DNA of 43,373 nt from Methylocystis sp. (GTDB taxonomy: Bacteria; Pseudomonadota; Alphaproteobacteria; Rhizobiales; Beijerinckiaceae), in assembly GCA_022843525.1 (NCBI GenBank), contig JALHNR010000003.1:1-43373 (forward strand). The letters run 5' to 3'. Below the pieces are notes generated by a model. It was given only the letters and a program-made list of their open reading frames with translations. It was not told where the DNA came from and made no database searches. The position numbers and the translations under genes are program-made. This document shows positions 1-43,373 of the stretch, piece by piece. How positions within the stretch are numbered: the first letter of the stretch is position 1; each line of letters begins with the position of its first letter.

Positions 1-18
1 CGTGTGCTCTTCCGATCT
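1..18 (+). other. Illumina adapter remnant at contig end
   Basis: The first 18 bases, CGTGTGCTCTTCCGATCT, are identical to the 3' end of the standard Illumina TruSeq read-2 adapter. The coding frame of the tail gene that follows begins directly after it. This is a technical artefact, so the left edge is an assembly end and not a phage terminus. Confidence 0.97.
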
Positions 19-19
19 T

Positions 20-94
20 AACGACTGCCGCCTGCGTTTCGGCGAGGACGGCGTGCTGCCGACCGGCGCATTCCCCGGCATCGCGAGGGTTTGA
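20..94 (+). CDS. C-terminal end of minor tail protein L-like (partial)
   Basis: Only the last 24 codons are present; the 5' part is lost at the contig end. The tail reads NDCRLRFG...LPTGAFPGIARV. The pattern Cys, short Arg-rich stretch, FG, then L-P-x-G-x-F-P-G is the usual end of lambda gpL-type minor tail proteins, which bind an Fe-S cluster through several cysteines and sit at the tail tip. Position agrees: the next genes are K-, I- and J-like, the lambda order L-K-I-J. The stop TGA overlaps the ATG of the next gene by one base, so the two are translationally coupled. The call rests on a short tail plus synteny. Confidence 0.7.
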   Translation, partial: NDCRLRFGEDGVLPTGAFPGIARV

Positions 95-894
95 TGATCC
101 ACGAATACGAAATCGCGGTGACCAAACAGCTCGGCGCGCGCGCGATCGAGGCGGCGAAACTCCACGCCATCGTCAAGTTCCCCGAAGAGAGCTGTGGCTT
201 CATTGTCGGTGGCCGATATGTGCCCTGCGAGAACCGGCACCCGAAGCCGCTCGAATTCTTCCGGATCGAGGAAGCGCACTTCGACACCGCGATGCGGGCA
301 GGGCAGGTGACTGCCATCGTTCACTCGCACCCGAACGGGCCGATCTTTCCCTCGCACGCCGACATGATGCAGCAGATCGCCACGGATGTTCCGTGGGTGA
401 TCGTCTCCCTCAATGAGACCGGTATCCACAAGATCGTGGCCTGGGGCGGCGACCTGCCGATCGCGCCGGTCATCGGTCGTCCGTTTCTGCATGGCGTGCT
501 GGACTGCTATTCGCTGATCCGCGACGTTTTCCGGCTCGGGCGCGTCGAGCTGCTCAAGCAGGGCGTTCACTGGCCGCACGACCCGATCCTGCTGGCCGAC
601 ATCGCGCGCGCGGACGAATGGTGGAAGACCGGCGACGATCTCTACAGCGCCAATTTCGCGCCGTGGGGCTTCAAGGTGATCAACCGGGTCGAGGCTGCGG
701 CCGGCGACGTCTTCCTGATCAAGTATGGCAACGAGACCCAGAACCCGCAGGGTCAGCTCAATCACGGCGGCGTCATGCTCGACCACGGGCAGATCCTGCA
801 TCATTTGACCAGCCGCCCCTCCGGCCGCGAACCCAACTCGATCTGGGCGCGCGCCGCCGATCTGTGGGTCCGATATGAGGGCAAGCCCTCATGA
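94..894 (+). CDS. Tail assembly protein K-like: JAMM/MPN peptidase plus NlpC/P60 hydrolase
   Basis: A 266-residue two-domain protein like lambda gpK. The N-terminal half has a JAMM (MPN) zinc-peptidase signature: Glu in FPEESCGF near residue 31, then HSHP at 77-80 followed by Ser87 and Asp90. The C-terminal half has an NlpC/P60 cysteine-peptidase core: Cys138 in GVLDCYSL and His224 in LNHGGV. In this family the protein helps build the tail tip and can locally cut peptidoglycan during DNA entry. The start chosen is ATG at 94, overlapping the previous stop; a TTG at 91 is also in frame but less likely. Its end overlaps the next start (ATGA). Both active sites look intact. Confidence 0.9.
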   Translation: MIHEYEIAVTKQLGARAIEAAKLHAIVKFPEESCGFIVGGRYVPCENRHPKPLEFFRIEEAHFDTAMRAGQVTAIVHSHPNGPIFPSHADMMQQIATDVPWVIVSLNETGIHKIVAWGGDLPIAPVIGRPFLHGVLDCYSLIRDVFRLGRVELLKQGVHWPHDPILLADIARADEWWKTGDDLYSANFAPWGFKVINRVEAAAGDVFLIKYGNETQNPQGQLNHGGVMLDHGQILHHLTSRPSGREPNSIWARAADLWVRYEGKPS

Positions 895-1601
895 TGCGAA
901 CCATTCACCTGCACGGTCGGCTGGGCAAGCAGTTCGGGGCCAAGCATCGCTTCGACATCAGGACTGCTGCTGAAGCGATCAGGGCGCTCAACTGTGCGTT
1001 CCCGGCCGACTTCGTCAGTGCGATGAGTCAGGGGAGCTACAAGCTCGTGCGGGGCGACAAGCGCTCCGGCATGCGCCTCAACCTCGATCTCGTTTCCACC
1101 TTCAATCTCGGCATGGCCGACCTGCATGTGATCCCGGTGGCGGCGGGCGCGGCCAACAACAAGGGCGTCGCCAAAGCCATCATCGGCACGGTTCTGGTCG
1201 GCGCCGCGATCTTCGCCTCGGCCGGCTCCGGCATCGGCTTTCTCGGGCTCGGAGCGGAAGCATTCAGCCTCGGCGCGCTGGGTGGGTCCGTCACCTGGGG
1301 CAATATCGCGCTGATCGGTCTCGGCATCGCGCTGTCGGGCGCATCCACTCTGCTGGCCGGCGACACTTCGACCGAAGAGAAAAAGAGCGACGACAGTTTC
1401 ACCATCAATGGTCCGTCCGACGTCGCCCGCCAGGGCATGGCTATTCCGCTGATCTACGGCGAGGTCATCACTGGCTCGATCACGGTCTCCTTTGACGCCG
1501 ATATCGAGGACATCGGCAGCTATCGGGGCGTCACGGGCTCCATGGGGTCCAGCGTTCAAGTCGTCGACAAGGGTGACGGGACTAAGGATTACTACGGATG
1601 A
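891..1601 (+). CDS. Tail tip assembly protein I-like
   Basis: A 236-residue protein between the K-like and J-like genes, the position of lambda gpI. The N-terminus (MMRTIHLHGRLGKQFG) matches the usual beginning of gpI-type proteins, followed by a small alpha/beta domain and then two Gly/Ala-rich hydrophobic stretches at about residues 93-160, a typical gpI feature. The C-terminal part contains a PLIYGEV motif common in tail assembly proteins. It probably acts with the J-like protein during tip assembly and may not remain in the virion. ATGA-type overlaps at both ends show tight coupling with neighbours. Confidence 0.8.
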   Translation: MMRTIHLHGRLGKQFGAKHRFDIRTAAEAIRALNCAFPADFVSAMSQGSYKLVRGDKRSGMRLNLDLVSTFNLGMADLHVIPVAAGAANNKGVAKAIIGTVLVGAAIFASAGSGIGFLGLGAEAFSLGALGGSVTWGNIALIGLGIALSGASTLLAGDTSTEEKKSDDSFTINGPSDVARQGMAIPLIYGEVITGSITVSFDADIEDIGSYRGVTGSMGSSVQVVDKGDGTKDYYG

Positions 1602-4600
1602 TCATCGAAGCTGCAAAAAAGGACTCTGGCTCGGGCGGTGGTGGCACCGAATCTCCCAACACGCTGCGCTCGACCACGATCGTCGACCTGATCAAGGCGC
1701 TCGGCGAAGGCCCGATCGTGGGCTTGATGAACGGCGCCAAATCAATCCTGGTCGACGGCACGCCGCTGATGAACATCGACGGCACGCTCAATCGCAAGGG
1801 CGTCACCTGGGATCAGCGCTACGGCACGCCGGGCCAGGCTCACTTTCTGACCAACACCCGCACCGGAACACCGCATGATGTGTCGGCGCAGGTCAAGGTT
1901 GCCACCGGTCGCGTGATCCGCACCATCACCGAGACCGCCGCCTCGATGGTGCAGGTCGTGGTTCAGATCCCGGCGCTCGCCCAGCAGATCACCGAAGGCG
2001 ACAACGCCGGTGACACCGTCGGCGCCAGCGTGTCTTATGTCGTCGAGCGACGCGCGTCGGGCGGCGCCTGGGTGCCGATCGAAACCGTCAATATCACCAA
2101 TCAGAAGAACCTGAGCCCGTATTTCCGCAAGTCGATCGTGCCGCGGCCGGAAGGCAATGAGATCTGGGACATCGGCATCACCCGCCTGACCCCGGATTCG
2201 GCCGATGTCAAGCTCCAGAACGACACGCACTGGGGTAGCTACATTACCCTGGTCAAAGGCAAATACAGCTACGACGACACCGCGCTGATCAACCTTCGGA
2301 TCGACAGCCAGGAATATGGTTCCTCGCTCGGCGATTTCTCGTTTCATGTTCGCGGGCTGATCATTGACACCCCGTCGAACTACAACCCGACCACGCGGGC
2401 GTATACGGGCGTCTGGGACGGCACCTTCATCAAGCAGTGGACCAACAATCCGGCCTGGGTGTTCTGGGATGTTCTCACCAACAACCGCTACGGGCTCGGC
2501 GAATTCATCGACCAGGCTCTGGCCGACAAGTGGTCGCTCTATGCCATCGCCCAGTATTGCGACCAGCTGGTGCCCTCGGGCTTCAAGAATACCCTCGGCG
2601 CCGACATTATGGAGCCGCGCTTCACTTTTAATGGGGTGATCAATACCCGCGAGGAAGCCTACAAGGTTCTGCAGAGCATCACGACGAGTTTCCGCGCCAT
2701 GGCCTATTGGTCCATGAGCCAGGTGTTCGCGAGCTGCGACATGCCGGCCGACCCGGTGCTGGCGCTGTCGCCCGCAAACGTGGTCGGAGGCGCCTTCGGC
2801 TATTCGGGCACCTCGATCAAGGCCCGACACTCGGTCGCGATGATCTCCTGGAACGACCCGCAGGCACTCTATCAGCAGGCGATCGAGGTCGTGCAAGACG
2901 ACGACCAGATGAACAAGTTCGGCTGGCGCCAGATCGACGTCACCCTGACCGGCTGCACCGCGCGCGGCCAGGCGCATCGCTTCGGCAAGTGGATCCTCGA
3001 CACCGAGAAGAGCGAGACCGAGACCGTCCAGTTCAATATGTCCTGGGATGGCTATGTCCTGGAAAACAACCTGTCGCTGAAGCCCGGCGATATCGTCTTG
3101 ATCGCCGACCCGCGCAAGAACGGCGGGTTCAGGTCCGGCGGACGCTATGCCGCGATCAACTCGACCTCCGAAGTGGTGCTCGACGCGCCGTTTGAGGCGG
3201 AGATCGGCGAGACCTATACGATCGGCGGGTTGCTCCCCAGCGGCAAGTTCGAGACGCGCCCGGTTACCGCCTTTAGCCTCGACAATAAAACCGTCACGGT
3301 CAGTCCCGCATTCACAGAGGCGCCGCTGGTCAATGCCGACTGGGTGATCCAGGGCACCAACATGGCCGCGCGCCGCTACCGCATCATGGCCGTGCAGGAG
3401 ACCGACACCAACCTGTTCAAGGTGACGGCGCTGTTTAATGATCCGACCAAATACGCCCGGATCGAAAACGGCGTGACCCTGCAGCCGGTGCCCTATGTGC
3501 GACCGCGCAATGTCATCAGCCAGGTCACCAATCTTGCGGCCACCGAGCAGCGCTACTTTCAGAACGGGGTCAGCCATTCCCGCGTAACCTTGAGCTGGAC
3601 CGCGCCGAACGACTTCTTGATAAAGGATTTCACGGTCACCGCGGACAGCCCGCGCGGCTTTGTGAACCTCGGCGCCACGCCGACGCCGAACATCGACTTC
3701 AACGATGCGGTCGCGGGCGCCTGGACCTTCTACGTCTCGGCGCGCTCGATGACGGGCGCCGTTTCGGTTCCCGTCGCATTCGCATTCGCGGTCGAGGGCT
3801 GGCAGGCGGTCGACGGCCCGATCCCGAATAATCTCCAGACCACCGACGGCGGCGCCACCTTCGCCGGCCGCTCCGCGACGCTGGGCTGGACCAACGTATT
3901 TCCGCCCAACAGCGTCCTTTTCGCCGTCGAGAATGTGGTGCGCGTCTATGACACCTCCAGCAATCTACTGCGCACCGAGAATGTGTTTCAGAACAGCTAC
4001 ACCTATGACTACGAGAAGAACGTCAACGATGGCGGGCCGCGCCGCTCGGTTCGGATCGACGTCACCGCGAAGAACGTCACGGGCGCCGAGAGCGCGCCGG
4101 CCTCGATCACGATCTCCAACCCGGTTCCAGCCGTTGTTATTCCCGTGCTCGATGCGGACGTCGGCTCGATCGACGTGTCCTGGATCAACAACGACAACGA
4201 TTACGCCGGCGCCCTGGTATGGACCTCGAAGAACTCCGGCTTTGTTCCGACCCTGGCCAATCGCAATTACGATGGTCCGGATACCTCGACCGTTGTCTTC
4301 GTCGACGCCGGCACCTGGTATGTCTGGGTCGCCCTCTACGATAGCTTTGGCAAGGACGGTCTGAATATCTCGCCGCCGCAGAGCCTAGCGGTCAACGACA
4401 TCACCTCGGCGCTGGCTGACGTTGTTCCGTCGCTGATCGAGGCTGCTGGGCAGGTCACGACTTCGCAGCTCAACACCGAAATGGAGACGGTCGCCGATCA
4501 GATCGCCGGCATCCTGAGCCAGATGGTTCAGGACCGCGACCAGGAAGATACGCTGTATCAGCGCTCGGTGCAGGAGCTCTCGGTCCAGACCGGCGACGTG

Positions 4601-5206
4601 CGGGCCTCGGTTATGCGCGAGGAGGTCGCGCGCATCGGCGCCGATTACGCCGAAGCCACTGCGCGCCTGGCGCTGCAAGTCTCGATAAATACCACGATCG
4701 TCGCTCAGATCGTCTCGGAGCAGCTGGCCCGCGTTACCGCCGATGTCGCGCTGACGTCGCAGATCGATTTGGCGATGTCTCAGATCGCAGGAAACAGCGC
4801 GTCGATAGTGACCGAAGCGACGACGCGCGCAACTGCTGACAGCGCCCAATCGTCGCTCTACACGACGCTCTCGTCGACCGTTGGCACCAATCAGGCTCAG
4901 CTAACCACCGTCGCCACCAGTGTTGATGGTATCAAGCTGGAATACGGCGTGATCGGCACGATCGACGGCGTCACCGGGGGGTTTCTGTTCACTGGCATCA
5001 AGAAGCTCGATGGCTCGATTTCCTACACCCTGAAAATCGCCGGCAACGTGATCGTTGACGGTAGCATCACCGCGGCAAAGCTGAACGTGACCAACCTGGC
5101 CGCGATTAATGCCAATCTCGGCACCGTGACGGCCGGCATCATTCAGAGCAGCAACGGCAAGGTGGTCTGGAACCTAAACAGCGCCACCCTGATCGTGTCG
5201 GATTAA
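1598..5206 (+). CDS. Central tail fibre / host specificity protein J-like
   Basis: A 1202-residue protein of the lambda gpJ family, which forms the trimeric central fibre that contacts the receptor. A Gly/Ser-rich leader is followed by the conserved GPIVGLMNGAKSIL segment. The middle holds the tail-hub-like region with conserved EGxE-free signature around FYVDxPxx-like turns, then fibronectin-III-like beta domains at about residues 660-960 (ending near YVWVALYDSFGKDG). Residues about 970-1110 are Ala/Gln/Thr-rich helical coiled coil. The C-terminus (GNVIVDGSITAAKLNV) is the classical J end. No truncation is seen. It is the last large gene of the tip operon and overlaps the I-like gene by 4 bases. 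Confidence 0.92.
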   Translation: MIIEAAKKDSGSGGGGTESPNTLRSTTIVDLIKALGEGPIVGLMNGAKSILVDGTPLMNIDGTLNRKGVTWDQRYGTPGQAHFLTNTRTGTPHDVSAQVKVATGRVIRTITETAASMVQVVVQIPALAQQITEGDNAGDTVGASVSYVVERRASGGAWVPIETVNITNQKNLSPYFRKSIVPRPEGNEIWDIGITRLTPDSADVKLQNDTHWGSYITLVKGKYSYDDTALINLRIDSQEYGSSLGDFSFHVRGLIIDTPSNYNPTTRAYTGVWDGTFIKQWTNNPAWVFWDVLTNNRYGLGEFIDQALADKWSLYAIAQYCDQLVPSGFKNTLGADIMEPRFTFNGVINTREEAYKVLQSITTSFRAMAYWSMSQVFASCDMPADPVLALSPANVVGGAFGYSGTSIKARHSVAMISWNDPQALYQQAIEVVQDDDQMNKFGWRQIDVTLTGCTARGQAHRFGKWILDTEKSETETVQFNMSWDGYVLENNLSLKPGDIVLIADPRKNGGFRSGGRYAAINSTSEVVLDAPFEAEIGETYTIGGLLPSGKFETRPVTAFSLDNKTVTVSPAFTEAPLVNADWVIQGTNMAARRYRIMAVQETDTNLFKVTALFNDPTKYARIENGVTLQPVPYVRPRNVISQVTNLAATEQRYFQNGVSHSRVTLSWTAPNDFLIKDFTVTADSPRGFVNLGATPTPNIDFNDAVAGAWTFYVSARSMTGAVSVPVAFAFAVEGWQAVDGPIPNNLQTTDGGATFAGRSATLGWTNVFPPNSVLFAVENVVRVYDTSSNLLRTENVFQNSYTYDYEKNVNDGGPRRSVRIDVTAKNVTGAESAPASITISNPVPAVVIPVLDADVGSIDVSWINNDNDYAGALVWTSKNSGFVPTLANRNYDGPDTSTVVFVDAGTWYVWVALYDSFGKDGLNISPPQSLAVNDITSALADVVPSLIEAAGQVTTSQLNTEMETVADQIAGILSQMVQDRDQEDTLYQRSVQELSVQTGDVRASVMREEVARIGADYAEATARLALQVSINTTIVAQIVSEQLARVTADVALTSQIDLAMSQIAGNSASIVTEATTRATADSAQSSLYTTLSSTVGTNQAQLTTVATSVDGIKLEYGVIGTIDGVTGGFLFTGIKKLDGSISYTLKIAGNVIVDGSITAAKLNVTNLAAINANLGTVTAGIIQSSNGKVVWNLNSATLIVSD

Positions 5207-5635
5207 ATGACGCAGCGTATCCTCATTTCGCCGACCCGTGTCGCGGTATCCCGGCCTGGCTACGACGTGGTCAGTCCGCCGGCGATCTCGACCGATTATC
5301 TGAGCGTCGACTCCAGCTTCGGCATGCCGCTGCGATTGCTGATGAGCGGGGTCATCTATGGCTCGGCGGTCAACGGCTTTCCGACCATCAGCTATCCGAC
5401 GACCTACGGGGACTTTCCGATGGTTCACGTCGCTCCTTTTACGAGCGGCTCGATCACCAACCTGTTTCAGAAGTGGATCTCCGGGACGCAGGAATACTAC
5501 CATCAACCCTACAATATCATCTTTCGGAAGAACAATTTTACCCTTGGTCGCGCCGATGGGATGAACGGGCGGTTCGACAACGCCTATTACGACACCGTCC
5601 GCAACTGGATCTACTTTGTGTTCCCGATATCATGA
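5207..5635 (+). CDS. Tail-tip associated protein, tandem paralogue 1
   Basis: A 142-residue beta-rich protein whose ATG directly follows the J stop. It shares a layout with the next two genes: an R-x-x-I start, SRPGYDV near residue 16, a hydrophobic MSGVIYG strand and a YPTTYGDFP motif. I do not recognise a named family. Location after J and small size suggest an accessory fibre or cap protein at the tail tip. The stop overlaps the next ATG (ATGA), so the three paralogues are coupled. Confidence 0.75.
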   Translation: MTQRILISPTRVAVSRPGYDVVSPPAISTDYLSVDSSFGMPLRLLMSGVIYGSAVNGFPTISYPTTYGDFPMVHVAPFTSGSITNLFQKWISGTQEYYHQPYNIIFRKNNFTLGRADGMNGRFDNAYYDTVRNWIYFVFPIS

Positions 5636-6018
5636 CCGATCGCCTGATCATCGGACGGCATCCCCTCGATGGCTCCTACGGCATCTGGCTGTCGAAGCTG
5701 GGCGTCAGTGCGGCCAACACGGTTGACCCCAACAACTTTCTGATCGCGCCTGGCGTGAAGAACGACATGCTGCTGATGGCAGGGATCATAGGTAACGGCG
5801 GGGTGGCGTATTTTCCCGAGACCCTCTCCAACACGCCGTTCGTCTATTTCCACCCGATCAACGATGGCGCCTCTGAATCCTATCCGTTTCCGATCAACAT
5901 CGCCACCACGGCCGGCAACTCGACGTGCAATGTCACCACCAGTTACGCTGCTTTTTACGATCATAGCGGTCTTGGACTGTCGTTTCGCTATATCGTCGTC
6001 AACAGGGCGCTGCCGTAA
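5632..6018 (+). CDS. Tail-tip associated protein, tandem paralogue 2
   Basis: A 128-residue protein, the middle and most divergent of three tandem paralogues. It keeps the pattern of an R-L-I-I start, a glycine-rich turn, a hydrophobic LLMAGII strand and an aromatic FP motif (AYFPETLSNTPF), then an FRYIVV end. The start is fixed by the ATGA overlap with the preceding stop; an in-frame extension back to 5473 would run inside the previous gene and is rejected. Function unknown; probably a virion tip protein like its neighbours. Confidence 0.7.
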   Translation: MTDRLIIGRHPLDGSYGIWLSKLGVSAANTVDPNNFLIAPGVKNDMLLMAGIIGNGGVAYFPETLSNTPFVYFHPINDGASESYPFPINIATTAGNSTCNVTTSYAAFYDHSGLGLSFRYIVVNRALP

Positions 6019-6455
6019 TGGTCGATCGGGTGCGAATTCGAGGAGGTCAGGCTGCCGCGCTTCAGGTCAGCCTTCCGGGCTATGACGTGACCACGGCCAC
6101 GCTCGATCAGATGGCGTTCGACGCACGCTTCGCCAACATGACTTTGGTCATGCGCGGCGTGGTCTTTGTTCCTCACGAAACCTGGACGACGGTCTATTTT
6201 CCAACGACCTATTCGGCGGTTCCGCGCCTGTTCTGTGGTCTCGGTGGCGCCTGGAATCAGGCAGCCGCAACCATCACTCAAATTCAAAACCCGAGTGCAA
6301 TCCTTACCAGTAACCAGGGCACCTGGCTGAACATCCGAATGGCTCTCATCACCGCGTCCTATATCCAGTTTTATTCGGGCTACGGCCCCGAGTCAGAAAA
6401 CGACCCGATCCGCCACTTTGCGGCTTGCCATGCCTTTTACGCCGTCTATCGATAG
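6018..6455 (+). CDS. Tail-tip associated protein, tandem paralogue 3
   Basis: A 145-residue paralogue most similar to the first copy: both have an R-x-x-I start, a (S/R)xPGYDV segment, a hydrophobic MRGVVF strand and an FPTTY...P motif. The ATG shares its A with the TAA stop of the preceding gene. The C-terminus is aromatic (HAFYAVYR). No family recognised. Three adjacent diverged copies suggest duplication followed by diversification of an exposed tip protein. Confidence 0.72.
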   Translation: MVDRVRIRGGQAAALQVSLPGYDVTTATLDQMAFDARFANMTLVMRGVVFVPHETWTTVYFPTTYSAVPRLFCGLGGAWNQAAATITQIQNPSAILTSNQGTWLNIRMALITASYIQFYSGYGPESENDPIRHFAACHAFYAVYR

Positions 6456-6463
6456 GACACATC

Positions 6464-6874
6464 ATGCTGCTGATTTACAACGAAACCGGCTTCATCACGC
6501 AAACCATCACGGTGGGCGACTTCAAGGCGCTGAAGGAGGTCTACGAGAGCCACGGTCAAATGGCGATCGAGATCGGCCCGCGGGACGATTTCATGAACCT
6601 CTACGTCACAAAGGGCGTCGCCAAGGTGCGGCCGAACGTCAAGGTCACCGGCGAGGTGCGCCCGATCTCGGCCGATGGCGCCGATACGCTGCGCTTCTCG
6701 ATCACGCCGAAGGTCTTCGACCTGAAGATCGCCCTCGGCGACACGGTGGTTCATGAGGAAAGTTCCAAAAGCGGCATCCTCGAATTCGCCGTCGACGCCC
6801 CTGGCGTCTACAAGCTGGAGTTCAGCGCCGCATTTCCCCGTCACCCGATCACGATCACGGTAGAAGCCCAATGA
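6464..6874 (+). CDS. Hypothetical tail-region protein
   Basis: A 136-residue protein starting MLLIYNETGF. The ATG at 6464 is preceded by AGGA at a good distance; an in-frame start further upstream would overlap the previous gene. Sequence alternates short charged and hydrophobic beta strands with no cysteine clusters or membrane segment, compatible with a beta-sandwich virion protein. Not recognised. Its stop overlaps the next start (ATGA), so it belongs to the tip operon. Confidence 0.7.
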   Translation: MLLIYNETGFITQTITVGDFKALKEVYESHGQMAIEIGPRDDFMNLYVTKGVAKVRPNVKVTGEVRPISADGADTLRFSITPKVFDLKIALGDTVVHEESSKSGILEFAVDAPGVYKLEFSAAFPRHPITITVEAQ

Positions 6875-7257
6875 AAATCACGCTCAATCCTCTGAAGCGC
6901 CTGTTGGAGCGGGCCGAGCAGCGGGTCAACCTGCACTTTCACCCTCAAGGCGTCGATTTCGCCCATGACCGGAAGCGAGCTATGTCCCGGACGATCGTCG
7001 CCGGCGGAGAGCCTGCGCCTGAATTCACCGAGGCGGCCGCGATTGAGGGACTGGACGTGCTTGAGCTGGCCGAGTTGATCCTGTCCAAGCCGGACGCCGT
7101 GATGGTTCGAGAAAACGCCAGGCGGACCGCGATCGTCGAGCTGCGCGCAGCCAAATCGATCGACGAACTGGAACAGATCCTGGATAAGCACGGCGTCGAG
7201 CGGCGCCTGGTCTCGGATATTATGGCTCAGCGGCGTCATTCTGGCTCTGGTGCATAA
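6871..7257 (+). CDS. Hypothetical helical protein, last gene of tail tip operon
   Basis: A 128-residue, charged, mainly helical protein (LKRLLERAEQRVNLHFHP start, then an ELAELILSKPDAV helix and an ELEQILDKHGV helix). It could be a fibre-assembly chaperone, but no family is recognised. The TAA stop lies inside the first copy of the 18-bp palindrome, so this gene closes the operon and the next unit begins at once. Confidence 0.65.
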   Translation: MKITLNPLKRLLERAEQRVNLHFHPQGVDFAHDRKRAMSRTIVAGGEPAPEFTEAAAIEGLDVLELAELILSKPDAVMVRENARRTAIVELRAAKSIDELEQILDKHGVERRLVSDIMAQRRHSGSGA

Positions 7258-7272
7258 GTCAGTATTGACTTA
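7255..7272. promoter_or_regulatory. 18-bp palindromic operator-like site, copy 1
   Basis: TAAGTCAGTATTGACTTA, inverted arms of 8 with one mismatch and a 2-base centre. It overlaps the stop of the preceding gene and lies 31 bases before the first fibre gene. TATAAT follows directly (7272-7277). See the first findings for the whole family. Confidence 0.8.
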
Positions 7273-7302
7273 TAATGACGACTCGGGCTAATTGGGTATC
7301 GA

Positions 7303-10107
7303 ATGGCAGACATTACGCTCTACACCACCGGCACGCTGACGTTTACCAACGGTTCCCCGATCGTAACGGGCGTTGGGACACTGCTGGCTGGGCTGATGGC
7401 TGGCGATCTCGTCCTGGCGCCGAATGGCGTATGGTATGAGCTGGGCGAGACCCCGACCGGCAATCTCGAAGCTGTTCTGAGTGTTAACTACGCCGGCACC
7501 ACCGCGCTCGCCGCGGTCGGCGGCTCCGCCTGGTGGATCTTCAAGGCGAGCATTTCGCGGGATTCGGTTCGCACCGCGACCCGGCAGCTTACCGACATCA
7601 CCTCGCTTTATCGCCGCGTCGTCAACCTGACGAACTCCGACCAGACGGTTCGACTATCCAAGGCGTCGGTCTCGGACCGCGCCGGCATGATCCTGCAGAA
7701 GGATGGCCTGGACCTGCTTCAGGCTGGCACCTTCGAGGACGACGACTTCGCGATTCGCTACCTGGTCGCCACGACCTGGACCAAGGCGCTGGGCGTCAAC
7801 CCGACCTCGGGCGCCGTCTCGATCTATTCCCAGCTGCTGCTGGGTAATACCATCACCCCGCCGGCTCTGACGGCAACCACCAGCAATTACGCGCCAGTGG
7901 GCGTCGACAAGGCCAGCGTCATCCGGGTCAGCGCCAATTCCAATTGGGCTCTCACGGGCCTGGCCGGCGGCGTCGATGGTCGCATCGTCGCGATCCTCAA
8001 TGTAGGCAACCATGTCGTCGATCTCGAACACGACGGCGGTATTTCGCTCGCGGCGAACCGTTTTGAGCTTACCGGTGACACCGCAATCGCCCCCAACGCC
8101 TCTGCGCTGCTGATCTATGACGGGGCGTCAAGCCGATGGCGTCAGTTCGGTGGTTCTGGCGCGGGCGCAGTTTCATCGGGCGGTGACCGGGGCTGGTCCC
8201 CGATCCTGTCCTATGTTTCGGGCGGCGCTGGTCGCATTGTTGCGCAGATCACTGACTGGACGGGCGGCGAGGGCGCCAAACCTTCGATCGGGGCCTATAT
8301 CGGCGCGACCGGCCTAGTTACTCTTGCCGCGGACGCGGTCAGCATCGTCGGCCCCAAGGGCGATCAGATCCAGTTTCGTCTCGACACGGTGCTTCGCAAC
8401 ATCCAGTGGAGCTACGTCGATACCATCGAGTGGGTCGATCTGATCTCGTTCGCTGATATCACCGGCCCGCCCGTGGCGACCGAGTGGATCTTCTCGACCG
8501 GCATCACCGATGTCGACCCCGGCGCCACCAAGGTTGCCTTCAATCACGCCACGTTTGCCTCGATCAGCTACATCTACATCAACAAGCTGGAGCGCTCGAC
8601 CCGCGATCTGAGCGCCTGGCTCGTCACGCTGGACGACAGCTCCTCGCTGCCGAACCGCGGCGTCGTTTCATTTCAGGAGACGCTCGATCCGACCAAGTTC
8701 GCGATCTTCATGATCACGGGCGACATTGTCACCTCTGGCAACTACTTCAAGATCCCGGTCACGCCGACCTCTGGCGTCATTCCGACCAACGGCAACCGGC
8801 TCTCGCTGCAGTTCTTCCGCACCGGCGACAAGGGAATTTCGGGCCTGATCCCGCGCGGCGCCTACAGCGCGCTCACCAGCTATCTGGTCGGCGATGTGAC
8901 CGACCTCGATGGTTCGTCCTATATCTCGCTGGTGCAGCCCAACCTCGGCAACGCGCCCGCGTTCGAGGCCGACAATGCCTACTGGGCGCTGTTCGCGCGC
9001 GGCGTCAACGCGGCGTTCGTCACCGCGATCAACCTAACCCTGACCAATGCCACCGCCCAGGCGACCAATTCGGCCGCCAGCGCCGTCTTGGCGCAGAGCT
9101 ACGCCATCACGATCAATGCCTTCGCGGCCGGCACCGACAATTCGTCCAAAGCCTGGGCGATCGGCGGCACCGACAACGGTCAGCCGACCGCAGGCGACGC
9201 CAAGAGCTGGGCGATCAAGATCAGCGCCAATGTCGACGGCACCGAATTCAGCGCCAAGGAGTATGCAGGCGGCGCGCAAGCGGCCACGGGCGGTTCGGCC
9301 AAAAACTGGGCATCGCAGATCGGCGCAGACGTTACCGGCGCGGCAATCAACAGTCGCTCCGCGAAATCATGGGCACAGGAAGCGCTGATCGGCGCGACGC
9401 TTGGTGGTTCGGCCCGTGATTGGTCGGTTACGACCAGCGCGGCCGTCGATGGGATCTCGTTCTCGTCCAAGGAATATGCTCAGGGTTCGCAGGGTTTCAC
9501 CGGCGGCTCTGCCATGAATTGGGCCAGCCAGGTCGGATTCGATGTCACGGGTGCCGCCCTTAATTCTCGCTCGGCAAAATCCTGGGCGCAAGAGAACATT
9601 GTCGGCGCGACTCTGGGCGGCTCGGCAAAAGACTGGGCCTCCTATATCGGCGGCGCCGTCAATGGAGTGCTCTACAGCGCCAGGCAATATGCACTCGACG
9701 CCGCGGCCTCGCTGGCTACGTCGCTGACGCTTGAAGCCTCGACGGCGACCTCCGCCGGCTCAGCCACGTCGTCGGCGGCCTCGGCGCTTTCCAGCGCCAC
9801 CACGGCGACTGCTCAAGCGAACATTGCGACCGCAAAGGCGGTTCTGACAGCCGCCGATGCTGTTACCGCCACAGCAAAGGCTACCGATGCCACCGCCTCG
9901 GCCGCTCTGGCGCTCACCTACAAGAACGACGCGGCTAGTTCGGCGACTGCAGCTTCGGGATCCAGTTCGGGCGCAGCGACATCCGCCTCTAACGCTGCCG
10001 GTTCTGCAACAGCCGCACAGGGCTATGCGGCTATTCTGGCAAGTCCCGACTACGGCTTCTTCGTCGACGCCCCCACCTCTACCCGAGATTATGGATTATT
10101 CGTATGA
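7303..10107 (+). CDS. Tail fibre protein with repeats (fibre 1)
   Basis: A 934-residue fibre. Residues about 1-120 are a beta-rich virion-attachment-like domain (MADITLYTTGTLTF). Residues about 178-283 carry one copy of a module (Asn-Tyr-x-Pro, Leu-x-Gly-Leu, AANRFELTGD, SSRW) that occurs three times in the next gene. Residues about 612-792 hold imperfect repeats built on SAKSWA, GTEFSAKEYA and TGGSAKNWA units. Residues about 800-910 are an extreme Ala/Ser/Thr-rich helix, probably a trimeric coiled coil. It ends with a duplicated DYGxFV motif. It is the first gene after palindrome copy 1 and overlaps the next gene by 4 bases. Confidence 0.85.
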   Translation: MADITLYTTGTLTFTNGSPIVTGVGTLLAGLMAGDLVLAPNGVWYELGETPTGNLEAVLSVNYAGTTALAAVGGSAWWIFKASISRDSVRTATRQLTDITSLYRRVVNLTNSDQTVRLSKASVSDRAGMILQKDGLDLLQAGTFEDDDFAIRYLVATTWTKALGVNPTSGAVSIYSQLLLGNTITPPALTATTSNYAPVGVDKASVIRVSANSNWALTGLAGGVDGRIVAILNVGNHVVDLEHDGGISLAANRFELTGDTAIAPNASALLIYDGASSRWRQFGGSGAGAVSSGGDRGWSPILSYVSGGAGRIVAQITDWTGGEGAKPSIGAYIGATGLVTLAADAVSIVGPKGDQIQFRLDTVLRNIQWSYVDTIEWVDLISFADITGPPVATEWIFSTGITDVDPGATKVAFNHATFASISYIYINKLERSTRDLSAWLVTLDDSSSLPNRGVVSFQETLDPTKFAIFMITGDIVTSGNYFKIPVTPTSGVIPTNGNRLSLQFFRTGDKGISGLIPRGAYSALTSYLVGDVTDLDGSSYISLVQPNLGNAPAFEADNAYWALFARGVNAAFVTAINLTLTNATAQATNSAASAVLAQSYAITINAFAAGTDNSSKAWAIGGTDNGQPTAGDAKSWAIKISANVDGTEFSAKEYAGGAQAATGGSAKNWASQIGADVTGAAINSRSAKSWAQEALIGATLGGSARDWSVTTSAAVDGISFSSKEYAQGSQGFTGGSAMNWASQVGFDVTGAALNSRSAKSWAQENIVGATLGGSAKDWASYIGGAVNGVLYSARQYALDAAASLATSLTLEASTATSAGSATSSAASALSSATTATAQANIATAKAVLTAADAVTATAKATDATASAALALTYKNDAASSATAASGSSSGAATSASNAAGSATAAQGYAAILASPDYGFFVDAPTSTRDYGLFV

Positions 10108-11717
10108 GCATCATCGTAAACCACCGTCGCGGCACCAAGGTTGAAATCGACAGCGTCACGCCGGCGCTCGCCGAACTGGGTATGGAGACGACCCGCAAGA
10201 AGCTGCGTTTCGGCGACGGTGTCCAACTGGGCGGCTTTCGCCTGGCTCGAGAAAATTGGCGCGACACCGCGGCGTTCACGCTGGTCGCCAATACCAACAA
10301 CTGGGCGCCCGCGGCATTCGAGGAGCTGGGTGTTCTCGTCGTCACCGTGGCGTCCGCCTATGACCTGACCGGTCTGACGGGCGGCGCGGTCGGCCGCGAC
10401 ATCGAAATTCGGGTGGACCCGGCCTCCGCCGCCGCTTTGACCATCAAGCATCAGTCGATTTCCTCGACCGCGGCCAATCGCTTCAACAATCCGACCGCGA
10501 AGGATATCGTTCTTTCGCCAGGTTACGCCATCGTCGCCTCCTACGACGCCGTCAATTCGCGCTGGCTGACCAAGGCGACCCAGGCCGCAAGCATCGCCGT
10601 CATCGCAGCCAGCGTGCAGCAGGATGTCGAACTGCAGGCGGTTCTGAATACGATCGCGGGCCGGCTGCCCAGGGTTATCTCACGCAGCACGCTGGCACCT
10701 CCCGGCGCCCCGGTTAACAATGACACCTACATCGTGCCTGCGGGCGCCACCGGCGCGTGGGCCACCCATACCGATAAACTGGCCACCTGGTCAGCCGCAA
10801 CCGCTGCGTGGGTGCTTACGACGCCCGCAACCGATCAGTATGTGCTCTCCCTCGAAGACCAGCGCCTGTTGCGTTATTCCGCCGGCTGGTTGCTGCCGCG
10901 CAACAATTTCTATCTCAGTAACGAGCTTTCGCCGAGCCAGATTGCCGCGGACGCCGTCAACTACAATCCGGCAGGTCTCTACCTGGCGAACGTGGTGCGA
11001 TTTTCGACCGACCAGGCCGGACGAAAGTTCACGGGTATCGCGGGCGGCGACGCTGGGCAATACAAGGTTTTTCTGAACGCCGGCACCTTTGCCGCGATCT
11101 TCAGCACCGAGGATGTCGCCTCGACGGCGGCGAACCGCCTGGCCCTGGGTCTCAACGTCACGGTGCGGGCAGGCGAGAGCATCGTGCTGCGCTACGATGC
11201 CAATACCAGTCGCTGGGCCATGATCGGGCGCAGCATGCTGACCTTCAGCGAGTTCCAACAGGAAATCTTCCTTACCGGACTGATCTCGCCGGCGATCGGC
11301 GCCGATCAGAACAACTGGACCCCGGCAGGGCTTGCGAACGCGAATACCGTCTACATGGGGCCGACCCTGGCCGTAAACATCACGGGCTTGCTGGCGAGCA
11401 CCGAGGGGCGCGAGGTGACGCTCTTCAACACCACGGCGTTCAACGTCACCTTCAAGGAACAGTCGGTATCATCGACCGCTGCCAATCGCTTCGCCTTCGG
11501 CGGCGATCTCATTCTGCTGCCCAATACCTCCTGCACGCTGCGCTACAACGGCACCATGAGCCGCTGGATTCTCAAAACGGCGCCCTCGACCATCGCGCTT
11601 GCGGCCGAGCTGGCTGCGATCAAGGCCGGCTCGGCGGTTGGTGTGTCGGATACCCTGGCAAACGTGCTGACTTCCGCCAATGCAAATGCTGCTGGACTTG
11701 CGATTGCGCTTGGCTAA
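10104..11717 (+). CDS. Tail fibre protein with three internal repeats (fibre 2)
   Basis: A 537-residue fibre. The N-terminus (MSIIVNHRRGTKVEID, then LRFGDGVQLGG) resembles the start of many phage fibre and tropism proteins that dock onto a neighbouring fibre. The rest holds three copies of a module of roughly 105 residues at about 48-155, 268-376 and 387-491. Each has N-(N/Y)-x-P-A, a Gly-rich turn, then S-T-A-A-N-R-(F/L) and a final SRW. The same module occurs once in fibre 1. The short C-terminus is Ala-rich helix. ATGA overlap with fibre 1 suggests the two are made together and may form one appendage. Confidence 0.82.
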   Translation: MSIIVNHRRGTKVEIDSVTPALAELGMETTRKKLRFGDGVQLGGFRLARENWRDTAAFTLVANTNNWAPAAFEELGVLVVTVASAYDLTGLTGGAVGRDIEIRVDPASAAALTIKHQSISSTAANRFNNPTAKDIVLSPGYAIVASYDAVNSRWLTKATQAASIAVIAASVQQDVELQAVLNTIAGRLPRVISRSTLAPPGAPVNNDTYIVPAGATGAWATHTDKLATWSAATAAWVLTTPATDQYVLSLEDQRLLRYSAGWLLPRNNFYLSNELSPSQIAADAVNYNPAGLYLANVVRFSTDQAGRKFTGIAGGDAGQYKVFLNAGTFAAIFSTEDVASTAANRLALGLNVTVRAGESIVLRYDANTSRWAMIGRSMLTFSEFQQEIFLTGLISPAIGADQNNWTPAGLANANTVYMGPTLAVNITGLLASTEGREVTLFNTTAFNVTFKEQSVSSTAANRFAFGGDLILLPNTSCTLRYNGTMSRWILKTAPSTIALAAELAAIKAGSAVGVSDTLANVLTSANANAAGLAIALG

Positions 11718-11734
11718 CAGTCAGTATTGACTTA
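11717..11734. promoter_or_regulatory. 18-bp palindromic operator-like site, copy 2
   Basis: ACAGTCAGTATTGACTTA, core GTCAGTATTGACTTA identical to copy 1. It begins on the last base of the fibre 2 stop codon and lies 27 bases before the next gene. TATTAT follows the right arm. Confidence 0.78.
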
Positions 11735-11760
11735 TTATCGGAAATAACGGAGAAGATGGA

Positions 11761-12090
11761 ATGGCTCTTTCACGATTTACCACCCGCGGTGTCGGCACGG
11801 CTCTGACGGCGGTCTGCACGGCTGTTCCGGCGCTGAAAAGCTGGACGGTGATCGGCATGTCGCTGTGCAACACCAACGCCCTGGCGATCTCCGTCGACCT
11901 TCTGATCCGCGAGACCGGGCCGCTCGACACCTATGTTCTCAAGACCTTCGTCATTCCGCCCGGCGAGACGTTGTTTCCCTGGGGTGCGCTCGGCAAGGTC
12001 GTGCTGCTGACCGCCGACGTGATCTATGCCAAGTCCAGCATCGCTGCGTCCCTCGACATCGTGATGCCCTACTACAACGAGGCCGCGTAA
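11761..12090 (+). CDS. Small tail-region protein
   Basis: A 109-residue protein with predominantly beta-strand character and a clear GGAGA ribosome site. It contains LCNTNALAISVDLLI and a VIPPGETLFPWG turn, a layout seen in small phage proteins next to fibre genes, but I cannot name a family. Its stop TAA shares the A with the ATG of the next fibre gene, so the two are coupled behind palindrome copy 2. Confidence 0.7.
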   Translation: MALSRFTTRGVGTALTAVCTAVPALKSWTVIGMSLCNTNALAISVDLLIRETGPLDTYVLKTFVIPPGETLFPWGALGKVVLLTADVIYAKSSIAASLDIVMPYYNEAA

Positions 12091-13196
12091 TGAGCGCCTT
12101 TGCTGGAGCTGGCAACCAGGAGCGCGTGCTCAACGAGCAGTCTATTTCGAGCGCAGGCGACCTGCGTTATCTACGCAAGGCGCTGAATGGCGCCGACGTT
12201 GCTGATATGGCGGCGTTCAAGGCGAATCTTGCCATCGAGCGGAAGAATTACATCATCAACGGCGCAATGATGGTGTCGCAACAAAACGGAGCCACCGCGG
12301 TAACGACAAGCGGAGCCTATCCGGCTGACCAATGGCAGATGTCGGTTAGTAATGCGGGAACACTCACCGTCGCACAGGTTGCGTCTGTTACCCCCGCAGG
12401 TAGCCCAAATCGACTTCGTTTTACGGTCACATCTGCCGACGCGGCTGTTGCCGCAGGTGATCTTGCTGTAATCCAGACCAGAATTGAGGGCTATCGCGCT
12501 GTTGATCTTCTGGCGGGAACCGCGAATGCAAAAACCGTCACGCTCGCGTTTGGTGTGAAGGCCCCAGAGGGCACCTATGGTGTTACTTTCTGGAACAATG
12601 GCTCAACACGCTCGCGCGTTGAAATCTTCACCATATCCGGAGGCGAAGCGAACACGGATGTTCGGAAGACGATTACGGTCTCTCTGGATACGGCGGGCAC
12701 TTGGAATACGGAAAATCTCAACGGGCTCGGCCTCTCCATCACGCTGATGGCTGGGGCCACCTACCAGAAGACCGCTGCTTCGTGGTCTACCGGTTGGTGC
12801 GCGACGACATCAGCCCAATCTAACTTCATGGGCACCAACGGCAACGTGTTCGAGTTGTTCGACGTGAGCTTAACCGAAGGAAGTATAGCGCCTGCTTTTC
12901 AGGTGCCGGGTTACGCGGAGCAACTTTCTCTTTGCTCTCGTTATTTTCAGAATATCTATGGAGCGGCGGATGCGATTGCTTCGGGTGGTTCTGTCACAAG
13001 TGCGACGGCGTTGATACATCGAGTGCCGATGCGCGCGATCCCGACTTACACGGTGCTGACCCCGACATTCTCCGTTAACGCATCTGCTTCGGTGCAGCCG
13101 GGTAACGCCGACGGGGGCACATTCCAAATTCTTTCCGCCGCAGGGGGCCGGTTCTATTGGTCTGGTCCAGTTAGATGCGATGCGAGGCTCTCCTGA
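12090..13196 (+). CDS. Tail fibre / receptor-binding protein (fibre 3)
   Basis: A 368-residue protein. Residues about 45-80 contain the frequent fibre-tip motif N-Y-I-I-N-G-A-M followed by YPADQW. Near residues 245-285 there is FELFDVSLTEGSIAPAF then a Cys-x-RYF element, a combination common in receptor-binding tips of phage and prophage fibres, where the first part resembles a carbohydrate-binding jelly roll. From about residue 50 onward codons become less GC-ending than in the N-terminus, as if the tip had been exchanged. Start ATG shares a base with the preceding stop. Confidence 0.8.
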   Translation: MSAFAGAGNQERVLNEQSISSAGDLRYLRKALNGADVADMAAFKANLAIERKNYIINGAMMVSQQNGATAVTTSGAYPADQWQMSVSNAGTLTVAQVASVTPAGSPNRLRFTVTSADAAVAAGDLAVIQTRIEGYRAVDLLAGTANAKTVTLAFGVKAPEGTYGVTFWNNGSTRSRVEIFTISGGEANTDVRKTITVSLDTAGTWNTENLNGLGLSITLMAGATYQKTAASWSTGWCATTSAQSNFMGTNGNVFELFDVSLTEGSIAPAFQVPGYAEQLSLCSRYFQNIYGAADAIASGGSVTSATALIHRVPMRAIPTYTVLTPTFSVNASASVQPGNADGGTFQILSAAGGRFYWSGPVRCDARLS

Positions 13197-13323
13197 TGTC
13201 TGCTTATAAACTTATGGGCACTTCAACGGTAATAATCATCCGATGACGGTCGTGATTGGTGCGGCCTACGGCTGGAGCGACGAGCAAATCGACGCTTTCT
13301 TTTCGGCTGCGGCCGCCCTATAA
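13196..13323 (+). pseudogene. Frameshifted small fibre-associated ORF (or two coupled micro-ORFs)
   Basis: Two micro-ORFs overlap: 13196-13246 (16 codons, MSAYKLMG...) and 13243-13323 (26 codons, MTVVIGAAYGWSDEQ...). Reading the second frame upstream gives YGHFNGNNHPM, which joins naturally to MSAYKL from the first frame. A single-base shift near 13211-13216 would therefore restore one protein of about 42 residues with an amphipathic end (SDEQIDAFFSAAAAL). It may be a broken gene, a sequencing error or a site of ribosomal slippage; no classic slippery heptamer is visible. The ATG overlaps the stop of fibre 3. Confidence 0.5.
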
Positions 13324-13343
13324 CGTCAGTCAACACTGACTTG
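13319..13343 (+). promoter_or_regulatory. -10-like hexamer plus palindromic site, copy 3
   Basis: TATAAC at 13319-13324, one base, then TCAGTCAACACTGACTTG at 13326-13343. The right arm CTGACTT is near perfect. The hexamer ends two bases before the palindrome, the same spacing as at 15972, 17583 and 19502. The next fibre gene starts 15 bases downstream. Confidence 0.72.
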
Positions 13344-13358
13344 CGAGAAAGAGAACGA

Positions 13359-14240
13359 ATGTCAGGCTTTGTCGGTAACGGACCATCGGGAATGGGGCGC
13401 GCTGCGCGCTTCCAATTCGCCGCGACCGCGGCCCAGACGACCTTTAGCGGCGTCGACCAGAACGGGCTGACGCTCGCCTACACGCCTGGCTACGTCGAGG
13501 TGATCCTGAACGGCGTCTGGTTGCCGCCCAGCGACTATACCGCGGGCGATGGTTCCTCGATCGTGTTCGGCAGCGGCCTGGCTGCGACCGACGTGGTCTA
13601 TATCTACGCGCTGTCGGTCTTCAGCGCAGCGGACACGTTCTCGAAGGCGCAGAATGGTGCTGACATCCAGAGTATAAAAGCCTTTCTCGCCAACATTTCC
13701 GCCTGGGATCCGGGTGACTGTAAACTAACATTTCGAACCGTTCCGCGAACGGGATGGTTCTTTTGCGACGATGGTTCGATTGGTAATGTTGCGTCGAGCG
13801 CCACAACTCGGGCGAATGCCGATACATCGGACTGTTTTGCCGCGCTTTACGATATTTCCGCTCTTGTTGTTCAGGATAGCAACGGAACACCGGTCGCCCG
13901 CGGAGTTAGCGCTGTGGCTGACTACGCGGCAAATCGTCGACTTGTTATTCCGAAGATGCTTGGTCGTTCGATCGCGATCGCGGGCGCCGGCTCCGGCATG
14001 ACCGCCCGGTTGCTTGGAGCGAACGCCGGTGCCGAAACGGAAACGCCGACGATTGCCAAGACAGCATCTCACGATCATCAATCCCCGACCGATCCTGGCG
14101 GCGCGTATACCCCTGGCGGCAGCGTCTACGGCGTCGTTTATCCAGGCACCGGCGCCTACCGAACTTCTTTAACCGGCGGAGGTAATCCGTTGAATATTCT
14201 TGACCCGTCGATTTATCTTAACATCGCAATGAAACTGTGA
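13359..14240 (+). CDS. Tail fibre with collar-type C-terminal domain (fibre 4)
   Basis: A 293-residue fibre. Residues about 15-95 form a beta domain (GYVEVILNGVWLPPSDYT) common near fibre bases. From about residue 125 a phage tail-collar-like domain follows: GWFFCDDGSIG, an A(L/V)Y segment, then RRLVIPKMLGRSIAIAGAG. It continues with a His-rich loop (SHDHQ) and a glycine/proline-rich region. From about 13690 onward codons are less GC-biased than at the 5' end, suggesting a swapped tip. The ATG at 13359 is chosen because a longer reading would begin inside palindrome copy 3. Confidence 0.8.
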   Translation: MSGFVGNGPSGMGRAARFQFAATAAQTTFSGVDQNGLTLAYTPGYVEVILNGVWLPPSDYTAGDGSSIVFGSGLAATDVVYIYALSVFSAADTFSKAQNGADIQSIKAFLANISAWDPGDCKLTFRTVPRTGWFFCDDGSIGNVASSATTRANADTSDCFAALYDISALVVQDSNGTPVARGVSAVADYAANRRLVIPKMLGRSIAIAGAGSGMTARLLGANAGAETETPTIAKTASHDHQSPTDPGGAYTPGGSVYGVVYPGTGAYRTSLTGGGNPLNILDPSIYLNIAMKL

Positions 14241-14251
14241 GAGGGGAGTCA

Positions 14252-14599
14252 ATGTCTGAAATTCATGTGCATCCGGACGGCCATATTTATGTTCGAACCC
14301 CGAGTGGCAATTATGCCGACACGTCGAGCAATTTCGCCACAGATTTCGAGCGACCTATTCCGAACCTTCTGGTCGGCGCCAATGAACGCATCTACACGCA
14401 GAATAAGCGTCACGCTTTCATGGGTGACGGTAATATCATCGACGGCGGCCCGATGCCGTGGGTTGAGGGCGACGAAATCATCGCGGATATCGCCACGGCA
14501 CTTTTGCTACAAGCGCATCGTTGGGCCGATACGGAACAAGCGCTTCTTGATGAGCACGCCGCGGCCAAGATAACTGCACAGACCGCAATTGAGAGTTAG
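14252..14599 (+). CDS. Small fibre-associated protein ending at an amber codon
   Basis: A 115-residue protein with a strong ribosome site (GAGGGGAG, three bases before ATG). The N-terminus (MSEIHVHPDGHIYVRTPSGNY) is beta-rich, the C-terminus is a charged Ala-rich helix, as in fibre chaperones or short fibre adaptors. It stops at TAG (14597-14599), and the same frame stays open for 25 more codons with a fibre-like ending (see next feature). Not assigned to a family. A GTG at 14237 is in frame but overlaps the previous gene. Confidence 0.65.
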   Translation: MSEIHVHPDGHIYVRTPSGNYADTSSNFATDFERPIPNLLVGANERIYTQNKRHAFMGDGNIIDGGPMPWVEGDEIIADIATALLLQAHRWADTEQALLDEHAAAKITAQTAIES

Positions 14600-14677
14600 A
14601 AAACTGCTGATAAAATCAGTTACGCCGGTGGCAACGGCGCGGCCGGTCATATCGTCGTCGAAGAATTCTACCTTTAA
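14600..14677 (+). pseudogene. In-frame fibre C-terminal remnant after amber stop
   Basis: Directly after TAG the frame of the preceding gene continues KTADKISYAGGNGAAG then HIVVEEFYL and stops at TAA (14675-14677). Glycine-rich turns followed by (I/V)(I/V)(V/I)EEFY is a very common C-terminus of phage fibre proteins. It could be a decayed tip left by recombination, or a C-terminus added by rare amber readthrough. No separate start codon or ribosome site is seen. Confidence 0.55.
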
Positions 14678-14689
14678 GGATCCAGAATT

Positions 14690-15628
14690 ATGCCAGTTTC
14701 AAAAGTTTTCTCTCGCGCCCTGTCCAGTTTGATTGCTTCGCACGCGGGGCGTCTGACGCTTCAGTCGGGCGTTCCGGTGATGGTGACGACGCAGAGCGCT
14801 AAAACACGCCTCTATTGGGCGCCCTACCAGGGCAATTTCGGCCCGATCTATAACGGCTCTGAAATGGTTCTTCTTCCTTCGGGGGAGATCTACGCCGACA
14901 CCACCGACGTAACCAAGTCACCAGCGGTGATCGGCGCCAATAAAGTCAATGATTGGTATCGATGGAACGATAACGGGGTGATTACCCTCAGTCACGGTCC
15001 GGACTGGACCAATGATACCACCCGATCGGCGGCCGGCGCGCATGTGGATGTGAATGGCATCACCCTCAACGCCGTCGCTATTACCCCTGGACCTGGCGCT
15101 TCACGCGGAACCTGGGTGGGCACCACGCGAAGCAACGCCTCGTCGCAACTGCAGTGGATTCTTGGTTCGACCGCCGCTGGCGGCGGCATGGCAAGTCTGC
15201 ACGTCTGGAACGCCTACAATAGAGTCCAGATAAATACCTTGGTAGGTGACACCAGTTCCTACACCTATGGCACCAACCTTTGGAGACCTTCGAACAACTC
15301 GGCGACCAACCGTGTCAACTGGGTCACCGGGGGGAACGAGGAGGGTATGTTAGCTACTCATTTCGCATCATTAAGACCTGCTGCATTGACTACCGCATGG
15401 GCCGAGGTCGGACTTAATCTGGACGCGACGAATGCTAGCGGAATTAACGGGCGCATTCTGAACCCGACCGCTTCAACTTTCGATGGATCAGCCTCACCGA
15501 CCTTAAGTATTTCTCCCACCAATTTAGGGGCTCATTTCGTCTCAGCGGTGGAGAGTGGTGACGGCGCCACCAGCACCACGTTTTTCGGCTGGCCCAAGCA
15601 GGGTCTGACTTTCCAGTTTTACGCCTAA
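14690..15628 (+). CDS. Tail protein, probable receptor-binding (fibre 5)
   Basis: A 312-residue protein with an AAGGA ribosome site. The segment RLTLQSGVPVM...RLYWAPYQGNFGPIYNG at residues about 21-60 matches a widespread phage tail protein pattern (a YxPY-x-GN-x-x-P-I-Y-x-G motif near the N-terminus). The rest is beta-rich with many Thr, Ser and Asn and ends on an aromatic strand (GLTFQFYA), like a trimeric tip. The central part (about 15200-15530) has AT-richer codons than the flanks. Last large fibre gene of this block. Confidence 0.72.
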   Translation: MPVSKVFSRALSSLIASHAGRLTLQSGVPVMVTTQSAKTRLYWAPYQGNFGPIYNGSEMVLLPSGEIYADTTDVTKSPAVIGANKVNDWYRWNDNGVITLSHGPDWTNDTTRSAAGAHVDVNGITLNAVAITPGPGASRGTWVGTTRSNASSQLQWILGSTAAGGGMASLHVWNAYNRVQINTLVGDTSSYTYGTNLWRPSNNSATNRVNWVTGGNEEGMLATHFASLRPAALTTAWAEVGLNLDATNASGINGRILNPTASTFDGSASPTLSISPTNLGAHFVSAVESGDGATSTTFFGWPKQGLTFQFYA

Positions 15629-15637
15629 AGGACCATC

Positions 15638-15940
15638 ATGCCTACCATGACCATCAAGCAGGAAGTTGAAGCCACCCCGAAGCTGGTGGCCGAGGCTCTG
15701 AAGAAGTTCGCCCTGACGACGGTGTCCATGGAGTTTCCTCACGCCAAGGGGACTCTGGTTACGATCCAGCCCGAAGTTCTCAAGGCGCTGCAGGGCGTCG
15801 AGGGTATGCCGGGTCTGGTGCTGATGCGCGGCAAGGGATCGTCGCTCGGAATGGTCGCTATTCACAAGGCCGACGGCGACATCACCGTGACATTTCTCGC
15901 TCCCCAACAAGTGGTGGAAGTTTATACGCTACAGGCTTGA
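15638..15940 (+). CDS. Hypothetical protein after fibre 5
   Basis: A 100-residue protein with an AAAGGA ribosome site 10 bases after the previous stop. Mixed alpha/beta, no cysteines, no membrane segment. The EVLKALQGVEGMPGLVLM region is helical, followed by strands ending VVEVYTLQA. Not recognised. Context suggests a fibre accessory or virion protein. The transcription unit ends here; a promoter-like site and palindrome copy 4 follow. Confidence 0.65.
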   Translation: MPTMTIKQEVEATPKLVAEALKKFALTTVSMEFPHAKGTLVTIQPEVLKALQGVEGMPGLVLMRGKGSSLGMVAIHKADGDITVTFLAPQQVVEVYTLQA

Positions 15941-15971
15941 GTTTCGTCTTCCACTTGACAGCCTGTCCGGT

Positions 15972-15996
15972 TATAATGTAAGTCAGTTCTGACTTA
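15972..15996 (+). promoter_or_regulatory. TATAAT box plus perfect palindromic site, copy 4
   Basis: TATAAT at 15972-15977, one base, then TAAGTCAGTTCTGACTTA at 15979-15996, a perfect inverted repeat with 8-base arms and a TT centre. This is the clearest copy. The perfect -10 hexamer places transcription start inside the palindrome, so a bound protein would block initiation. It precedes the lysis/membrane block by 13 bases. Confidence 0.85.
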
Positions 15997-16008
15997 CCAA
16001 AGGTTGTC

Positions 16009-16407
16009 ATGTTCCCAGATTTCATCAAGAAGTTCATGGCTGCAGCCCCAATGATGGTCGGGGTTTGCTCCCTGATCGCTATTCTGGGGACCGCCTACAG
16101 CGCCAGCGGCCTGCCGATGCCGGCGACCAAGATCTATGTTGATGAAAAGCTGCTGCCGATCAAGGAATCGCTGACCTCGGTCAAGGTCTTGATCATCAAC
16201 AATTCGCTCGACCAGCTCGACACCCGCAAGGGTATTCTGCGCGGCGAGAAGCTCGTCATTGAGCAGACCCTGACCGGGCGCCTCGATCTCACCAGCCGAT
16301 CGGCTTTCAACAGCCGGCTCGGCCAGATCGGCGACGAACTGCTCGCGCTCGAACGCCGCAAGGATGAACTCTCAAAGCGCACCGACGACCTCGAAAAGAG
16401 CAAGTAG
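16009..16407 (+). CDS. Membrane-anchored coiled-coil protein of the lysis block
   Basis: A 132-residue protein with one N-terminal hydrophobic segment (about residues 13-35, MMVGVCSLIAILGTAY) and a long charged helical C-terminus (LALERRKDELSKRTDDLEKSK) predicted as coiled coil. An AAAGG ribosome site sits five bases before ATG. First gene behind palindrome copy 4, followed by a probable holin and the spanins; it may be a lysis regulator or membrane-bound accessory. The TAG stop overlaps the GTG of the next gene. Confidence 0.65.
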   Translation: MFPDFIKKFMAAAPMMVGVCSLIAILGTAYSASGLPMPATKIYVDEKLLPIKESLTSVKVLIINNSLDQLDTRKGILRGEKLVIEQTLTGRLDLTSRSAFNSRLGQIGDELLALERRKDELSKRTDDLEKSK

Positions 16408-16823
16408 TGGCCATCACTCGTATTCTACCGAAGGCCCTTCGCGAGGAAGTTGTTCGCGACAACTGGCCGATTCGGCGCCGATGGATGAAGATTTGGGCGA
16501 TCGGCTTCGCGGCCAATGCTCAATGGATCATCGTCGACACCATCTGGTATGGCGGCAATAATCTCTCGATCCAGATTTTCATCACTCTGGTCGGCGCGCT
16601 GACCTCGCTGCTGTTCTTCTACATTTTCGGCGCCGTCTGGGATGACACCTCGAAGCGGCGCGCGCTCGGCGGCTTCCGGCACGAGGAGCCCGACAACGAG
16701 GTTGACAGCGAGAACGTGGAAGTCGGCGGGAACAGCCCGTCGGTTCCAGGTGAAGACGAGGCTCCGATCCCCGGAGAGCCGCCCGCGCCTGGGGTTCCCG
16801 GCGTCAAGAACAACGCAGGTTAG
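16407..16823 (+). CDS. Probable holin-like membrane protein
   Basis: A 138-residue protein starting at GTG, which shares its first base with the preceding stop. Two hydrophobic segments are visible, about residues 30-52 and 55-75 (IFITLVGALTSLLFFYIFG), followed by a charged tail rich in Glu, Asp and Pro. Size, two membrane segments and position immediately before the spanin pair fit a holin, but holins are too diverse to assign by sequence alone. The acidic, Pro-rich tail is long for a class II holin. Confidence 0.55.
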   Translation: MAITRILPKALREEVVRDNWPIRRRWMKIWAIGFAANAQWIIVDTIWYGGNNLSIQIFITLVGALTSLLFFYIFGAVWDDTSKRRALGGFRHEEPDNEVDSENVEVGGNSPSVPGEDEAPIPGEPPAPGVPGVKNNAG

Positions 16824-16826
16824 ACC

Positions 16827-17378
16827 ATGATCGGGATTGCCACCATCACCGGCTTCTTCGCCAAGAAGCTCGTTCCCTGGAAGCTGATCGGCGTCGGCCT
16901 GGCTGCGCTCGCCATTCTGGCCACCGTCTCCGGCGGGTTTCTCTACATCAACAACCTCCAGAATAACCTGGTCGAGAGCCAGAGGGAACTGGCAACGCAG
17001 CGGCTCAAGACCGAGTTCGAAAAGGCCCGCGCCGCCGCAATCGTGTTCGACCACGACACTCAGGTCGAGCGGCTGCAGAAGCTCGAAGGCCAGAAAATGG
17101 ACATCGAGAATGAGGCCGCGGCACTCCGCAAGACCATCGAAGATATCAATCTGGAAGAGGATCTGAACAGTGAAGACCATGTCAAGGCGGACGCTGCCAT
17201 TGCTCGGCTTAATGCTCGCAACACTGAGCTTAATCGGATGCAATCACACGAATCCGGACACCGTGAAGTTCGTCCCGGAAAAGCTGCGGGAACTAAAGCC
17301 GGCAAAGCCCCCGCCGCTTCGGCTTTCAAACGCGCAATACAAGCGCTGCGGAAAGATGGCGTGCATCAGCCCGATTGA
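16827..17378 (+). CDS. i-spanin (Rz-like)
   Basis: A 183-residue protein with one N-terminal membrane segment (about residues 18-38) and a long periplasmic coiled coil (NNLVESQRELATQRL through IEDINLEEDLN), the architecture of inner-membrane spanin subunits. A second gene is embedded in its 3' half in another frame and encodes a lipoprotein, the classical Rz/Rz1 arrangement. Spanins join inner and outer membranes and fuse them at the end of lysis. The C-terminal basic, Ala/Lys-rich tail is shaped by the overlap. Confidence 0.82.
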   Translation: MIGIATITGFFAKKLVPWKLIGVGLAALAILATVSGGFLYINNLQNNLVESQRELATQRLKTEFEKARAAAIVFDHDTQVERLQKLEGQKMDIENEAAALRKTIEDINLEEDLNSEDHVKADAAIARLNARNTELNRMQSHESGHREVRPGKAAGTKAGKAPAASAFKRAIQALRKDGVHQPD

Positions 17379-17508
17379 CGCGACGCGCGAGCTTCAGAAT
17401 AAGGCGGAAGTCTATCGTTGGATGAAGGGCATGAACGCCCTGGTCTGCTACTACGAGGTTCGGGAGGGGCAGGAAGTCTGTGTTTCCGGAGCCTCACCCT
17501 CGCAATAG
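17170..17508 (+). CDS. o-spanin lipoprotein (Rz1-like), embedded
   Basis: A 112-residue protein that begins inside the i-spanin gene in a different frame and extends 130 bases past it. It has a signal peptide with lipobox LIGC, Cys24 being the predicted lipidated residue, and a short Pro-rich stretch (LKPAKPPPLR) as in Rz1 proteins. It would sit in the outer membrane and bind the coiled coil of the i-spanin. The GTG at 17170 is preferred because AGAGGA lies eight bases upstream; ATG at 17179 is an alternative. Four further cysteines occur in the mature part, more than in lambda Rz1. Confidence 0.85.
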   Translation: MKTMSRRTLPLLGLMLATLSLIGCNHTNPDTVKFVPEKLRELKPAKPPPLRLSNAQYKRCGKMACISPIDATRELQNKAEVYRWMKGMNALVCYYEVREGQEVCVSGASPSQ

Positions 17509-17548
17509 ATACAACTTCTGATAGATTATATAATAGTGACAGCGAGGA

Positions 17549-17570
17549 CCCGGAAGTGTTGATTTCCGGG
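17549..17570 (+). terminator. Hairpin after lysis genes
   Basis: CCCGGAA, seven-base loop, TTCCGGG: a 7-bp stem 40 bases after the o-spanin stop. There is no long T run after it, so it may be a weak terminator or RNA-stabilising hairpin. The stretch before it (17520-17536) is AT-rich and contains TATAAT at 17529-17534. Confidence 0.45.
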
Positions 17571-17582
17571 ATCGGTCTGCGC

Positions 17583-17607
17583 TATTGTATAAGTCAGTAT
17601 TGACTTA
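17583..17607 (+). promoter_or_regulatory. -10-like hexamer plus palindromic site, copy 5
   Basis: TATTGT at 17583-17588, one base, then TAAGTCAGTATTGACTTA at 17590-17607, identical to copy 1. The next ATG is 13 bases downstream. Same hexamer-palindrome spacing as copies 3, 4 and 6. Confidence 0.8.
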
Positions 17608-17620
17608 CACTTGAGGCATC

Positions 17621-19504
17621 ATGACACTTCCGGTCGAGCTAAAGCGCTTCGTGAATGCCTACAATAATCACAAAAAGTATCCGACGCTGGCGGATTTGGC
17701 GGCAAGTCTCGGTCTCTCCTTTCAGACCGTGCGCAACAAGAGCTCCGTCTACCGGGCGCGCACCAAGATCGACGACAGCCTGCCGAAGCTGAAAGACCGC
17801 AGCTCCGTCATGGTTAAGGCCAAGGAGGAAAAGAAGACCCCCGAGGAACACGCCCACGCCCGCGCCGTCGATCTCTCGCTTCAGATTACCGCCCTGGTGC
17901 AGGGCTCCAAATGGCCGCTGGTCAATCCTGACTGCATTCAGGTCGAGAGCTTCCTGATCAAGAGCTGGAGTAATTCCAGCTTCGGCTACGTCTTCCGGGA
18001 GAGCCGGCCTCGCACCTGGCTCAATTCGACGCCGCTGGCGCACCCGATCAAGAATGCCCGCGGTCGCAAATTCATCTTCTCCGGCGCGCAGAACGATACC
18101 GAGGTTCACGAGGGTTTCTGGTCCAACCTGGTCGCCTACGCCAAGAACATCGGCGCCGAGATCATCGTCGGCCCCGGCACCTACGAGACCCAGTGGTGGA
18201 GCGAGCATAATCCGGATTCGCGCTCCTACGACAAGGTCCTGAAAGACCACCTCTGCTTCGGACAACTGGAGATCGGCGAGAACTTCATGTTCTGCGGCCA
18301 GATGAACATCATCCCCACAGCGTCCAGTCCCATATCAGATCTGATCTCGAACAGCCGCGGCCGCTGGGCCGTCTATCCCCACGCCAAGCGCCAGCTGCGC
18401 TCGGTGCCCTCGACCGATCCGGATCTGCAGGCGTCGCAGGTGATGTCGACCGGCCTGGTCACCAAGCCCAAGGTCATTCCCCGTAAGGCCGGCATCAAGA
18501 GCCTGTTTCATCATGTGCTCGGTGCCGTCGTCGTCGAATTCGACAAGGATGGCGATCTATTCTGCCGACACATTTCAGCCAGCAAGGAAGGCGCTTTCTA
18601 TGACCTCGATGCTTACGTCTCTGGTGGTCAGGTGGTGCGTGGAAAGCATCGAGCCAAGGCTCTCACCACCCCTGACAGTCACCGTGCAAAAATGGGTCCC
18701 ACCAACGCCCGCGCCATCTGGGGCTGGGATCCGATAACCGGCAAGCAGGCCCGCGACGTCTTGCCGGCCTGGAAGGACCGCAAGAGCCTGGTCGACGTGC
18801 TCGACCCCGAGTTCATGACCTACCACGACTTCTTCGACAACGAGGATCGGAATCACCATCACGCCAAGGATCCGATGCACAATTACGAGCAGGCGTTCCG
18901 CGGCAAGGGCAGGGTGGTCGACGAGGTCGGGCAGGGGCTCGACTTTCTGATCCAGACCAAGCGCACGGGAACCAGTTCGGTCGTCATCGAGGCCAACCAT
19001 GACATCGCCCTAAACCGCTACATCAGCGAGGGCCGATTTCGGATGGACGGCATCAACGCGCGGCTGGGCAACCAGCTCGAAGCCGACATGCTCGATCGTC
19101 ACGAGACCATCGCTCGCTGCCGCGACGCCTACGCCAAGACGCCGAACTGGAGCCTGCTGGAGACCGTCGGGCGCCGCATGCGCGGCTCGGCCATGGACGG
19201 CATCACCTGGGCCTATGACGGCAAATCCTTCAAGATTGACGGTATCGAGCATGGCCACCACGGCTTCCGCGGCTCGAACGGCGCCAAGGGTTCCGTGGCC
19301 GGCTTCGCCAGGCTCGGCATCAAGATGACGATCGGCGACAAGCACTCGCCGGCGATCGAGGACGGCGTCTATGTCGCCGGCGTGCTGGATCTCAACCACG
19401 GCTACAACAAAGGCCCGTCGGGCTGGGCGGTCGCAGCGGTGGTGCAATACCCTGATGGCAAAAGAGCGATCATCACCCTGCAAAATGGAAAATTTAGGGG
19501 CTAG
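17621..19504 (+). CDS. HTH plus metallophosphoesterase-like protein (T5 A1-like candidate)
   Basis: A 627-residue protein. The N-terminus has a helix-turn-helix-like segment (TLADLAASLGLSFQTVRNK). The C-terminal half has the spaced His/Asp/Asn motifs of calcineurin-type metallophosphoesterases: YHDFFDNED with NHHH near 400-415, EANHD near 458-462, HGHHGFRG with SNGAKGS near 543-557 and GDKHSP near 572-577. This order recalls proteins annotated in T5-like phages as A1 DNA-transfer proteins, required for second-step DNA entry and host DNA breakdown; that link is inference. It forms its own unit after palindrome copy 5. Confidence 0.6.
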   Translation: MTLPVELKRFVNAYNNHKKYPTLADLAASLGLSFQTVRNKSSVYRARTKIDDSLPKLKDRSSVMVKAKEEKKTPEEHAHARAVDLSLQITALVQGSKWPLVNPDCIQVESFLIKSWSNSSFGYVFRESRPRTWLNSTPLAHPIKNARGRKFIFSGAQNDTEVHEGFWSNLVAYAKNIGAEIIVGPGTYETQWWSEHNPDSRSYDKVLKDHLCFGQLEIGENFMFCGQMNIIPTASSPISDLISNSRGRWAVYPHAKRQLRSVPSTDPDLQASQVMSTGLVTKPKVIPRKAGIKSLFHHVLGAVVVEFDKDGDLFCRHISASKEGAFYDLDAYVSGGQVVRGKHRAKALTTPDSHRAKMGPTNARAIWGWDPITGKQARDVLPAWKDRKSLVDVLDPEFMTYHDFFDNEDRNHHHAKDPMHNYEQAFRGKGRVVDEVGQGLDFLIQTKRTGTSSVVIEANHDIALNRYISEGRFRMDGINARLGNQLEADMLDRHETIARCRDAYAKTPNWSLLETVGRRMRGSAMDGITWAYDGKSFKIDGIEHGHHGFRGSNGAKGSVAGFARLGIKMTIGDKHSPAIEDGVYVAGVLDLNHGYNKGPSGWAVAAVVQYPDGKRAIITLQNGKFRG

Positions 19505-19526
19505 AATATCAGTCAGTTTTGACTAT
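19502..19526 (+). promoter_or_regulatory. -10-like hexamer plus palindromic site, copy 6
   Basis: TAGAAT at 19502-19507, one base, then TCAGTCAGTTTTGACTAT at 19509-19526. The TAG of the preceding gene is part of the hexamer. The site lies 26 bases before the next ATG. Confidence 0.78.
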
Positions 19527-19552
19527 ACTAGATCAACCCAAGGAGAGACCCG

Positions 19553-19822
19553 ATGACCATCGTAACTGCCCCCGATCCGACTGTCGGCCCGCGCGTGCTG
19601 ACGGGCGATCCGGACCAGAATGTCACTGTCTCGGGGTTGGCTGGCGTCAAGGCTAGTGTCGTGGCCGGCGCCATCAGCGAGACGGTTTGGACCGACAATA
19701 CGAACGCTTATTTCGTCCGGACCAACAAGAGCGGTGTCATTTCGTGGGTCAACATGGCCGGTGTCGTTGGTGTCGCTCCTGGCGTCGGCGCTCGTCCGAT
19801 AGGCGCTACCGTCGTCGCCTAA
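19553..19822 (+). CDS. Hypothetical small protein
   Basis: An 89-residue protein with an AAGGAG ribosome site. It is Gly/Val/Ala/Thr-rich and beta-prone (NVTVSGLAGVKASVVAGAI), low in charge, with no cysteine and no clear signal peptide. Such composition fits a small virion decoration protein, but I do not recognise it and the position away from head genes gives no support. First gene behind palindrome copy 6. Confidence 0.65.
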   Translation: MTIVTAPDPTVGPRVLTGDPDQNVTVSGLAGVKASVVAGAISETVWTDNTNAYFVRTNKSGVISWVNMAGVVGVAPGVGARPIGATVVA

Positions 19823-19835
19823 ACGGGAGTCTTCT

Positions 19836-20327
19836 ATGACCACGATCGCCTACAAAGACGGCGTGATGGCTTCCGACAGCTGCATCACCGGCAAGGGTAT
19901 TCAGGAGGCCTCGATCGCCAAGATCCTGCGCACCAGTGCCGGCGCCATCATTGGCTGGTCGGGCGACGCCGACAACCGCGCGGTGCTCGCGCTGCTCGAC
20001 AAGGTCAAGACATCCAGGAACCTGCCGACCAAGCAGGAGATCATGGCCTGTGTCACTGATTTCTCCCTGATCATGGCCTTCAGGCCCAACGATGTCTGGT
20101 TCGTCGAGTGCGACGAGGAAGAAAACGGGCGCTTCTCGGCCTCCATCTGCCCGGCCAATCTCAGCTACGCCGCGACCGGCTCCGGCGCGCACCTTGTCTA
20201 TGGCGCGATGGCCGCGGGTAAATCAGCCCGTGACGCGGTCGTGATCGCCTGCAAATTCGACAGCTACTCCAAGCTCCCAGTTCACTCGATGTCGTTCGAG
20301 CCAAAGAAACCACCCAAGCCAAAGTAA
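19836..20327 (+). CDS. Ntn-hydrolase / proteasome-HslV-like protein
   Basis: A 163-residue protein with the typical N-terminus of the HslV/proteasome beta fold: M-T-T-I-A-Y-x-D-G-V-M-A-x-D-S. If Met1 is removed, Thr2 would be the N-terminal nucleophile. Later features fit: IIGWSGDADNRAVL and GSGAHLVYGAMAAG with AVVIAC, matching the conserved glycine loops. Small stand-alone versions are widespread in phages, with unproven substrates. No HslU-type ATPase is adjacent. A GGGAG ribosome site precedes the ATG. Confidence 0.82.
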   Translation: MTTIAYKDGVMASDSCITGKGIQEASIAKILRTSAGAIIGWSGDADNRAVLALLDKVKTSRNLPTKQEIMACVTDFSLIMAFRPNDVWFVECDEEENGRFSASICPANLSYAATGSGAHLVYGAMAAGKSARDAVVIACKFDSYSKLPVHSMSFEPKKPPKPK

Positions 20328-20348
20328 GTCCTACCTGGAGTTCCTGCC

Positions 20349-21158
20349 ATGCCCCGCCCCGATCGCTCGAAAGCTCGTCAAGATAGAAAGTCCGTCAGGG
20401 GTAAGGATCATGGGTCTCTTCTGGCTTTGGTGCGTGATGAAGTTCGACGCAAGCCTGTCCGAGCCGCCCGAGCGCCTCTCGTGGCCCTTACGGATACTCA
20501 GCGTCATTATGGCGCCGCGATACGAGCAAGTCGGGTCATTCTCGGCATCGGACCCGCTGGAACCGGGAAAACCTGGTATGCCGCAGCTCTAGCGGCCGAA
20601 GCGCTCGCGGCCGGCGAAATCGAGAAGATCATCGTCACCCGTCCCGCGATCGAGGCCGGCGAGAGCCTGGGCTTCCTGCCCGGCGATGTCGAGGAGAAGT
20701 ATGCGCCCTATTTCCGGCCCGTGCGCGAGGCGCTGGAGGAGCGCCTGGGCTCCGGGCAGGTCGAATACATGATCAAGGCCGGGGTCATCGAGGCCCGCCC
20801 GCTGGCCTACCTGCGCGGCTCCACGCTGAAGGATTGCTGGGTGCTCGCCGACGAAATGCAAAACACCACGCCGGCGCAGATGAAGATGTTCCTGACCCGC
20901 ATTGGAGAGCGCTCGACGTTCATCATCAACGGCGACATCGGACAAAAGGACATCGGGGGCAAGTCCGGGCTCGAAGATGCGGCGAATAGGCTGGCTAATC
21001 TCCGCATGGTCAGTGTCATCAGGTTCACCGCGGCCGACATCGTGCGGGATCCGATGTGTCAGGCGATCGCAGAGGCATACGAAACCGAGAGCAACCCGAC
21101 GAGTGAGCGCTATATTGAGAGCAACGTGATGCTACTTTCGGCATCCAAGCAATCTTGA
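20349..21158 (+). CDS. phoH: PhoH-like P-loop ATPase
   Basis: A 269-residue PhoH family protein. Walker A is GPAGTGKT at 68-75, followed by TRPAIEAGESLGFLPGD, a hallmark PhoH segment, then Walker B in CWVLADEMQN and the NGDIGQKD sensor region. PhoH proteins are RNA-interacting ATPases, often phage-borne, possibly acting with RNA decay. The first 80 codons (about 20373-20590), including Walker A, use A/T-ending codons unlike the rest of the gene, suggesting a recombined or recoded patch. It sits between the Ntn-hydrolase and an unknown gene. Confidence 0.92.
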   Translation: MPRPDRSKARQDRKSVRGKDHGSLLALVRDEVRRKPVRAARAPLVALTDTQRHYGAAIRASRVILGIGPAGTGKTWYAAALAAEALAAGEIEKIIVTRPAIEAGESLGFLPGDVEEKYAPYFRPVREALEERLGSGQVEYMIKAGVIEARPLAYLRGSTLKDCWVLADEMQNTTPAQMKMFLTRIGERSTFIINGDIGQKDIGGKSGLEDAANRLANLRMVSVIRFTAADIVRDPMCQAIAEAYETESNPTSERYIESNVMLLSASKQS

Positions 21159-21165
21159 AGGCGTG

Positions 21166-22011
21166 ATGAATACGATTTTTGGAATGGATACGAGCCGTGA
21201 CGAAGCGGCTCGTATTATGAACCGCTGGATTCGCACCGACTGGCTCGCGGTCGAGGCGCCCTTATACCGCGGCAAGTGGTTCGATTATCGGTTCCTGAAC
21301 CCGGTCCAGGCGACCTATCTCTACGCCAGCGAATACGTCATCGCCTACCGCAACGCATTTCGAACCAACATGGACTCCGAGCGGGCGCAGTTCATCAAGC
21401 CCCTCGACATCGAGCGACTTTTCCTCGAGCCGGCGCCGCCGACGCGCTTCGCTGACGAGATCGAGGAGAAGTGGGAAAAGCGCCTGAAGGAGCATATCCG
21501 CAAGATTAAGGCGCACAAGCTGCGCACCTCCGGGATCTGGCGCGGCCGACAGATCGCCGACGCGATGGGTATGCCCTACAAGGTCTATCTGGAGCTCGCG
21601 TTTCACTGGGCGCTGCGATACTGGCAGCAATCCAACCTGCCGCGACCCCAGCAACTCTATTCCGACATGATCGTGGATCGCGCGACGATCGACTGGGAAG
21701 CCCGACAGAAAACCGAGTTCTTCTATTCGTCGCTGCCGCAATACGCCAATGCGGCCTACGAGGACGCGATCGAGTTCATCAACGGCGACGAGAAGCTCGA
21801 AGGCACCATTCTGCAGAGCCAGAACGCGCACCACGAATGGTTGCTGGAACAGTGCAAGGAGCGCAGTAACGGTCACGCGCTGCTGGCACAGATGGTGTTC
21901 CACGACCGCATTCTACCCCTCGACAAGGTCAAGGGGCGGCTCGACGATCACGGGTTCGAACATTTCATGTCGTTTGCCGAGAGCAATCCTGTCATCGCTC
22001 GCTATAACTAA
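21166..22011 (+). CDS. Hypothetical helical protein, 281 residues
   Basis: Mostly alpha-helical with many Trp, Tyr and Arg (YRGKWFDYRFLNPVQATYLY) and a basic central helix (KWEKRLKEHIRKIKAHKLR). No membrane segment or metal-binding cluster. The end is a helix-rich region (FEHFMSFAESNPVIARYN). Start ATG 21166 is preferred over GTG 21163 because GAAGG is correctly spaced from the ATG. No family recognised. Position between phoH and the Sm-like/helicase genes suggests an early nucleic-acid function. Confidence 0.7.
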   Translation: MNTIFGMDTSRDEAARIMNRWIRTDWLAVEAPLYRGKWFDYRFLNPVQATYLYASEYVIAYRNAFRTNMDSERAQFIKPLDIERLFLEPAPPTRFADEIEEKWEKRLKEHIRKIKAHKLRTSGIWRGRQIADAMGMPYKVYLELAFHWALRYWQQSNLPRPQQLYSDMIVDRATIDWEARQKTEFFYSSLPQYANAAYEDAIEFINGDEKLEGTILQSQNAHHEWLLEQCKERSNGHALLAQMVFHDRILPLDKVKGRLDDHGFEHFMSFAESNPVIARYN

Positions 22012-22043
22012 GACATCAGCACAACGCGAAAAGAGTAACGAAA

Positions 22044-22346
22044 ATGGTTGCAGACAGCTTCATCACGCGCCCGCCGCACTCGGCACGCCCGTCGTTCAAG
22101 CGCGAGCAGTCCGGAGCGCGCAAGCCTTTCAAGCCGAAGCCCTGGTCGCATCAGCGCGACCTCGAAGCTCTGAAGGGTAAGAAGATCACGTTTCTGATTG
22201 CCAGTAGCGTTGAATGGCAGACCGGCGTTCTTGTCGAGGCTGATCAGTTCACCCTGAAGATCGCGGTCGAATCGATCTTTATGAACGGACAACAGTCATT
22301 GCTGACTTACTTTAAGTCGCAGTTTACCGCCTACGCAGCCGCCTGA
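22044..22346 (+). CDS. Putative Sm/Hfq-like RNA-binding protein
   Basis: A 100-residue protein. After a basic, Pro-rich N-terminus (about residues 1-35) the C-terminal 65 residues align by eye with Hfq: L-E-A-L helix, a hydrophobic strand, a central Gly, then the diagnostic D-Q-F of Sm1, and an LLTYFKSQFTAY strand in the place of Hfq YKHAIST. Hfq forms a hexameric ring that pairs small RNAs with mRNAs. This is a judgement from motif spacing, not from a search. Its 3' end contains palindrome copy 7 and its stop overlaps the helicase start. Confidence 0.6.
   Translation: MVADSFITRPPHSARPSFKREQSGARKPFKPKPWSHQRDLEALKGKKITFLIASSVEWQTGVLVEADQFTLKIAVESIFMNGQQSLLTYFKSQFTAYAAA
22292..22309. promoter_or_regulatory. 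18-bp palindromic site inside coding sequence, copy 7
   Basis: ACAGTCATTGCTGACTTA, within the last codons of the Sm-like gene and 37 bases before the helicase ATG. Left-arm variant GTCAT is the same as in copy 10 before the tRNA. Being kept inside a coding sequence argues that it is a functional site for the helicase-primase unit. Confidence 0.7.
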
Positions 22347-23737
22347 TGTCGAACGTCGAGGAAAAGGATCCGCAGGTAGCCGCCGCGCCGGCCGCGAAGG
22401 CTGAGCCTGCGGAGAAGCCGGAAGGCGGCTTCGAGTTCGACGAGAAGTTCCAGCGCAAGATCGCGGCGCTCGCGGTCCGCGACACCGTGTTCGTGCAGCG
22501 CACCGAGGGCCTGGTGATACCGGAATACTTCGAACACGCGGCCGATCGCGCCATGATCGCGGTGGTTCAGGACTTCTACAAGAAATACAAGAAGGCACCG
22601 GATCCCTCGTCGCTCGCGCAAGCCCTCAAGCTCGCCCGCGACGACAAGAAGATCCGCCCTGAACTGTGGCCCGATATCAGGGATCGCCTGGGCAAGCTGC
22701 TCTCGGTCTCGCTTGCCGATCGCGATTTTGTCATCGACCAGGTCGCCGCGTTCGCCCGCAACACGGCGATGCAGAACGCCATCATGGCCTCGATCCCGCT
22801 GATCGACAAAGGCGACTACGCCAAAATCGAGCAGCTGATCAAGGCCGCGGTCATGGTTGGCGCCGCCGACGATGACAACGAATACGACTACGCCGCCGAG
22901 ATCGCCAACCGAACCGATCACCGTGTCGCGCTGCTGACCGGCACCATCAAGCCCGATGGCATCAGCACCGGCTTCGCGGATATGGACAAGCACATGTATC
23001 ACGGCGGCTGGGGCCGCAAGGAACTGTCGGCGATCATGGGTCGCGCGAAGTTCGGCAAGTCGATGGCGCTGGGTGACTTCGGCAAGAACGCCTATATGCT
23101 CGGCTACAAGGTTCTGATCGTCTCGCTTGAGGTCTCGGAACGCATCTACGCCGACCGCATCGACGCCAACATTGCCGAGACGGCGATGCAGGTGCTCAAG
23201 CAGAATGCCTTCGCGATCAAGGCCAAGATCGAGGCTGCCGAACAGAAAGCAAACGGCGTCGGCGGCGTTCTCAAGTTGCACGCCTTTGCGTCAGGCACCT
23301 ACAAGCCCTCGCAGCTGCGCCGCCTGATCGAGCGCTATCGCACTCGCGGCATCATCTTTGACCTGCTCGTGGTCGATTACGCCGATATCATGTGTCCGGA
23401 GCGGGTCACGGATTCGGTCACCGAGAATTCCAAGAGCGTGTGGCTCGACCTGCGCGCGATCGCCTTCGAGCAGAATGCAGCCGTTCTGACGGCCACACAG
23501 ACCAACCGGGACGGCGCCAAAGCGGCCACAGCCAAGGCCACCGACGTCGCCGAGGACTACAACAAGGTCCGGATCGCCGATCTGCTGCTGTCGGGCAACG
23601 CGACCGAGGCCGAAATCTCGGCCGGCGAGGCCAGGCTCCACTTCGCGGCCAGCCGTAACCAGGCCGAGGTCACACTGCGGATCGCCCAGAAGCGCGACCA
23701 GATGAAGTTCTTCACCAAAGTTCTGGGTGTCTCATGA
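22346..23737 (+). CDS. Replicative DNA helicase, DnaB-like
   Basis: A 463-residue RecA-fold helicase. Residues 1-30 are a disordered Ala/Pro/Glu leader, 30-180 form the helical N-terminal domain, and the ATPase begins at GISTGFADMDKHM. Walker A is GRAKFGKS (232-239), Walker B lies in DLLVVDYADIM, and an ATQTN segment (TATQTNRD) matches the H3 glutamine motif. DnaB-type helicases encircle the lagging strand and recruit primase, whose gene overlaps it by four bases. The ATG shares its first base with the preceding stop. Confidence 0.92.
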   Translation: MSNVEEKDPQVAAAPAAKAEPAEKPEGGFEFDEKFQRKIAALAVRDTVFVQRTEGLVIPEYFEHAADRAMIAVVQDFYKKYKKAPDPSSLAQALKLARDDKKIRPELWPDIRDRLGKLLSVSLADRDFVIDQVAAFARNTAMQNAIMASIPLIDKGDYAKIEQLIKAAVMVGAADDDNEYDYAAEIANRTDHRVALLTGTIKPDGISTGFADMDKHMYHGGWGRKELSAIMGRAKFGKSMALGDFGKNAYMLGYKVLIVSLEVSERIYADRIDANIAETAMQVLKQNAFAIKAKIEAAEQKANGVGGVLKLHAFASGTYKPSQLRRLIERYRTRGIIFDLLVVDYADIMCPERVTDSVTENSKSVWLDLRAIAFEQNAAVLTATQTNRDGAKAATAKATDVAEDYNKVRIADLLLSGNATEAEISAGEARLHFAASRNQAEVTLRIAQKRDQMKFFTKVLGVS

Positions 23738-24846
23738 CGATGGCCGGTCGGGTCGACAAGGACGAACTGACCGAACAGCTGGATCTGGAATACTGGTTCG
23801 ATCGGGAAAGTCTCGCGCACAAGGTCTCGCGCGGGGCATCCGGCATGCAGATCAACGCCAAGGACTGCCCGAAGTGCGGCGACGCCCGCTGGCGCGTCTA
23901 TCTCAACGCCGATACGGGTCTCGGCAACTGCTTCGTCTGCAACGAGGGCTTCAACAAGCTCAAATTCATTCACATGGCGCTGGGTCACGATCCGGACGAT
24001 CGCAAGTCCTGGCGCCTGACCTTCGACCACGCCAAGGAATGCCTGGTCGAGCAGGGCTGGCGCCCCAAGCAGCGCGTCGAGGTCGCCGTCGAATATGAAA
24101 CGGCGACGCTTCCCGACTCGATGGAACTACCCACCAAGGACGGCCGCAATCTGAAATATCTGGAGGATCGCGGCATCATCGGCGAGCTCGCCAAGTTCTT
24201 TCATCTGCGGTTCTGCATTAGCGGCAAATGGTGGTTCACCAACGAGGAGGGCGGCCGCGGCTTCCAGAAATTCGACCAGCGCGTCATCATCCCGATCTAC
24301 GACCTCGACGGCACCTTCAAGACGTTCCAGGGCCGCGATATCACCGGACTTGTTCTCGACAAGAAATACCTGTTCCCAAAAGGATTACCAGGAACCGGTC
24401 GATATCTCCTAAACGGTCAATCTGTGCAGCGGGCACGGCGCGCCGTGATGGGCGAGGGCGGCTTCGACGTGTTCGCCTTGAAGCTGGCAATGGACGGCGA
24501 GGTGGCGCTGCGCGACGTGGTGCCGATCGGCTCCTTCGGCAAGCATCTGTCGTTTGGCTCCGCCGGCGGCGACGACCAGCTGTCCCGATTCCGAACCCTC
24601 AAGAAACAGGGTCTGGAGGAGGTCACGATCATGTGGGACGGCGAATGGAAGGCGCTGCTCGCGGCCTGCGAGGCAGCCAAACTCCTGCGCCAGGTCGATC
24701 TGGTCGCCAAGATCGCGCTGCTGCCGGCCGGCCGCGACCCCAACGAGGTCACCGCGGACGTCGTGCGGCGCGCCTTCTGGGAGGCGGTTCCCTACAGCCA
24801 GTCCCAACATATCAAGTGGATGCTGAAAGACCCCTTCAAATCCTGA
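23734..24846 (+). CDS. DNA primase, zinc finger plus TOPRIM
   Basis: A 370-residue phage primase. The zinc finger has Cys45 and Cys48 (CPKCGD) and Cys66 and Cys69 (CFVCNE). The TOPRIM domain has Glu in GEGGFDVFALK and a later Asp in TIMWDGEWKA. It lacks the C-terminal helicase-interaction domain of bacterial DnaG, as expected when primase and helicase are separate coupled genes. A stretch of about 60 bases (24370-24425) before the TOPRIM Glu uses atypical A/T-ending codons. It closes the Sm-helicase-primase unit. Confidence 0.9.
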   Translation: MTMAGRVDKDELTEQLDLEYWFDRESLAHKVSRGASGMQINAKDCPKCGDARWRVYLNADTGLGNCFVCNEGFNKLKFIHMALGHDPDDRKSWRLTFDHAKECLVEQGWRPKQRVEVAVEYETATLPDSMELPTKDGRNLKYLEDRGIIGELAKFFHLRFCISGKWWFTNEEGGRGFQKFDQRVIIPIYDLDGTFKTFQGRDITGLVLDKKYLFPKGLPGTGRYLLNGQSVQRARRAVMGEGGFDVFALKLAMDGEVALRDVVPIGSFGKHLSFGSAGGDDQLSRFRTLKKQGLEEVTIMWDGEWKALLAACEAAKLLRQVDLVAKIALLPAGRDPNEVTADVVRRAFWEAVPYSQSQHIKWMLKDPFKS

Positions 24847-24853
24847 CAAAATG

Positions 24854-24871
24854 GCAGTCAGTTTTGACTGT
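24854..24871. promoter_or_regulatory. 18-bp palindromic site, copy 8
   Basis: GCAGTCAGTTTTGACTGT, flanked by further pairing bases. A possible promoter overlaps it: CTGTCA (24868-24873), 17 bases, TATATT (24891-24896). CAAAAT also ends two bases before the palindrome. It leads the WGR-ligase unit. Confidence 0.75.
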
Positions 24872-24906
24872 CAACCCGTGATAAACTCGCTATATTCAAC
24901 TCACAG

Positions 24907-24925
24907 AGCGCAGCACAGCGCAGCA
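24907..24925 (+). repeat. Leader repeat shared with the CobS-like unit
   Basis: AGCGCAGCACAGCGCAGCA in the leader of the WGR gene. The first 16 bases (AGCGCAGCACAGCGCA) recur exactly at 33980-33995 in the leader of the CobS-like gene. Each copy is itself a near-repeat of AGCGCAGCAC. It lies between palindrome and ribosome site in both cases. Confidence 0.7.
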
Positions 24926-24945
24926 ACACAGAGGACGAAGTCATC

Positions 24946-25458
24946 ATGTTCCCGATGACCATCATGAAGCGGTCGGGCCGCGCCCAGTCGTCGTCAGGCG
25001 GCAAAGACTATCACCTCGTCCTGATCGAGAACGCCGATCTCAAGGCGATTTTCATCCAGCGCTGGGGCAAGGCTCGCCAGTGGGGCAACGGCTGGAAGCT
25101 GGAAGAACACCCTAACGCCAATGCCGCGCGCTCGGCTTGGACGGCCAAGGTCAAACAGAAATTCAACGGCGAATACACCGAAGAGATCACCAGCAAGACG
25201 AAAATCGTCAACGACCTAGCCGAGCTTCGCAAGGAGCTGGGGCTGCAATACGTCGCCAAGATCGGCAAGGCGCTTCAGTTTCTGATCCCCGGTCTCGACG
25301 TGTCCGATCTGAAGGAGCCCGAGATCGATACTGAGTGGATCGAACAAAAGGACGGCACCGTGCGCAAGAGGGAGCGTGACCGAAAGCTGGTCGAGCTCCC
25401 GCCGGAGCCGGTCGAAGATCGCGCGCAATCCAACACACAATGGGGAATCTGGGGATGA
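24946..25458 (+). CDS. WGR-domain protein
   Basis: A 170-residue protein. Residues about 22-75 form a WGR domain (YHLVLIENADLKAIFIQRWGKARQ split as strands around Q-R-W-G-K, then a C-terminal helix NANAARSAWTAKVKQKF). WGR domains bind nucleic acids and occur in PARPs and with DNA ligases; an ATP-dependent ligase lies three genes downstream in the same operon. The C-terminus is charged and ends WGIWG, an aromatic tail that could bind a partner. GAGG lies upstream of the ATG; the stop overlaps the next ATG. Confidence 0.78.
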   Translation: MFPMTIMKRSGRAQSSSGGKDYHLVLIENADLKAIFIQRWGKARQWGNGWKLEEHPNANAARSAWTAKVKQKFNGEYTEEITSKTKIVNDLAELRKELGLQYVAKIGKALQFLIPGLDVSDLKEPEIDTEWIEQKDGTVRKRERDRKLVELPPEPVEDRAQSNTQWGIWG

Positions 25459-26000
25459 CATTTCCGATCAAGACTTACGATCCGGCCAATCAGTTTCAGT
25501 TCGTCTGCCCAGTCTTCAAGGCGACGACCAAGATCGCGTCGTGCCTGACGCTGCGTGATCTCGTATGGCGCGGCGAACACCCCGAGCAGCGCAAGGGTTG
25601 TCAGTGCGCGATGGAGAGCGGCAAGTGCCCGATCCCGGTCATCGTCACAAAAATCACCCGCTTGAGGAATGATCCGTATCATTCGGACGCGCCAAAGGTC
25701 GGCGCTCTGGAGTTCGACATTCTCGACGCGATTGCGCCGGTTCTGACGTCCGATCGTGCGATGCAGAGACACGGTGTCTCCGCCGGGGAGGAGAAGCTAT
25801 TGATAAAAGCCAACGAAGATGCTCGCAACGGCGTCCGCATCATCACCAAGCCGCCCCGCCGCATCGAGCGTGTGGTGGATATGGAGGATGTCAAGGCCCC
25901 CGCGGCCGCGCTGCCGGCGCCGACCGACGCATCCGAACTCGTGCGTGCCGCCCAGTCGGGCGACATGGCAGCGGCAATCAACGCGGAGGTCGGCTCGTGA
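25455..26000 (+). CDS. Cys-rich protein between WGR and ligase genes
   Basis: A 181-residue protein. The N-terminal 60 residues contain five cysteines (Cys18, Cys30, Cys49, Cys51, Cys58; the last three as CQCAMESGKC), suggesting a zinc- or Fe-S-binding domain. The remainder is helical then Ala/Pro-rich and disordered. ATGA and GTGA overlaps tie it to both neighbours, so it likely acts with the WGR protein and ligase. No family recognised. Confidence 0.68.
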   Translation: MTFPIKTYDPANQFQFVCPVFKATTKIASCLTLRDLVWRGEHPEQRKGCQCAMESGKCPIPVIVTKITRLRNDPYHSDAPKVGALEFDILDAIAPVLTSDRAMQRHGVSAGEEKLLIKANEDARNGVRIITKPPRRIERVVDMEDVKAPAAALPAPTDASELVRAAQSGDMAAAINAEVGS

Positions 26001-26236
26001 ACCTGGAACAAATTCGCCAGGCGCCCTGGACGCGCTGCGATACGCCCGCGGTCGAGGCCGACGACCACGAAGCGATGACGGAGATCAGCGCACCCTGGGT
26101 CACGATGGGTGATAGCCCGCCGCGAGTTCTGTCCGCGGTCGATATCTGCGGCGACGTCTATGTGGTCGCGCGATGCCCAAGAACCGATGCGGTTACAGAT
26201 TGTTGGAAAGTTCAACTAGAGGAGAATGCACTATGA
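25997..26236 (+). CDS. Small hypothetical protein, GTG start
   Basis: A 79-residue protein starting with GTG that overlaps the preceding TGA, and ending over the ligase ATG. Sequence is mixed, with three cysteines and several acidic residues (VEADDHEAMTEI), and DVYVVARC as a likely strand. Coupling on both sides supports expression. No family recognised. Confidence 0.6.
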   Translation: MNLEQIRQAPWTRCDTPAVEADDHEAMTEISAPWVTMGDSPPRVLSAVDICGDVYVVARCPRTDAVTDCWKVQLEENAL

Positions 26237-27336
26237 TTTCTGAACCAATTTTCAAGCGCGATACCAGCGGCAAGATCCGCACCTGGCAATACGAGGTCGA
26301 GGGCTTCAAATACCGCACGATCGCCGGAATCAAGGATGGCAATCTCGTCACCACTGGATGGACCAATTGCGTCGGCAAGAACGCCGGCAAGGCGAACGCC
26401 ACGACCGACGAGGAACAGGCGATCTCTGAAGCCGCGGCCGACGAGGGCAAGAAGCTCAAGCGCGAGTATCGCCTCACGATCGCCGAGCTCGATGCGGTTC
26501 CGGTCGGCCCGATGCTCGCCGCCGGCTACGACAAGCTCAAGAAGCCGGTCACGTTCCCGGTTTACTCGCAGCCGAAGCTCGACGGCATCCGGGCTATCAT
26601 CAATCGGCACGGCGCGTTCAGTCGGGAACTGCAGCCACATTACAACTGCGACCACATTCTCGAAGCTCTGGCGCCGGCGTTTGACGCCTATCCGGACATC
26701 AGTTTCGACGGCGAGTTCTACAACCACGATCTGAAGGAGGACTTCAACACGATCGTTTCCGTCGTGCGCAAGCAGAAGCCCTCCGAGGAACAGCGCGCCG
26801 AGGCCGCGAAGCTGATCCAGTATCACATCTACGATCTGCCGAGTGACAACGAATTTGGCCGACGCAGCTTCGATCTGAAGGCGATCAACACCCTGCTCAA
26901 GATCGGCGCGACCGGCGCCATCGTCATCGTGTCGACCGAGAAGGTCATCACTCAGCTGCGCCTGGACGAACTGAACGGCGAATACGTCTCCGCCGGTTAC
27001 GAAGGTCAGATGGTGCGACTCAATCTGCCCTACGAGTTCGACACCCGCTCCAAGTCGCTGCTCAAGCGCAAGGAGTTCATCACCGAGGAGTTCCCGGTCC
27101 TGCGAATCGAGGAGGGTCTCGGCAACTGGGCCGGCTACGCCAAGCGCATCGTGCTGAACGTCGAGGGTAACGAGGTCGGCGCCGGCATGCGCGGCAATCA
27201 GGACTTCGCCAAGAAGCTGCTCGGCCGCACCGACATTGTGTCGTCAACGATCCGGCACTTCGGCCGCACGCCCGACGGCTCGCTGCGCTTCCCGGTCGCG
27301 ATCGACTTTCAGACCGCCGCGGGGAGGGTGGATTGA
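26233..27336 (+). CDS. ATP-dependent DNA ligase
   Basis: A 367-residue ligase. Residues 1-80 are the N-terminal accessory domain common in phage ligases (FKYRTIAGIKDGNLVTTGW, then a GKNAGKANAT segment). Nucleotidyl-transferase motif I is KLDGIR with adenylated Lys115, motif III lies in ISFDGEFYNHD, motif IV in YEGQMVRL and motif V in SLLKRKEF. It seals nicks using ATP. The start at 26233 is set by AGAGGAG upstream and by the overlap with the previous stop; longer in-frame readings are rejected. Confidence 0.95.
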   Translation: MISEPIFKRDTSGKIRTWQYEVEGFKYRTIAGIKDGNLVTTGWTNCVGKNAGKANATTDEEQAISEAAADEGKKLKREYRLTIAELDAVPVGPMLAAGYDKLKKPVTFPVYSQPKLDGIRAIINRHGAFSRELQPHYNCDHILEALAPAFDAYPDISFDGEFYNHDLKEDFNTIVSVVRKQKPSEEQRAEAAKLIQYHIYDLPSDNEFGRRSFDLKAINTLLKIGATGAIVIVSTEKVITQLRLDELNGEYVSAGYEGQMVRLNLPYEFDTRSKSLLKRKEFITEEFPVLRIEEGLGNWAGYAKRIVLNVEGNEVGAGMRGNQDFAKKLLGRTDIVSSTIRHFGRTPDGSLRFPVAIDFQTAAGRVD

Positions 27337-27620
27337 TGTCGGCTTTCAGCGAGGCGCTCGCGGCCGAAGCCGGCATGGGCGGAGTGGATGAAACCGGCGA
27401 CATCGTCTTCGCCGCCGGAGCATTTGAGCGGCTGTTTGCCGCGGCCAACAAGGTAAACATCTACACCAAGTCGGTTGCGATCGAACTGCTCGAAGCCAAG
27501 ATCGCCGACCTGGAGCACCACAATCACACGCTCCTGGTCCACAACAACGAGCTCCTGGCCCGCGCCAGGGCGGCCGAGGCCCTGGTCAAGTCCTTCGGCA
27601 ACAGCGGCGCGTTTCAATAA
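27336..27620 (+). CDS. Small coiled-coil protein after ligase
   Basis: A 94-residue protein whose ATG shares its A with the ligase TGA. The second half is a predicted coiled coil (VAIELLEAKIADLEHHNHT continuing to ARARAAEALVKSF). Similar small coiled-coil proteins are frequent in phages without known function. It ends the ligase operon; palindrome copy 9 follows 15 bases later. Confidence 0.7.
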   Translation: MSAFSEALAAEAGMGGVDETGDIVFAAGAFERLFAAANKVNIYTKSVAIELLEAKIADLEHHNHTLLVHNNELLARARAAEALVKSFGNSGAFQ

Positions 27621-27634
27621 TCTGCGGTTGCGCA

Positions 27635-27652
27635 ACATTCAGTATTGACTGA
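27635..27652. promoter_or_regulatory. 18-bp palindromic site, copy 9
   Basis: ACATTCAGTATTGACTGA, core TCAGTATTGACTGA with perfect 5-base arms. No protein gene follows closely; a short region ending in a strong terminator does, so the site may control a small RNA. Confidence 0.65.
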
Positions 27653-27753
27653 GGTCTCTTGCGCAACTATGTTACCCCGACCACTGGGTTAAGTGGACCT
27701 ACCTCCTATGTTGTGTTGTGCAAGGGCGGGTCTCCGGATCCGCCCTTTTTTTC
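27653..27753 (+). ncRNA. Candidate small RNA with intrinsic terminator
   Basis: About 100 bases between palindrome copy 9 and a strong terminator, with no convincing ORF (an 8-codon ATG frame at 27668 is the best). It contains a small hairpin (CCAC, 8-base loop, GTGG near 27680-27696) and ends with the terminator stem. The arrangement palindrome, short non-coding stretch, terminator, next palindrome suggests an independent small transcript. A phage Sm/Hfq-like gene in the same genome makes this more interesting. Not a known family. Confidence 0.4.
27722..27752 (+). terminator. Rho-independent terminator
   Basis: AAGGGCGG (27722-27729), ten-base loop, CCGCCCTT (27740-27747), followed by an uninterrupted T run to 27752. 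A strong GC stem with T tract, the best intrinsic terminator in the window. It separates the ligase unit and small RNA from the tRNA. Confidence 0.9.
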
Positions 27754-27769
27754 TTCACGCTGGCATGAT

Positions 27770-27787
27770 ACAGTCATTGCTGACTTT
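27770..27787. promoter_or_regulatory. 18-bp palindromic site before tRNA, copy 10
   Basis: ACAGTCATTGCTGACTTT, ending two bases before the first base of the tRNA. CATGAT lies immediately upstream as a possible -10. It shares the GTCATTGCTGACTT core with copy 7. Confidence 0.72.
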
Positions 27788-27789
27788 AA

Positions 27790-27866
27790 CGCGGGATGGC
27801 GCAGTCCGGTAGCGCGCCTGGCTCATAACCAGGAGGCCAAGGGTTCAAATCCCTTTCCCGCAACCA
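27790..27866 (+). tRNA. tRNA-Met (CAT), initiator-type acceptor stem
   Basis: A complete 77-base cloverleaf with encoded CCA. Acceptor arm: C1 opposite A72, then six pairs. D stem GCGC/GCGC, anticodon stem CCTGG/CCAGG, loop CTCATAA with anticodon CAT at 27824-27826, T stem AAGGG/CCCTT with loop TTCAAAT. The unpaired C1-A72 is the hallmark of bacterial initiator tRNA-fMet, needed for formylation. However, the anticodon stem has T29-A41 in place of the first of three G-C pairs, and position 11-24 is C-G as in elongators. So it is a hybrid, best called initiator-like. Confidence 0.93.
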
Positions 27867-27874
27867 AATTCGAG

Positions 27875-27894
27875 CCAGATCGAAGGCGATCTGG
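27875..27894 (+). other. Perfect hairpin after tRNA
   Basis: CCAGATCG, loop AAGG, CGATCTGG: an 8-bp perfect stem 8 bases after the tRNA CCA end. No T tract follows, so it may serve as a processing or stability element. Between it and the next tRNA-like element a 26-codon frame (27911-27991, MGQDARELVRIYAARW...) looks protein-like but has no clear ribosome site. Confidence 0.5.
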
Positions 27895-27969
27895 AGCTGC
27901 AATTTCGCGGATGGGGCAAGATGCCCGCGAACTCGTGCGAATCTACGCGGCGCGCTGGAAGCAACAATG

Positions 27970-28043
27970 GCGGCGCGGTCGGGAGTCATGACCCTTCTGC
28001 TCCGTTCGCCAAGTAGACGGTTCAATCCCGTCTCGCCGCTCCA
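27970..28043 (+). tRNA. Degenerate tRNA-like element
   Basis: GCGGCG (27970-27975) pairs with CGCCGC (28034-28039), followed by T73 and CCA. The T arm is perfect (GACGG, TTCAATC, CCGTC) and GGTC/GACC forms a D-like stem. Where the anticodon arm should be (27995-28011) only the outer and inner pairs form, around a loop CTCCGTT. Bases 8 and 9 are missing. So the ends look like a real tRNA while the decoding arm is broken. It may be a decayed tRNA, a tRNA mimic, or an attachment-site-like copy of a host tRNA 3' end. No function as a decoding tRNA is claimed. Confidence 0.4.
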
Positions 28044-28059
28044 ATTTCTCGAGGATCTG

Positions 28060-28158
28060 ATGAAATACGCTCTCTATTCCTTTCTCGCCCTCGTCGCGAC
28101 GCTGGTGATTCTGAACAATACCGGCCTGCTCAGGGCGCTGGTGGGGCTCGCTTCCTGA
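28060..28158 (+). CDS. Micro membrane protein
   Basis: A 32-residue protein, MKYALYSFLALVATLVILN..., with GAGG five bases before ATG. Almost the whole chain is one hydrophobic helix, so it should insert in the membrane. Its 3' end overlaps the 3' end of repC on the other strand by 29 bases. Function unknown; single-helix micro-proteins of phages often modulate host membrane proteins. Confidence 0.6.
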   Translation: MKYALYSFLALVATLVILNNTGLLRALVGLAS

Positions 28159-29299
28159 TCAGCGCCATCAGTTCGTGCCGGACGTTCGACCGGCCCTCGA
28201 CGAACATACGAACCATCGCCCGCAGGTAACCGCCCGGATTACGAATCTTGGGCGTCGGCGAGGCCGCATCGTCGTTGTAGAGCTGGAACACCAGGCAGAC
28301 CGTGGCCGCGGCATTGATCGGCCCCAGCGCCTGAACCGCCTCGTCCCAGACCGTGCCGTGGGCGCCGAGCGAGGATCGCAGATAACGGCCGGCGGCGACC
28401 AGATCGACCTCGGTTTGCGGCGTCTCAATGAAGTCCGAAAGAGAAGGACATGCTTCGACCACCAGCTCCACAGGCGCGTTGCTGGCGATCGGAGAACGAT
28501 CTTCCACGCAGCCAGCTTCCTGGGAAGCCTCTTGTTCCAAGGTTCCGTCTAATAAGGTAGGGGGCTTTGATTCAATGAGCGGGCACAATTTGCCGCCAGA
28601 GGCGGCTTGATAGAAGGCTTCCTCGACTTCACCCCGCAGCGATCGCCACCTATCCACAATAGGCTCCAGTGTATACATCGGAGTTGACAGGCTGCGGCGC
28701 GGGGTCCGCGCCTGCAATTCCTCGAGCTGGCTATGCAAAAAAGTAACAGCGTTTTCTGACAAGCGCGCGAGGGCGCCTAGGGCCTCGTCGATTGCCCGAC
28801 GACAGATTGTCACCTCGTCAAACAAACGCGCCCTGACCTCGCTCTGTTGATCCTGCGCGCGCACCAGCTCAACCCACTCACCGCGGCGCGCGTAGACCGG
28901 GGTCAGATCGAAACCGAACACGTCGATCACGCTGCCGACGCGGTTCTTGATGGCGAAACGCTTGCCGTTGGCCGAGTCCTTTGGGGTGATCAGGGTCAGA
29001 TCCACCAGCCCGCGGATCCCATAGCGCACCGCGCGCTCGGACAGCCCCGTGCGCCGGCACAGATACTCGTTCGAGGGCCACACCAAGATGCGTTCGCCGA
29101 TCATTTTCTCGCCCCAGCACCCGATCAGCTCGCCGAGCACCAGGCGCAGGGAAGGGCGCATCAGCAGCGCCTTCATGGCGTCGCGCCCGGCCGCGGCCAG
29201 CTCCTTGCGTGTGACCTGTCGCTCGCCCTCGATAGCGTGTTGTCGTCCCGCCAGGGCGGCAGCCGTCGCCGGCCGGCCCCCAGATGAAGCCAGTCTCAT
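28130..29299 (-). CDS. repC: RepC-type plasmid replication initiator
   Basis: A 389-residue protein with the family hallmarks: N-terminal winged-helix region with WPSNEYLCRRTGLSERAVR, then DSANGKRFAIKN and FGFDLTPVYAR, a middle coiled helix, and a C-terminal part with ACPSLSDF and NPGGYLRAMVRMF...ELMALIRKR. In repABC plasmids RepC is the essential initiator and its origin lies within its own gene. ATG 29299 with GGGGAAG upstream is chosen; TTG 29311 would add four residues. No RepA or RepB gene is present. It is antisense to all neighbours except the small gene upstream. Confidence 0.9.
   Translation of the reverse strand: MRLASSGGRPATAAALAGRQHAIEGERQVTRKELAAAGRDAMKALLMRPSLRLVLGELIGCWGEKMIGERILVWPSNEYLCRRTGLSERAVRYGIRGLVDLTLITPKDSANGKRFAIKNRVGSVIDVFGFDLTPVYARRGEWVELVRAQDQQSEVRARLFDEVTICRRAIDEALGALARLSENAVTFLHSQLEELQARTPRRSLSTPMYTLEPIVDRWRSLRGEVEEAFYQAASGGKLCPLIESKPPTLLDGTLEQEASQEAGCVEDRSPIASNAPVELVVEACPSLSDFIETPQTEVDLVAAGRYLRSSLGAHGTVWDEAVQALGPINAAATVCLVFQLYNDDAASPTPKIRNPGGYLRAMVRMFVEGRSNVRHELMALIRKRAPPAP
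28650..28658 (+). other. DnaA-box-like site in repC, possible origin region
   Basis: CTATCCACA, 8 of 9 matches to the DnaA box TTATCCACA. It lies in the middle of repC near AT-richer stretches (about 28540-28690). In repABC plasmids oriV is inside repC, so this is a plausible place for an origin, but the single site is weak evidence. Confidence 0.3.
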
Positions 29300-29350
29300 G
29301 ATCTTCCCCAATTTTGGGCAAGCCTTCGGCGGTCACCGAATCGGTGTTGC

Positions 29351-29379
29351 TTGACACTGAATGTTGGGAAGGGCATAAG
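29351..29379 (+). promoter_or_regulatory. Sigma-70-type promoter for antisense RNA
   Basis: TTGACA at 29351-29356, a 17-base spacer, CATAAG at 29374-29379. The -35 is a perfect consensus with ideal spacing. It points away from repC, on the strand opposite to repC, and has no ORF behind it; instead a terminator lies about 50-85 bases downstream. Confidence 0.75.
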
Positions 29380-29385
29380 AGGCTG

Positions 29386-29466
29386 TGTTTAGGGCCTCTT
29401 TGAACCATTCCCGGTTCGTTGATCTCCGAAAAGCCTCACCGGGTTCCCGCCCAGTGGGGCTTTTTG
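29386..29466 (+). ncRNA. Predicted counter-transcribed antisense RNA controlling repC
   Basis: A strong promoter and an intrinsic terminator enclose about 80 bases in the gap between the RHH gene and repC, on the strand opposite to repC. A small hairpin (GAACC, six-base loop, GGTTC at 29402-29417) precedes the terminator stem. In repABC plasmids a small ctRNA is encoded in exactly this place, upstream of and antisense to the repC leader, and sets copy number and incompatibility. The match in position, orientation and signals is strong; sequence homology was not tested. Confidence 0.7.
29429..29465 (+). terminator. Terminator of the antisense RNA
   Basis: AAAAGCCTCAC (29429-29439) pairs with GTGGGGCTTTT (29454-29464) with one T-G wobble; T tract TTTTT at 29461-29465. 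The loop is GC-rich (CGGGTTCCCGCCCA). The stem also ends in TTTT on the minus strand, so it could act on the repC leader as well. Confidence 0.82.
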
Positions 29467-29470
29467 CTGC

Positions 29471-29674
29471 CTAAGTGTCTGATTTTGCCGTGAATTCCTT
29501 TTCCAAGGCTGATGTGATAGCCACGCGACGCGACGGATACTTCCCTTCGGACACAAGCTGCTCGATCACCCGACGAACTGATTCGGGGATCCACACGTTG
29601 GTTTCGACCAGACCACGCTCTCGCCTGGTCTTGCGGAACCGTTGAACGCGCACGCGGCTCTGAATGTCGGTCAT
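29471..29674 (-). CDS. Ribbon-helix-helix-like small DNA-binding protein
   Basis: A 67-residue basic protein on the same strand as repC and upstream of it. A strand-like VETNVWIPESV is followed by two helices (RRVIEQLVSEGKYPSRRVAI, TSALEKEF), the pattern of Arc/CopG/ParD proteins. The ribosome site AGAGG lies upstream of ATG. It holds the place that repB or a partition protein has in repABC operons, so it may regulate or partition the replicon. A diverged palindrome site lies in its promoter region. Confidence 0.7.
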   Translation of the reverse strand: MTDIQSRVRVQRFRKTRRERGLVETNVWIPESVRRVIEQLVSEGKYPSRRVAITSALEKEFTAKSDT

Positions 29675-30096
29675 GGGCCTCTCGACTCGTTACGTTCCGA
29701 GTAATGGCCGATTCTAGGTGATTTGCATAGGGCGGGTCCCGCGCGACCGTGAAAACAGTCAGAATTGAGCGGCGTTCCCGAATCGCATAACCTTCATTAT
29801 GGAATGTTTTGCCCGTAACCCAATGATATAAAAGGGATTTCGCCTATATGGCATAGGAACGTAACATATTCTGGTTGACAGTCAAATAAATTAGGAACAG
29901 ATTTCGACTGTCAGAATTTACTTATTTCACAGGCAGCAGCGTATCCCATGCGAAACCCGCTGATCGCGAGCTATATTCGAACTGTTAGAGAAAAAAAGTT
30001 TGGACGAAACTCGGTGCGGCCGAGCAAACGCGACTATTGAGGATCGCAACAACACAAAAGGGTTTTTTGAAAATGCTATCGGTAGAGGGCGCCAAA
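29675..30096. promoter_or_regulatory. Divergent control region between RHH/repC and XRE genes
   Basis: A 420-base gene-free stretch, AT-rich between about 29780 and 29930. It holds a diverged palindrome (29755-29772, ACAGTCAG then AATTGAGCGG), an inverted repeat CCTAT/ATAGG (29843-29857), an 8-base inverted repeat TGACAGTC/GACTGTCA (29876-29883 and 29906-29913), palindrome copy at 29907-29924, and GCTATATTC (-10-like TATATT at 29972-29977). For the minus strand TAGAAT reads at about 29712-29717. The layout resembles an immunity switch region. Confidence 0.65.
29907..29924. promoter_or_regulatory. 18-bp palindromic site before XRE gene, copy 12
   Basis: ACTGTCAGAATTTACTTA. Left arm TGTCAG, right arm TTTACTTA; the right half matches copy 16 at 40873. 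A further half-like element TTGACAGTCAA sits 30 bases upstream, so two binding units may face each other. The location before the regulator gene suggests autoregulation. Confidence 0.6.
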
Positions 30097-30519
30097 ATGT
30101 CGAAGTCACCTGGTCGTGGAAGTGTCAACTTTGCGGAAGGCATCAAGATCCACGAGTTTATCTCCAAGCAAATCGACAACCAGAAGTCGATGGGCAAGAC
30201 CCAGAAGGATATCGCGAAGGAGTTGGGCTACGACAAGCCGAACATGATCGCCATGATGAAGTCCGGCGACGTGAAATTGCCCCTCGACAAGGTGCCGGCG
30301 CTCGCCAAGGCGCTCGGCGTCGAGCCGGCGTTCCTGTTTCGCCTGGCGATGAACCAGTATTGGCCCGAGACGGCCGACGCGATCGCCCAGGTGTTCGGCA
30401 CGGTTTTGACCCCCAACGAGGTCAAAATCGTGGAGAGAATTCGTGAGTTCTCCAAGAACAGCGACCCGGTGCTGAACCGCGAAGCTGAAACTCACCTGCG
30501 CGCGGCCTTCAAGAAATAG
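30097..30519 (+). CDS. XRE-type helix-turn-helix regulator
   Basis: A 140-residue protein. The HTH lies at about residues 24-55 (KTQKDIAKELGYDKPNMIAM as helices 2 and 3), followed by a KLPLDKVPALAKALGVEPAF segment typical of XRE/Cro-CI folds, and a helical C-terminus. It is the only clear classical transcription regulator in the window and stands divergent from repC, so it is the prime candidate for binding the repeated palindrome. ATG 30097 is chosen because AGAGG lies eight bases upstream; ATG 30073 would add eight residues. Confidence 0.8.
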   Translation: MSKSPGRGSVNFAEGIKIHEFISKQIDNQKSMGKTQKDIAKELGYDKPNMIAMMKSGDVKLPLDKVPALAKALGVEPAFLFRLAMNQYWPETADAIAQVFGTVLTPNEVKIVERIREFSKNSDPVLNREAETHLRAAFKK

Positions 30520-30532
30520 GGCTGCCTAAACT

Positions 30533-30562
30533 AATAAGCGGCCTCTTGCGGGGCCGCTTATT
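30533..30562 (+). terminator. Terminator after XRE gene
   Basis: AATAAGCGGCC, eight-base loop, GGCCGCTTATT: a perfect 11-bp stem 14 bases after the XRE stop, followed by ATAT. The AATAAG/CTTATT flank gives A and T tracts on both strands, so it may act in both directions. Confidence 0.85.
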
Positions 30563-30577
30563 ATATGCCATCCGTCC

Positions 30578-30595
30578 TAAGTCAAAACTGACTTA
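30578..30595. promoter_or_regulatory. 18-bp palindromic site, copy 13
   Basis: TAAGTCAAAACTGACTTA, near-perfect arms with one mismatch. It follows the XRE terminator and precedes the next small gene by 46 bases. Confidence 0.78.
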
Positions 30596-30641
30596 TGTTT
30601 CCGAGCCGACTGCTCCGGCATTTCAAAAAAAGGTTCCCTTT

Positions 30642-30857
30642 ATGTCGTCATCGAAAATCATCGAAGTCACCCTCGAACGTGCCTACGAACTAGCCGGCCA
30701 GCTCTACGGAAAGACCGCACACCAGACGTCTGCAATTCAGGTGTTCAGCGGCAACCATCCCGATCTCGGTGATGTCCATATTGTAATTCCTCCTCTGGGC
30801 GACGCCGTCATTCTTCCCGCGTTGCTGCCAGTAGTAATCCAGAATTTTTCGCTGTAG
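30642..30857 (+). CDS. Small hypothetical protein
   Basis: A 71-residue protein (MSSSKIIEVTLERAYELAGQ). The first half is helical, the second has two hydrophobic strands (VHIVIPPLGDAVILPALLPV). No signal peptide or cysteine. AAAAGG lies nearby upstream. Palindrome sites flank it on both sides, so it is a monocistronic unit. No family recognised. Confidence 0.6.
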   Translation: MSSSKIIEVTLERAYELAGQLYGKTAHQTSAIQVFSGNHPDLGDVHIVIPPLGDAVILPALLPVVIQNFSL

Positions 30858-30866
30858 CGTCTATTT

Positions 30867-30884
30867 ACAGTCAATTCTGACTTA
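30867..30884. promoter_or_regulatory. 18-bp palindromic site, copy 14
   Basis: ACAGTCAATTCTGACTTA, in the 45-base gap before the CobT-like gene. CTATTT lies just upstream as a weak -10. Confidence 0.75.
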
Positions 30885-30902
30885 GAGAGAACAACGCGCA
30901 AC

Positions 30903-33494
30903 ATGAACAAGGTTCAGATCCTACGCGAGGTCATCAAGAAGCTGGTGCCGATGATCGCCAGCCGTGACATTCGGGTTACCCAGGTTGGAGCTCAAGCCTT
31001 TGTTCAGACCGATACGCGCACACTAAAGCCGGTGCGGGTCAATATCCCGCACCTTCCCGACGACGCCGACGACAGTCTGGTGTTCGCGATCCAGGGCTTT
31101 ATCGACCACGAGCTCGGTCACGTCCTCGACACCGACTGGTCGGTGGTCGTGACCGCGAAGCCGAAGGGCCGCGCCCTCGCCGCTAAGCGCAAGATGCCCC
31201 CCGAATTCGCCGCACAGCGGATGCATGACCTGGGCAACCTCGTCGAAGATCCGTATGTCGAGCGCAAGATGTCCGAGCGCTTCAAGGGCGCCGCCTACAA
31301 TGTGGACAAGCTCCACGATATCTTCATCGCGCGGATCTCGAAGCCCGCGATCGACGCCGCCAAGACCCCCGAGGACCGTTTCGGCTGCATCATCGTGCCG
31401 CTGGTGCGCGCCTGGGCCGGTCAGGAGAAGTTTCGAGCCTTCATCGACGACAACGGCTACATGAACGACCCGTTGGTCGAGGCGTTCGATCGCCTGGTGC
31501 CGGCGAAGCTCAAGGCTGATCTGAAAAAGACCCGCAGCACCAGCGATTGCATGGCGATCGCCGAGCAGCTGTTCGACATCATCCATCCGGAGCCGCCCCC
31601 GCCCCCGCCGGCGCCCCCGAAGCCGTCAGTCCCGCCCCCGCCGGCGCCGCCCGAGAAGGGCGGCGACGAAAAGGACCAGGAGAAGTCCGACGAGCAGGCA
31701 GACAGCGAGAAGGGCGAGCCGAGCGACGGCGAAGGCAACAACCAGGACAAGCCCGAGGACGAGGACGACAAGGGTTCCGACGGCGAGCAGTCGGTCGACC
31801 ATGAGAAGGATGACGATGGCAAGGAAAGCGAAAAAGCCGAGGAAGGCGAGAAGCCCGAAGGTGACGAATCTGATGCCGAGAATGAGCCCGGCGATGGTGA
31901 TCAGGGCGATGGATCTGCTGCTGGCGAGGATGACAAAGCCGACGAAGGGTCCGAGGGCAAGAAACATGACGCCGCCGATGACGATAACGGCGATCAAGAC
32001 GACGAATCTGAAGACAAAGACGACGCCGAAGGTGAAGCCGGCGATGACGGTGACGCCGATGATGATGCGGACGCAGACGGAAGTGCTGGCGATAGCGACG
32101 AAAAGTCCGAGGACGAGACTGACGAGAACCAGAATGGTTCAAGCTCTGAGAAGGACGATGACGATGCTGGTGAAGATGGCGAACAGGGCGAGCCCGAAGC
32201 CGGCACGAACGACGCGGACGGAGGCTCTGAGAGCGACGAGGGCGATCAGGACGACGCCGACGGCAAGGATTCGGTAGAAGGCGAGAGCAAGGGCGAGCAA
32301 AAAGAAGGCGACGACGCCGAGGGCGCGAAAGAGGCTCAGGGCGGCGGCAAGACCCAGGATACGCCCGTCGAGGACGACGACGACGCCGAGGCGACCAAAA
32401 ACGATCACGAGGAAGCGCCCGAATCCAACCCCTTCATGGGCACGACCCTCGACAAGATCGGCGACGATCTTGCGAAAGGTATTCAGTTCATCATCACCAA
32501 TGAAGCCACGCGCGACATTCGGGATGCCGACTACCGCGTCTACACGACCGACTGGGACGTCTGCGAGAAGTTCCCGGTGCCGAAGATCGACCCTAACGCG
32601 ACGCCGGCGCCGGTCGGCCGCGGCCGCCGCCGAAACCATTACGGTCAGTCCCCCCTCGACGTGCCCAAGCTGGTCGAAAAGCTCGAGGAATTGACCAGCA
32701 AGATGGTCGCCCCGATGCAAAAGGACATCGAGCGCATGATGGCTGCGCGCAGCCAGGTCGTGAAGGTTCCGGGCTATCGCTCGGGTCGCCTGCACTCCGG
32801 ATCGCTGCATCGTCTCCGGGTCGGCGACGATCGCGTGTTCCGCCGCATCGAGGTCAACAAGTCGCTGGAGACGGCCGTCACGCTCCTGATCGACAATTCG
32901 GGATCAATGAGCGGCGCGAAGATGAAAACCGCGATGGCCGCAGGCTTCGCCCTGTCGTCGACGCTGGAGCGCGTCAAGATCAAGCACGAGGTTATGGGCT
33001 TCACCACGATGCAGCCGCGGGACAACCCGAACTGGATGCAGGAGCAGGAAGCTGAGGAGCAGCGCATCGGCATGCACTTCTCGCGCATGGGCGCCCTCTA
33101 CCACCCGCTTTACAAGGGCTTCGACGAGCGCCTGTCGCCCGCGGTCAAGCAGCGCTTCGCCTGCGCCCCCGAGACCTGCCCAATGGGCGGCAACACCGAC
33201 GGCGAGAGCATCCGCTTCGCAGCCAACAGGCTCGCGATCCGAACCGAGCCGCGCAAGGTGATGATTGTGCTGTCCGACGGCAACCCCGCGGCGATGAGCC
33301 ATCACACCGGCGAAATCTACGCGGACGTGCATCGCGCGGTGAAGGAATGCGACAAGAAGGGGATCGAAATCGTCGGTCTCGGCATCATGGACAGCGCGGT
33401 TCGCACCTTCTATCCGAAGTGCGCCGTGCTCAACGACCTGTCGGAACTGCCGAAAGCAGTGATGGGCGAACTCAAGAGGGTATTGGCAGCATGA
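30903..33494 (+). CDS. CobT-like VWA protein with HExxH domain and acidic linker
   Basis: An 863-residue protein. Residues about 1-225 form a helical domain with H69-E-L-G-H73 and a downstream NLVEDPYVER, which together look like a gluzincin-type zinc site. Residues about 230-505 are a Pro stretch then an extremely Asp/Glu-rich linker. Residues about 650-863 are a VWA domain with MIDAS motif DNSGSMSG, a NTDGE loop and LSDGNP. This is the layout of the cobaltochelatase subunit CobT, which pairs with AAA+ CobS; a CobS-like gene follows. No CobN is present, so it more likely works as a MoxR/VWA-type remodelling pair. Confidence 0.85.
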   Translation: MNKVQILREVIKKLVPMIASRDIRVTQVGAQAFVQTDTRTLKPVRVNIPHLPDDADDSLVFAIQGFIDHELGHVLDTDWSVVVTAKPKGRALAAKRKMPPEFAAQRMHDLGNLVEDPYVERKMSERFKGAAYNVDKLHDIFIARISKPAIDAAKTPEDRFGCIIVPLVRAWAGQEKFRAFIDDNGYMNDPLVEAFDRLVPAKLKADLKKTRSTSDCMAIAEQLFDIIHPEPPPPPPAPPKPSVPPPPAPPEKGGDEKDQEKSDEQADSEKGEPSDGEGNNQDKPEDEDDKGSDGEQSVDHEKDDDGKESEKAEEGEKPEGDESDAENEPGDGDQGDGSAAGEDDKADEGSEGKKHDAADDDNGDQDDESEDKDDAEGEAGDDGDADDDADADGSAGDSDEKSEDETDENQNGSSSEKDDDDAGEDGEQGEPEAGTNDADGGSESDEGDQDDADGKDSVEGESKGEQKEGDDAEGAKEAQGGGKTQDTPVEDDDDAEATKNDHEEAPESNPFMGTTLDKIGDDLAKGIQFIITNEATRDIRDADYRVYTTDWDVCEKFPVPKIDPNATPAPVGRGRRRNHYGQSPLDVPKLVEKLEELTSKMVAPMQKDIERMMAARSQVVKVPGYRSGRLHSGSLHRLRVGDDRVFRRIEVNKSLETAVTLLIDNSGSMSGAKMKTAMAAGFALSSTLERVKIKHEVMGFTTMQPRDNPNWMQEQEAEEQRIGMHFSRMGALYHPLYKGFDERLSPAVKQRFACAPETCPMGGNTDGESIRFAANRLAIRTEPRKVMIVLSDGNPAAMSHHTGEIYADVHRAVKECDKKGIEIVGLGIMDSAVRTFYPKCAVLNDLSELPKAVMGELKRVLAA

Positions 33495-33934
33495 GCTTGA
33501 ATTGGAGAAGAGATCAGCGGCCCAAGCGCTATGGTTGGGCGCCTGGCTCCTATATGGGCAGCTGTGGCGGCGAGGGCTGTCGGAGCAAGTCGGTCGAGGA
33601 CAAGGTGTTCATCGGCGACAAGCGGGCGACCATGTGCGCAGACTGCGCCTACGCCCTGCCCTGGCCTCCGGCGCAGTCTGCTCCGCGGGTCCCACAAACC
33701 GACACCGCGCGCGCGATCGAGGCTTTCGATCGGCTCAAAATGCTCGAAGCCTCGATCGCCGAGGCCATCGAGCTCCTGGCGAGCTACATGACGGACGAAA
33801 TGGCACAGCCTGGCGGAACCTTCGATGACTTTCCCGATATCGACAGCGCCCGCAACCAGCTCCAGGACGCCCTCGACGGCGACTGGAAGGCCCTGGCCGA
33901 TCAAGACCAAGCGAACTCCCTAGACCCCGAGTAA
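33491..33934 (+). CDS. Small zinc-ribbon-like protein between CobT- and CobS-like genes
   Basis: A 147-residue protein coupled to the CobT-like gene by an ATGA overlap. The N-terminal 55 residues hold four cysteines in two pairs (CGGEGC and CADC), a zinc-ribbon pattern. The rest is an acidic helical region (EAFDRLKMLEASIAEAIELL). It may bind the VWA or AAA+ partner or DNA. Family not recognised. Confidence 0.68.
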   Translation: MSLNWRRDQRPKRYGWAPGSYMGSCGGEGCRSKSVEDKVFIGDKRATMCADCAYALPWPPAQSAPRVPQTDTARAIEAFDRLKMLEASIAEAIELLASYMTDEMAQPGGTFDDFPDIDSARNQLQDALDGDWKALADQDQANSLDPE

Positions 33935-33949
33935 GTTTCAGCTTGTTTT

Positions 33950-33967
33950 CCAGTCAGTTCTGACTTA
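33950..33967. promoter_or_regulatory. 18-bp palindromic site, copy 15
   Basis: CCAGTCAGTTCTGACTTA, core identical to copy 4. It leads the long unit from the CobS-like gene through the polymerase. Confidence 0.8.
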
Positions 33968-33979
33968 CAAAGTCATATC

Positions 33980-33995
33980 AGCGCAGCACAGCGCA
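33980..33995 (+). repeat. Leader repeat shared with the WGR-ligase unit
   Basis: AGCGCAGCACAGCGCA, identical to 24907-24922. It lies 13 bases after palindrome copy 15 and about 25 bases before the ATG, the same relative order as in the ligase unit. Confidence 0.7.
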
Positions 33996-34019
33996 AGCAC
34001 ATAAGGGGAAATTTCAGTC

Positions 34020-35192
34020 ATGGCTAAGATCAAGTGCGAACTTGATGGCGCGATGGTCCACTCTGTCGAGATCCATCTGCGCGACGTTCATCAGGGGTCA
34101 CCCACGCTCGCCGATTATCGCGCGAAATGGCCGAATGCCCCGATCCTCTCCGAAGAAGCCAAAGACGCTATTCGCCGCAAGCAGGTCGAGAAGGCTCGCC
34201 TGAAGGCCGACGTCGGCGAACGCCAGCCGCTCACCGAGTTGTTCGGGTTCCCAGCCGACAAGGTGACCAACAGTCAGAAGCAGGTCATGACGGCCCGCGT
34301 CTACGACAAGTCCACGATGGACGCCGAGGATCTCGCCTTTCTCCCCGACGTCGACAAGGACTATATCTTCAACATCGACCTGACCAAGATCGGCTTGATG
34401 GCGCTGGAGCTCAATAAGCCCGGCCTGTTCTGGGGCTTTCACGGCACCGGCAAGACGACACAGTGGGAACAGATTTGCGCCCATACCAATCGCCCGTTCC
34501 AGCGGGTGCAGCACACCATCAACACCGAAGAGGCTCATGTTCTGGGTCAGTGGATGGTCGTCAGCGAGGTCACAACCGACGCGGCCGGCAACGAACACGT
34601 CCATGCCGTGACCAAATTCAATCTCGGGCCGTTGCCGATCGCCATGATGCGCGGGCACGTCTACTGCGCCGACGAATACGACTTCGGTCTGCCGTCAGTT
34701 CTCGCGGTCTACCAGCCGGTCATGGAAGGCAAGGCGCTGATCATCAAGGATGCGCCGCCCGAGTTCCGCGTGATCCGCCCGCACCCCAACTTTCGCTTCG
34801 TCGCGACGGGCAACACCAACGGCGGCGGTGACGAAACCGGCCTCTATCAGGGCACTCAGATCCAGAACGCCGCGAACTACTCGCGCTTCGGCATCACGAA
34901 GCAAGTCGGCTACATGGATGCGAAGGTCGAAGCCGCGGTCGTCGCCGGCAAGTCCGGCATCCGCATGCAGGAAGCGACCAAGATCATCCAGTATGCCCAG
35001 GAGATTCGCAAGTCGTTCACCGGCGGGCAGATCAGCAACACGGTCAGTCCGCGCGAACTGATCAACGCCGCGATCTTCGGCGTCGTCACCGGCGGCAACT
35101 GGCGCGAAGGCTTGGCTCTCGCGTTCGCTAACCGCCTGTCGCCGGCGGACAACGAGGTCTGCGATCAGTTCGCTCAGCGGCTGTTCGGCTGA
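34020..35192 (+). CDS. CobS-like AAA+ ATPase
   Basis: A 390-residue MoxR-type AAA+ protein. Walker A is GFHGTGKTT (139-147), Walker B lies in HVYCADEYDFG, and sensor/arginine regions in FRFVATGNTNGGGDE and NYSRFGITK fit cobaltochelatase subunit CobS. The N-terminus (CELDGAMVHSVEIHL, then LADYRAKWPNAP) resembles a degenerate MucR/Ros-type zinc finger with only one Cys kept. In CobNST it powers metal insertion with CobT; here, with a phage CobT-like partner and no CobN, a remodelling role is likelier. Overlaps the sigma-like gene by one base. Confidence 0.88.
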   Translation: MAKIKCELDGAMVHSVEIHLRDVHQGSPTLADYRAKWPNAPILSEEAKDAIRRKQVEKARLKADVGERQPLTELFGFPADKVTNSQKQVMTARVYDKSTMDAEDLAFLPDVDKDYIFNIDLTKIGLMALELNKPGLFWGFHGTGKTTQWEQICAHTNRPFQRVQHTINTEEAHVLGQWMVVSEVTTDAAGNEHVHAVTKFNLGPLPIAMMRGHVYCADEYDFGLPSVLAVYQPVMEGKALIIKDAPPEFRVIRPHPNFRFVATGNTNGGGDETGLYQGTQIQNAANYSRFGITKQVGYMDAKVEAAVVAGKSGIRMQEATKIIQYAQEIRKSFTGGQISNTVSPRELINAAIFGVVTGGNWREGLALAFANRLSPADNEVCDQFAQRLFG

Positions 35193-35848
35193 TGGTCGCG
35201 AATGTCAAAATCGAGCAGCACATCGGTCTGCTCAAGTATTTCGCCCGCCAGGTCTGCGGGCGACTTGCCGCCACCGGCACTCACACCACGCAGTTCGAGG
35301 ACGTGGTTCAGGAGCTCGCGATCGCCTGGTGTCAGGCTCGCGACCACTGGGATGAGACAAAGGGAGTTCCGTTTGTCGCCTATCTCAAGCGAGGCATGAT
35401 CCAGCACATCAACAAATGGGCCGGCAAGGAGATCTTCCACTACAACGCATCCCACGTCGAACTGGATGCTGCCCTGCCCGGTGACGACACCAGCGATCGG
35501 CATGCCATCATCGCCGACGTAGGCAGTGCCGACCCCGAGGATCAGCTGGTGCTCAAGGACCGGCGCGAGAAGGCGCTGGCCAAGCTATCGCCGCGGGCGC
35601 GTCAGTTCGTGGAGCTCATCGAAACGCCGCCAAAGTGTCTTGTGGATCTGGTCGGCGCCCTCGCCGCCCGCCGCCGGTTCGCGCTCGATCGCGGGCTGAA
35701 TACTCCGGGAACGCCGAAGCGTGTGCTGCCCGCGATGGTCTTTCGTCTGATGGGCTGCTCGCGGCTCGAACAGACGCAAATTATGGCTGAGCTGGAAAAG
35801 AAATTCAACGTCAAGGCCGCGCTGGCCGAGATCGACAGGGTGAACTGA
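35192..35848 (+). CDS. Sigma-70-family-like factor
   Basis: A 218-residue protein. Residues about 8-78 resemble sigma region 2: FEDVVQELAIAWCQARDHWD, then KGVPFVAYLKRGMIQHINKW, corresponding to the core-binding DLVQEGxxGL and FxxYAxxxIxxxI motifs. An SPRARQFVELIETP segment could be the start of a degenerate region 4. A divergent phage sigma factor could direct RNA polymerase to phage promoters; alternatively it is a sigma-like replication or recombination accessory. It sits between the CobS-like and a Cys-rich gene in one coupled operon. Confidence 0.65.
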   Translation: MVANVKIEQHIGLLKYFARQVCGRLAATGTHTTQFEDVVQELAIAWCQARDHWDETKGVPFVAYLKRGMIQHINKWAGKEIFHYNASHVELDAALPGDDTSDRHAIIADVGSADPEDQLVLKDRREKALAKLSPRARQFVELIETPPKCLVDLVGALAARRRFALDRGLNTPGTPKRVLPAMVFRLMGCSRLEQTQIMAELEKKFNVKAALAEIDRVN

Positions 35849-36393
35849 TGGGTGTCTTGAACGTATCGCTCGCGCCGGGCTGCTACGGCATGAGCATGTG
35901 CTACAAAGAGGGCTCGGCCGAGTGCGGCACCTGCCCGTTCGCCTCGTCGTGCAAGCCGCTGTGCGAGCAACAGCTTGTGATGCTCCGCGCCGAGTTCGGC
36001 ATCGTCGTCCCCAAGTCCAAGACGCAGCGCCCCGCCGCGCAGCCCGCTCTCGCGGTGCCGGCCGACGTGATGGCGCTGACCGACGGGCTGCCGAAGAAGG
36101 TCGCGGCCTGGATCCACTACATCGAGCGCGAGGGCATCAAAGTCACGGAGACGCTGATGAAGGGCGAGAACCCGTTCACCGGCCGGCGCCCGACCTTTCT
36201 CAACATCGCTTGTCTCCTGCTGCTCAAGAAGCCGGCCGGTGTCTCGCGCGACCTGCTGCGCCAGTGCTTCATGGCGAAGCTGTCGTGGAGCGACGAGACC
36301 GCGGCGTCGCACATCACCCAGACCCGCCAGATCCTCTGCGCGCTCGGCGCCGTCGATGACATCGACGGCATGATCAAATTGAGGGTCGAATGA
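35848..36393 (+). CDS. Cys-cluster protein
   Basis: A 181-residue protein with six cysteines in the first 40 residues (Cys12, 18, 26, 29, 35, 39), suggesting an Fe-S cluster or zinc domain. The rest is helical and ends with a winged-helix-like segment (LSWSDETAASHITQTRQIL). It may be a DNA-binding regulator or replication factor. The ATG overlaps the preceding stop. Not recognised. Confidence 0.68.
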   Translation: MGVLNVSLAPGCYGMSMCYKEGSAECGTCPFASSCKPLCEQQLVMLRAEFGIVVPKSKTQRPAAQPALAVPADVMALTDGLPKKVAAWIHYIEREGIKVTETLMKGENPFTGRRPTFLNIACLLLLKKPAGVSRDLLRQCFMAKLSWSDETAASHITQTRQILCALGAVDDIDGMIKLRVE

Positions 36394-36581
36394 GACCGCT
36401 GTTTATGTCCTACTCGGGGCACCGTTCCGGCATCTTCTCGCACGGCTGGTGCGTGATTGATTGCTCTCCGGTCGTCACCGGGCTCGACGTGGAGAAGCTG
36501 ACCCGAATCGTCGAACAGATGCAGGGCTACGACGCCAACAGCCTTTGCATCAACAATTTCCGCAGATTGGAAGACCAATGA
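36390..36581 (+). CDS. Small hypothetical protein
   Basis: A 63-residue protein, coupled by ATGA overlaps on both sides. MRPLFMSYSGHRSGIF has aromatic and basic residues; three cysteines are present. The C-terminal half is a short helix (VEKLTRIVEQMQGY). No family recognised. Confidence 0.58.
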   Translation: MRPLFMSYSGHRSGIFSHGWCVIDCSPVVTGLDVEKLTRIVEQMQGYDANSLCINNFRRLEDQ

Positions 36582-36820
36582 TCGAGTGGGCTCTGGTTTT
36601 TACGGCGTTGTTCGTCCTGGATTACATCTGGGCGCGCTACACGGTCGCGGTCGGCGATCAGCTTGCGGTTCGCGCCGCGGTCTACGCCACCGCGATTATG
36701 GCGCTGAACGGCTATGCCGCGATCGGCTACACGCAAAACCCCTGGCTGCTGATTCCCGCTGCCGCCGGCGCCTTCATCGGCACCTATTTCGCCATCAGCA
36801 AGCACAAGGTAGCTGTCTAA
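36578..36820 (+). CDS. Small membrane protein
   Basis: An 80-residue protein with about three hydrophobic segments (LVFTALFVLDYIWARY, AAVYATAIMALNGYAAIGY, LLIPAAAGAFIGTYFAI) and a short basic end. Coupled to its neighbours by one- and four-base overlaps. Role unknown. Confidence 0.65.
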   Translation: MIEWALVFTALFVLDYIWARYTVAVGDQLAVRAAVYATAIMALNGYAAIGYTQNPWLLIPAAAGAFIGTYFAISKHKVAV

Positions 36821-37083
36821 TGCCCGGACATTTCGGCATGACCTATACGCGCAACATGCGCCCTACCGGCAAAATTCGTTTTGTCGAACGCCGTCATTGG
36901 TGGCGAATCTTTATCGTTCCCTCGATCGAGATCGAGTGGGAATCCCAATATCGGCAAGCTCCGGCGATCCACCCTCTGCCGGAAGCCGGCTGGGTCAGGA
37001 AGACCCGTTGGCGCGACGCCGAAGCGCTGGACATGGCGGAGCCCGCGCTGCGCTGGGTCATCGACGGCAAGAAGGATATCTGA
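36820..37083 (+). CDS. Small basic protein before polymerase gene
   Basis: An 87-residue protein rich in Trp, Arg and His (RFVERRHWWRIFIVPSIEIE). Start and stop are coupled to both neighbours, the stop sharing a base with the polymerase ATG. It might be a nucleic-acid-binding or polymerase accessory protein, but no family is recognised. Confidence 0.6.
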   Translation: MPGHFGMTYTRNMRPTGKIRFVERRHWWRIFIVPSIEIEWESQYRQAPAIHPLPEAGWVRKTRWRDAEALDMAEPALRWVIDGKKDI

Positions 37084-40000
37084 TGCACACGGTTTTGGCA
37101 GCACGTTCGGCGTTCTCGATCGGCGAAAGCATTCTCACGGTCGAGGATCTGATCGACCGTTCCAAGAAGGCCGGCGCCACCGCAATCGGCCTGACCGAGA
37201 CCATGTCGGTCACCTCCATGATCGACTTCACCAACCGGGCGAAGAAAGCCGAGATCAAGCCGATTCTGGGCTGCCGGCTGCGGCTGTCCGACAACATCGC
37301 CTGGCGCAAGACCAAAGAGGACAAGAAGGCGCCGCGGGAATACTACGTCACCGCCTATGTGCTGTCCGAAGTCGGCCTCAAGGCGATCTTTCGCCTGCTG
37401 ACGCTGGCCAACAGCGACGAGCGGTTCTATTTCACGGCGAAGCTGTCGTTCGCCGACCTCTACGTCGAGCTGGAGCGCCTGACCGGCGACGATCTGGTGA
37501 TCTGCACCGGCGACGTCAACGGCATCGCTGCGCATCCGGACTTCGCCGGCATCGTCGCGGAGCTGGTCAAGACGATCGGCGCAGCGAACGTCTACGGACA
37601 GATCACGCCGGTCAACACGCCCTATTACGACACCCTCAATATCAAGACCCTCGAAGCGATCGAGGAACAGAACATCGCGCCACTCGTTACCCGTCCGGTG
37701 CTTTACGCCGAGGGCGAGGCCGACGCGGCCGACGTCATGAATGCGGTCACCCGCAACATCAAAATGAGCGAATTGTGGGTTCAGGCGCCCCATTTCCGCA
37801 ATCTGCACCCGCAGAGCCCGAAAGAGTTCATCGCCGAGGTCGGCGCTCTCAAGGCTCGGCTTGAGAAGCGGGGCGTGACGGCGGGTCCCATGCTGGCGCA
37901 AGGCGCGCGCAACACCCAGGCTCTGGCCGATCGCATCAGCTATGTCTGGTCGAAGGCGGCAGTGTCGCTACCCAAGATGGCCGACGACGAATATCTGACC
38001 CTCGTGAACGCGGCCAAAAAGGGCTGGGGCGAGCGCCTCAACACGATCACCTTCGGGCACCAGCCGACGCGCCAGGAGCTCACGGAACTCTATCTGCCCC
38101 GACTGTCCTATGAACTGTCGGTCTTAAAGAAGCTGGGCTTCTCCGGCTACTTCCTCTTGGTGAAGGACATTGTGGATTATGCTAAAACCAACGGTATTCT
38201 GGTTGGCCCTGGCCGCGGTAGCGTCGGAGGGTCTCTCGTTGCTTATCTTGTTGGGATTACTGATTGCGATCCCATTCGTTTCGGACTTCTCTTTGAGCGT
38301 TTCATTAACCCTGACCGCATCGATCTTCCTGACGCTGACCTCGATTTTATGTCGGAAAGGCGTCATGAGATCATTGATTATCTCGTCGGGAAATATGGCC
38401 AAGCGCGAGTTGCCGGGATCTCCAACTTCGGAAAACTCGCAGCCGCCTCTTCCATACGAAACATTGGTAAAGCCTTTGGTCTGAACGAGTTCGACTACGC
38501 CTGCTCCAAATATGCCCCGAAGGAGCACGGCGCGAACGTCGCACTGCCGAAGGCGGCCGATATCACCCCCGAAATCGCGGCTTTCCGCGACAAATACAAG
38601 CCGATCTGGGACGTCATGGTGCGGCTCGAAGGCACCATGAACATCCTGGGCCGGCACGCCGCCGGCGTCGTCGTCGGCGGCTGTGATCTGGTCGAGCGCG
38701 CAGTGGTCGAGCGACGAAAGGACGGTGCCACGATCAACTGGGACAAGCGAATCGTCGAGGATCAGGGTCTGGTCAAGGTCGATATTCTCGGGCTTTCGAC
38801 GCTCGACCTGATCGACGCCGCACTGAAATACATTCGCAAGCGCCACTCCCAGAAGGTCAACCTGCTGCGAATCCCGCTCGACGACGAGAAGGTGCTGGCG
38901 TCATTCGCGGCCGCTAAGACCACCGGCATCTTCCAGTTCGAAGGCGGCGGCATGCGGCGCCTGCTCAAGGAGCTCGGCAAGGACGGCGTCATCACCTTCG
39001 ATGACATCACGGCCGCGACCGCGCTCTACCGACCGGGTCCGATGGAGTCCGGCATGATGGACAGCTTCTGGAAGCGGAAGCAGGGTATCGAGAGCGTCGA
39101 ATATGACCACCCTGCCCTGGAGCCGGTGCTGGCGGACACCTATGGCGTGTTCGTCTACCAGGAACAGGTCATGAAGGCGTCGATCGTGATGGCCGGCTAT
39201 TCCGGCCCCGACGCCGACAAGCTGCGCAAGATCATGGGCAAAAAGCTGCCCGAGGAAATGAAGAAGGAGAAGCCAAAATTCATCGCGGGCTGCATCGCGA
39301 CCCAGGGCATCACGCCCGAAGAGGCCAACGACCTGTTCGACAAGATCGAAGGGTTCGCCGGCTACGGCTTCAACAAGAGCCATTCGGTCGAATACACGCT
39401 GATCTCCTATCAGGGCATGTGGCTGAAGGTGAACTACCCGGTCGAGTTCTACGCCGCGGCGCTGTCGCTCATGAAGGAGGAAAAGCTCGACGCGATCCTC
39501 AAGGATGCCGGCAACCAGGGTATTTCGCTGCGGATGCCCGACATCAACCTGTCGAGCGGGCAATTCGAGATCCTCAACGATGTGACCTTGTGCATCCCGT
39601 TTGATCGCATCAAGGGTATCAGCGAGAAGGCTCGCACCGCGATCCTCGTCGCGCGCGAAAAGGGACCGTTTGTCGATATGGCGGACTTTCTGAACCGCGT
39701 CGAAAAGCGGACTTGTAACAAGCGGGTGACCGAAGCGCTCGACAAGGTGGGCGCCTTCGCGCGCATCCAGCCGGGTCAGATGCTGGTCAACGACCCCGCC
39801 CGCATCATGGACCAGCGCGAACTGATCCCAGGCCTTGTGATCGACGCCGTGCCGGTCAATCGCGACATGGCGAACGACAAGTTCACCAAGGCCAAGCTCG
39901 GTCAGATCGTCGGCGCCTACCGGCAAGCCGAGGGCAGCGACGGTCAGGGTGTCAAGCCGGTGATGGGCAAGGATGCCAGGTTCATGGCGATCTTCGACGC

Positions 40001-40424
40001 GCCGACTTCGGACGAGGAGAAACAGGGCATGTTCTCCTACGGCAACAATTTCGGCTCGATCGCATCGGCGCTGGCTGATGCCGGGCTCGGGCGCTCGGAC
40101 GGCTACTGGACCGGGCTGATCAAGCGGCCGAAGGAGGGCAAGCAGGTCTCGCCGGCGGAGATCGCGACCTATGTCGGCTACCTGGACAAGGAGATTGACC
40201 TGCTCAAGCCGCCCGTGATCGTGCTGCTCGGCTCGCAGGTGGTTCGGCACTTCTTTCCCGACTTCAAGGGTAAGGCGTCCGACGCGGCCGGCAAGGTGAT
40301 CTATTCCAAGCGCTACGACGCCAATTTCATCATCGGCTTCAATGTCGGCGAAATCTATCACGACCCGGACAAGCAGGTCGCGATGGACGAGGTGTTCACA
40401 GCGACCGCGGGGTTCATGTTCTGA
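37083..40424 (+). CDS. DNA polymerase III alpha (C-family) with C-terminal UDG-like domain
   Basis: A 1113-residue replicative polymerase. Residues 1-270 are PHP-like but the metal ligands are lost (GLTETMSV where bacterial enzymes have TDHGN). The palm has GPGRGSVGGSL and the catalytic aspartates D417 and D419 in PDADLDF, then GGGMRRLLKEL, YRPGPME, VYQEQVM and FNKSHSVEYTLISYQ. A helix-hairpin-helix follows near 850-900. Residues about 960-1095 resemble a family-4 uracil-DNA glycosylase (FDAPTSDEE, LKPPVIVLLGSQVV), with the usual HPA histidine lost. Start ATG 37083 is coupled to the previous stop. Codons in 38165-38490 are atypical. Confidence 0.92.
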   Translation: MHTVLAARSAFSIGESILTVEDLIDRSKKAGATAIGLTETMSVTSMIDFTNRAKKAEIKPILGCRLRLSDNIAWRKTKEDKKAPREYYVTAYVLSEVGLKAIFRLLTLANSDERFYFTAKLSFADLYVELERLTGDDLVICTGDVNGIAAHPDFAGIVAELVKTIGAANVYGQITPVNTPYYDTLNIKTLEAIEEQNIAPLVTRPVLYAEGEADAADVMNAVTRNIKMSELWVQAPHFRNLHPQSPKEFIAEVGALKARLEKRGVTAGPMLAQGARNTQALADRISYVWSKAAVSLPKMADDEYLTLVNAAKKGWGERLNTITFGHQPTRQELTELYLPRLSYELSVLKKLGFSGYFLLVKDIVDYAKTNGILVGPGRGSVGGSLVAYLVGITDCDPIRFGLLFERFINPDRIDLPDADLDFMSERRHEIIDYLVGKYGQARVAGISNFGKLAAASSIRNIGKAFGLNEFDYACSKYAPKEHGANVALPKAADITPEIAAFRDKYKPIWDVMVRLEGTMNILGRHAAGVVVGGCDLVERAVVERRKDGATINWDKRIVEDQGLVKVDILGLSTLDLIDAALKYIRKRHSQKVNLLRIPLDDEKVLASFAAAKTTGIFQFEGGGMRRLLKELGKDGVITFDDITAATALYRPGPMESGMMDSFWKRKQGIESVEYDHPALEPVLADTYGVFVYQEQVMKASIVMAGYSGPDADKLRKIMGKKLPEEMKKEKPKFIAGCIATQGITPEEANDLFDKIEGFAGYGFNKSHSVEYTLISYQGMWLKVNYPVEFYAAALSLMKEEKLDAILKDAGNQGISLRMPDINLSSGQFEILNDVTLCIPFDRIKGISEKARTAILVAREKGPFVDMADFLNRVEKRTCNKRVTEALDKVGAFARIQPGQMLVNDPARIMDQRELIPGLVIDAVPVNRDMANDKFTKAKLGQIVGAYRQAEGSDGQGVKPVMGKDARFMAIFDAPTSDEEKQGMFSYGNNFGSIASALADAGLGRSDGYWTGLIKRPKEGKQVSPAEIATYVGYLDKEIDLLKPPVIVLLGSQVVRHFFPDFKGKASDAAGKVIYSKRYDANFIIGFNVGEIYHDPDKQVAMDEVFTATAGFMF
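38179..38484 (+). CDS. Possible overprinted membrane protein inside the polymerase gene
   Basis: An open frame of 101 codons in the +1 frame of the polymerase gene, with ATG at 38179 and GAAGGA 11 bases upstream. It encodes two hydrophobic segments (VFWLALAAVASEGLSLLILL and a second near SVSLTLTASIFLTLTS), then a basic tail. The host gene uses many T-ending codons exactly over this stretch, and these T bases are second codon positions of the overlapping frame, giving hydrophobic residues. It could be a real overlapping gene or a side effect of a recoded patch. Confidence 0.25.
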   Translation: MLKPTVFWLALAAVASEGLSLLILLGLLIAIPFVSDFSLSVSLTLTASIFLTLTSILCRKGVMRSLIISSGNMAKRELPGSPTSENSQPPLPYETLVKPLV

Positions 40425-40852
40425 TGGGTATCACCGGCTTTATCTCCTGCGTCAAAACCAAGCACGATCGCCCGATGGCGGCTGAAGACCTCTACCGCTC
40501 ACCGTGGTTCGTCGCTGCGCGGGGCTACATCGAGCGCCGCACCGACCGCTGGTATATTCTGTCGGCCGCCCACGGGCTGCTGTGGCATTACAACGTGATC
40601 GCGCCCTACGAGAGCAGCCTCAACAATATGAGTCGTGCCGGGCGCAGGGACTGGGCCTGGAAGGTCAAGGCGCAGATGCTCGAAAATAGCGTCTGCCGCG
40701 GCCGCGCGATCGTTCTCGCGGGCGTCAATTACCGCAACGACCTGGAGCCGTTCCTCCACGATCACTTCGACAAGGTCGACGTGCCGATGCGCGGGCTCAC
40801 GATGGGGCGGCAGCTAAAGTTCCTGAACGATTCCACGCGCAATCCGACGTGA
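40424..40852 (+). CDS. DUF6884-type protein
   Basis: A 142-residue protein with ISCVKTK near the N-terminus, then AEDLYRSPWF, RWYILSAAHGLL and a PYESSL motif, a pattern I associate with the phage and bacterial DUF6884 family, whose role is not established. Conserved Cys, Lys, His and Tyr residues suggest an enzyme. The ATG overlaps the polymerase stop (TGATG). It ends the long operon. Confidence 0.7.
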   Translation: MGITGFISCVKTKHDRPMAAEDLYRSPWFVAARGYIERRTDRWYILSAAHGLLWHYNVIAPYESSLNNMSRAGRRDWAWKVKAQMLENSVCRGRAIVLAGVNYRNDLEPFLHDHFDKVDVPMRGLTMGRQLKFLNDSTRNPT

Positions 40853-40858
40853 GATCGC

Positions 40859-40890
40859 TATATTCATTTCAACAAGTCAGAACTTACTTA
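40859..40890 (+). promoter_or_regulatory. TATATT box and palindromic site, copy 16
   Basis: CGCTATATTC around 40859-40864, then CAAGTCAGAACTTACTTA at 40873-40890. The right half matches copy 12 before the XRE gene. The next ATG is 13 bases downstream. The same CGCTATATTC string occurs at 24888-24897. Confidence 0.68.
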
Positions 40891-40903
40891 TAAGGACACA
40901 GCA

Positions 40904-41473
40904 ATGTCAGACGAACAGGTTCTCGCAGCCCCGACCCCCGCGCCGAAAACGCCGCTGGTTCGCATCAAGGTCGACCAGATCATCGACAGCGCCCAGGCCC
41001 GCAAGGACTCGTCCTTTTCGATGGCCGATATTTCGACCGCGTTCCAGGACCAGATGGGCTTTCGGGTCCACTACGGCGAGCTCAAGGCGAAGGCCGAGCG
41101 CCAGGTCAACGACCTTAAGCTCAAGCTGGAAGCGGCCGAATCGGCCGTTTACCGCACCGTCCGCGACGATCTGACCAAGCAGGGCATCAAGATCACCGAA
41201 GCGCTGCTCGACCGCGAGGTTGCGGCGCACAAGACCATCCTCGCGATCAAGCTCGCCATCAACGAGGCGAAGCAGATCGAGACCGTCGGCAAGGCCATCT
41301 ACGACGCCTTCGACGATCGCCAGAAGATGCTCATGAGCGCCGGCGCCAAGGATCGCGTGGAAATGGAGGGCGAAATTCGCATGAACGTCGCCTCTGGCCA
41401 GGCCGCGGCCGTCAAGAGCGGCGCCCAGGACATGCTGACGCGCCGCAACCAGGTGGCGGGAATCGCCTCATGA
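40904..41473 (+). CDS. Hypothetical helical protein, 189 residues
   Basis: A disordered Pro/Ala N-terminus (about 1-18) followed by long charged helices (ELKAKAERQVNDLKLKLEAA and similar) and a helical end (MLTRRNQVAGIAS). No enzymatic motif. Position beside SSB and polymerase suggests a replication or recombination accessory role. The stop overlaps the next ATG. Not recognised. Confidence 0.66.
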   Translation: MSDEQVLAAPTPAPKTPLVRIKVDQIIDSAQARKDSSFSMADISTAFQDQMGFRVHYGELKAKAERQVNDLKLKLEAAESAVYRTVRDDLTKQGIKITEALLDREVAAHKTILAIKLAINEAKQIETVGKAIYDAFDDRQKMLMSAGAKDRVEMEGEIRMNVASGQAAAVKSGAQDMLTRRNQVAGIAS

Positions 41474-41793
41474 ACTTCTTTGACCGAAACGCCAAAACGG
41501 GGGTAACCGTCGTGTTCGCAACCGTCTACGTCGCCATCGGTGCCCTGCTGCACACAGTTTTGCTCGGCACCACCTTCAATCCCGCGAACGTATTTGCCTG
41601 GGGCATCCTGTTCGCCTGGCCGGTGGTGCTGTTCGTGATGCTTTTGCTGGCTGCATTCGCGATCTTCGGCGTCGTCGCGTTCATCGCCTGGGTGATGGAT
41701 CTCTACGCCAGCATCCCCTGGGTTCGCCGGCGCCGTATGGCGCAGGTCATGCGCTACGTCCGCCCGCGCAGTAGTCGCGCGGCCAGAATCTAA
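41470..41793 (+). CDS. Small membrane protein with two helices
   Basis: A 107-residue protein with two or three hydrophobic segments (TVVFATVYVAIGALLHTVLL; WGILFAWPVVLFVMLLLAAF and onward) and a strongly basic tail (RRRRMAQVMRYVRPRSSR). Directly before a candidate endolysin, so a holin role is possible, but a holin-like gene also exists at 16407. Coupled to the preceding gene. Confidence 0.62.
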   Translation: MNFFDRNAKTGVTVVFATVYVAIGALLHTVLLGTTFNPANVFAWGILFAWPVVLFVMLLLAAFAIFGVVAFIAWVMDLYASIPWVRRRRMAQVMRYVRPRSSRAARI

Positions 41794-41813
41794 CGTAATT
41801 CGGAGTTTTACCT

Positions 41814-42308
41814 ATGAAACGTCTCGCGACGGGAATTTGCTGCGCCCTTTTGATCCAGTCAGCACTTATTGTCACCGCGGAAGCCCGCCCCCGCCACAGA
41901 GCGGCTCACCAGCGCGTTCACGTCCAGCCGGCGCCCGAAGCCCCGTCGTTCTTCGAGAGCTTCTCCGGCAGTTCCGGAGTCGTTCAGAAGGCCCGCAAAT
42001 ACCTCGGCGCGACCGCGGCCCAGGTCGGCGTTCGTCGAAACCTCTGGTGTTCGGCGTTTCTTCGCAAGATCACCGGCGCCACCGGGGTCGATGACCGGGC
42101 TAAGTCCTGGGAGAGCAAGCGGCGAATCGCCCCGCAGGTCGGAGCCGTCGTCACGATGGGTCGCAAGGGCGGCGGGCACGTCGGGATCGTCTCAGGCTTC
42201 ACCCCGAAGGGTGACCCGATCGTGATTTCGGGCAACGGCGCCGGCAGCCGCGTGGTCGAGACCGTCTACCCGCGCAGTCGAATCCGCGCCTGGGTTTCGC
42301 CGTCATGA
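41814..42308 (+). CDS. Secreted CHAP/NlpC-like hydrolase, candidate endolysin
   Basis: A 164-residue protein with a Sec signal peptide (cleavage likely after TAEA, residue 24) and a basic linker. The catalytic part has Cys79 in NLWCSAFLRK, then GAVVTMGRKGGGHVGIVSG with His122 and an ISGN motif, the pattern of small CHAP-type amidases (TIGR02594-like). In a phage this could be a signal-exported endolysin; a virion-unrelated host-wall enzyme is also possible. No other muralytic gene lies near the spanins. The stop overlaps the next small ORF. Confidence 0.72.
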   Translation: MKRLATGICCALLIQSALIVTAEARPRHRAAHQRVHVQPAPEAPSFFESFSGSSGVVQKARKYLGATAAQVGVRRNLWCSAFLRKITGATGVDDRAKSWESKRRIAPQVGAVVTMGRKGGGHVGIVSGFTPKGDPIVISGNGAGSRVVETVYPRSRIRAWVSPS

Positions 42309-42439
42309 GCGGTCTCCGGACCATCGTCATCGGCGGCGCCTTCGGGCTGCTGGCTGCCCTTTTTCTGGGCTCGGTCCACGATCCGGTCCAGTCGGCGAAA
42401 TCAGCCTTTCGAGGCGCGTTAGCGGAGGTAAAACAATAA
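42305..42439 (+). CDS. Micro membrane protein after endolysin candidate
   Basis: A 44-residue protein, ATGA-coupled to the preceding gene. One hydrophobic helix (IVIGGAFGLLAALFLGS) near the N-terminus and a short polar tail. It could modulate lysis as an antiholin or similar, but this is only position-based. Confidence 0.55.
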   Translation: MSGLRTIVIGGAFGLLAALFLGSVHDPVQSAKSAFRGALAEVKQ

Positions 42440-42480
42440 CTTAAAAAACTCAGTTAATCCGCGATATCAGAGCTATATTA

Positions 42481-42510
42481 CTAAAGCGAAATCGCTAAAA
42501 AGCGAAATCG
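42481..42510 (+). repeat. Direct repeat before SSB gene
   Basis: AAAGCGAAATCG at 42483-42494 and again at 42499-42510, start-to-start spacing 16 bases. It lies between a GCTATATT box (42472-42479) and the SSB start, in a 115-base gap with no palindrome of the 18-bp family. Possibly an SSB operator for autoregulation. Confidence 0.6.
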
Positions 42511-42554
42511 TTACAGACCCAATCAGCCCCTGAACCCAAGAAAGCCCTACCCCA

Positions 42555-43373
42555 ATGGCCCTCTCCCCGACACTGCTGGCGCTCGTCAAAAAGAGCCAGA
42601 ACAAGCACACTCGAACCGGCAACGCCGTCGAGTTCAAGGAAGGCAAGACGAAGGTTCGCATCGTCGCCAAGCCCGATGGTTCCCAGTTCTGGAAGGACCT
42701 CGGCGTCCACTGGATCAAAACCGCTCCGAATACCAAGGCCGTCGCCGTCGTCGGTTGTCACGACGAAGTCTACGGTCAACCCTGCCCGATCTGCACCGCG
42801 ATCGCTCAGGCAACCGCTGCCGCGACCTCGGACGAGGAAGTTGCACTGATCAAGGAGTGGAAGGCCAACAAGTCGGTCCTGGTCAACGCAATCGTCCGTG
42901 ACGGCGCCCACGCTTCCCCCGATCCGCAGGTTGTCTCGCTCAAGTCGTCGGTCTGGGGTCAGATCCTCGGCATGATCACCGAGTATGCCGACAACGATAT
43001 CGATCTTCTCGACCTTGAAAAGGGTCAGGACTTCGTCATCGAGCGTCGCGGTCGCGGTCAGAACGACACCAAATATACCGTCATGCTCGCTCCGAAGTCG
43101 GCTCCGGTCGACAAGGAAGTTCTCAATCGTCTGGTCGATCTCGGTCAGTGGATCGAATCCAACTTCTTCCGCGGCGACGAGACCAAGGCGCTCACCGCGA
43201 TCGCCAACGTCACGGGGATCAGCATCGGCGCATCCCACCAGCTGACTGGACCTGCGACCAACCGCGGCGGCTTGCTCAACAAGCCCGCAGCTGTGGTCGA
43301 GGATGCCGAGGTCGACGCTGTCGCCGAGGAGCTCACCACCGAGGCGGAAGTGATCGAGGAAACGCCGGCCGAA
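42555..43373 (+). CDS. Single-stranded DNA-binding protein, gp32-like (partial)
   Basis: 273 codons are present and the frame runs off the window. After a basic N-terminus (LVKKSQNKHTR) there is a core with a zinc site: VHWIKTAP, Cys68-His69, then Cys77 and Cys80 in QPCPIC, like the H-x-C-x-C pattern of T4 gp32. An OB-like region with FVIERRGRGQNDTKYTV follows. The visible end is an acidic tail (EDAEVDAVAEELTTEAE), as in gp32, where it contacts replication partners. It would coat ssDNA at forks made by the phage helicase and polymerase. Confidence 0.78.
   Translation, partial: MALSPTLLALVKKSQNKHTRTGNAVEFKEGKTKVRIVAKPDGSQFWKDLGVHWIKTAPNTKAVAVVGCHDEVYGQPCPICTAIAQATAAATSDEEVALIKEWKANKSVLVNAIVRDGAHASPDPQVVSLKSSVWGQILGMITEYADNDIDLLDLEKGQDFVIERRGRGQNDTKYTVMLAPKSAPVDKEVLNRLVDLGQWIESNFFRGDETKALTAIANVTGISIGASHQLTGPATNRGGLLNKPAAVVEDAEVDAVAEELTTEAEVIEETPAE

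Follow-up and report, generated by a model that had tools for sequence, protein, structure and literature searches.

The type of phage-plasmid considered here is already published and has been known from rhizobia since 2015; the main classification of phage-plasmids is reportedly that of Pfeifer 2021. The archetypes of this plasmid-like prophage group, as named in the available portions of the 2015 report, are pLM21S1 and RHEph10, and pLM21S1 is described there as carrying a RepC-like system, lacking an integrase, and showing no induction by mitomycin C (PMC4447125). The accessible part of a further paper likewise treats this RepC-bearing element as a plasmid-like prophage or phage-plasmid (PMC5537653). 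In 2025, the siphophages B1VFA and V1VFA-S were described as carrying repC, parA, and parB (PMC12509600), while the available text of Pfeifer and Rocha 2024 on phage-plasmids holds no mention of RepC (PMC10879196). RepC is otherwise the initiator of repABC and solo-repC replicons, in which an antisense RNA lies upstream of it according to the accessible parts of two sources (PMC3155836, PMC10194956). A literature search of titles and abstract openings, with most subscription journals outside its coverage, returned no description for this group of an antisense-RNA cassette, an exchange of initiators at one position, or an operator network; hence, the replication and silencing control features reported below appear to be undescribed.

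We analyzed a window of 43,373 bp, which is the entire contig C3 of a 4.19-Mb, 488-contig assembly (a bin 90% complete and 6% contaminated). Sequence comparisons lead us to regard its repC gene, with a probability of roughly 85%, as the initiator for the plasmid (prophage) state of a temperate phage-plasmid of siphophage type that belongs to the RHEph10/pLM21S1 group.

Extent and gene content of the phage genome

The window makes up about 37% of a phage genome that also includes contigs C4 and C7 (116,330 bp in total). The first 18 bases of C3 resemble an Illumina adapter; from base 19, C3 overlaps C4 exactly over 118 bp, and C4 and C7 share an exact overlap of 49 bp. The tail of C3 and the head of C7 do not overlap, and these two ends face each other when matched to the Methylobacterium oryzae phage-plasmid (NZ_CP090351), with which the three contigs are collinear over much of their length. 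C3, C4, and C7 make a ring in which one joint is open. Long terminal repeats, as in the phage B1VFA (PMC12509600), would also be expected to give a ring-shaped assembly. Finding these contigs in a bin with 6% contamination is no proof that the phage resides in the binned host.

Tail proteins, a DNA transfer protein, and PhoH are encoded in the window, C4 carries TerL (71% to the M. oryzae phage-plasmid) and a homologue of an annotated major capsid protein, and C7 carries ribonucleotide reductase (69% to the same phage-plasmid). The genes flanking the repC region in the window are the following.

22346–23737, plus strand: DnaB-type helicase (PF03796, 54.9 bits)
23734–24846, plus strand: DNA primase (PHROG 47, E 3.2e-37)
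26173–27336, plus strand: ATP-dependent DNA ligase (PF01068, PHROG 114)
27790–27866, plus strand: tRNA-Met (CAT), 4 nt after a perfect operator-like site
30903–33494, plus strand: CobT-like VWA protein, to the right of the repC cassette (PF11775, 119.9 bits)
34020–35192, plus strand: CobS/MoxR-like AAA ATPase (PF07728, PF08406)
35192–35848, plus strand: phage sigma factor (PF04542, PHROG 351)
36897–40424, plus strand: Pol III alpha with a C-terminal uracil-DNA-glycosylase-like domain (PF07733, PF17657, PF14579, PF02811, PF03167)
42555–43373, plus strand: SSB, truncated by the contig end (PHROG 1192, E 2.7e-40)

An earlier note on this DNA had credited the phage with its own Pol III, helicase, primase, and SSB; the profiles agree and add the ligase. 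The gene content suggests, as the note had proposed, that two replication modes may coexist.

C4 also encodes ParA (217 aa) and ParB (PF02195), which are not of the RepA/RepB kind and score under the cut-offs of the partition models (ParA_partition, 93.3 against 180; parB_part, 50 against 58.45; partition_RepB, 18.9 against 201.5). The RepA profile had 10 matches in the assembly, one of them on C180, a contig that also bears a classical RepC, and none on C3, C4, or C7; tblastn with RepA and RepB of the fetched plasmids gave no match on these three contigs at E 0.01. Recombinase profiles, covering the tyrosine and serine classes, had 15 and 7 matches in the assembly, respectively, and again none on C3, C4, or C7. 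Thus, the absence of RepA, RepB, and an integrase that the earlier note had read from the window extends, for RepA, RepB, and tyrosine or serine recombinases, to C4 and C7, where an integrase, in that note's own terms, would have counted against its reading. The genome combines virion and packaging genes (tail genes, TerL, and the capsid homologue) with plasmid replication and partition genes (RepC, ParA, and ParB), the two sets by which a phage-plasmid is recognized. Together with the lack of a tyrosine or serine integrase and with relatives that are circular plasmids, this supports the phage-plasmid lifestyle first suggested in that note, and the ~116-kb phage very probably lives in its host as a plasmid.

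Integration of the phage, either through an unrecognized recombinase or at the neighboring tRNA gene, with RepC as a relic, is highly improbable. The tRNA-Met gene and a tRNA-like remnant do adjoin repC, and a tyrosine recombinase occupies the corresponding slot in a few relatives, but the three contigs carry no tyrosine or serine recombinase, the repC frame is open with conserved relatives, and relatives of the phage are circular plasmids.

Comparison with these relatives places the phage in the RHEph10/pLM21S1 group by gene order and core genes. Six circular alphaproteobacterial plasmids of 115.7–119.4 kb each encode one RepC and a Pol III 58–62% identical to that of the window; the gene order of the locus was read throughout in five, and in pLM21S1 (Sinorhizobium sp. 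LM21, KM659098) the shared order was read from repC through Pol III. In RHEph10 (NC_034248), the shared order runs from the DNA transfer protein by way of PhoH, DnaB, and repC as far as Pol III and SSB, and ParA- and ParB-like genes are present as well. Ligase position, repC, RHH gene, HTH gene, and CobT follow one another in this sequence in RHEph10, Shinella, AMS5, and the phages B1VFA, X66, and N1_10, as well as in Pararhizobium (ligase not so annotated) and M. oryzae (ligase not so annotated, additional genes before repC); in R. beringeri pRlX6, repC and CobT are fragmented. RepC identity to the window protein is 34.5–37.2% in ten Rhizobium phage records (RHEph10 twice), 35–36% in pLM21S1 and RHEph10, and 45–47% in NZ_CP090351 and pAMS5a (NZ_CP006993), in both of which the stretch from the ligase position to repC holds different genes. 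Weak RepC matches came from three unannotated faecal phage contigs. B1VFA and V1VFA-S, 118–122 kb in size, share repC, parA, parB, and a DNA-binding regulator with the window phage (PMC12509600), and the RepC of B1VFA is about 36% identical; these two are plaque-forming virions, whereas the window phage is known from assembly only. Acinetobacter and Cupriavidus phage-plasmids, with a Pol III about 42% identical, show a similar layout of ligase position, slot, CobT, MoxR, and Pol III.

The repC gene and its upstream cassette

The repC gene lies on the strand opposite to most of its neighbors, and the plus strand across it is interrupted by stops. The features of the gene and of the region upstream are as follows.

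28130–29299, minus strand: repC, plasmid-type replication initiator of 389 aa (start ATG 29299, alternative TTG 29311)
28530–28680, minus strand: candidate oriV, limits approximate, proposed from the A+T peak in the central stretch of repC
29351–29379, plus strand: promoter-like site in antisense orientation within the repC leader, TTGACA-N17-CATAAG, of a kind conserved in 40 of 40 leaders
29384–29467, plus strand: predicted counter-transcribed RNA against the repC leader, with a terminator hairpin at its end (fold and terminator-like site)
29471–29674, minus strand: RHH-like gene of 67 aa, putative CopG-type regulator upstream of repC (alignment with 10 relatives)
30037–30519, plus strand: XRE-type HTH regulator, putative prophage repressor (PF01381, 26.8 bits against a cut-off of 23; PHROG repressor/regulator families), probably starting at ATG 30097 by alignment

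The protein scores above the cut-offs of Pfam RP-C PF03428 (134.5 bits, cut-off 24.4), Pfam RP-C_C PF11800 (62.7 bits, cut-off 32.6), and NCBIfam RepABC_RepC NF040974 (182.2 bits, cut-off 150). The RepC hallmarks seen in the earlier note are therefore confirmed by these three families, and the refuting outcome named there, scores below family threshold, did not occur with them. The score with NCBIfam PRK13824 is far short of the cut-off (157.8 bits against 390), as is that of the pLM21S1 phage-plasmid RepC (178.2), whereas the classical repABC RepC of A. vitis reaches 604.3. In a class sample of 289 genomes, PF03428 gave a match at E ≤ 0.001 in 23 and exceeded the cut-off in 20, counts that include the window's own genome. 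No RepC relative was found among solved structures (best E 0.63), and an AlphaFold model (pLDDT 87.3, pTM 0.55) had no fold match at E ≤ 0.001; as its fold matches were weak, many of them to winged-helix regulators, we draw no conclusion from the model.

An A+T peak lies at nucleotides 620–770 of the window repC (z 2.9 against codon shuffles). Its onset falls within nucleotides 573–724 in 47 of 53 RepC genes from phages and plasmids; across the 53, the peak averages 2.0 standard deviations over codon shuffles and exceeds 2 in 18. In p42d, oriV lies within repC, in a comparable A+T-rich stretch that the origin requires, according to the accessible part of the source (PMC3155836). The position of the peak and this precedent make a replication origin inside repC plausible. 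DnaA boxes occur in these genes at chance level (5 over the 53 genes, 4.0 expected); the window repC holds one near-match, TGTGGATAG, with one mismatch.

Upstream of repC, the predicted counter-transcribed RNA has a stable fold (−36.9 kcal/mol for 29384–29474, z −3.89) and a terminator-like site at 29445–29459. We compared RHH–repC leaders and found that the opposite strand of all 40 bears a TTGAC(N)-N16-18-(-10) site at a near-constant position, followed in 32 of them, some 60–104 nt downstream, by a hairpin with a T-run; shuffles are expected to yield both signals 0.19 times. These leaders comprise 38 from phages or phage-plasmids, which account for all 32 with both signals, and two from Microvirga plasmids with the promoter alone. 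Among 2000 random segments of the same loci, 165 passed for the promoter and nine for promoter plus terminator; the promoter rule is thus lenient when the terminator is ignored, and eight of the 40 leaders have no terminator by rule. Leaders were trimmed at the start of the profile match (start codon unproven), and the count excludes duplicates (L003, L029, L057, L065, L066, L038, and L061) and loci in which RHH and RepC were not both found on the same strand. In eight additional plasmid leaders, the promoter is present in all and both signals in five, including the repB–repC gap of the Microvirga terrae repABC operon; the A. vitis gap has the promoter only. A generic promoter scan of 28100–31000 returned no sigma-70-type site; its rule calls for a −10 hexamer that ends in T, unlike CATAAG, and the promoter call rests on conservation instead. 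Rfam at E up to 5 gave no antisense-RNA family, with sub-threshold matches only besides the tRNA.

This leader signature of promoter plus terminator corresponds to the antisense RNA known from repABC and solo-repC replicons. With p42d, pRmeGR4a, and pSmeLPU88b, the window has in common RepC and this upstream signature, but it has no repA or repB upstream, and an RHH gene stands in the place of repB. The RHH identity of the 67-aa protein is putative, given its low scores: the family profile matches ParD and NikR at E 0.003–0.008, and Pfam alone is weak. An RHH-like gene precedes repC in 43 of 47 phage or phage-plasmid RepC loci, duplicates counted (absent in L023, L024, L041, and L051), and the XRE-type regulator gene is in the same locus in 46 of 47, the 47th being AMS5, which has it on a separate fetched piece (L020). 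The conserved cassette thus consists of the RHH gene, the antisense-RNA signature, and repC, divergent from the XRE-type regulator gene.

RepC phylogeny and the initiator slot

In a tree of 54 RepC rows, the window RepC groups with five phage contigs in nested branches of 99–100% bootstrap; its nearest relative, L033, is 72% identical. The tree sets three classical RepCs apart, including two from the assembly that contains the window. When 14 genome rows were added in a quicker tree, the 51-row clade uniting phages, the window, and nine plasmid rows persisted at SH-aLRT 91, several of the branches being long. The comparison with plasmid RepC that the earlier note had called for therefore places the window protein beside phage-contig RepCs and away from the sampled classical ones. 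Both trees exclude duplicates (L003, L029, L057, L065, L066, L038, and L061) as well as L027 and L030.

Some ordinary plasmids bear the same cassette, and two are nested among phage copies: the RepC of a 456-kb M. oryzae plasmid lies beside that of the species' own phage-plasmid, and the RepC of R. leguminosarum pRL9b2 lies within the Rhizobium phages. The pLM21S1 RepC is matched at 60–80% by nine plasmid records, namely pRlX6 and eight larger ones of 257–318 kb. At the nine fetched plasmid loci of the clade, an RHH gene precedes repC in seven (L082 and L085 are without it). Well-supported branches force at least four to five changes between phage and plasmid, a count from a biased sample, as the plasmid RepCs were chosen, out of 2,185 matching plasmid records, for likeness to the window RepC.

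These data bear on the proposal that the cassette is cargo or a weapon, with RepC and the antisense RNA mainly displacing resident repC-type plasmids through incompatibility. Both are known incompatibility factors, in the available parts of two sources (PMC3155836, PMC10194956), and the same type of cassette is found on plasmids. We nevertheless regard this as improbable: it leaves the phage without a known means of maintenance, and the RepCs of the assembly's plasmid-type contigs C122 and C180 are distant in the tree.

Searching with the CobT profile yielded 44 viral loci and four genome loci. The prevalence of the profile is itself uninformative (293 of 385 genomes match); among the matches listed, only that of this assembly covers its N-terminal half. 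Among 56 records, a set that holds duplicates (e.g., G009/W07 and G018/W04) and many fragments, PF03428 is over the cut-off in 45, the tyrosine integrase profile PF00589 matches in six, and both occur in one (fragment G035). In relatives lacking RepC, the interval from the ligase position to CobT is occupied otherwise. Cupriavidus has TrfA plus a MipZ/ParA-like gene, Paracoccus litorisediminis (L068) a Rep_3 initiator, and A. baumannii a ParA-like gene and a recombinase; L039 (G019) and L042 (G022) combine RepA_C initiators with a tyrosine recombinase of 221 aa, and integrases are found in L054 and in L022, the contig of which stops just past. The slot holds a sub-threshold RP-C match (23.1 bits) in L044 and a guanylate-kinase-like gene in L062, and the two frames tried in L034 gave no recognizable product; L030 (G010) and L046 (G026) start inside or just before CobT, so that the slot is not covered. 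SSU5-like phage-plasmids have an IncFIB-type initiator, according to the available part of the source (PMC11652158). Because the relatives lacking RepC hold other plasmid initiators or integrases there, the slot fits a site at which the means of prophage persistence would be exchanged.

RepC could instead be the initiator of lytic replication, opening a phage origin and loading the phage DnaB, with no role in plasmid maintenance. Consistent with this, repC sits inside the replication region, between the ligase and the CobT, CobS, sigma factor, and Pol III genes, and RepC distances track CobT distances (correlation 0.74 across 37 loci, a value reached in 0 of 999 permutations of a Mantel test from which L003, L029, L057, L065, L066, L061, L027, L030, L015, and L036 were excluded, together with loci whose CobT match spans at most 600 residues). 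The same correlation also speaks for the plasmid-initiator reading preferred here. We consider this role unlikely, however, since repC is on the strand opposite to most neighbors and divergent from the regulator gene, its antisense-RNA signature is typical of plasmid copy control, and the slot is taken by other plasmid initiators or integrases in relatives with a retained CobT, of which those in Acinetobacter and Cupriavidus retain Pol III too.

The regulator, its putative operators, and a proposed circuit

The XRE-type regulator gene is accompanied by operator-like palindromes, listed here without strand.

29757–29922: two imperfect operator-like sites between the HTH gene and the RHH–repC genes (starts 29757 and 29909; two mismatches each to AGTCAATTCTGACT)
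30580–30593: perfect site AGTCA-N4-TGACT downstream of the HTH gene (palindrome scan)
30869–30882: perfect site directly before the CobT-like gene (palindrome scan)
7257–33965: span of the twelve perfect sites of C3 (palindrome scan; starts 7257, 11719, 13328, 15981, 17592, 19511, 22294, 24856, 27772, 30580, 30869, and 33952)

All 34 perfect copies in the 4.19-Mb assembly lie on C3 (12), C4 (16), and C7 (6), and the remaining 485 contigs have none; a reversed control pattern occurs six times in the assembly (locations not listed). Some 26 of the 34 are intergenic and eight lie within called genes, counts that are approximate because genes were called naively as the longest non-overlapping frames; by the same calls, 18 sit 8–76 bp ahead of the next called start, on the strand as read. 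The same palindrome occurs 28 times in the M. oryzae phage-plasmid CP090351. Other relatives use variant half-sites, AGTAA in pLM21S1 and AATCA in RHEph10, against AGTCA in the window: pLM21S1 has AGTAA-N4-TTACT six times in 30 kb, and RHEph10 has three copies of AGTCA-N4-TGACT and instead repeats AATCAATATT 17 times. The link between HTH recognition helix and half-site is imperfect, as L024, L044, L053, and L062, with a DKPN helix, have one or two sites and L047 (HKPN) has none.

The regulator with dispersed operators that the earlier note had proposed thus holds up as an XRE-type gene with dispersed operator-like palindromes. We read the palindromes as the putative operator set of the XRE repressor; they may instead be bound by the RHH protein or act as a sigma-factor element. 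Their confinement to the phage contigs and their mostly intergenic placement suggest genome-wide silencing. A described parallel is that of the Cluster A (L5-type) mycobacteriophages, whose stoperators, in the accessible part of the source, are many repressor-site-like sequences spread over the genome, with variant motifs in relatives (PMC6550527). The window resembles them in both respects, whereas its sites are palindromic and those of L5 are asymmetric and oriented with transcription, and repressor binding and a transcription block are, for the window, predictions.

Taking RepC as the initiator of the plasmid state, we propose the following circuit. In the lysogen, the XRE protein would bind the dispersed palindromes and silence the lytic genes, while RepC would start low-copy replication at an origin in or near repC. 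As in repABC and repC-family plasmids, the antisense RNA would keep the level of RepC down, perhaps together with the RHH protein, and ParAB would segregate the plasmid copies. Upon induction, loss of the repressor would allow the phage Pol III, helicase, primase, ligase, and SSB to replicate the genome for packaging.

A broader proposal, whose chances we rate as slightly worse than even, has three parts. The RHH–antisense RNA–repC cassette would be a mobile module passing between phage-plasmids and ordinary plasmids, with capture from this phage lineage as the source of certain solo or second repC replicons on plasmids of Rhizobium and Methylobacteriaceae. The slot would be refilled by RepC, Rep_3, RepA_C, TrfA, or an integrase, switching the phage between plasmid types or to integration. 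Palindromic, L5-like silencing would complete the system, with the half-site defining the immunity group.

These results put a 116-kb element of an alphaproteobacterial assembly into a little-studied group of phage-plasmids and yield a compact replication and silencing circuit that is open to testing. Should the cassette pass between phages and plasmids, solo repC replicons would have one of their sources in it, and the slot would constitute a natural experiment in which the mode of prophage persistence changes while the remaining genome stays.

Sequence between repC and its tRNA neighbor

A methionine tRNA gene lies beside repC, the gene for a plasmid-type replication initiator:

27790-27866, tRNA-Met (CAT)
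28130-29299, reverse strand, repC

The first acceptor pair of this tRNA is non-standard, with C1 against A72; such a pair is a mark of initiator tRNAs. A perfect operator-like site (AGTCA-N4-TGACT, a putative repressor site) ends 4 nt ahead of the gene. A tRNA-Met is also present in L033, the phage contig whose RepC is nearest to that of the window, where it lies ~1.2 kb from repC. Separately, the stretch between tRNA-Met and repC includes a degenerate tRNA-like sequence (27970-28041), which gave a weak, below-threshold match of 28.7 bits on the reverse strand.

Other features of the window

The phage's Pol III alpha subunit (36897-40424) carries a uracil-DNA-glycosylase-like domain at its C-terminus (PF03167, 26.7 bits). 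A 934-residue frame in the tail region (7303-10107) had no PHROG match at an E-value of 0.001. At the left end, bases 1-18 resemble an Illumina adapter remnant, and an exact 118-bp overlap with C4, another contig assigned to the same phage genome, starts at base 19.

RepC and integrase among relatives

In the RepC tree, the phage-containing clade includes the RepC of Microvirga terrae plasmid pR24_2, which is encoded in a complete repA-repB-repC operon. R. beringeri pRlX6 may be a decaying phage-plasmid or may contain sequence errors, because its RepC and CobT are both split into several frames. The full-length relative L034 (G014; 117,557 bp) yielded neither RepC nor tyrosine integrase in the profile search, and AGTCA palindromes are present in it. 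RepC (PF03428) and tyrosine integrase (PF00589) occurred together in a single record of the 56 profiled, L055 (G035), where they are separated by ~1 kb; this locus may represent an intermediate.
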